From IMG/VR virus record IMGVR_UViG_3300025141_000488, positions 1-30,688 of that record: a DNA stretch of 30,688 nt. One strand, 5' to 3'. Below are positions 1 to 30,688 of this stretch, piece by piece. The notes beneath the pieces are model-generated. The model made no database searches, had not been told where the DNA came from, and saw nothing but the letters and a program-made list of their open reading frames with translations. The DNA comes from a virus. The translations under genes were made by a program, and so were the position numbers. Within the stretch, counting starts at the first letter, position 1. Every line of letters begins with the position of its first letter.

Positions 1-2483
1 AACTTTGTCGCCCAATACGATCCGTTCCACGCACGGAGCGTGTAAAGAATCTCACCCGTGGAGGGAGCAACATACGATCCTGCACTATCGTGTTGGAGAA
101 CCATGAAGTCCACCATGCCGACAGAACCGGTACTTTCGCTGGTGTTCGTATACGCATCATCCGCATAAGTCACAAACTTCATCGTCGCCTGGTCAGAAGA
201 CGAACTGGCGTCAGAAAGTGCATTGATCTGCACTCCACCTACGTCCGAGGCCACGTGCCCAGAAGCCTTGTGTATACCAAAATAGGAATCAGGTTCATGA
301 GTATCTATAGTGCCATGACTAACGTCAGACGATTTCAAAGCAAAAATGTGATCATCAAACGCATCCTGATTGATCGTCAGGCCGATGGTCATGGCGCCGT
401 TGGTGGTTTCGTTGATGCCGAAGAGACCGCCGCTAAAATTAGTCGCCCCACTTTCTTCAATCTGAAGCCGGGCAGCCGCGCTCGATCCAGTGTGAAGACT
501 TAGCGTCCCATTGTTGCCGTCCCCAGCAACAAGCTGCATACGACCGCCAGTGGTGGTTACCTCGTTGCCCTCCATTGAGATATATGGACCGCGAGTAACT
601 CCAGTAGCTCCAGCAGCGGAGATTTGCATAATCCCATTGTCGGTGCCATCACTGGTATTTAGGTGGATCTGATTTCCAGTAGTAGAAGAGAAGATAATCT
701 CACCAGCAAACGTAGCATCCTGCGACGAGTCGATCCGCATGGCTTCGGTGCCGGTAGTCGTTACGCCATCTGCCGATGTCCAAAAGATGATGTCTTTAAA
801 GGTATTCAACGTCGAGTTGCCACCACCGATGTGCAACTGGCGATTGCTGGAATCTGAGTCGCCCCAGATCATGCCCATTGGTTCTTCTGCTGTGGTGTAA
901 TGCGTAAGAGACAACCCAGAGTATTTCCGTGTTGTATCCGTAAGAGTATTGGCTACCTCTACCCCCTTGTCGGGATTGCCGCCGGTAACAAGTTGTATAG
1001 TCGTTGCTGCCAACGTCGTGACCGTCGCCGCCGCTGCTGCGCCCGATCCGAGAATGCCGTCAAGTGTACCGGTGAAGCCGGTCGCAGTAATCTGATCGGT
1101 GCAGGTGATCGAGTCTACATAGAGGTCTTTCCACCGGACCCCCGTAGTTCCCAGATCAACGTCGCTATCAGATTGCGGGCCAAAAATGTTATCCGCGAGA
1201 TAAACTTGCTCCGTATTGGCCGCGTAGAAATGGATCTCGTTGGCTGTCTCGAAGTCTACTTTGGTCTCGTCATCTTCACCGATTTTAATGGCGGCAGCGA
1301 GAAGCGAAGTGATGACAGTCTGTGCTGCATCAATGCCTATCACCGAACTCGAAGCAGTAAGCCCTGTCCCCGCAAATAGCGTAGCTACGTCTGCCAGATC
1401 GCCTTTTACGGTTGCAGCGCTGTCGGTAGCATCCGTGAATACGATATAGTCACCGTCAGCAATCGCTGTATCGGCAAGCTCCGAGAGATCAAGAGCAAGA
1501 GAGACGGTACCGCTGGCCCCACCGCCCGACAGTCCGTTACCTGCTGTTACGCCTGTGATGTCACCTACTGTTGGCGTCGCCCATGCCGGTGCGGCACCAG
1601 CACCACCAGAGGTGAGCACCTGTCCAGCGGTTCCGTAGTTTGCCCCACCGATGCCGATCTCCCCCTGGCTCGTTATACGGACCTTTTCCGTAGCTGCTTC
1701 TGAATGGCCGGTATAGAAAATCAGGTCAGTGGCATTAACGCTCGCTGCAAAAGTGTCTTGAGCTACAGCCTGTATTGAGGCGGCAATCGCGGTGGCATCT
1801 GTTCCTCCAGCCTCGTGGGGAGCCTGAAAGTCAATCTTCCCCAATACATCATTTGCATTGATATCTGTCAGGGAAGTAGCCAACAACAATTTGCCGGTAC
1901 TGGTGGTTGCGTCAGCCGCCGCGCCCATGATCCGCAACTGATCGGCGCTTTCGTCCCACTCCAGGTAGGCACCAGAAGACGCTCCGAAGAACTTTACGTC
2001 ATGGCCAGTGTCATTCACTCCTACGGTGACGGGTTTCTTAAAAGTGGCAGCGGCAGCGGCCAGCGACAGCACCTCAGCCGTCTCGACAGTAAAGGCCATG
2101 TCGGTACCATGGGTGTAGACGATTGATCCGACGTTGTTGACTGTGTCGCCAAAGTGGATCGAGCCGGTGGCACTGGCTCCCGAGAGAAGGGTCATGCCGG
2201 TGTTGGCGGAGCTTTCCACCACCAGGTCGTTGGCGTCGGCATGGGCTGCGACACTTCCAGCAGAGGACACATGCACATGCAGCTGGCCGTCTCCGGCCCC
2301 TGCGGCGACACCAGATCCCAACACCAATGATCGCAACAGATAGTCGTCGGTCTGGGATAGGTTGTCGTTGTCGAGGGCGTTGTCGTTTATACCCGCGAGG
2401 ATGCCGTCAAACTCAGCGTTTAGGTGAGCAGCGGTCAGTACCTCGTCAGAAACCCAGGTTTTAGTACGGCTTACATTAGGCAC
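1..2483 (-). CDS. Tail fibre / receptor-binding structural protein (C-terminus off the window)
   Basis: An open frame runs without a stop from about 2483 to the left edge (about 827 codons), so the C-terminus is missing. The chosen start is GTG at 2483, giving (M)PNVSRTKTW and then LTAAHLNAEF. This opening is typical of phage fibre proteins that begin with a KTW...LTA.DLNAEF motif (recalled family knowledge). The rest is low-complexity, rich in A, G, T, S and D, with motifs such as GTAGQVLTSGG and DLGTTGVRWKDLYVDS that recur in marine-phage fibres and appendage proteins. It lies last in the late operon, after the internal virion proteins. The strong AGGAGG at 2514-2509 is about 25 nt from the GTG, and an ATG at 2491 lies in another frame that stops after six codons, so the start is not fully settled. 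Probable role: host recognition at the tail tip. Confidence 0.8.
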   Translation of the reverse strand, partial: MPNVSRTKTWVSDEVLTAAHLNAEFDGILAGINDNALDNDNLSQTDDYLLRSLVLGSGVAAGAGDGQLHVHVSSAGSVAAHADANDLVVESSANTGMTLLSGASATGSIHFGDTVNNVGSIVYTHGTDMAFTVETAEVLSLAAAAATFKKPVTVGVNDTGHDVKFFGASSGAYLEWDESADQLRIMGAAADATTSTGKLLLATSLTDINANDVLGKIDFQAPHEAGGTDATAIAASIQAVAQDTFAASVNATDLIFYTGHSEAATEKVRITSQGEIGIGGANYGTAGQVLTSGGAGAAPAWATPTVGDITGVTAGNGLSGGGASGTVSLALDLSELADTAIADGDYIVFTDATDSAATVKGDLADVATLFAGTGLTASSSVIGIDAAQTVITSLLAAAIKIGEDDETKVDFETANEIHFYAANTEQVYLADNIFGPQSDSDVDLGTTGVRWKDLYVDSITCTDQITATGFTGTLDGILGSGAAAAATVTTLAATTIQLVTGGNPDKGVEVANTLTDTTRKYSGLSLTHYTTAEEPMGMIWGDSDSSNRQLHIGGGNSTLNTFKDIIFWTSADGVTTTGTEAMRIDSSQDATFAGEIIFSSTTGNQIHLNTSDGTDNGIMQISAAGATGVTRGPYISMEGNEVTTTGGRMQLVAGDGNNGTLSLHTGSSAAARLQIEESGATNFSGGLFGINETTNGAMTIGLTINQDAFDDHIFALKSSDVSHGTIDTHEPDSYFGIHKASGHVASDVGGVQINALSDASSSSDQATMKFVTYADDAYTNTSESTGSVGMVDFMVLQHDSAGSYVAPSTGEILYTLRAWNGSYWATK

Positions 2484-2522
2484 GCTTTCATGTGTTTCTA
2501 CTCCCGTTCCTCCTACTACTGC

Positions 2523-4682
2523 TTACTCTGGCTCTGAGGGGATGTCACCCCCTTGTCCTCCGGTTAGCGCCTGCAAGGTTTCTCTCTGTCTCTGCTGTTG
2601 CTGTGAGTATACAGGCGTTTGGCTTTCTTGCTGCACGTCTAAGCGCTCCATCAGCTGAGTCACGTTCCAGCCCTCCCGCTGCGCGAGCCGCCGCAGGTCG
2701 CCGCCCGTCATCTCGTCCAGCCGTTGCATGGCCTGAGCAATACGTTCGATCCGCTGCTTGCTTTTGTCTGACAAGCTCCGCTTTACAGCCTGACGGATGC
2801 CACCTAACTCCCCACGGCCCACGATGAGGGACGACATGAGGCGTGGGCTGAACAAGGCAACTGCGGGCAACACTGCCAAGCCACCCGTCACTGCGCCGGT
2901 AACGCCAGCGGCCACACCGCCCACGGCTGCGCCCCCCGCCATTAAGGCACCGACTGGCTTCAGTATTTCGCGGCCAAGCTGGGCCAACTCGTTGCGAACG
3001 ATCAGCCCGCCGCCTGCCCATGCTTGCGCCATCTGTGCCAGCTGCATGTCCACCAATCCCTTGGTATCGGTGATGTCTTCCAGCAACTCGATGGCGTCTA
3101 AACGCCGTGCCGACAGGCCCGTATCGCCAATAGCTCCTTCCATGGCTCGCATGGCAGGCTCCTGAGAGCCGCCAACAACCTGACCCCGCCGCGTGATCTG
3201 GCCGGGGTTGACTCGCAAATTGGTCTGAAGCTCATCCATCAAGATGCTGGCGATGTGATAATCCTCCATCGCCGTCACGTATTTCTCGCCCAGCGCGTCC
3301 TCCAGGTAAGTAGCCGTTGCCTCACGCACGGCGCGTAGGCCATGTCGTGCCCTGGTGGACACGTCAGAGTCGGCCGACAGGGTGGACAGCGCATCGTCAA
3401 CCAGCTGTCGCTGTCGGTGCAGCTCGGACGCGCTGATCGCATCGCTGTGCAAGCCCACAGTCGGCTTTCCTGCACCAGCAGGTCGCTCCGGGTTAAACAG
3501 GGGCTCAACCGTCTTGCGTAGCGTCTCACGGGCTCCCCCCAGCGGCGTCACGAATGACTCATCAAACAGTAGCCTGCCGTCAGGGCCGACCTGTACGCCA
3601 ATGCTTGCCATCGCCTGCGAAACGTCCTCCCGCAGCCGATCCATGGGTAAGTTGGGAACCTCATCAAGATTCCCGAACACCTCGTCCGTTCCGCTCCGGT
3701 ACGCAGACTGCATCTCCTCCTGCAGCCGGTTCATTGCCTCAAAGGTGCGTCTTTGCAGGCGGCCAGCCAGCTCACCACGGCCCATCTGTCGGGCTGCTAC
3801 GAAGAATCTGCGGAAATCCCTGCCTAACTTGGGCGTATCCCCCTTGGACCGTCGCAAAAGCTGTGAGATGAACTCAGCCGGGCGACCTGTGGTGATGCCA
3901 AACATCGTGGACCCAACGTCATGGCGGATGGTGCGGCCGCCTACCCGGTTCATGTCGCGGTAGCGCTTCAACTGCTGTCTCATTCTGTTTAAACGGCCTC
4001 CTTCCTCAGAAGCAGACCTGGTGAGCCGGTCCCGCGCCCCTCCGATTATAGACTGCACGCCAGCACCGACGTTGCGCGGAAGCATCATGCGCGATGGTGT
4101 CAACGTGCCCAGCGTGCGCAGCAGTTTACCTTTGGTCAGAGCATTCGGCCCTACCGGCAGAACGTCCATGACGTTGGCCAGGGCATTGGCGGGACGTTTT
4201 TCAACCTGGCCCGGCTCAAAGCTCTGTTCATACAGGTCGCGAAATCCACGGGCCATCGCACGATTCTCGTCATCTGCCAATCCTGTATATTCGAGGCCGC
4301 GACCCAGCGTTTGGAGCATAGGAGCCCCAAGGTAAGGCCGCTGTCGCCTGGATGCATCGTCGCCCAGCTCTGCAATGCCGCCCATGGCGAGGTCGCCCAG
4401 CTGCCCCGCTGTCTCAGACAGGTTAGTAAGGCCATGCCAAATGCCCTCCACGTTCTCCTTTCCCGTTTCCCACACATCACCGGGGAAGTTCCACGCCGTC
4501 TCTCCCAGGCTGACCTTGCCCCACTCGTCCACTACGGTGAAGCCCTGGGGTGCCAGCTGCGGCAACAGCTGGCGACCAATCTCAGCCGGGTCCATTCGTC
4601 GAAGGGCGGGATCTTCTGGGTGCTTCTCCATCCACCACTGGCCCAAATCGGCGTGTGATGCAAACCGTTTGTCGGTTGCCAT
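2523..4682 (-). CDS. Large internal virion / DNA-ejection-type protein (719 aa)
   Basis: This is a 719-residue protein in the position where short-tailed phages encode internal core or ejection proteins, between the tail hub and the fibre. The N-terminal ~50 residues (FASHADLGQWWMEKHPED) look like a small folded motif. The middle is helical and charged. Residues about 578-621 form a Gly/Ala/Val-rich hydrophobic stretch (GGAAVGGVAAGVTGAVTGG and beyond) that could insert into a membrane. The C-terminus is helical and Gln-rich. The start ATG overlaps the stop of the upstream gene as TAATG, implying translational coupling. I see no lysozyme or transglycosylase catalytic motif. The ejection role is inferred from size, position and the hydrophobic stretch; the family is not recognised with confidence. 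Confidence 0.65.
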   Translation of the reverse strand: MATDKRFASHADLGQWWMEKHPEDPALRRMDPAEIGRQLLPQLAPQGFTVVDEWGKVSLGETAWNFPGDVWETGKENVEGIWHGLTNLSETAGQLGDLAMGGIAELGDDASRRQRPYLGAPMLQTLGRGLEYTGLADDENRAMARGFRDLYEQSFEPGQVEKRPANALANVMDVLPVGPNALTKGKLLRTLGTLTPSRMMLPRNVGAGVQSIIGGARDRLTRSASEEGGRLNRMRQQLKRYRDMNRVGGRTIRHDVGSTMFGITTGRPAEFISQLLRRSKGDTPKLGRDFRRFFVAARQMGRGELAGRLQRRTFEAMNRLQEEMQSAYRSGTDEVFGNLDEVPNLPMDRLREDVSQAMASIGVQVGPDGRLLFDESFVTPLGGARETLRKTVEPLFNPERPAGAGKPTVGLHSDAISASELHRQRQLVDDALSTLSADSDVSTRARHGLRAVREATATYLEDALGEKYVTAMEDYHIASILMDELQTNLRVNPGQITRRGQVVGGSQEPAMRAMEGAIGDTGLSARRLDAIELLEDITDTKGLVDMQLAQMAQAWAGGGLIVRNELAQLGREILKPVGALMAGGAAVGGVAAGVTGAVTGGLAVLPAVALFSPRLMSSLIVGRGELGGIRQAVKRSLSDKSKQRIERIAQAMQRLDEMTGGDLRRLAQREGWNVTQLMERLDVQQESQTPVYSQQQQRQRETLQALTGGQGGDIPSEPE

Positions 4683-7057
4683 TATTCGGGCACTCCCTCT
4701 TCAGGTGGAGTTTCTTCGGGTGGCGTTATTACGACGTGACCTATGTCTGCTGAATCCGCACTCCCCGGTTCCGCGTACGTGCGGGCACTTTTGCGCAGCG
4801 CAGTTGAAACCTCTGCAAGTGCATTATTTCCAATGTTATCACGTACCCATTTCAATAGCGGGCCGCGAGCCAGCTGTGGGCCTGTTAGGCTAAGCTCACC
4901 TTCCGCAAGGCCAAAGTCCACAAAACCCAACGACGCCAGGTTGCTGTTGCCCGTGTAGGCGTAGGCCGTGACGATGCTACGAATGGTGGAAATTTCGGAC
5001 AGCATCCGCATTTTATCCACCTGGATCTCATACTTCTCACCCTTAACTGGCAGGGCTCGCATCGCTGCCTCTTGATCTTCCTTTGTCGGGCGGCCGTTGT
5101 TGATCGCAGAGGCGTACTGAATGGCAAAGCTGCCCAGCATCTGGCGAAAATGGGACGAGGCTGGGAATTGCTCCTGAAAAACCCGGTTAAACAGGCCAAT
5201 GGATAACGAGCCGTCCTGGTCTTCGTCCAGAACCGGGATGCCATCAAGCCCAAAGGCCAATAGCGCCCGATCCAAAAAGTCGCCGCGCAACTCCTGCTGG
5301 CCAAACAGGAGGCCAATTTGCGCCACTTGTGCGCTAAAGAGTTGAGAGTCCACCATGTTCATTTTGCCGGTGTCGGAGAACGTACCGGTCCCAGCTCCCG
5401 CCTGCCGTGGGGGCACGCGGTCTACGATGGGCACCGGGGCCGCAAAGCGGTCCCGCACAAAGCCCTGGTCCGCCTCACCCAGGCTATTGAAGCGGGTAGA
5501 CAGTTCGGGGTTGCGATCCAAAACCGCGTCTAAGGATTCGCCTTCTTGCGCCAAGGACCGTAGGTTGTCTGTCAGGGCACGCCTCTGGTCGGCTTCCAGG
5601 TCGCCAGGCTCGTCAGGCTCCGGTGGTTCAACCTTATCTTGGGCATTTCTGATTACGCCTATTGCCGCAGACTCAAAACCGGATGGAATTTGCAAGCCTG
5701 AGTCAGAAAGCAGCGTCGCCGCATCGGCTCCCGGGTTGCGTGCGCCCAATGACGTTAGGGCTTCGGAAAAGTCGTCCAGCTCAGGTGTGACGGCTGCCTC
5801 GGGAAAAAGGGCTCGCCGGAGTGCCATGCGGTCCCGGTTGTTCACTGCCGTGAGATCAATCCGCGCATTCCCCGCCCTCTCCTCCAGTGTCCGTCCGGTG
5901 GCGTTCCGCAGCTGATCCATCATAAGGTTTCGCTGGCCCTCGGTGAGATTCGGAATCTCAGACCCGGATGTTCCCTTCCCCGCCCGCCTCGCATCTGTAA
6001 GCCTTGTGGTTTCCCTGTTGAGAAACTCCTGCTGGTCTATTTTGCGGCGCAGTTCTCCGTGCTGTAGCCCTGCCTTTCCAATTCCAGTAAGGCCAGACGA
6101 CAACTGCCCCAGGAGCCCCAGCGACGGCTGCGTGCGAGTGCCACGGGCGACAGCACGGCTGGACAGCGCATTTATGAGGTTGGCCCGCGCCTGCGATGAT
6201 TGGTCTTGCCTGTTGGCATCCTGAATAGCTCGGCCGCCAGCGACGGCCCCGCCCACGTTGCCCAGCGTCTGCAACAGGCGAAAGCCCAAGTCGCCTTGGT
6301 CGCGGGTCAGTTCATGTATCGCTCGTTGCTTAAACGGCACCTTATCTACTGTCGGCGAAGCCGGAGCCGTAAGTGGCGTCAGATCTGGCTCGGGCGCATC
6401 CAGCTCAACCGGGCTTAAGCCCGGCCTTACCGAACCAGGGTTGGAAATTCGAAGGAACATTTCGTCGGTCAGTTCCTGCCCGATATATTCCTCTACCATC
6501 CGCTTTAGGCGCGGATCGACGACCCCATGCTCGCGGGCCACACGTGCGTGCTCGGCAAACCCGCCATCACCTGACCGGCCTGGAGGACCGGAGTCCCGTC
6601 CATTGATCTCCTGCTGGGCGTCTTCGCCCACCCCCTCAACCGGCAAAGGCTCTCCGGCTGAATCGCCAACCGGCCCAGGCTCTCCGGCTGAAGCGTCGTA
6701 GGCTCGATTAAGCTCGTCGAGCTTCTGACGCCGAGCTTTCAACCAGGCGGCAGAGCCGGGAGGATGAGGCGAAGATGGCCCCGCCGGAGTGCCTGTAGAG
6801 CCATTGCCGAAGGTGGCTGCTGTTGTTACGCCAGGAAGAGGGCCTGTAGGCGCATCGTCAAAGGTAAATGCTGTTGTCACGCCAGGAAGAGGGTCTGTAG
6901 GCGCAGCGGTCGGAAGCATAACCTCCACTGCCTCCCTGTTAGCCTGCTCGGTCGCCTCGTCGAGCGGAACCCCCTGTGCAACTAACTGATCAATGCGTTC
7001 CTGAACGGAGACCCTGGCTTTGTTGCCACCTGGTCTACTTGCTATAGCCTGTGTCAT
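4682..7057 (-). CDS. Large virion-associated protein, probably internal (791 aa)
   Basis: This is a 791-residue protein within the late operon, coupled on both sides: its start overlaps the upstream stop by ATGA at 7054-7057, and its own stop overlaps the next start by TAATG at 4682. The N-terminal quarter is Pro/Gly/Thr-rich and contains an imperfect duplication (PLPGVTTAFTF and PLPGVTTAATF, about residues 57-84), then an acidic linker. The middle (about 230-420) is helical with many Arg and Gln residues. Another Pro/Glu/Asp linker follows, then a C-terminal globular region of about 200 residues. No enzymatic motif is visible. Length and position match internal or ejection proteins of short-tailed phages, but that is inference. 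Confidence 0.6.
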   Translation of the reverse strand: MTQAIASRPGGNKARVSVQERIDQLVAQGVPLDEATEQANREAVEVMLPTAAPTDPLPGVTTAFTFDDAPTGPLPGVTTAATFGNGSTGTPAGPSSPHPPGSAAWLKARRQKLDELNRAYDASAGEPGPVGDSAGEPLPVEGVGEDAQQEINGRDSGPPGRSGDGGFAEHARVAREHGVVDPRLKRMVEEYIGQELTDEMFLRISNPGSVRPGLSPVELDAPEPDLTPLTAPASPTVDKVPFKQRAIHELTRDQGDLGFRLLQTLGNVGGAVAGGRAIQDANRQDQSSQARANLINALSSRAVARGTRTQPSLGLLGQLSSGLTGIGKAGLQHGELRRKIDQQEFLNRETTRLTDARRAGKGTSGSEIPNLTEGQRNLMMDQLRNATGRTLEERAGNARIDLTAVNNRDRMALRRALFPEAAVTPELDDFSEALTSLGARNPGADAATLLSDSGLQIPSGFESAAIGVIRNAQDKVEPPEPDEPGDLEADQRRALTDNLRSLAQEGESLDAVLDRNPELSTRFNSLGEADQGFVRDRFAAPVPIVDRVPPRQAGAGTGTFSDTGKMNMVDSQLFSAQVAQIGLLFGQQELRGDFLDRALLAFGLDGIPVLDEDQDGSLSIGLFNRVFQEQFPASSHFRQMLGSFAIQYASAINNGRPTKEDQEAAMRALPVKGEKYEIQVDKMRMLSEISTIRSIVTAYAYTGNSNLASLGFVDFGLAEGELSLTGPQLARGPLLKWVRDNIGNNALAEVSTALRKSARTYAEPGSADSADIGHVVITPPEETPPEEGVPE

Positions 7058-7431
7058 GGAAATCCGACCCCGCCAGTTGAGCCTCCCTGTTGAGACCGGT
7101 TGCGGAGATTCTCCAGTATCTGGTTTAAACTGTTCACAGCTGCCTGTGACCCACTCACGTCTTGCGTCTGCGGGGTCGGCTTCCTTTGCGCACGCTGCAT
7201 CATCATTTGCGTTAGCGGATCAAGGCCACGAAGCACATTGGCAGCTACCGACTGGCCCTGCGCCGGGGCTCTTCGGGGGCTCTGCCTGTTAGACAATGAC
7301 CCAACAACCGCGTTTAAAGCATCTTGCTCGCGCTGCCGCCTGGCGACCTGTCCTTGGGCTCGGTAGTCGAGCACGTTTGCGCCGAGGCTCTGCGCCCCCT
7401 GTGCAATCATTGCCCATGTAAGCGGGTCCAT
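7054..7431 (-). CDS. Small virion-associated protein (125 aa)
   Basis: A 125-residue protein starts MDPLTWAMIAQGAQSLGA, a short hydrophobic/Gly opening, then becomes basic and Gln-rich (QVARRQREQD) with a helical C-terminal half and a Gly-rich tail. Small proteins with this type of N-terminus commonly sit next to internal virion proteins in short-tailed phages (recalled pattern, no named family). GGGAGC about 8 nt upstream of the ATG is a good ribosome binding site. The stop overlaps the next start (ATGA). A GTTTAAAC core lies inside the gene at 7123-7130. Function unknown; a virion component is likely from context. Confidence 0.6.
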   Translation of the reverse strand: MDPLTWAMIAQGAQSLGANVLDYRAQGQVARRQREQDALNAVVGSLSNRQSPRRAPAQGQSVAANVLRGLDPLTQMMMQRAQRKPTPQTQDVSGSQAAVNSLNQILENLRNRSQQGGSTGGVGFP

Positions 7432-7442
7432 AATTTAGCTCC

Positions 7443-9806
7443 CTATTGTCCTTCTCTTGGGGTCGTGGGCGGCTTTCTCCGATGGCCGCGTCCGTAGGCC
7501 GTCCGCTGCTCCGGATCCAGTCCGATCAAATCCAAAAGCTGGTCATACTGTACGTCCGGGATTCCTGTCAGGCCCAGCAACATCGCTGCAAGGTTTTTCT
7601 GCTTCGGATCGCCCGTTTTCAGGTCCAGATCCGGGTCCAGCGCTGCAGTGATGGCGGCGATGATGTCCAGGTCTGTCTGCTGTCGGCTCAAGTCCAGCTC
7701 GTCCAGGCCCAGCTCGCGCTGTGAGGCCGTGCCGAACAAGTCCGTGCCGCCCGTCAGGCCGCTGATCCGATCTGTGCGATAACGCTCGGCAGCATCACCC
7801 AGCACGCTCGCCTCAGCCCGCCTCTGACCGGCTCGCAGCTCGTTTATAATGTCGATTCGGTTGCCAGAGTCCATCAAGCCCAATCGGTTCAGGTCTTCCC
7901 TTGCCTGCTCCCGATCTTCTTCGTTGCGCTTCTCCAGGTCCATCAGCAGTGATGCCGTGAGAGGATCAGCTCGTAGCTCTTCTGCTGTAGTGGGGCCAGT
8001 TGTCAACGTCGTTATGACTGACTGTAAGTCTGCCAGCAGCTTGTCCATCCCCTCCAGTTCAGCCGGGTCGCCTGTGTCGCCTGGCTCGCCTGTGTCGCCT
8101 GGGCCAGCTGGTTTCCCAGCGGGTGGGTAAACGCCCCCGGCACCCGGTATCAGCTCCTCCAGCGTGCTTGCCAGCTGCTCCTCCGTTGGCAAAAGATCGC
8201 TCGCCAAGAACGCATCGGGCCGCAAGCCTGCCAACGTGCTTGTCAGCAGCTCCCTCGTTGGCAGGAGGTCGCTCGGCAAAAACGGGGCGGGGCGCAGTTC
8301 GGGCACCGTCCGGGCCAAGTCTTCTTCCGACGGCAGGATATCGCGACTCAAGATGCGCTCGCCAGCCAGTTGATCCAGCAAGTTGTCACGTCCGATCTGT
8401 GGCAGAACGTCACTCGGCGTAAGTCCTTCGCCAGGTAATGCCCTAAATAGATCTTCACGTCCGATCTGTGGCAGAATATCGCCTACGCCCAGCCTCTGTT
8501 CGGGCAACGTTCCGAGCAGGTCTTCACGTCCGATCTGTGGCAAAACGTCACCAACGCCCAGCCTTTGCTCAGGCAACGTTCCGAGCAGGTCCGCACGTCC
8601 AATTTCCGGCAGAATATCGCCTACACCCAGTGCCTGGCTTGGCAGCGCTCTAAATAAATCTTCGCGGCCGATTTGCGGTAGAATATCCCCTACACCCAGT
8701 GCCTGACTTGGCAGCGCTCTGACTAAATCTTCGCGGCCGATTTGCGGTAGAATATCCCCTACACCCAGTCTCTGGCTTGGCAGCGCTCTAAATAAATCTT
8801 CGCGGCCGATCTGTGGCAGGATATCAGCTACGCCCAGTCTTTGCCCCGGAAGTGCCCCCAATAAATCTTGACGCCCAATTTGCGGCAGGACATCGCCTAC
8901 ACCCAGCGCCTGTTCGGGCAGTGCCCCAAGCAGATCTGGACGTAAAATTTGCGGCAGGATATCGCTTGCGCCCAGTGTCTGTTCGGGCAGTGCCCCAAGT
9001 AGATCTGAACGTAAAATTTGCGGCAAAATGTCGCCTGCGCCCAGTCTCTGGCCTGGCAGTGTTCTGAATAAATCTTCACGTCCAATCTGCGGCAGGATGT
9101 CACTACCCAGGATGCGCTGGCCTGGCAGTGCCTCAAGCAGGTCCGCACGTCCGATCTGTGGCAGAAAATCTCCTACCGTGAATGCCCCCGGCTGCCTCTT
9201 TCCCATCTCCGTCGCCAGAACCTCCCTGGTCGGCAGAAAATCATCTATTGCGAATGCACTCGGCTGCCTTTTTCCCATCTCCGTCGCCAAAACCTCCTCG
9301 CTCGGCAGGATGGCTTCGGGCGTAATGTCGGGTACCGTAATCTTGCCCAGCTCAGCGCTTAGTTGCCCGGTAAGGCCAATAGCTTCAGGGATGACGCCTG
9401 CTTGCCCGCTGAACGAACCCTCCGTCAAACCCTTGGCAGACCGCAATGCGCCGCTAAGCGTCCTGTCGAGAGTGTCTGCTGCGGTTTGTGCAGTCCCTAT
9501 CTGGTCGGGAAACGCCCCAATGGTCTTGCCGGTCTCGGTCACCCCTGCTGCAAACGGATTCCACTGTGACGGCGTTTGAAAATTGCTAAAGCCCGAAATG
9601 TCATTGGCGGCCGCAGACGCACTGTCAACGAATTGCCGCAGCTCGGGCGCGATATTCGCTTCAAACGTGACCCTTTGTGTAATGTCTTGAAACGGCACCT
9701 CTTGGCGAGTCCCTTGTCGAGGGATTGGATCTCCCAGCTTGAAATAGGGGTTTTGGGACTCGGTGCCGCGTCGATTTCCTTGGTTCAAGAACGAGCCTGT
9801 TGACAT
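7443..9806 (-). CDS. Virion protein with twelve tandem 23-residue repeats (787 aa)
   Basis: ATG at 9806 is preferred because it overlaps the upstream stop as TAATG and has AGGAG a few bases upstream; an in-frame ATG at 9884 would overlap the hub gene by 79 nt. Residues 214-489 are twelve exact-length 23-residue repeats of the type ILPQIGREDLFRALP.Q.LGVGD. Two degenerate 24-residue units lie before them (ILPSEEVLATEMGKRQP) and about three after (LLPTRELLTSTL). A short collagen-like Gly-Pro-Asp segment (GPGDTGEPGDTGDP) follows. The C-terminal third is helical (DLNRLGLMDSGNR, then GQRRAEASVL). It lies between the tail hub and the internal proteins. The repeat suggests a regular rod or solenoid, perhaps a tail-associated or internal structural protein. 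No named family is recognised. Confidence 0.7.
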   Translation of the reverse strand: MSTGSFLNQGNRRGTESQNPYFKLGDPIPRQGTRQEVPFQDITQRVTFEANIAPELRQFVDSASAAANDISGFSNFQTPSQWNPFAAGVTETGKTIGAFPDQIGTAQTAADTLDRTLSGALRSAKGLTEGSFSGQAGVIPEAIGLTGQLSAELGKITVPDITPEAILPSEEVLATEMGKRQPSAFAIDDFLPTREVLATEMGKRQPGAFTVGDFLPQIGRADLLEALPGQRILGSDILPQIGREDLFRTLPGQRLGAGDILPQILRSDLLGALPEQTLGASDILPQILRPDLLGALPEQALGVGDVLPQIGRQDLLGALPGQRLGVADILPQIGREDLFRALPSQRLGVGDILPQIGREDLVRALPSQALGVGDILPQIGREDLFRALPSQALGVGDILPEIGRADLLGTLPEQRLGVGDVLPQIGREDLLGTLPEQRLGVGDILPQIGREDLFRALPGEGLTPSDVLPQIGRDNLLDQLAGERILSRDILPSEEDLARTVPELRPAPFLPSDLLPTRELLTSTLAGLRPDAFLASDLLPTEEQLASTLEELIPGAGGVYPPAGKPAGPGDTGEPGDTGDPAELEGMDKLLADLQSVITTLTTGPTTAEELRADPLTASLLMDLEKRNEEDREQAREDLNRLGLMDSGNRIDIINELRAGQRRAEASVLGDAAERYRTDRISGLTGGTDLFGTASQRELGLDELDLSRQQTDLDIIAAITAALDPDLDLKTGDPKQKNLAAMLLGLTGIPDVQYDQLLDLIGLDPEQRTAYGRGHRRKPPTTPREGQ
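8340..9167 (-). repeat. Twelve tandem 69-bp coding repeats
   Basis: The repeats lie inside the 787-residue virion gene. Each unit encodes 23 residues starting (I/V/F)LPQIGR or the variants LPQILR and LPEIGR. Units near 8640-8800 are nearly identical in DNA, which indicates recent expansion; outer units are more divergent. Flanking 72-bp degenerate units extend the array to roughly 8124-9311. Confidence 0.9.
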
Positions 9807-11332
9807 TACTCCACTCCTGCTTTCCGCTTGCGCTTGATACCCAAATCCTTGTAGACCTGAACGATCCTTCGTATCCGAAACCATTCAGCTGAAACGTTCT
9901 GCGATACCGTGATGGATGAATGGGGATCATAGCCACTCAATTCAGAATCACGAGACAGGACGCGCACGCTTCCCAGCTTGCCCGTGTCCAGCTCATCCGT
10001 GTTCAGATTAAAGCCCGCACCCTGCTGTGTGACGGTCTGAGTCTGGCCGACGATCCCGGATGACACTTGCTGTAGCTTTATGTCAAACGCGCCAATCGAG
10101 TCGAAGTAGTTGCGTGCAAACAGCCATCTGAGCCGGGATTCTTCACCCTCTGGTGCCTTGGCGCTGGTCGTGAACGAAGCATGAATAGCAGCCGTCGAGG
10201 AGTCATTCACATCCGTGTAAACTTCCGGGTCGTGATCCACAAGCTCGCCAATAAAATCTCCTGCGTGTGGCTTGTTGCTAATCATCGCCGCACAGGCTCG
10301 CTCGTAATACGTGGTGTTGGCCTGGCCACGGAATGGCCCATGCCAGCGCTCCTTTTCCACGTTGTAGACCATGATGTCATTCATATTGGTCTGTGAACTG
10401 CCAAACGGCAGCCATATCCATATTTCGTTCTTAAGCCGGTAATAGATGGCAAAGCTGTTTTTCAGGGCAGCGGGGTTGAGCTGGCCCCAATATCCTTCGT
10501 CCAGGTCAATGGATGCCTTGGTCACGTTCTCTACGCCATCCCACTCGTACACCCCTTCCAGCATTACAAAGAATTGCCGGTTGCCAGGAACCGTCACAAC
10601 GCTGCGGCCCGATAGCGCAGCCTGCTGGGTCTGCTGTTGCAGCTGGTACGGGATCGTGGCGTTGCCCGTAGGCGTCAGCGTGTGGATGCCGTCTGCTGTG
10701 TGAATGGCCAGCGAGTCTGCCACCGGCACAAGCCCGGTGATGTCACTGCCCAGGTTGTAGAAAGACGTGGCACCCCAGGTCTCGATGTCGCCCAGGTCAG
10801 ACCGCCATAGTCGGTCTGTGTTGGCATTTGTGTTGCCCATCCACAGCCGGTTGTCCCAAAAGGCCACGTGCTGGGCTGTCGTGAACCGGCTGTCCACGTC
10901 GAGCAAGGCGAGTCCTGCCCCCGTGCCCGTCCATTTTAGCGGGGCATTTGTGCCGTTGGTGATAACCAGCGTGCCGTTGGCCCCGACCCATGTAAACGGC
11001 TTATCGGCAGTGATTGTCTGACTATTGGTGCGGTCATTCCATGCTGACCCGGAGTACTCCCAGAACACTGCGCCGGCGGCCTTAAACACTGGCTGCGACG
11101 TAGAAGACTCGCGGTATTCCCCCGCAAGCATGACGTTGGGATCGCCGGAAATGGCGTGTTGGCTCCCAGCATAGTTAGCGGACCCGGTGCGCTTCTCACA
11201 TTCCCCCGCCTGCCCGATCCGTACGTTGATCGTATCGGTGCACTGGTCTTCTTCCAGGTTTTCTGGCGGGAGGTTGTAGACTGCACCGGCAGTCCATGGG
11301 CCATGAACAATGGCATCGCCGTCAATAGCCAT
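9806..11332 (-). CDS. Tail hub / DNA-stabilisation-type protein, beta-propeller-like (508 aa)
   Basis: A 508-residue protein begins MAIDGDAIVHGPWTAGAVYNLPP and contains repeated Trp- and Gly-rich beta blades (FWEYSGSAWNDRT, VAFWDNRLWMGN, QFFVMLEGVYEWDG, NEIWIWLPFG). Length, composition and position directly after the adaptor fit the P22 gp10-like hub or 'packaged DNA stabilisation' proteins that plug the head-tail channel (family knowledge; assignment by inference). ATG at 11332 overlaps the adaptor stop as TAATG, and its own stop overlaps the next start as TAATG. GTKTAMAC cores lie at 10215-10222. Confidence 0.7.
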   Translation of the reverse strand: MAIDGDAIVHGPWTAGAVYNLPPENLEEDQCTDTINVRIGQAGECEKRTGSANYAGSQHAISGDPNVMLAGEYRESSTSQPVFKAAGAVFWEYSGSAWNDRTNSQTITADKPFTWVGANGTLVITNGTNAPLKWTGTGAGLALLDVDSRFTTAQHVAFWDNRLWMGNTNANTDRLWRSDLGDIETWGATSFYNLGSDITGLVPVADSLAIHTADGIHTLTPTGNATIPYQLQQQTQQAALSGRSVVTVPGNRQFFVMLEGVYEWDGVENVTKASIDLDEGYWGQLNPAALKNSFAIYYRLKNEIWIWLPFGSSQTNMNDIMVYNVEKERWHGPFRGQANTTYYERACAAMISNKPHAGDFIGELVDHDPEVYTDVNDSSTAAIHASFTTSAKAPEGEESRLRWLFARNYFDSIGAFDIKLQQVSSGIVGQTQTVTQQGAGFNLNTDELDTGKLGSVRVLSRDSELSGYDPHSSITVSQNVSAEWFRIRRIVQVYKDLGIKRKRKAGVE

Positions 11333-12237
11333 TAGGCACTTAGCGATCCTTCCTGCACGAAAAACCCGAAGGCACTACCGCCGCCAAACTTATGGCTGCG
11401 GGCGCGATGGCGATTGCCCCACATGCGTGAGTTTACACGCAGTGCACGGTCTACCTGTCGGTCTGCTTCTTGTCGGTTGATTTGTGCGCCATCGTCATCC
11501 CCCTTTTCCTGCTGGTACAGCGCCGCAGCCGTGTAAACAAGTGCGGGTTGCAGCGGCTGCGGAATCCATCCGTCGAGTGCGGTGGAGTCATCGTCGGATG
11601 TCCAATCGGGGATATAGGCGTAGTACCGGTAGCGGAAAGTTTCATTGGAGGTATCGTGCAGCGGGAACACAGCCACCAGCTGGTACCCCGTGTTGGAGTC
11701 AGCGCCCTCCGGGATGATCCAGCGGGCATCTCCCGTCTCGTTTTGATCGGGGTCGGCTTCATCCATTTCGTCCCAGCTGGCAATGGCCAGGACTCGGTTG
11801 TTCGTTTCGTCGCGCCAGCTGTAGGGAGACAATACATCACTGGCCAGTTGATACTGGCGCGTGACGACATCAGAAACAACGGTGGACGAGACGCCACCAA
11901 CGGAAAGGGTGCCACTAAAATCCGTCGTTTTTGACGTGGTGTAGTGGATGATGGTTGGCGCGTTGGTCACATCGTAGGACGCGGCAATGGTGCCAGAATT
12001 GGTACCATCCGTAATGGTATTTCCAACGGCAAACGAGCCCCCGGAAATGTTTTTCACCGTTACGGTATGCGTCGTGGTGAGCGTGCCCTGTTTATATAAC
12101 CACCACCAGTCCGCCAGTGCACCCAGCTCTTTGGCCCCCATATTGAGGTAGAGCCGCATCTGGTCCTTGAACGTAGTGCTGGTTTCGTCCAAGCCCACCC
12201 GCTTTAACGCCATGGTGTAGGCTTCAGTTAGTGTCAC
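11332..12237 (-). CDS. Head-tail adaptor / tail-tubular-A-like protein (301 aa)
   Basis: The N-terminus (TLTEAYTMALKRVGLDE, then YLNMGAKELGALADWWWL) has the helical layout and 'WW' patch typical of head-tail adaptors of short-tailed phages (P22 gp4 / T7 gp11-type, recalled). Residues about 50-120 form a Ser/Thr-rich beta insertion (VTVKNISGGSFAVGNTITDG). The C-terminal half has WIPQPLQPALVYTAAALYQQ and a helical tail. The start is GTG at 12237; an in-frame ATG lies eight codons later. It sits between capsid-type genes and the hub, as expected for the ring that joins the portal to the tail. GTKTAMAC cores occur at 11431-11438 and 11531-11538. Confidence 0.65.
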   Translation of the reverse strand: MTLTEAYTMALKRVGLDETSTTFKDQMRLYLNMGAKELGALADWWWLYKQGTLTTTHTVTVKNISGGSFAVGNTITDGTNSGTIAASYDVTNAPTIIHYTTSKTTDFSGTLSVGGVSSTVVSDVVTRQYQLASDVLSPYSWRDETNNRVLAIASWDEMDEADPDQNETGDARWIIPEGADSNTGYQLVAVFPLHDTSNETFRYRYYAYIPDWTSDDDSTALDGWIPQPLQPALVYTAAALYQQEKGDDDGAQINRQEADRQVDRALRVNSRMWGNRHRARSHKFGGGSAFGFFVQEGSLSA

Positions 12238-12268
12238 CTCATGCGCTCAGTCTCCCACTCTCCCCCGG

Positions 12269-12496
12269 TTAAATCAGATTTGCCCACGCGCCATTCTCGT
12301 AGGCTTGCAGCTTATTGGTCGACGCGTTGTAGATAACCATGCCATTGCTGGCTGTTAGGGCATCTCGTTCAGTCGTCGTCAAATTTGCGAGAGTGACGTA
12401 CGACCCCAACACGATGGTCTCAACCTGGATCGTGCCCAACGTGGCAGCATCCCCAGAAAAGGATGCCGCCTGTATCTGTTTGAACTTCTCGGCCAT
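12269..12496 (-). CDS. Small virion/appendage-type protein (75 aa)
   Basis: This 75-residue protein carries the segment TTTERDALTASNGMVIYN followed by ASTNKLQAYENGAWANL. The motif is common near the ends of phage fibres and appendage proteins (recalled pattern), so this may be a small fibre, chaperone or decoration subunit. The ATG directly follows the upstream stop (TAG then ATG at 12496), with no spacer. Function otherwise unknown. Confidence 0.6.
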   Translation of the reverse strand: MAEKFKQIQAASFSGDAATLGTIQVETIVLGSYVTLANLTTTERDALTASNGMVIYNASTNKLQAYENGAWANLI

Positions 12497-12847
12497 CTAC
12501 ATCTGCGCGATGTCGGCGTACTCTTCGGCTTGGCTGGACGGGTTGCTGTTTCTCTGGTTCCACTGCGCCAGCCATTCGGCCACAGCTTCCGATCCTTCTT
12601 CAGTTTTGGCCTGTGATGCCTTCGGCTGAAACCCTTCCGGCTGCACGATCTCGCCCACTGAATACGCAATGCGCTTGGCGTCCTGGTTGGACTGGGTAGG
12701 CGGTGACTTCTTAATGGCCCCGCCCACACCCAATGCTTCTCGCATCGCCTTCTGTGCCTCGGGGCCAGCTTTCTGAATCATGCCCACCAGCTCGTCAACC
12801 GCCGTGGACCCCTCCTGGTTCTCTGTGGGTGCTTTCTTCTCGGCCAT
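12497..12847 (-). CDS. Small hypothetical virion-operon protein (116 aa)
   Basis: The start is placed at ATG 12847 (MAEKKAPTENQEGS) because GGAG lies about 8 nt upstream; the longer frame from 12883 would start inside a strong hairpin. The protein is hydrophilic and helical, with a Gln/Asn-rich C-terminus (WLAQWNQRNSNPSSQAEEY). It lies just downstream of the probable decoration gene, separated from it by the hairpin at 12872-12902. No family is recognised. Confidence 0.55.
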   Translation of the reverse strand: MAEKKAPTENQEGSTAVDELVGMIQKAGPEAQKAMREALGVGGAIKKSPPTQSNQDAKRIAYSVGEIVQPEGFQPKASQAKTEEGSEAVAEWLAQWNQRNSNPSSQAEEYADIAQM

Positions 12848-12871
12848 AATATCTCCGTTGTGTTGTTTGAT

Positions 12872-12902
12872 GAAGGCGGACACAAAAAATGTGTCCGCCT
12901 TC
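12872..12902 (-). terminator. 12-bp perfect hairpin between capsid-type genes
   Basis: GAAGGCGGACAC (12872-12883) is perfectly complementary to GTGTCCGCCTTC (12891-12902), with a 7-nt A/T loop. It lies just after the stop of the 263-residue gene. No clear T-run follows on the minus-strand transcript, so it may act as an RNA-stabilising or partial-termination hairpin rather than a full terminator. Confidence 0.6.
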
Positions 12903-12910
12903 GTTATTTG

Positions 12911-13702
12911 CTACGGCGTTAGGCCCTGTAGGACAACGCCCACATGAGCATCGTCATCCGATGCATACGTAGTGTAACCCACCAAAGGCTCAGTTTCAGC
13001 ATCCTTCAACTGAACATGGCCAGCGTCACTGTCGGACAGCGTAGTATTTACTCCAATAGCAAGAGCGCCATCACATGAAATCAAGGCGATTCCAGCAGTC
13101 TGGAACCATCCATAGTAATTGGCGGTAAATGCAATAGGAGAAACCCCAGCAATAATATAATCCGCTGTGCCAACAGCAGCTCTCAGGTTATACCACAGTC
13201 CACCGGTAATTGCGATGTCAGACGCAATAGTCAAGGTGACTTTGATTGGATCATACAGCTCAATGTCTACCTTGCCAGAGGTCGTAAAATCCGTCGCACT
13301 GTTGCTTTTGATTCGATACTGAATCCCCTCGCCAGTGCCATCTCCTCCATCATTGGCGATTTGCAGATATGCCCCGGCATACTGGTCCTTCGTTATGCTT
13401 GCGAGGGTAATCTGGAGCTTCGTCGAACCAGCCGCAGGAGAGAATCCGTTAGCGGCAGCGATTACGATATTATCTGTTTCGACCAGACAGGTAGCCGAAA
13501 CATCCTGGGAAACCAATTCAGAAGCGTTGATAGCCGCAGCGGTATACCCGTAACGGAAGACCCTGCCATCTGCAAACTCCAACTTATCGCCAATGGCAGC
13601 CTTGGGAGTAGAAGACTCGTCGTAAATCCCTTGGCCGGTGCTTGCCCCGTCTCCGTCGCCGCCAATGCGATTGGTGATATTGTTGCGATTTAAGTAACTC
13701 AT
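12911..13702 (-). CDS. Probable capsid decoration / head-associated protein (263 aa)
   Basis: The protein lies immediately downstream of the major capsid gene. It has the pattern GDKLEFADGRVFRYGYTAAA near residue 40, a beta-rich Gly/Ala/Thr body, NYYGWFQTAGIA around residue 195, and VGYTTYASDDDAHVGVVL near the end. Phage genes in this place with an 'F.DGR.FRY...WVQ..G' layout are usually annotated as hypothetical head or decoration proteins (recalled pattern). The ribosome binding site is GAGG upstream of ATG 13702. Hairpins lie on both sides, which may set its dose relative to capsid. The function is an inference from position and composition. Confidence 0.6.
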   Translation of the reverse strand: MSYLNRNNITNRIGGDGDGASTGQGIYDESSTPKAAIGDKLEFADGRVFRYGYTAAAINASELVSQDVSATCLVETDNIVIAAANGFSPAAGSTKLQITLASITKDQYAGAYLQIANDGGDGTGEGIQYRIKSNSATDFTTSGKVDIELYDPIKVTLTIASDIAITGGLWYNLRAAVGTADYIIAGVSPIAFTANYYGWFQTAGIALISCDGALAIGVNTTLSDSDAGHVQLKDAETEPLVGYTTYASDDDAHVGVVLQGLTP

Positions 13703-13737
13703 TTCTTACATCCTCTCCCCTGTGAGCAGGGTATGAA

Positions 13738-13803
13738 CCCCCATTGGCTTGGGGGCAAGGTTATTGAGCCGCCGTCAGACAGGATTCCCTGGCGACGGCG
13801 GCT
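13738..13803 (-). terminator. Two hairpins after the major capsid gene
   Basis: On the minus-strand transcript the first hairpin has 10-bp arms AGCCGCCGTC/GACGGCGGCT (13794-13803 with 13767-13776), and its loop can itself pair CAGG with CCTG. The second follows at 13738-13755 (CCCCCA/TGGGGG). No long T-run follows either. They probably terminate part of the transcripts or protect the capsid mRNA 3' end. Confidence 0.6.
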
Positions 13804-13811
13804 ATTGCGTC

Positions 13812-14810
13812 TTATGCGCAGTCAAAGAGCACGCCCTGACGGGCGCGATGATTTGTGACCATCTGAATCCCGACCACGACAAACGCCACCTTGGCCATCT
13901 GGTTCGACGGCTCCTTAAACGGTGTCTTGGCGAAGTTGAGACCCGACTGGATCTTGAGCTTCAGGTACTTGGTGTTAAGCATGTAAAGGTCGTCGGACGC
14001 GCAATCGCGATCCGGGATGACGGGGGCACCACGAAACGTGATGTCACCTTCAGCGCCGATTCCGTGGTTGGGTCCAGACCGATTGCCACTGGCCACGAAG
14101 CGCGTGTAGCCAGTGCCTTCGAAAATCTCTTCATACGAGCCGTACAGCGAGTACGAAGTGATAATCAGATTGGGCTTGTCGTTGCCCTCACTAATGCTGT
14201 TCCACAACGTGCCCATGCGCACGGGGCCGTTATAGCGATCAGTGCTCTTCGTCACAAAGGACGTGTACGTCCCGGTCGTGAAATCCAGGCGACCGTTCTC
14301 CCACCACGTGTTGGTGGCAGCAGAGATTCCGCCCAGCGTAGTGCCGGACGACTGTGCGCAAATGTCCTGCAAGCCCAGCATAGACTTGCCAGACTGTGAG
14401 GACAGCGCCGCCTGGTTCATGGTGTCGAATGAACCCTGCATGGCCTGCGTCGTCTTTGCGGTCAGCAACTTCTCGGAGCCCGCAGCCTTGCGTGACTCCA
14501 TCTCTTCCGTCATCGAAATGACGATAGGTGTGGCATTGTAGCGCGGTGTGTAGAAAGCCGCCGTGATGCCGTCCATGGCATCGGTGTTCAGCACGTCGTA
14601 TCCGTCGAACCACTCAGAGCTACCAAGCCCATACATCAAATCCTCTTGGTACTCCTTGCCGCCGGTCTCAACTTCGAGCACGCCGGAGCGACGGAAACGA
14701 CCGATAGTCGGATAGTTGTCGGAAATGTTATCCGTCAACCTCTTCCGCTTGGCACGCATCGTGAGTGTCCACGCTGCATCCCAGGTTTCGGTGGTCGATA
14801 CAGCAACCAT
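13812..14810 (-). CDS. Major capsid protein
   Basis: This 332-residue protein follows the scaffold-like gene and has the layout of uncharacterised 'phage major capsid protein' families. There is an N-terminal helix-rich arm (RAKRKRLTDNISDNYP), then TMNQAALSSQSG, WWENGRLDF, a core with NLIITSYSLYGSYEEIF, and a C-terminal stretch FRGAPVIPDRDC, LYMLNTKYLKL and SNQMAKVAFVVVG. The pattern 'RG.PVI.D..C......LNT.YL.L' near the end is typical of such capsid proteins (recalled). The ribosome binding site GGAG, 8 nt before the ATG, is buried in a small hairpin (14817-14839). It should form the icosahedral shell, probably with an HK97-type fold (inference). Confidence 0.85.
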   Translation of the reverse strand: MVAVSTTETWDAAWTLTMRAKRKRLTDNISDNYPTIGRFRRSGVLEVETGGKEYQEDLMYGLGSSEWFDGYDVLNTDAMDGITAAFYTPRYNATPIVISMTEEMESRKAAGSEKLLTAKTTQAMQGSFDTMNQAALSSQSGKSMLGLQDICAQSSGTTLGGISAATNTWWENGRLDFTTGTYTSFVTKSTDRYNGPVRMGTLWNSISEGNDKPNLIITSYSLYGSYEEIFEGTGYTRFVASGNRSGPNHGIGAEGDITFRGAPVIPDRDCASDDLYMLNTKYLKLKIQSGLNFAKTPFKEPSNQMAKVAFVVVGIQMVTNHRARQGVLFDCA

Positions 14811-14816
14811 TTAAAC

Positions 14817-14839
14817 GTCTCCATGTCGTTATTGGAGAC
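14817..14839 (-). promoter_or_regulatory. Hairpin that pairs with the capsid ribosome binding site
   Basis: On the minus-strand mRNA, GUCUCC (14839-14834) can pair with GGAGAC (14822-14817) across an 11-nt loop. GGAG is the ribosome binding site for the capsid ATG at 14810. A 6-bp stem is modest, so it could tune rather than block translation. Confidence 0.45.
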
Positions 14840-14844
14840 CTGAC

Positions 14845-15708
14845 TTATTCGAACCCCAACTTTTGCAGTCCTGCCGCCAACTGGGCGGGAGTCAGCTCTC
14901 CATCGTCTGCGTTGTCCGCGCCCACGACCCCTTGCAGGGCTGTGCGCGAAGAGGCGTCAGACCGGACTTGCCGCTCGGTGGCTGCCAATTCCTGAGATTT
15001 TGCCGCTGCTTTACCGGAAGCCAGCTCAAAGGCTTCTTTGACGGTATACGCAGAACGAGTCGCGGGATTCTCCACACTGATGAGTGCCTTAATCTGCGGG
15101 GCATACGAATCGAGTTCCGTTCCGTACGCTTCGCGGGCCTCAACTACTTGTGTGTTTAAACCCTGTGACTGACTCTGCACGTGACTTTGCGCCATAACAC
15201 TTACGGCTTCCCGCAGCTGTTGAAGCTCACTTTGGGTGGCTTCGTGCTGCGATCCGCTCACGGCTTTGATAATGTCGGATACGACATCGACCGCGCCCGC
15301 GTCTTCACCCAGCCTGCGACGAAGATCCTCTAAGGGGTCCGCTGCTTGCTGAGCTGGAGTTGCCTGTGTGTTCTGCTGCTGGGCTGCCTGTCCCTGCAAG
15401 TGTTCCAGGTTACGTCGCATTTCTGCGAGTTCCTGGGTCTTGCGGGTGTAGTCGCCCTGTAAATCACGCTCTCGTCCTTTGGCCCATTCCTGGGCTTTCT
15501 GGTACTCTGGCGGTAGTGATTCAGGATCTGCAGTGCCGAAATCGACAGTGCTCGGGTTGAAGTCGGTGGTTCCTTCGTCAGACGACGTGGAGGTCGTTTC
15601 CGGTGCTTCCTGTCCGTTGGCTGGCACATCAAGGTCTGCGCCAAGATCAAACCCAGCGTCGGAGTCGGTATCGACGGTTCCAGTGGAATCCGCTTCTACT
15701 TCTGCCAT
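14845..15708 (-). CDS. Scaffold-like protein (287 aa)
   Basis: The protein is very acidic at the N-terminus (about 60 residues rich in D, E, S and T), then helical and coiled-coil-like with many Gln and Glu residues (ELAEMRRNLEHLQGQAAQQQ). It ends in a small acidic motif (DDGELTPAQLAAGLQKLGF). Composition and position directly upstream of the major capsid gene fit a phage scaffolding protein that shapes the procapsid and then leaves. No protease motif is visible. The ribosome binding site is AGGA upstream of ATG 15708, just after the stop of the zinc-ribbon gene. A GTTTAAAC core lies at 15154-15161. Confidence 0.75.
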   Translation of the reverse strand: MAEVEADSTGTVDTDSDAGFDLGADLDVPANGQEAPETTSTSSDEGTTDFNPSTVDFGTADPESLPPEYQKAQEWAKGRERDLQGDYTRKTQELAEMRRNLEHLQGQAAQQQNTQATPAQQAADPLEDLRRRLGEDAGAVDVVSDIIKAVSGSQHEATQSELQQLREAVSVMAQSHVQSQSQGLNTQVVEAREAYGTELDSYAPQIKALISVENPATRSAYTVKEAFELASGKAAAKSQELAATERQVRSDASSRTALQGVVGADNADDGELTPAQLAAGLQKLGFE

Positions 15709-15718
15709 TGTTTTTTTC

Positions 15719-16117
15719 CTACTCGTTTAAACTGCGCAGGTCATCTACCCACACAGTGTTGGAAGCCTCGGGTGCTTTGGGTTGAGGTCTCCAGTGGTTG
15801 CGCGAACCTCCTACGGGGTCCGCGCCTTCTATTACGCCCATTTCGCGCATTAGCTGCTGCTTATGGCCGTAGTCTTGCACCACACATCCCAACCCTTCCT
15901 CGTATTTGCCATACATGGATGACTTGGATGGATGGATAAAATTGCGGCGCTGGCTGATGATCTTCTCCGCTGCATGGCCGCACGCGCACGCGATTGTGGT
16001 CGTAACGGCCAGTCTCGACGCAAAGAACACATCTTCAGTTACAGCACCGCATTTGCCACAGGCGTAGTCCACCAGTGTGGGGTGAGCGCCGCCTTTCATG
16101 TTCACCTTGTAAGCCAT
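15719..16117 (-). CDS. Zinc-ribbon protein between portal and scaffold (132 aa)
   Basis: Cysteines C20, C23, C44 and C46 (CGKC and CACG) form a four-Cys ribbon of the FmdB / rubredoxin-like type. The C-terminal half is hydrophilic. Small zinc-ribbon proteins at this place in the head-gene cluster occur in other short-tailed environmental phages (recalled); their role is unknown, possibly in head assembly. ATG 16117 overlaps the portal stop as TGATG. A GTTTAAAC core (15725-15732) lies at its 3' end. Confidence 0.7.
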   Translation of the reverse strand: MAYKVNMKGGAHPTLVDYACGKCGAVTEDVFFASRLAVTTTIACACGHAAEKIISQRRNFIHPSKSSMYGKYEEGLGCVVQDYGHKQQLMREMGVIEGADPVGGSRNHWRPQPKAPEASNTVWVDDLRSLNE

Positions 16118-18201
16118 CAGTTCTGATCCGGGTTGACGTTGACTTTTTGGCCGATGGTCTGCGCAGAGCTGCGCACGGCTGAATCCACAGCGCCAGTGGC
16201 GGCCTGCACGGCTGCCAGCGGTGAACCACCGTTGCCGCCAGGAGCTGCCGCGCCCGTTCCCTGCGCGGGCCGCAAGCCCTGCGCCTTGGATTGCAGCGCT
16301 TCCTCGTGCTGCTGCATGTGTAGTTGGACGAACTGCGCCACGATCTGCTGGAGATGTGGAGGCAACTGTGTAAACTGCGGGCCACCGATGATTTGTCCGT
16401 GCTGCTCCAAATGCACCCGGTGATTTTCGTCGGGGTGGACCTGCAGCGGCTGGCCGCCGCTTAGCTGATTCATCTGCAACATGGCGGTGTTTTCCAGCTG
16501 TGCAGCTCGCACAGCATCTGCGTGCACGCGGTCGCCCAAGAACCTCTCGACGTTGGGCACCCGGAAAGCCTGCAATAGGAGCTTTAGCGATTCCTGGCGT
16601 GGCACTTCGGGGATCTGCACCAAGTAGTTGAACAGGGCCAGCGCATCGTCACGCTCGAGCTGGTCGTACAACGGCTTCATCGACCCGGCCTCGATGTCTA
16701 CGCGGAATCGGGCTTTGAGCATGTCGCCCCGCACGGCATGAAACACGGGGTCGTAATCGTCGTGCGCTGTGTTGATGATGAAGTTTTCGGGCGTGTATCG
16801 AGCGTCAGCGAAGATCCGCAGATTGTTGTAGGTAATCTTTTCAAACACACGGGCCACCTCGTCCTGCAACCACTCTCGATTGAGCTGGCCGAAAGAAGCG
16901 TTGAGGGCGGACTGCGTAGCCGTCACCCGAGACCCACCGACGCTGGTGGTGCCCACGTGGAGCGTCTGCTCCTCGTAGTTACGGAGATCGGATTCCGCCC
17001 CCAACTGATCTGGCAGAATGTTGCCTGTCAGCAGTTCGCGGAAACTGTTGTTCGGGTCGTTACTCCAGATGATGTGGCCGTCCTCGGCCTTTTGCAGCTC
17101 TTCATCGACGTTGGGGTTTATGCTTTTTTCACGCTGGTTGCCGACGATGATTCGAGCGCCCCGCTTTAGGTTGTCCATGCGGCGGGACATAGACTCGATG
17201 ATGCCCAGCTGCGACACTTCGCCGTAGGCCATCATGGGCAGACCGTAGAGGCCGTCGAATGAGTGATCGAACTTCATAGGGATGTAAGGAAAGCCCTGGT
17301 CAACCAAAAATCCCCCAGTCGGCGTAAACCCGACCGTGCGTTCCTCCCCTGTGAACGGGTCGGCCTCAGTAATGGTCCGCCCCGCTAAGAACGGGTGTTC
17401 CACGTCCTCGATAGGTTGCTCAACACCCTCGGCAAACGTGTACATGCGCTTGTGGATTCGGTCATGGATTTCGTTGAGCACGACATACTTGCCCTCGATC
17501 CGCGTATCCTTGACGGCCTGCTGCTCTTCCTCGTTTAGGTTGGGCGACCGGCTAATGTCCTCCAGCATCGCTTCCTGGGCCTCTTCGTCAGACAAAGGCT
17601 GAATCTTGTTTCGCTCTTTCGACTTCTTGAACCGCGAGTCCTCCATCACGAACTCAAGCGGAGCCAGCATCCGTTCACGCACAAACCGGGCCTGCCCAAA
17701 GTCATGCGGGGGCGTCAGCGGGTCAGGGAAGATGTCGAACGGTGACCGGCGTTGCACGAACACCATGCCGTTGGCCAGTGAATCGTTGGCCACATAGGGC
17801 GGCACCAGATCCTCGTCGCCGGGTGGGTTTACACCCATCTTCACCCAGCCGATGTTGCAGTACAGCGCATCGAAGATCTGCTGCTGCACTTCTCGCTTGG
17901 CGTTTTGCAGGTGCAGCGCATCGTTGGCAATGCGCTCCATGATTTCCGTTTGGAACTCCAGCGTTTGCTCTTCGACACGCAGAAGCACACGCGGGTTGAA
18001 AAACGCCGTAGACGCAATGATCTGGCGGGTCAACGGATAGAAGCGACTGATTTTTCGCTGCTTGTCCTCTTCCACTGTCAGCTGCTTAAACTCAAGCCGG
18101 TACATATCCAGCAAGCGTTTCCACAGCTTGTGCTTTGGAGCCATGTAGCGATTTGTGGCGTCTATCTGCTTCTGCCAGAAATCAACGTCTTTTTGCTTCA
18201 C
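16117..18201 (-). CDS. Portal protein
   Basis: This is a large portal of about 694 residues that forms the dodecameric DNA channel and docks terminase. Recognisable segments are the N-terminal helices (DVDFWQKQIDATNRYMAPK), RRSPFDIFPDPLTPPHDFGQ, GFPYIPMKFDHSFDGLYGLP, ESMSRRMDNLKRGARII, and a Gln/Ala/Pro-rich C-terminus after LQVHPDENHRVHLEQHGQI. Length and pattern match large portals of short-tailed phages. GTG at 18201 is preferred as start because AAGGG lies 7 nt upstream and it nearly abuts the upstream stop; a GTG at 18240 would add 13 residues and a 37-nt overlap. GTKTAMAC cores lie at 16368-16375 and 17827-17834. Confidence 0.85.
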   Translation of the reverse strand: MKQKDVDFWQKQIDATNRYMAPKHKLWKRLLDMYRLEFKQLTVEEDKQRKISRFYPLTRQIIASTAFFNPRVLLRVEEQTLEFQTEIMERIANDALHLQNAKREVQQQIFDALYCNIGWVKMGVNPPGDEDLVPPYVANDSLANGMVFVQRRSPFDIFPDPLTPPHDFGQARFVRERMLAPLEFVMEDSRFKKSKERNKIQPLSDEEAQEAMLEDISRSPNLNEEEQQAVKDTRIEGKYVVLNEIHDRIHKRMYTFAEGVEQPIEDVEHPFLAGRTITEADPFTGEERTVGFTPTGGFLVDQGFPYIPMKFDHSFDGLYGLPMMAYGEVSQLGIIESMSRRMDNLKRGARIIVGNQREKSINPNVDEELQKAEDGHIIWSNDPNNSFRELLTGNILPDQLGAESDLRNYEEQTLHVGTTSVGGSRVTATQSALNASFGQLNREWLQDEVARVFEKITYNNLRIFADARYTPENFIINTAHDDYDPVFHAVRGDMLKARFRVDIEAGSMKPLYDQLERDDALALFNYLVQIPEVPRQESLKLLLQAFRVPNVERFLGDRVHADAVRAAQLENTAMLQMNQLSGGQPLQVHPDENHRVHLEQHGQIIGGPQFTQLPPHLQQIVAQFVQLHMQQHEEALQSKAQGLRPAQGTGAAAPGGNGGSPLAAVQAATGAVDSAVRSSAQTIGQKVNVNPDQN

Positions 18202-18203
18202 AG

Positions 18204-19283
18204 TCAGTCCCTTATCAGTCGTTGCATGGCCAATTGCCACGCGTTGTCGACATTTGCCCGATGGGCGGGGAACGGCACGATGTTGCGCAAATGGTCCAGC
18301 TGCTCAACCGTGAACTCACTGGCCAGTTCCTGGGTGCTCATGTGATCGGTCATGCGACCAATGTTGAAGCGCTGACGGGGCGGAAGCTGTGCCCCTTGCA
18401 TCGCCTCCAGGATGATGTTTCGCAGTTGGTCTATCGACTCAATGCTGGGCGGATCAAGATTTGTTCCCCGCTGCATAGCAGGGCTGGGCGTGCGTGCACG
18501 CAGGAACTCAATGAACTCGTCGGACGCCTCATGCGGCATGATGGCGCTTCCGGCCAAGACTTGATTGGTGCCGGGTCGACCTGGAACCATGAACGTGGGT
18601 GTCTGCATCGCGGCGGTGAAGTCGGACGGATTGTTGAACCTTGGCAGTCCGCTTGCCGTCCGCTCCATGCCGATCTTTTTGCTGGCAAGGACCGGCTGGC
18701 GGATACCGGTGTCGCCACTGCCAATGGATATGGGTAGGGTGCTCCTGCTGGCGTTGTTGACCATGCCCATGTCGACGAGTTCGCTGCGCACGTTTCCCCC
18801 ACGCTTCGTCTTGAGTCCCTTTGCGATTCCTTCTGGTGCGCCCATGCCTTCCAACAGTTCCACCAGCGGGTCAACGTCTGCCTCGTCAACGCCCAGCGTG
18901 CCGCCCCGCAGCTCCGCACTTGGAGCCGCCTTGCTAATGATGTCCGCCATGTCGCGGCCAGGACGCACGCCCGGTCCCGGCTGCCCAAACAGTTCGCGCA
19001 CAAAGCGCAACGCTTGCGGGTTCACTCGATCCAGGCGCATCAGCATCTTGGTGACGGATGCCAAATCCCCCATCGACCCCGGCATCTCGCCAATCTTCAT
19101 CATGCCGGGGTTTCGGCGCAGCAGCTCTATATGGGACATTAGCTCGGGCTGGTATTCGGCTTCTCGCTTGGCACGCAACTCAGGCGCCGGCGCAGCAAGC
19201 GGCATGGCGTTTACACCCGGCGCACCCGTTGTCATCGCCGTCGTTGGAAACCGCTGATTGGCCAGCCGGTTGAGCATCGTCAT
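18204..19283 (-). CDS. Hypothetical head-region protein sharing an N-terminal motif with its neighbour (359 aa)
   Basis: No family is recognised. Residues 6-17 read RLANQRFPTTAM, identical to residues 15-26 of the next gene upstream; the rest of the two proteins does not obviously align. The body is helical with clusters such as HIELLRRNPGMMKIGEMPG and VDPLVELLEGMGAPEGIAKG. The start overlaps the upstream stop by ATGA (19280-19283). It lies between terminase and portal, so a packaged or head-completion role is possible (inference). A GTTTACAC core lies at 19209-19216. Confidence 0.6.
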   Translation of the reverse strand: MTMLNRLANQRFPTTAMTTGAPGVNAMPLAAPAPELRAKREAEYQPELMSHIELLRRNPGMMKIGEMPGSMGDLASVTKMLMRLDRVNPQALRFVRELFGQPGPGVRPGRDMADIISKAAPSAELRGGTLGVDEADVDPLVELLEGMGAPEGIAKGLKTKRGGNVRSELVDMGMVNNASRSTLPISIGSGDTGIRQPVLASKKIGMERTASGLPRFNNPSDFTAAMQTPTFMVPGRPGTNQVLAGSAIMPHEASDEFIEFLRARTPSPAMQRGTNLDPPSIESIDQLRNIILEAMQGAQLPPRQRFNIGRMTDHMSTQELASEFTVEQLDHLRNIVPFPAHRANVDNAWQLAMQRLIRD

Positions 19284-19912
19284 TTAAGCATGCCCCCCAG
19301 TACCAGGTCGATGGCCTGCTGCAGTTCTACAAAGTCCGCTTCGTCCGCCATCTCAACGAGCTTGTTGGTGCCCTCGGGCAGACTGCCCGCTGTGCCGCCC
19401 TGTTTATACAGTCCCTGCGGCGATAGGAAGGTTTTGATGTCCCGCAGCTGCTGGTGGGACAAGCCGCTTCTTTTCAGCATCGACGCATAGGCTTGCGGGC
19501 TCTGGCCCAGATTGAGCTTGTTCAGGTAGTCGTCAATCTGGCTAATCACCGCCATGGGCTCTTTCATGTACTGCGGCACAAACGTGGAGCGGTCGCTTTT
19601 GAGGTAAGATCCCAGCGGGTCGCTTGTTTTCTGCGCAGCTGCACCTGGGCGACCAAGTTTCCATTTGGGCACCTTCGACAGGATGCCTGCGCCCACTCCC
19701 ACTGGCGGCTCAAAGCCCACCTGTCCCTGCTCCAGCAGGCGTGCCACGGGACTGGTCATGGCATCGCCTGGCGCTTGCAGCCGTGGCGATGGTTGCGGCT
19801 CGGGCATCTGGTTGGTCTGCCCTGCTCCCGTGGACATCGCCGTGGTCGGAAAGCGCTGATTGGCGAGCCGTCGAAGCAGATTCTCATTGCCGTATCCCAC
19901 GCCAGCAGGCAT
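19280..19912 (-). CDS. Hypothetical head-region protein with RLANQRFPTTAM motif (210 aa)
   Basis: A 210-residue protein is coupled to terL by a TGATG overlap at 19912 and to the next gene by ATGA. Its N-terminus carries the same 12-residue motif as the downstream neighbour, followed in both by a Gly/Pro/Met-rich linker. The C-terminal half is helical (QIDDYLNKLNLGQSP, then LVEMADEADFVELQQAIDLV). Its function is unknown. The shared peptide could be a targeting or binding tag for a common virion partner (inference). Confidence 0.6.
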   Translation of the reverse strand: MPAGVGYGNENLLRRLANQRFPTTAMSTGAGQTNQMPEPQPSPRLQAPGDAMTSPVARLLEQGQVGFEPPVGVGAGILSKVPKWKLGRPGAAAQKTSDPLGSYLKSDRSTFVPQYMKEPMAVISQIDDYLNKLNLGQSPQAYASMLKRSGLSHQQLRDIKTFLSPQGLYKQGGTAGSLPEGTNKLVEMADEADFVELQQAIDLVLGGMLK

Positions 19913-21372
19913 CAGCCCAACACCCCCGTTTGGCGCAACTTGCGTTGCGTTTTAATGATGTTCTCACCTCGAAACGGGTTTTTGTCGGGTGGCTTTTCGG
20001 CTTCTGAAGGCGTGTAGATGTGCAGCATCCCATAACGCAGCGCATCCATCGCATGATCCTCAGACCGTGGGCTAATGTCTTCCCGGTTCTTGTCGTCGCG
20101 GGTGATGGTCGGAGCCGTGCGCATGAGGTTGGGGGCCTGCTTGCCAAATACCCGCAAAAACCCTCGATGCAGTGCCGTGTTGATGATTCGCCAACCGTTG
20201 ATCTTGGCTTCACGTCCCACAGCCGCCTTGGTCAGCGACATCCCGGCCTCCCGGAACACATCTTCAGCGGTATTGGCCGTATCCTCGCCCAAACGACGCT
20301 TAATCCACATATCGTGCGGGGCATAGATCCGGTCGGGCTGGCGACCCTGTGTAAACACACAGGCACGAATCATCTCGTCGATGCCCGATGCATTTTCATG
20401 CGCCGAGCGCTCGGCTTCGTAATACTCGCCAATCACATACACCCGGTCGTCGTAATCGACCGTCAGCAGCAGACAGCAACAAGGCGCGTATTCGCCATAG
20501 TCGATGGCAGCAAACAGCGGCCAGTCTTGCGGGATCATAAACGGCTTGGTGTGGATTTCCGGCTCCACCCACTCGAAGAACCCACCTACCAGTGCTCGCC
20601 AATCCCCTTCCAGCCAGGCTTTTACCAGCTCAGGATCGCCAACGCCACGCAAACGAGACGTGTACAACGGGTCCGCATCCAGCAGCGCTCGGTTGTCCTC
20701 GACACGGGCCGGTATAAACATCCGGTCCATGCCGGTGTCTGGATCTACAAACGTGTCGATGTTGCTCAGCGTCTGGGGTTCATCAGGAATGCCGAAATAC
20801 GCCTGCACGGCGTGGTGACCAGGGCCACCGGGGTTGCCGGTGGATCTCATGCGCTTGTGACGCGCCACGCCGCGCAGACGAGACTTGGTGCGGTTGTAGC
20901 AGGCCAAATCCTCCCATTCGGGCAGCTCATCAAAGCCAATCCAGCTCCAGGAGTGACCCAGATACTTGCTGAAATCGAAGACATTTTCCATGTGCCGAAA
21001 ACGCAACACAGCGCCATTGGGCCAGATCCACTGATAAGCTCCGGCTTTCCAGCTGGCCCCGGTAAGCGGGTAGATTTGGTGCGAGCGGTGCACCAGCTCG
21101 TCCAAGGCCGGATAAGAGCGCCTAAACAACACGCCCTGCCACGCCTGCCCCTGGCTCACGTCCTGCAAATAATCACCCAGCAGGTAATCGCTCTTGCCCC
21201 CACCGGCTGCGCCCCCATAGAACAACTCGTCTACAAACGCAGCACGAATGGCAGCCGATTGCGGCCCCGGTTGTGGCGACCATGCAGACTGCACCGGCAC
21301 CGGCTTCTTGGGTTTGCCATTGCCCTTGGTCGGGTCTTTTGGAGCGGCCAGCTTGTCAGCGGCCGTGGTCAC
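19912..21372 (-). CDS. terL: Terminase large subunit (DNA-packaging ATPase and nuclease)
   Basis: The start is GTG 21372, which overlaps the terS stop as GTGA and gives 486 residues; a longer frame from 21405 would overlap terS more. The Walker A motif is GGAAGGGKS (residues 53-61) and Walker B is WIGFDE with D148-E149. The C-terminal RNase-H-like nuclease shows AAIDYGE (D291), IYAPHDMW (D354) and SEDHAMDALRYGM (D439/D443), the usual acidic set. The enzyme cuts concatemeric phage DNA and drives it into the head through the portal. The family and function are clear; whether packaging is headful or site-specific cannot be told. A GTGTAAAC core lies at 20349-20356 inside a CCTGTGT/ACACAGG hairpin. 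Confidence 0.95.
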   Translation of the reverse strand: MTTAADKLAAPKDPTKGNGKPKKPVPVQSAWSPQPGPQSAAIRAAFVDELFYGGAAGGGKSDYLLGDYLQDVSQGQAWQGVLFRRSYPALDELVHRSHQIYPLTGASWKAGAYQWIWPNGAVLRFRHMENVFDFSKYLGHSWSWIGFDELPEWEDLACYNRTKSRLRGVARHKRMRSTGNPGGPGHHAVQAYFGIPDEPQTLSNIDTFVDPDTGMDRMFIPARVEDNRALLDADPLYTSRLRGVGDPELVKAWLEGDWRALVGGFFEWVEPEIHTKPFMIPQDWPLFAAIDYGEYAPCCCLLLTVDYDDRVYVIGEYYEAERSAHENASGIDEMIRACVFTQGRQPDRIYAPHDMWIKRRLGEDTANTAEDVFREAGMSLTKAAVGREAKINGWRIINTALHRGFLRVFGKQAPNLMRTAPTITRDDKNREDISPRSEDHAMDALRYGMLHIYTPSEAEKPPDKNPFRGENIIKTQRKLRQTGVLG

Positions 21373-21761
21373 GCGGCAGCCTCTGAGCGGTTCTGCTCCA
21401 ACCACTCTTCCATAGAGGTAGCACGGGGCGGGCTGTGGATCGGCAACGCCAGATCCTTGCCGTCTTTACCGGTCTGCTCCAAACGCTCAACGTAGCCGCG
21501 ATGCTTGGCCTGGCATTTTAAGTAGAAAATGATGGCATTGGCCTGACCGTTGCGGATCAGCTCAAACAGCTGCGACTCCGCAATGTCGATATTGACCTCC
21601 CGACAACGCTCATGGTGTTCTTTCAGGTCGGGATTCTTCTTAATTCGCCGGGTAAGACTTGTTCGATCTACGCCCAGCGCCTTGGCTGCGTGCAGCAGAA
21701 CCCCCGCACACTTGTCCAGCGCTTCTTTAACCTGTTCCTCAGTATGCTTCGCAGGGGGCAT
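21369..21761 (-). CDS. terS: Terminase small subunit (DNA recognition)
   Basis: The preferred start is ATG 21761 (MPPAKHTEEQVKEAL), giving 130 residues. A helix-turn-helix is visible at about residues 20-45 (VLLHAAKALGVDRTSLTRRI), followed by a helical oligomerisation segment (SQLFELIRNGQANAIIFYLK) and KHRGYVERLEQ, a pattern common in small terminases. It lies directly upstream of, and overlaps, terL. It should bind phage DNA to start packaging. The upstream ribosome binding site is weak. Confidence 0.8.
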   Translation of the reverse strand: MPPAKHTEEQVKEALDKCAGVLLHAAKALGVDRTSLTRRIKKNPDLKEHHERCREVNIDIAESQLFELIRNGQANAIIFYLKCQAKHRGYVERLEQTGKDGKDLALPIHSPPRATSMEEWLEQNRSEAAA

Positions 21762-21842
21762 AAAACACGTCCAAAATGTTGGCCGGGGTGAGCAGCCGGA
21801 GGATTGTAGGAGCGGCTTGAAGCCACCCACCCCGGAACTTCC

Positions 21843-21884
21843 CATGTGGCCACAGGTGACTCTCCATCACCCACAACCCACATG
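21843..21884 (-). promoter_or_regulatory. Nested hairpin in the terS leader
   Basis: The outer arms are CATGTGG (21843-21849) and CCACATG (21878-21884). Inner arms GGTGA (21855-21859) and TCACC (21867-21871) fold inside them. It lies about 80 nt upstream of terS, in the 5' leader of the late operon. I see no convincing promoter boxes close by. Confidence 0.4.
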
Positions 21885-21911
21885 AGTCGCGGAAACACCC
21901 GGACTACGGGC

Positions 21912-21919
21912 GTTTAAAC
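21912..21919. other. Isolated GTTTAAAC core inside a 12-bp palindrome
   Basis: GCGTTTAAACGC lies in the gene-free leader of the late operon, outside the small-gene array. It is a minimal version of hairpin 1 of the intergenic modules. A related GTTTACAC copy with CCG/CGG arms lies at 22024-22031. Confidence 0.6.
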
Positions 21920-21937
21920 GCTGCAAAGAGCTTATTC

Positions 21938-21986
21938 CTTTAAAAGCACAGACATTGCCCAAATCTAAATGTCTGTGCTTTTAAAG
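21938..21986. terminator. 18-bp perfect inverted repeat, probable bidirectional terminator
   Basis: CTTTAAAAGCACAGACAT (21938-21955) is perfectly repeated in inverse at 21969-21986 with a 13-nt spacer. The core has the A-run, GC stem, T-run layout of a two-way intrinsic terminator. It separates the ssb transcript from the late terS operon, both on the minus strand, so it likely ends the ssb transcript. Confidence 0.65.
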
Positions 21987-22050
21987 AGGGACCACACTCG
22001 GTTCCCTCCAATTAGCGATACCCGTTTACACGGTCAAGCAGTGCGCCATG

Positions 22051-22452
22051 CTAAAACGGTAAGTCGTCGTCCTGGTCGAGCGGCGGAGAGGCCGCCATCG
22101 CTTCAGAATTGGGCGTTGAACCCGGAGCCGTATCGAGAAATAACAGCTCCCGGACGACACATTCAGTGCGATAATGCTTGTTGCCGGAATCATCATCCCA
22201 GGTGCGCGTTTGCCAGCGGCCCAGCACATAGAGCTTGGCCCCCTTCTTACAATACTGCGTCACGACCTCAGACAGCCGACCCCATATAACAAGAGGCACC
22301 CACTCAACCCGAGACTTGCGGTCGTCGCCAGTGCCCCACTCCTCATTAACGGCCAACGACACGTTACACACCGTGCTGTTGCCTGCCTGCTTTAACTCCG
22401 GGTCCGCACCCAGATTTCCAATAAAAGTGCAGACGTTTATGCCTCTTGCCAT
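22051..22452 (-). CDS. ssb: Single-stranded DNA-binding protein
   Basis: This is a 133-residue SSB. The OB-fold spans about residues 1-110 (MARGINVCTFIGNLGADPEL, VSLAVNEEW, WVPLVIWGRLSEVVTQYCKK, LYVLGRWQTRTW). A flexible linker follows, then the acidic C-terminal tip DDDLPF, which in bacterial SSBs recruits partner enzymes. It coats single-stranded DNA in phage replication and recombination. AAGGAGG abuts the ATG with no spacer, which is unusually tight and may lower translation. It is the only replication gene in the window. Confidence 0.95.
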   Translation of the reverse strand: MARGINVCTFIGNLGADPELKQAGNSTVCNVSLAVNEEWGTGDDRKSRVEWVPLVIWGRLSEVVTQYCKKGAKLYVLGRWQTRTWDDDSGNKHYRTECVVRELLFLDTAPGSTPNSEAMAASPPLDQDDDLPF

Positions 22453-22515
22453 CCTCCTTCCATTTCTGCTCCCATTTCCCCCTTGTTCAACGCTTTTTTA
22501 ACGAATCTCACGCTT

Positions 22516-22559
22516 AAATGGCGAAACGGGCATGCTCTTTGAATAAATGCCCGCCATTT
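22516..22559 (-). terminator. Bulged hairpin between the 79-aa gene and ssb
   Basis: AAATGGC (22516-22522) and GGGCAT (22528-22533) pair with ATGCCC (22547-22552) and GCCATTT (22553-22559), leaving a 5-nt bulge GAAAC and a 13-nt loop. It could partly terminate or stabilise the leftward transcript ahead of ssb. Confidence 0.45.
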
Positions 22560-22574
22560 TCTTGCGTGGCGACC

Positions 22575-22814
22575 CTATGACTCCTCAGTGTCCGGCGGCA
22601 CCTCGTCGTCAAACTCCGCCAGCACCTGCTGCGTGGCCTGCTGAGCCTGTTCCACCCGCTGGGAAGCCAAAACCACCAGCGGTGCCGCCTCCACGTCCTT
22701 CGGCACCAGCTCATCAAGCCGATTGCACAGATTCTCCCAGGCTTCTATCTCCTGCGACTGAGCCTCGCATAGCCGTAAAGCGCTCTGCGCACGTTCTTGC
22801 CACGTTTTTACCAA
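22575..22814 (-). CDS. Small helical hypothetical protein (79 aa)
   Basis: The start is TTG 22814 (MVKTWQERAQSALRL), with GAGAGGTGG about 8 nt upstream. The protein is helical with a leucine/glutamine coiled-coil pattern (ERAQSALRLCEAQSQEIEAW, then VEQAQQATQQVLAEF) and an acidic tail. No family is recognised. It sits between two other leftward genes, with a dyad-repeat region just upstream. Confidence 0.6.
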   Translation of the reverse strand: MVKTWQERAQSALRLCEAQSQEIEAWENLCNRLDELVPKDVEAAPLVVLASQRVEQAQQATQQVLAEFDDEVPPDTEES

Positions 22815-22870
22815 AAATTACCACCTCTCAGCTCTTTTCAAATTCTTTTAGAACTCTTTTATGATCCCCA

Positions 22871-22929
22871 GGACATCCGTGTCCGGGGTCCGAGGACAGG
22901 GGTGTCCTGGGTGAGGCGACATTCGTGTC
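22871..22929. promoter_or_regulatory. Three spaced GACA-N4-TGTC dyads, operator-like
   Basis: GGACA-TCCG-TGTCC (22871-22884), AGGACA-GGGG-TGTCCT (22893-22908) and GACA-TTCG-TGTC (22918-22929) lie 22 and 25 bp apart, near two helical turns. The outer two share the direct repeat CGTGTCCGGGG. They lie upstream of the leftward 79-aa gene, so a repressor binding array or a set of RNA hairpins are the obvious options. Confidence 0.5.
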
Positions 22930-22989
22930 CGGGGCTGCTGGGACAAACCTGGCAGGGCTTGCGACGGCAATCAAACGACGCCTTTTAAC

Positions 22990-23025
22990 GGGATAAGGAA
23001 TTTCATGGCCTGAAATCCTTGTCCC
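22990..23025 (-). terminator. 15-bp bulged hairpin downstream of the 83-aa gene
   Basis: GGGATAAGGAATTTCA (22990-23005) pairs with TGAAATCCTTGTCCC (23011-23025) across a 5-nt loop, with one bulged A and one G-U pair. It lies downstream of the 83-aa gene on the leftward strand. No T-run follows, so termination is uncertain. Confidence 0.45.
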
Positions 23026-23149
23026 GGCACCTCTCAGCTGAAAAGAATCACAGGGAGAAGAACAGCCCCCATAAGGACCGGATGAATCGTTGCCCTTGTC
23101 CGCTTTACGCAGACGACTGCCCCTCTCCCCGCTATCTCCGTTCCTTTGC

Positions 23150-23401
23150 TCAAGGCTTGAAGAGAATGATCGGAGTCCGCTTGCCCACCCAAGCGCCGCT
23201 CAGGTTGAAGTCAATCCACTCCCTGGCCTCGTCATAGCCCATACCCTGCTGCATAAAGCATTCGAGCAACTTCTCGTCGTCGTATACGGCAACAGGAGGG
23301 CTACCACACCGCTCGCCAACGCCCACCAAAGCCTCGTCGCAGCCCTCCCAGAAGGCGATCTCCTTGTCGTAGGCGGCAATCTCGTCCCTGGTGACACACA
23401 T
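23150..23401 (-). CDS. Small conserved phage-type hypothetical protein (83 aa)
   Basis: The start ATG 23401 has AAGGAGAG a few bases upstream. The protein reads DEIAAYDKEIAFWEGCDEAL, then GVGERCGSPPVAVYDDEKLL and AREWIDFNLSGAWVGKRTPI. The combination 'GVGERCG...VYD...A.E...FN..GAWVG..TPI' recurs in uncharacterised phage proteins (recalled pattern; no named function). It is the last leftward gene before the control region. Confidence 0.75.
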   Translation of the reverse strand: MCVTRDEIAAYDKEIAFWEGCDEALVGVGERCGSPPVAVYDDEKLLECFMQQGMGYDEAREWIDFNLSGAWVGKRTPIILFKP

Positions 23402-23568
23402 CGGCTCTCCTTCCCCTCTCGTCTCTTAGGAGTACAATTTGACCGTGATAACCGGCCCGGAACCGGGGGGTCGCGTGCGGCTTCACCTTCGCCCACCGCC
23501 AAACTCGCCAGCCAGACAGCCAGGCACGAGCTAAGCCCTTGCAGCACAACCACTTAGCCCGTGCACTC

Positions 23569-23618
23569 AAGCTGGGCCAGCTTGCTCCCACAACAGCCTA
23601 AGTCCCTGTAATTACAGG
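23569..23618. promoter_or_regulatory. Two palindromes, operator-like
   Basis: AAGCTGGGCCAGCTT (23569-23583) is a 7-bp dyad with a 1-bp centre. CCTGTAATTACAGG (23605-23618) is a perfect 14-bp palindrome. Both lie between the start of the last leftward gene and the rightward promoter, a usual place for repressor sites. Confidence 0.45.
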
Positions 23619-23681
23619 CGGTTGCGGGGTTCCTCAACTGGCGGCTTCCCCCAGTGGTCCCCCAGCCTGGACGGCCAGGCC

Positions 23682-23912
23682 GTGTAAACGCCCCGGCACC
23701 CGGCCGTGGCCAAAGGAGTACGAATTCGTGTTTCGTGAGAGGCTATGCGTCTGTTTCCACCGGTCCCGGTGAACCAACCAAGGGACACGGCCACCTGCTC
23801 ACACACAACGCCGGGGGGCCGTGTAAACGGTGCGGCCGGTGGTAGTCCAGGGCACCGCACCCGGTAACCCCAGTCACCGTCAGACGGCCCTCGAATCTTT
23901 TTTCGTTTAAAC
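23682..23912. other. Three stray GTKTAMAC cores, possibly decayed modules
   Basis: GTGTAAAC at 23682-23689 and 23821-23828 and GTTTAAAC at 23905-23912 have short complementary arms of 2-4 bp only. Near the first, AAAGGAG precedes a GTG-started frame of 14 codons; near the second, CTCACACACAAC recalls the module spacer. No complete hairpin 2 is present. Confidence 0.4.
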
Positions 23913-23935
23913 GCCCTACCCCTGGAAGATTTTCC

Positions 23936-23964
23936 TTGACAGTGCCAGAATAGCACCGTAAGTT
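23936..23964 (+). promoter_or_regulatory. Sigma70-like rightward promoter
   Basis: TTGACA (23936-23941, perfect -35) is followed after 17 bp by TAAGTT (23959-23964, a 3-of-6 match to the -10 box). It points into the small-gene array. It is the best promoter candidate I see for the plus-strand operon. Confidence 0.5.
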
Positions 23965-24119
23965 CATACCCGTCAGCAAGGCACCGCTGGCCCCTACCGG
24001 CACTCGGTTGCGCAACGCACCGGGGGGCGCCCCAGGCCCGACTCGACAGACTGAGTCACGCGGCCCGCGTCCAGAGAAGCGGAGAGGGAGCATAGCAGAC
24101 CCAAGGCACCGGAGACAGA

Positions 24120-24154
24120 CGGCCCCCAAGTGAAAGACGGGGGCTGGTTTTCTC
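24120..24154 (+). terminator. Intrinsic-terminator-like hairpin in the operon leader
   Basis: GGCCCCC pairs with GGGGGCT around an 11-nt A-rich loop and is followed by GGTTTTCTC. It lies about 150 nt downstream of the promoter candidate and about 180 nt before the first gene, so it could work as an attenuator or as the target of antitermination. Confidence 0.5.
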
Positions 24155-24241
24155 ATCTCGTCACTGGTTACCGGGGAAGGTCGTTAGCAGCGGCCCAAGT
24201 CAAGGCGAATCAAGATTGTGTGTGAGAGTGAAACAAGCAGT

Positions 24242-24336
24242 TGACGAGGGCTGGCCAGCACGTGTAAACGTGCCGGTCAGTAAGTCGCGGCGCTGGTCCC
24301 AAGCCCGGCGCGATCACTCACACAAGGAGCAAGATC
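24242..24336 (+). repeat. Intergenic module 1
   Basis: This copy shows the full architecture: TGACGAGGG box; hairpin 1 with 12-nt arms (one A-C mismatch, 24251-24280) around GTGTAAAC; linker TAAGTCGC; hairpin 2 (24290-24311) with arms GCGCUGG/CCGGCGC and loop UCCCAAGC; spacer ATCACTCAC; AAGGAG (24324-24329); then ATG 24337. Unlike the others, no recognisable gene ends at its left side. Confidence 0.9.
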
Positions 24337-24555
24337 ATGACAAGCACATTGACCCAAGCCAGGCGCACCAAGGCGGAAGCGGAAGCGGTAGCGGCACGCT
24401 GCAATGTAGACGAGTCAACGCACCCGGTGGGCGAGCGCTGGACGTTCGCGGCCGTGCAAGGGCACGACAGCTACAGCGACACCTTGCTTGACTTTTGGAC
24501 GGTGGAAGTTCACGACGAAAACGGGCAGCACATTGGCCCCGTTATTAGAGGCTGA
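24337..24555 (+). CDS. Small hypothetical protein, cassette 1 (72 aa)
   Basis: This 72-residue protein is led by AAGGAG, 7 nt before the ATG. The N-terminus is helical and Ala-rich (TLTQARRTKAEAEAVAARCN). The second half is beta-like with several aromatics (GERWTFAAVQGHD, LLDFWTVEVHDENG). Its stop TGA is the first codon of module 2. The family is not recognised. As first gene of the array it may be the earliest and most strongly expressed (inference). Confidence 0.7.
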   Translation: MTSTLTQARRTKAEAEAVAARCNVDESTHPVGERWTFAAVQGHDSYSDTLLDFWTVEVHDENGQHIGPVIRG

Positions 24556-24641
24556 CGAGGGGCGCACCGTTTACACGGTGCGTTAAGTCGCGGTGCCGGT
24601 CCCAAGCCCGGCACATTCACTCACTCACAAGGAGCAGCAAG
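24553..24641 (+). repeat. Intergenic module 2
   Basis: Hairpin 1 arms CGCACCG/CGGUGCG surround the GTTTACAC core (24569-24576); hairpin 2 arms are GUGCCGG/CCGGCAC with loop UCCCAAGC. The TGA of the box is the stop codon of the 72-aa gene. At 89 bp it is the shortest full copy. Confidence 0.9.
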
Positions 24642-24902
24642 ATGGAGATTTACACGTCAGATAATGAGAAGGTAAAAATCTTAACCCAGGATTCCGGCAT
24701 GTTGTACTTCTACTCAACGAAGCCGGGTGACTTACTGGGAGAGGGCGAGCGACTGGATAGCCTGACGCTAACGCCTGACGAGATGATTAGCCTGGGCCGC
24801 ACGTTGACCACTCGCGGCGAAGCCCTCAGGCACGCACAGCACCTGGACCATGGCTGGGCGCGAGAGATGGCCGAAACAGCCAAGGGACGCAAGAAGCAAT
24901 GA
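24642..24902 (+). CDS. Small hypothetical protein, cassette 2 (86 aa)
   Basis: The 86-residue protein starts MEIYTSDNEKVKILTQDSG and contains LYFYSTKPGDLLGEGERLDS, a beta-rich first half, then a helical second half (LTPDEMISLGRTLTTRGEAL) ending in a basic tail (KGRKKQ). The ribosome binding site is AAGGAGCAGCAAG. The stop TGA starts module 3. No family is recognised; the basic tail could bind nucleic acid, but nothing else supports this. Confidence 0.7.
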   Translation: MEIYTSDNEKVKILTQDSGMLYFYSTKPGDLLGEGERLDSLTLTPDEMISLGRTLTTRGEALRHAQHLDHGWAREMAETAKGRKKQ

Positions 24903-24994
24903 CGAGGGGTACCGGGCACGTTTACACGTGCCCGGTATTAAGTCGCAAAGGCCGGTCCCAAGCCCGGCCACTCACTCACACAAGGAGCAAGATC
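24900..24994 (+). repeat. Intergenic module 3
   Basis: Hairpin 1 has perfect 11-bp arms UACCGGGCACG/CGUGCCCGGUA around GTTTACAC (24920-24927). Hairpin 2 arms are GGCCGG/CCGGCC, loop UCCCAAGC. The box TGA is the stop of the 86-aa gene. Confidence 0.9.
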
Positions 24995-25714
24995 ATGGCA
25001 CCCACAATCAAGAAGCTACCGCGTGCGAAGTCGCGTGAGGAATGGCTCAACAACGCTATCAGGTTGTCCCGGCCAATCTTCCGCAAACTCAACTGCCCGT
25101 TGCCTAAGAAAGTGCGGGCAGCGTGTTCATGGACGTCGCACGGTGCACGGTCAGCGGCCATTGGTCAGTGCTGGACGTACGAGGCCAGCAAGGATCAGAC
25201 GGTGGAGATACACGTCTCCCCCGTGCTGGACAATGTATTGACCGAGGGCCAGCAGGGCGTGCTTGACGTGTTCGTGCACGAACTCGGACACGCGGCGGCG
25301 GGGATTTCGGAGGGCCACAAGGGCGAGTTCGCACGAGTGGCCCGCGAGTTGGGGCTGGCGGGGCCGTTGACCGCCACGAACGCCGGGCCCGAGTTCGTGA
25401 AAATGTTCAAGCCGATAGTCAAGGCACTGGGGCCGTACCCGCACGCTGAGCTAAGGCCCAGCATGCTGGTACCCGCTGGCCCAGGTGGCGGCGCTGGCAC
25501 CCCAAGCGGCCGAGGCGGCGCACCCGTGCCCCGCACGAGCGGCCCACGGAAGCAGGGCACGCGAATGCTCAAGGTTATGTGCAAAGATTGCGGTTACACA
25601 CTGCGCACCACTCGCACCTGGCTGGAGATGCAAGGCACGCCAAAGTGCCCGTGCAACGATACACCAATGTGGTCCGAGGTCACGCACCCGGACGAAGCAT
25701 GCAAGCGTAGCTGA
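24995..25714 (+). CDS. SprT-like zinc metalloprotease (239 aa)
   Basis: ATG 24995 has AAGGAG at the usual distance; an open frame also extends upstream through the module but lacks a ribosome binding site. HELGH (residues 95-99) is the HExxH zinc-protease motif, and GHKGEF supplies a likely third ligand (H108), as in SprT/Spartan-type domains. After a Gly/Pro-rich linker (about 160-190) comes a four-Cys zinc ribbon (C196, C199, C218, C220: CKDC and CPC), also typical of the family. Spartan proteins degrade DNA-bound or crosslinked proteins; phage SprT-like proteins are common but poorly studied. It is the only gene here with a clear enzymatic prediction, and it might remove host DNA-bound proteins (inference). 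Its stop TGA starts module 4. Confidence 0.85.
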   Translation: MAPTIKKLPRAKSREEWLNNAIRLSRPIFRKLNCPLPKKVRAACSWTSHGARSAAIGQCWTYEASKDQTVEIHVSPVLDNVLTEGQQGVLDVFVHELGHAAAGISEGHKGEFARVARELGLAGPLTATNAGPEFVKMFKPIVKALGPYPHAELRPSMLVPAGPGGGAGTPSGRGGAPVPRTSGPRKQGTRMLKVMCKDCGYTLRTTRTWLEMQGTPKCPCNDTPMWSEVTHPDEACKRS

Positions 25715-25807
25715 CGAGGGGTGCCCGCACCGTTTAAACGGTGCGGGCATTAAGTCGCGAGCACGGTCCCAAGCCCGTGCATTCACTCACACAAGGAGCA
25801 AGATCAC
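25712..25807 (+). repeat. Intergenic module 4
   Basis: Hairpin 1 has perfect arms UGCCCGCACCG/CGGUGCGGGCA around GTTTAAAC (25732-25739). Hairpin 2 arms are GCACGG/CCGUGC, loop UCCCAAGC. It is the last copy of the linker-GC / loop-AAGC subtype that occupies modules 1-4. Confidence 0.9.
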
Positions 25808-26089
25808 ATGATCACGTTGACTTTTAGCATGGGTGCCACGCTGGACGTTCCGGCACAGTGTGTCCTTGAGCAGCCCGAGCAAGGACCGTGCGACGAGCAT
25901 GTTGAGTACTGGGTGTCTCGTGTCGATTGGTCGCAGATCACGCCAGGGGAGATCCGCACAGAGTTGGCCGAATATGGCGCGTGGGATGCTGAGGAATTGG
26001 CTGACGATGATGAAAACCGGCAACGATTGCTGTGGGTTGGTAGTGGATCCTGGCAAGAAGATGCATTTTCCGATGACCGCACCGTTTAA
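25808..26089 (+). CDS. Small conserved-type hypothetical protein (93 aa)
   Basis: The 93-residue protein contains YWVSRVDWSQITPGEIRTEL and EYGAWDAEELADDDENRQRL followed by LWVGSGSW. The 'EYGAWD.EEL.D...N..R.LW' pattern recurs in uncharacterised phage and plasmid proteins (recalled; no function known). The stop TAA lies inside an extra GTTTAAAC hairpin (26079-26097), so the last residues (DDRTV) are encoded by hairpin DNA. This suggests a junction moved into the gene end and changed its C-terminus. Confidence 0.75.
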   Translation: MITLTFSMGATLDVPAQCVLEQPEQGPCDEHVEYWVSRVDWSQITPGEIRTELAEYGAWDAEELADDDENRQRLLWVGSGSWQEDAFSDDRTV

Positions 26090-26097
26090 ACGGTGCG
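26079..26097 (+). repeat. Extra hairpin 1 overlapping a gene end
   Basis: GCACCG/CGGTGC arms around GTTTAAAC (26084-26091) sit directly before module 5. The TAA stop of the 93-aa gene is within the core. It looks like the remnant of a second module, of the GCACCG arm type seen in modules 2, 4 and 7. Confidence 0.8.
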
Positions 26098-26101
26098 GGG
26101 T

Positions 26102-26197
26102 TGACGAGGGGTGCCGAGCACGTTTAAACGTGCTTGGTATTAAGTCACGGCACCGGTCCCAAGTCCGGTGCACTCACTCACACAAGGAGCACGAATC
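26102..26197 (+). repeat. Intergenic module 5
   Basis: Hairpin 1 arms GCCGAGCACG/CGUGCUUGGU surround GTTTAAAC (26122-26129), with G-U pairs. Hairpin 2 arms are GCACCGG/CCGGUGC with loop UCCCAAGU. It is the first copy of the linker-AC / loop-AAGU subtype. Confidence 0.9.
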
Positions 26198-26506
26198 ATG
26201 AGCAAGTCAAGCCCGTGGGGCGCAGTACAAGGCACCGACCGCGTAGCTGAGGGTATTGAATTCGTTTACACGGAAAGCCACGGTGGCTTTCACATATCGG
26301 CGGAACGGCTCAAGCAGGTGCCGCAACGGCTGCAAAACTGGGCGGCACGCTGGGCAAAAGGCTGGGGGCCGCAATGGTACGAAGAGGATTGCTGTGCGGC
26401 TGTAATCCCGGTCACGTTCCCTGGGGAGTTTTCGGCAGAAGACGTAGCCCGAGCGAAAAGCTACTTGGCGAATTTTGACGAGTCAATTCAACAGGCAAAC
26501 ACTTGA
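26198..26506 (+). CDS. DUF7007-like protein (102 aa)
   Basis: The 102-residue protein reads SPWGAVQGTDRVAEGIEFVY, then TESHGGFHISAERLKQVP and WYEEDCCAAVIPVTFPGEF. The 'PWG..Q......GI.FV.T.SHGG......R....P...WYEEDC......FP..F' layout matches what I recall of DUF7007, a family of unknown function in phages and mobile elements. AAGGAG lies before ATG 26198. A GTTTACAC core sits inside the gene (26264-26271). The stop lies 3 nt before module 6. Confidence 0.75.
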   Translation: MSKSSPWGAVQGTDRVAEGIEFVYTESHGGFHISAERLKQVPQRLQNWAARWAKGWGPQWYEEDCCAAVIPVTFPGEFSAEDVARAKSYLANFDESIQQANT

Positions 26507-26509
26507 TAT

Positions 26510-26614
26510 TGACGAGGGGTGCCGGGCACGTTTAAACGTGCTCGGCATTAAGTCACGGCACCGGTCCCAAGTCCGGTGCATTTCACTCACTCACATTCGG
26601 GAGAATTATTTATC
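26510..26614 (+). repeat. Intergenic module 6
   Basis: Hairpin 1 arms GCCGGGCACG/CGUGCUCGGC surround GTTTAAAC (26530-26537), with one mismatch. Hairpin 2 is GCACCGG/CCGGUGC, loop UCCCAAGU. The usual AAGGAG end is replaced by CGGGAGAATTATTTATC before the ATG, so the 3' part has diverged. Confidence 0.85.
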
Positions 26615-26962
26615 ATGGATCATCTTATGCTGATGCTGAACATGGCCGATTTGCGTGCGGCCCTCGCCACTGAGGACCCCAGTGATCGCACTGGGCGCAT
26701 CGTCAAGCTCGGCGCTTCAAGCGAGAAGGTCACGGTTGTGGAGATGCATAACTCCGCATGGGTTTTTAAAAGGGCAGGTCGCAACCACTGGACGTGCGGC
26801 TGCGCAGAGTACGATCCGGCTGAGTTTTACGTTGGCCCCGCGTTGCCCGATTCCGACCTGCAAGGAGGGCAGATTGATGGTGTTTGCATTTCGACAGGCA
26901 CGCCTATTAAAAAGGAGTGCGTGGAGTGGTATTATCTGACCAGTTTTCCGGTCAAGTCGTAG
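26615..26962 (+). CDS. Small hypothetical protein (115 aa)
   Basis: ATG 26615 follows GGGAG by 11 nt; ATG 26627 is an in-frame alternative. The N-terminus is helical (LMLNMADLRAALATED). Then come beta-like segments VVEMHNSAWVFKRAGRNHW and CGCAEYDPAEFYVGPALP, and a C-terminus ECVEWYYLTSFPVKS. Two close cysteines (CGC) are present, with no full zinc motif. Family and role unknown. Confidence 0.65.
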   Translation: MDHLMLMLNMADLRAALATEDPSDRTGRIVKLGASSEKVTVVEMHNSAWVFKRAGRNHWTCGCAEYDPAEFYVGPALPDSDLQGGQIDGVCISTGTPIKKECVEWYYLTSFPVKS

Positions 26963-26963
26963 C

Positions 26964-27060
26964 TGACGAGGGATACCCGCACCGTTTAAACGGTGCGGGT
27001 ATTAAGTCACGGCACCGGTCCCAAGTCCGGTGCACTCACTCACTCACAAGGAGGCACAAA
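26964..27060 (+). repeat. Intergenic module 7
   Basis: Hairpin 1 has perfect arms UACCCGCACCG/CGGUGCGGGUA around GTTTAAAC (26984-26991). Hairpin 2 is GCACCGG/CCGGUGC, loop UCCCAAGU. The upstream gene stops with TAG one base before the box TGA. Confidence 0.9.
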
Positions 27061-27528
27061 ATGCCCAAAAGCCAACCCACCTGCGCAGACCGTGTTAACG
27101 GCAGCTGGCAATCGACGCGGCAGGATTTGCATTGCATGTATGGGGGCACTGCGTCTGAGGTAGAGTTGCGTGCGTTTCTCGCGGACCAGGGACAGGACGC
27201 GGAAGAGCTACGCAACATGGACCGGGACGAGTTAGACCAACAAGCGGCCGATATCCGAGGCGAGTACGGCCTGGAGTTCAGCTATGTGGCCCCGGACACG
27301 TTTGAGGATCAGCCAGACGGCTACTATCGCTACCTGTTTAGCACGGGCGGGCCAGGTACGGAGTTGCGGTTCTATCCTCGGGCCACTTCTGAGGAACGGC
27401 TGGATAGGGCTGAGTACTGGTTTCTCGACTGGTATGACGGGGCCAGCATTACAGTCACAACGGACGAGGTTGTTCAGGCCGTCTGGGAAGATTTATACGA
27501 CACCGGGGCGGTATCCTGCAATTACTGA
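27061..27528 (+). CDS. Conserved phage/plasmid-type hypothetical protein (155 aa)
   Basis: ATG 27061 follows AAGGAGG. The N-terminal half is helical (GTASEVELRAFLADQGQD). The second half reads DGYYRYLFSTGGPGTELRFY and RAEYWFLDWYDGASITVTTD. The combination 'YYRY..S.GGP..E.RFY...EYWFLDW.DGA' recurs in proteins of plasmids and phages with no assigned function (recalled pattern). Its stop TGA starts module 8. A soluble, acidic protein is predicted. Confidence 0.75.
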   Translation: MPKSQPTCADRVNGSWQSTRQDLHCMYGGTASEVELRAFLADQGQDAEELRNMDRDELDQQAADIRGEYGLEFSYVAPDTFEDQPDGYYRYLFSTGGPGTELRFYPRATSEERLDRAEYWFLDWYDGASITVTTDEVVQAVWEDLYDTGAVSCNY

Positions 27529-27629
27529 CGAGGGGTGCTGAGCACGTTTAAACGTGCCCAGCATTAAGTCACAGCTACGGTCCCAAGTCCGTGGCACTCA
27601 CTCACACTCACTACCATGGAGGAAACACC
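27526..27629 (+). repeat. Intergenic module 8
   Basis: Hairpin 1 arms GCUGAGCACG/CGUGCCCAGC surround GTTTAAAC (27546-27553), with one mismatch. Hairpin 2 arms GCUACGG/CCGUGGC keep pairing by compensating changes relative to module 7. The spacer is lengthened by an extra CACTCA unit and ends ATGGAGG before ATG 27630. Confidence 0.9.
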
Positions 27630-28115
27630 ATGGAAGGTCAGACGTTTACACACTTCGGTGTCGGTGCCAATGTCTGGGCACTGGCCAACGGGATCAACGC
27701 CTGCGTTGCCCGGCTCGTCGAGGAGGGCGGCTCCCAAAATCTTGAGCGCTACGGCCATGGGGTGTATGAGTTCAGCCGACCCGTGACGCTGGACGAGGTG
27801 GAGGTGTCGCCCCTGGATGGTGCACTGTCGGCTGCGGAAGATGTCGGCGTTAAGCCCGTAGAGATTCACCGGAGCTGGGCGGACAAGCAGAAAGACACCA
27901 GCACAAACGAGCCTCGGTACAACGGTCGGACGGCCAAGGAGTTGGTTGTGGCCCTTGAGGAGGTGTGTTACGGGCTGGAGGAACTGGCCAGCGACGTTGA
28001 CGACAATGGTCTGCTTCTCGGCCATATCCAGAACCACGCCGACAAACTGGAGGTGCTGTTTAACCAGATCGGTGAGGCGCTGGGGATGGAGGAATACGGC
28101 GGCGTGTGTAGCTGA
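27630..28115 (+). CDS. Hypothetical protein (161 aa)
   Basis: ATG 27630 follows GGAGG by 7 nt. The second half is strongly helical (TAKELVVALEEVCYGLEELA, then LLGHIQNHADKLEVLFNQIG). The first half has GANVWALANGINACVARLVE and a charged linker. A GTTTACAC core lies at codons 5-7 (27644-27651), very near the start. No family is recognised. The stop TGA begins module 9. Confidence 0.7.
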   Translation: MEGQTFTHFGVGANVWALANGINACVARLVEEGGSQNLERYGHGVYEFSRPVTLDEVEVSPLDGALSAAEDVGVKPVEIHRSWADKQKDTSTNEPRYNGRTAKELVVALEEVCYGLEELASDVDDNGLLLGHIQNHADKLEVLFNQIGEALGMEEYGGVCS

Positions 28116-28212
28116 CGAGGGGTGCTGAGCACGTTTAAACGTGCTCAGCATTAAGTCACAACTCCGGTCCCAAGTCCGGGGTATTCACTCACACATGGAA
28201 GGAGAACGTGTT
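28113..28212 (+). repeat. Intergenic module 9
   Basis: Hairpin 1 has perfect 10-bp arms GCUGAGCACG/CGUGCUCAGC around GTTTAAAC (28133-28140). Hairpin 2 arms are ACUCCGG/CCGGGGU, loop UCCCAAGU. The ribosome binding site is GGAAGGAG (28198-28204). Confidence 0.9.
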
Positions 28213-28458
28213 ATGCATGATACGGATGGTGCAGATAAGTTCATAATGATCCGAATGGACAGCGAGCACGACATAGCAGGAACAGAACTGGATCGGCTAC
28301 GGACTGTCGGGCCTGTCGATGTGGAGCTTCTGGCTCAGCAGCGACGGATACTGGGCGATGTCGTGGCGAGTCGTAGAGCGCTGACCCGTGGGCAGATCGA
28401 GGCCGTGGAAGGCGTGTGCGAACTACTGCATGCCATGTTCGACAAGCTGGAGCGCTGA
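28213..28458 (+). CDS. Small hypothetical protein (81 aa)
   Basis: ATG 28213 is chosen over in-frame ATG 28195 because GGAAGGAG lies about 8 nt before it and the earlier ATG is part of that site. The protein has an acidic N-terminus (MHDTDGADKF), then helices (LLAQQRRILGDVVASRRALT, GQIEAVEGVCELLHAMFDKL). No family is recognised. The stop lies 6 nt before module 10. Confidence 0.65.
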   Translation: MHDTDGADKFIMIRMDSEHDIAGTELDRLRTVGPVDVELLAQQRRILGDVVASRRALTRGQIEAVEGVCELLHAMFDKLER

Positions 28459-28464
28459 ATAAAA

Positions 28465-28563
28465 TGACGAGGGGTGCTGGGCACGTTTAAACGTGCCCAG
28501 TATTAAGTCACAGCTACGGTCCCAAGTCCGTGGCACTCACTCACTACACAAGGAGGGCTTTAC
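28465..28563 (+). repeat. Intergenic module 10
   Basis: Hairpin 1 arms CUGGGCACG/CGUGCCCAG surround GTTTAAAC (28485-28492), perfectly paired. Hairpin 2 arms are GCUACGG/CCGUGGC. The ribosome binding site is AAGGAGG. Confidence 0.9.
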
Positions 28564-28755
28564 ATGGCACGCAAAGCCGAAGCTATTCAGCACGTATGTC
28601 ATCCCGAGTCGTCGTGGAAAGAGTACGATGCTCGTGGTATCTACCTCTGCACTGTCTGTGCGGCGTGCGAGGAAAGCAAGCTGGCGAAGTATCGGCCGGA
28701 TGTTTTGACCAACGCAAACTATGAAGCCGACGAGCCTATCGAGCCAGAGGATTAA
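28564..28755 (+). CDS. Small conserved Cys-containing protein (63 aa)
   Basis: The protein reads HVCHPESSWKEYDARGIYLC followed by TVCAACEESKLAKYRPDVL and ends DEPIEPED. The 'YDARGI.L..VC..CE..KL..YRP.VL....Y..DEPI.PE' pattern is, as I recall, a widespread small protein of phages and plasmids with unknown role. Cysteines and histidines (HVCH, C..C) could bind a metal ion. AAGGAGG precedes ATG 28564. Confidence 0.8.
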   Translation: MARKAEAIQHVCHPESSWKEYDARGIYLCTVCAACEESKLAKYRPDVLTNANYEADEPIEPED

Positions 28756-28756
28756 C

Positions 28757-28853
28757 TGACGAGGGGCACCGAGGCGTGTAAACGCTTCGGTGTTAAGTCA
28801 CAGTCACGGTCCCAAGTCCGTGGCACTCACTCACTACGCAAGGAGCAAGAATC
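28757..28853 (+). repeat. Intergenic module 11
   Basis: This is the first copy with arm type CACCGAGGCG/CGCUUCGGUG (ten pairs, one G-U) around GTGTAAAC (28776-28783). Hairpin 2 arms are GUCACGG/CCGUGGC, loop UCCCAAGU. Confidence 0.9.
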
Positions 28854-29156
28854 ATGCATGATCCACGGAAGTGGAAAGATCAGCCCGCGTGCTTGGCTGA
28901 ATCATCACAGGTCTTCGGTTACATCCCCCTCAAGGAGTCCGGGTCTGCTCAGATCTTGTTGTTCGGCGGCATGTGGTATATGACCGCTGGCAACCTGTTC
29001 GGTTCGCAGACAGTTCGCACCAATGACATTGCCACGGTCGGCACGCTCATTTCCGACCTCGCGCTACGCAAAGGCGCAGAAACGATTAAGCTGGATGACT
29101 ACGAGGGGGTGGAGATCGTAGAGAACAGCAAGGAGTTGAGCGATGAGGTTTCCTGA
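28854..29156 (+). CDS. Small hypothetical protein (100 aa)
   Basis: ATG 28854 follows AAGGAGCAAGAATC. The protein has beta-like hydrophobic segments (QVFGYIPLKESGSAQILLFG, MWYMTAGNLFG) and a helical stretch (VGTLISDLALRKGAETIKLD). Its stop overlaps the start of the next gene by 14 nt (29143-29156), the first case in the array where two genes share one module, so the two are probably co-translated. Confidence 0.7.
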   Translation: MHDPRKWKDQPACLAESSQVFGYIPLKESGSAQILLFGGMWYMTAGNLFGSQTVRTNDIATVGTLISDLALRKGAETIKLDDYEGVEIVENSKELSDEVS

Positions 29157-29352
29157 GCGCACTTACATCGACGACAACTACGGCGTGTGGGACGACATGG
29201 ACGATCCCGACATGGTTGAGTTTTACCACCAGGTTCAGAAGGAGAATGTTGAAAAGAAATGCGAAGGCTGTGGTCAGACGGTGATGCTGCGTCCAGACTA
29301 CGGATTCTGCAACATCTGCGCTGATAAACGGGAACGGGGGTGGGACATCTGA
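29143..29352 (+). CDS. Small zinc-finger-like protein (69 aa)
   Basis: ATG 29143 follows AAGGAG inside the 3' end of the previous gene. The C-terminal half has CEGCG and CNICADK, a CxxC...CxxC ribbon. The N-terminal half is acidic (DDNYGVWDDMDDPDMVEF). Such small acidic zinc proteins are frequent in phage early regions; the target is unknown. The stop TGA starts module 12. Confidence 0.75.
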   Translation: MRFPERTYIDDNYGVWDDMDDPDMVEFYHQVQKENVEKKCEGCGQTVMLRPDYGFCNICADKRERGWDI

Positions 29353-29444
29353 CGAGGGGCACCGAGGCGTGTAAACGCTTCGGTGTTAAGTCACAGCTAC
29401 GGTCCCAAGTCCGTGGCACTCACTCACTACGCAAGGAGCAAACA
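29350..29444 (+). repeat. Intergenic module 12
   Basis: Hairpin 1 arms are CACCGAGGCG/CGCUUCGGUG around GTGTAAAC (29369-29376), identical to module 11. Hairpin 2 arms are GCUACGG/CCGUGGC, as in modules 8, 10 and 13. Confidence 0.9.
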
Positions 29445-29642
29445 ATGGCCAAGCAGCTTGCCAGACCAGTAAAGTGCGACGAGAAGCATCTTCGGTCGCT
29501 CGACGTAATACGGGAAATGGGCATCGTCAATATGTGGGGCGGGGCTGAGCCCCTGCGCCAAGTCTATCCCGAACTATCAGAAGCACAGGCGGCGGAAATT
29601 CTGATCTACTGGATGGAAACTTTTAGCGACCGCCATTCATGA
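29445..29642 (+). CDS. Small conserved-type hypothetical protein (65 aa)
   Basis: ATG 29445 follows AAGGAGCAAACA. The protein contains REMGIVNMWGGAEPLRQVYP and AAEILIYWMETFSDRH. 'NMWG...L....PELS...A..IL.YWM.TF..RH' is a pattern I recall from small plasmid and phage proteins of unknown role. The stop TGA starts module 13. Confidence 0.75.
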   Translation: MAKQLARPVKCDEKHLRSLDVIREMGIVNMWGGAEPLRQVYPELSEAQAAEILIYWMETFSDRHS

Positions 29643-29738
29643 CGAGGGGCACCGAGGCGTGTAAACGTGCTCGGTGTTAAGTCACAGCTACGGTCCCAAG
29701 TCCGTGGCACTCACTCACTACACAAAGGAGCAAGAATC
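29640..29738 (+). repeat. Intergenic module 13, apparent chimera
   Basis: The 5' arm (CACCGAGGCG) is of the module 11/12 type, but the 3' arm (CGUGCUCGGUG) matches the 'CGTGCTC' type of modules 6 and 9, so the stem has a bulge. The switch falls at GTGTAAAC (29659-29666). Hairpin 2 is GCUACGG/CCGUGGC. Confidence 0.9.
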
Positions 29739-29930
29739 ATGGCTGATTATCAGATCAGAGTGTCCGTTAAGGCCAGTTTTCTTGTGTGCCTGGCCGCCAG
29801 CGAACTGCCGCTCGACGATGACAGGACTATGCGGCAAATCGTATTCGAACACATACGCCAGCAAATAGCGGATTCGGACGCAGAGGACGTTATTGACGAG
29901 TGGACGCCCGAAAGCATCGGACCTATGTAG
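29739..29930 (+). CDS. Small hypothetical protein (63 aa)
   Basis: ATG 29739 follows AAAGGAG. The sequence has a beta strand (YQIRVSVKASFLVCLAAS), a charged helix (DDRTMRQIVFEHIRQQIA) and an acidic C-terminus. No family is recognised. Its stop is TAG fused to the module box (TAGACGAGGGG), a one-base change of the usual TGACGAGGGG. Confidence 0.65.
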   Translation: MADYQIRVSVKASFLVCLAASELPLDDDRTMRQIVFEHIRQQIADSDAEDVIDEWTPESIGPM

Positions 29931-30023
29931 ACGAGGGGCACCGAGGCGTGTAAACGCTTCGGTGTTAAGTCGCAACTCCGGTCCCAAGTCCGGGGTAGAA
30001 CTCACTCACACATTGGAGGATTT
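29928..30023 (+). repeat. Intergenic module 14
   Basis: The box starts TAGACGAGGGG. Hairpin 1 is CACCGAGGCG/CGCUUCGGUG around GTGTAAAC (29948-29955). Hairpin 2 arms are ACUCCGG/CCGGGGU. It is the only copy that pairs linker TAAGTCGC with loop UCCCAAGU, mixing the two subtypes. The ribosome binding site is TTGGAGG. Confidence 0.9.
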
Positions 30024-30305
30024 ATGCAGCTTACGATGGCTGACTGGCTGCTCCACGGGCGGCAAACGTGCAAGGACAAACCCTATGTTGCCTGTCGTGA
30101 TGTTGTGGAGGCACACGCTATGGAACGGGTTCGAATTAGAAAAACGGCACGTCCCTATGCGGGTAGGCTGTTGGAGGTGGCAGGCCGCGAAACCTACCCC
30201 AACGGGCGAAGTGTCGTACGCGTATACCCGCCCCGGAAGAGCAAGTACTACCGGACGTTGGAGTATGAATTGCACGAGGTTCAGGAGGTGCAAGATGAGC
30301 CGTAG
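30024..30305 (+). CDS. Small basic hypothetical protein (93 aa)
   Basis: ATG 30024 follows GGAGG. The protein is rich in Arg/Lys and Tyr, with RKTARPYAGRLLEVAGRE and VRVYPPRKSKYYRTLEYEL and an acidic end. It overlaps the next gene by 11 nt. The family is not recognised; the basic beta-rich centre would suit nucleic-acid contact, but this is a guess. Confidence 0.65.
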   Translation: MQLTMADWLLHGRQTCKDKPYVACRDVVEAHAMERVRIRKTARPYAGRLLEVAGRETYPNGRSVVRVYPPRKSKYYRTLEYELHEVQEVQDEP

Positions 30306-30525
30306 AGTGCACCCTGTCGTGCGTCAGATCGTAGATCGGCAGCACGTTGGTACGCCCAACCGCGAGGTGATCGCGGCCGTAGTACGTGGCCTCAAGGACG
30401 GCTGGCGCACCTGGCGTACGCTGGATCGTCGCACGCGGCGCAAGTGGATGAATGACGCCATTCGTATACACGCGAGCAACCGCGAGTTGTATACGAATGT
30501 CATGCGGTATGGCCGAGGCGTGTAA
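30295..30525 (+). CDS. Small basic hypothetical protein (76 aa)
   Basis: ATG 30295 follows AGGAGG in the end of the previous gene, so the pair is co-translated and shares module 14. The protein is very basic and helical (VVRGLKDGWRTWRTLDRRTR, then RKWMNDAIRIHASNRELY). The stop TAA lies inside a GTGTAAAC core (30520-30527), as in the 93-aa gene ending at 26089. Confidence 0.7.
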   Translation: MSRRVHPVVRQIVDRQHVGTPNREVIAAVVRGLKDGWRTWRTLDRRTRRKWMNDAIRIHASNRELYTNVMRYGRGV

Positions 30526-30590
30526 ACGGGGGTGGGGGTGGTTAAATACCCCCCCCCCCTACCCCCCCCCATTCACAAGGAGGAATGGAA
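30513..30590 (+). repeat. Damaged intergenic module 15
   Basis: Only the 5' arm (CCGAGGCG) and core GTGTAAAC of hairpin 1 are left. The rest is replaced by G5-T-G5-T-G2, a 7-nt A/T loop, and C11-TA-C9 (30528-30570). ATTCACAAGGAGG then leads to the next gene. The G and C tracts can pair and are prone to slippage, G-quadruplex formation or sequencing error. Confidence 0.75.
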
Positions 30591-30688
30591 GTGAACTGGA
30601 CTGGAGTAACATTGCGGGAGTGGCGAGAGTCGCAACCGCCAGATCGTGAGAAGGTGGGCCGTGGCAAGTGGATCGACTGCCTTAGCCG
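30591..30688 (+). CDS. Start of a further small-array gene (cut by the window edge)
   Basis: GTG 30591 lies 7 nt after AAGGAGG and is favoured over ATG 30585, which is only 1 nt away from it. The visible N-terminus reads NWTGVTLREWRESQPPDREK and then VGRGKWIDCLS, open to the end of the window. Too little is present to assign a family. Confidence 0.55.
   Translation, partial: MNWTGVTLREWRESQPPDREKVGRGKWIDCLS

Follow-up and report, generated by a model that had tools for sequence, protein, structure and literature searches.

To our knowledge, little has been established about what twister ribozymes do in nature. A review of these ribozymes (PMC5408937), which includes type P5, defines them by a U-A cleavage step beside stem P1, the stems P1, P2 and P4, and two pseudoknots. 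In phage-like prophage DNA, ribozymes of another class, the hammerheads, occur in clusters around single genes or small groups of genes; a report on them (PMC3088659) proposes that long phage transcripts are thereby cut into mRNAs for single genes, and shows cleavage for three arrays. The PeSL elements of T4-type phages, as cited in PMC4503421, are repeated intergenic stem-loops at which related phages shuffle small accessory genes. Theta ribozymes of gut phages (PMC10879173) are HDV-like and linked to suppressor tRNAs.

We analyzed a stretch of 30,688 nucleotides of a viral genome (IMG/VR record IMGVR_UViG_3300025141_000488; hereafter the window), which carries 14 repeated elements, modules 1 to 14, each located 5′ of a small plus-strand gene. 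We consider it very probable that this is a gene array punctuated by twister ribozymes, in which cleavage would yield single-gene mRNAs and cassettes would be shuffled at the ribozymes; the effect of cleavage on expression and the recombination pathway are what we infer from the arrangement. The array shares with the clustered prophage hammerheads the presence of multiple self-cleaving ribozymes flanking genes and the proposed transcript processing. It differs in ribozyme class and in number, the detailed hammerhead example in the available text of PMC3088659 having 3 copies as against 14 here and 5-8 in other contigs; in contrast to our proposal, that text describes no cassette shuffling at ribozymes. 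With PeSLs the modules have accessory-gene shuffling and exchange between elements in common. PeSLs, according to PMC4503421, contain an early promoter, whereas the modules lack a sigma-70-type promoter and are ribozymes by the evidence below. Theta ribozymes likewise illustrate repeated phage use of self-cleaving ribozymes, but do not punctuate arrays of protein genes.

Assignment of the modules to type-P5 twister ribozymes

All 14 modules of the window matched the type-P5 twister family of Rfam (RF02684, clan CL00120) on the strand of the genes. Covariance-model scores over the full model were 40.3-56.8 bits (gathering cut-off 37.6 bits), with E-values from 5e-10 to 8e-6, far beyond chance. 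In the closest relative, 11 of 12 modules matched. The matches in the window are:

24243..24308, plus strand: module 1, twister-P5, 40.3 bits
24554..24611, plus strand: module 2, twister-P5, 56.8 bits
24901..24967, plus strand: module 3, twister-P5, 55.1 bits
25713..25778, plus strand: module 4, twister-P5, 54.5 bits
26103..26168, plus strand: module 5, twister-P5, 48.1 bits
26511..26576, plus strand: module 6, twister-P5, 51.6 bits
26965..27030, plus strand: module 7, twister-P5, 52.4 bits
27527..27592, plus strand: module 8, twister-P5, 46 bits; strongest candidate for a recombinant in the core region (left part as L08, right part as L09 of the relative)
28114..28179, plus strand: module 9, twister-P5, 52.1 bits
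28466..28531, plus strand: module 10, twister-P5, 47.5 bits
28758..28821, plus strand: module 11, twister-P5, 52.4 bits
29351..29414, plus strand: module 12, twister-P5, 51.6 bits
29641..29705, plus strand: module 13, twister-P5 (RF02684), 53.4 bits
29930..29993, plus strand: module 14, twister-P5, 54.2 bits

The initial annotation had described each module as two arms around an 8-mer core and missed its ribozyme nature. In the Rfam alignment these arms form P1 and the 8-mer is the P1 loop. P2 is formed by the invariant GAC/GUC, the cleavage site is UAA (within TTAAGTC), and a second hairpin containing UCCCAAG corresponds to P4/L4. UAAGUC, which holds the U-A cleavage dinucleotide beside P1 and a conserved A, is present in all parsed modules, and the twister model has the same conserved unpaired segments, GAGGG, UAAGUC and UCCCAAG. 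Since the module is a ribozyme, its shared blocks would be conserved for folding and catalysis.

Covariation was examined in 25 modules from the two phages. P1 paired with its own partners at 172 of 175 positions (shuffled mean 130), P4 at 167 of 175 (shuffled mean 132) and the T2 contact in 24 of 25 modules (shuffled mean 19.9). None of 5000 shuffles, which ignore the relatedness of the modules, reached the observed pairing of P1, P4 or T2. The T2 contact joins the base after GTC (L2) to the base after CCCAAG (L4) and switches between G-C and A-U; the R-Y pairs comprise 15 A-U, 7 G-C and 2 G-U, and one contact, in module L02 of the relative, is broken. A pseudoknot T1 could be formed by GGG in L1 and the complementary CCC in L4, which are both invariant and hence do not covary. 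On the family match and the covariation of P1, P4 and T2, the modules are type-P5 twister ribozymes and are predicted to cleave themselves. Sequence and structure agree over the whole 58-position model, including the U-A cleavage step, P1/P2/P4 and a covarying T2. Distinctive are the long P1, of 7-11 bp, whose GTTTAAAC/GTGTAAAC loop is specific to the lineage, and the array of 14 copies, in which nearly all genes are preceded by one.

The loop 8-mer is over-represented genome-wide. In positions 1-24100 of the window, 16 sites were found against approximately 0.6 expected, on both strands and also inside structural genes:

3987, 7123, 10215, 11431, 11531, 15154, 15725, 16368: 8-mer sites
17827, 19209, 20349, 21912, 22024, 23682, 23821, 23905: 8-mer sites, continued

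It is conserved in the closest relative. A relative with 74-77% identity lacks it over 12.2 kb, and the other twister-array phages lack it as well. This distribution points to a lineage-specific DNA feature that is also present in the P1 loop of every ribozyme, and raises the question whether the dispersed copies are stoperator-like. A role as DNA element and a role as ribozyme are compatible and do not exclude each other. The 65-nt element might combine a ribozyme that makes the genes independent messages, a DNA-binding site in the P1 loop (stoperator-like, or a replication or recombination signal) and a cassette joint; taken as one joint claim, we regard this as unlikely. In another reading the modules would work at the DNA level, as operators, stoperators or recombination sites that operate through the palindromic 8-mer, and the hairpins would be incidental. 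The excess of sites on both strands, conserved in one relative and absent from the other, speaks for it. It is nevertheless quite improbable, as it explains neither the twister-P5 match and the P1/P4/T2 covariation nor the identical punctuation in other phages that lack the 8-mer. Although each array gene is preceded by two hairpins, it is highly improbable that these are intrinsic terminators or RNase-processing or stability hairpins instead of ribozymes: neither hairpin is trailed by a U-run, terminator-like sites show no excess (5 against 7.7 expected, none at modules), and the unpaired GAGGG, UAAGUC and UCCCAAG match the twister model.

Just right of the array in the closest relative (L035:14790-15011) an HTH_31-like DNA-binding protein is encoded, which is a candidate for binding the dispersed copies of the 8-mer. 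In the 77% identical relative (L029:1500-2000) genes are led by CACTCACTTCACTCAC repeats and GGAG and there are no twister modules; GGCGCC is over-represented in that phage.

Layout of the array and its occurrence in other phages

The array of co-directional small genes occupies 24.2-30.5 kb, at the right end of the 30.7 kb phage contig. The structural genes are on the minus strand and include, by PHROGs, the terminase (19912-21405) and the major head protein (13812-14810); 16117-18240 is portal-like, judged by its position only. Each ribozyme lies between the preceding stop codon and the ribosome-binding site of the next gene. The preceding stop overlaps the 5′ end of the ribozyme or is within approximately 15 nt of it for 13 modules, while module 1 is preceded by non-coding DNA. 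The ribosome-binding site and ATG follow approximately 60 nt 3′ of the predicted cut. There is no ribozyme between the genes of the two overlapping pairs, 28854-29156/29143-29352 and 30024-30305/30295-30525. Two partial elements were also found:

26077..26099, plus strand: leftover P1 hairpin CCGCACCGTTTAAACGGTGCGGG, directly 5′ of module 5; its TAA is the stop of the preceding gene
30508..30528, plus strand: leftover P1 left arm and core GGCCGAGGCGTGTAAACG; its TAA is the stop of ORF 30295-30525

A scan for promoters of sigma-70 type only gave 2 in 22400-30688, against 2.7 expected, and none within a module. Most likely, judging from this layout, one long transcript would be cut at UU^AA by each ribozyme into single-gene messages. 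The upstream mRNA would be left ending in the P1 hairpin with a 2′,3′-cyclic phosphate, and the downstream mRNA would begin with a 5′-OH, the P4 hairpin, the CACTCAC leader and AAGGAG. Since each gene has its own ribozyme and ribosome-binding site, it would work as a cassette, and recombination between near-identical ribozymes would shuffle such cassettes among related phages.

With a general twister pattern followed by Rfam, twister-P5 arrays were found in six other IMG/VR contigs, each with 5-8 matches over the cut-off (G004 = L052, G006 = L056, G008 = L058, G011 = L061/L071, G012 = L064/L070 and G017 = L069). The three inspected (L052, L056 and L058) have the order stop, ribozyme, Shine-Dalgarno, ATG on one strand. 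These phages lack the GTTTAAAC loop and the CACTCAC leader. Fifteen other IMG/VR matches of our first pattern were rejected as twisters, being negative with Rfam. This particular module occurs in one other IMG/VR record only, IMGVR_UViG_3300030329_004873 (L002/L035), the closest relative; a search for it in GTDB genomes gave no match. A DNA comparison of the arrays with cultured phages gave no relatives except for a short SprT-like match. In the open literature searched, which did not extend to the original twister paper, we found no description of twister arrays in phages, and an earlier mention is possible. A twister before almost every small phage gene, with the same layout elsewhere, suggests a testable role for these ribozymes in cutting polycistronic mRNA into single-gene units.

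Exchange of cassettes and position of the switch points

Identity between the closest relative and the window is 94.7% on the left side of the array and 99% on its right side. Between these flanks the window has the gene order a b c d e f g h i j k l m n, and the relative has A′ b X c P Q g R h S m n. The comparison supports the earlier suggestion that modules exchange cassettes: genes have been gained, lost or replaced between the two phages, with switch points inside modules. This illustrates how conserved RNA elements can serve as sites for the shuffling of small accessory phage genes, similar to the proposal for the PeSLs of T4.

Breakpoint mapping rests on nine informative junctions from the only two phages that carry the module (W, window; L, relative). 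Junction alignments placed the switch after P1 in W01/L01 and W03/L03, upstream of P4 in W07/L07, in the L4 loop in W02/L02 and W03/L04, and in the CACTCAC leader in W04/L05 and W09/L10. Seven of the nine thus exclude the core, with switches in the cleavage-site linker, L4 loop or leader. Clustering of breakpoints at the core had been named as the check on core-directed joining; the switch points were instead largely spread along the module, and core-directed recombination as a rule is not supported. Nor are breakpoints confined to a fixed core, as they would be for a site-specific recombination site. Integron attC-like and other site-specific sites were set aside since the switches map to several positions along the module. 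Crossovers use any shared conserved segment (P1 loop, cleavage-site linker, L4 loop or leader), with no dedicated core. A second phage pair, L061/L071, was uninformative for breakpoints, being 99.99% identical.

Scars of shuffling are visible as mismatched stems and one broken pseudoknot. Joins in L4 should leave such traces, and after both L4-loop switches the P4 stem is mismatched, in L02 (where T2 is also broken, A.C) as well as in L04. All four combinations of P1 type (gamma/delta) and P4 type (AACTCC/AGCTAC) occur, which is what exchange between P1 and P4 would produce. Module L03 (L035:9641-9740) has kept P1 and the cleavage-site region but lost P4/L4, and does not match RF02684. It is a candidate dead ribozyme; a working ribozyme would therefore not be required at every boundary.

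Module 8 appears to be the one good case of a core-region recombinant, better than module 13. It follows L08 (upstream gene g) on the left and L09 (downstream gene h) on the right, and it has an A.C mismatch. The switch lies in GCACGTTTAAACGTGC given one arm mutation, or in TTAAGTC given another.

Two further observations concern the cassettes. The one inserted before the SprT-like gene of the relative is followed by a duplicated piece of the 3′ end of that gene (L035:9999-10046 and 10815-10859), which places one insertion boundary inside the gene tail. Otherwise unrelated cassette genes at 28564 of the window and L035:12179 have identical first 30 bases (MARKAEAIQH), which suggests a join just inside the coding start. 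L035:16844-17686 was considered as a single-strand-annealing protein; it has no Pfam, PHROGs or NCBIfam family and its relatives are all hypothetical, and therefore no recombinase is claimed.

Origin of module 13

Module 13, at 29641-29738, consists of the following parts, given together with the gene 3′ of it:

29649..29658, plus strand: P1 left arm GCACCGAGGC, the left arm of the initial annotation
29659..29666, plus strand: P1 loop ("core") GTGTAAAC, the 8-mer over-represented genome-wide
29667..29677, plus strand: P1 right arm GTGCTCGGTGT, pairing with the left arm except for one bulged G
29678..29683, plus strand: TAAGTC, with predicted cleavage between U29678 and A29679, then the P2 3′ strand GUC (Rfam alignment; U-A step from PMC5408937)
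29686..29708, plus strand: P4/L4 hairpin AGCTACGG-TCCCAAGT-CCGTGGC (second hairpin)
29709..29738, plus strand: CACTCAC leader and ribosome-binding site AAGGAG (29725-29730), ATG at 29739
29739..29930, plus strand: 63-aa ORF (MADYQIRV...), found in the relative behind module L11

This module had been interpreted as a recombinant joined exactly at the core, with a left arm of the type of modules 11, 12 and 14, a right arm of the type of modules 6 and 9, and a bulge where the arms misfit. The left arm, CACCGAGGCG, is indeed the same in modules 11, 12, 13 and 14, and RNA folding gives a P1 with a single bulged G (-18.8 kcal/mol; -22.6 for module 12). The right-arm assignment holds for one end only. 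The arm CGTGCTCGGTG, followed by TTAAG, begins with CGTGCTC as in modules 6 (26511; CGTGCTCGGCA) and 9 (28114; CGTGCTCAGCA), but its final five bases CGGTG are those of modules 11, 12 and 14, and it ends in GGTG instead of the GGCA/AGCA of modules 6 and 9. From GACGAGG through ...CACTCACTCACTAC, modules 13 and 12 are identical except for a 3-4 nt patch. The orthologue L11 equals module 13 from the P4 right arm onward; it differs in the P4 left arm (AGTCAC, AGCTAC in module 13) and also in the P1 right arm.

The copying analysis followed module 12 without a break through the core and switched to L11 ahead of the L4 loop; only a very low cost of switching produced a short patch around the core. 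A switch exactly at GTGTAAAC is thus only one of several equal or better readings, and the junction could be explained by one L4-loop switch and a small change in a P1 arm, with no core switch needed. We lean slightly towards local mutation as the only cause of that change, a right arm CGCCTCGGTG, as in L12, having become CGTGCTCGGTG by C-to-TG with no recombination in P1. The position is labile, as module 14 has CGCTTCGGTG there and its orthologue L12 has CGCCTCGGTG; the remainder of module 13 equals module 12, and RNAfold predicts a largely intact stem. Against this, a substitution and an insertion must by chance recreate the CGTGCTC of other modules.

A single crossover at GTGTAAAC between an CACCGAGGCG module and a CGTGCTC module, as an instance of general core-directed exchange, is doubtful, and a local change is the likelier of the two. 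A hypothetical perfect parent CACCGAGCACG...CGTGCTCGGTG would fold well (-26.3), and its right arm behind an A-type left arm would yield module 13 exactly; module 8 fits a core-region switch from L08 to L09 if one additional mutation is allowed. However, neither the parent arm CGTGCTCGGTGTTAAGTC nor a parent module with CGTGCTCGGTG was found in the window, the relative or IMG/VR, and a join to module 6 or 9 would leave GGCA or AGCA instead of GGTG. The junctions that exclude the core and the copying analysis also argue against it.

By either route, mutation or an old exchange in the core region, the bulge would be a small change where P1 is most distant from the cleavage site, and it has probably not inactivated the ribozyme. 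Module 13 scores above module 12 with RF02684.
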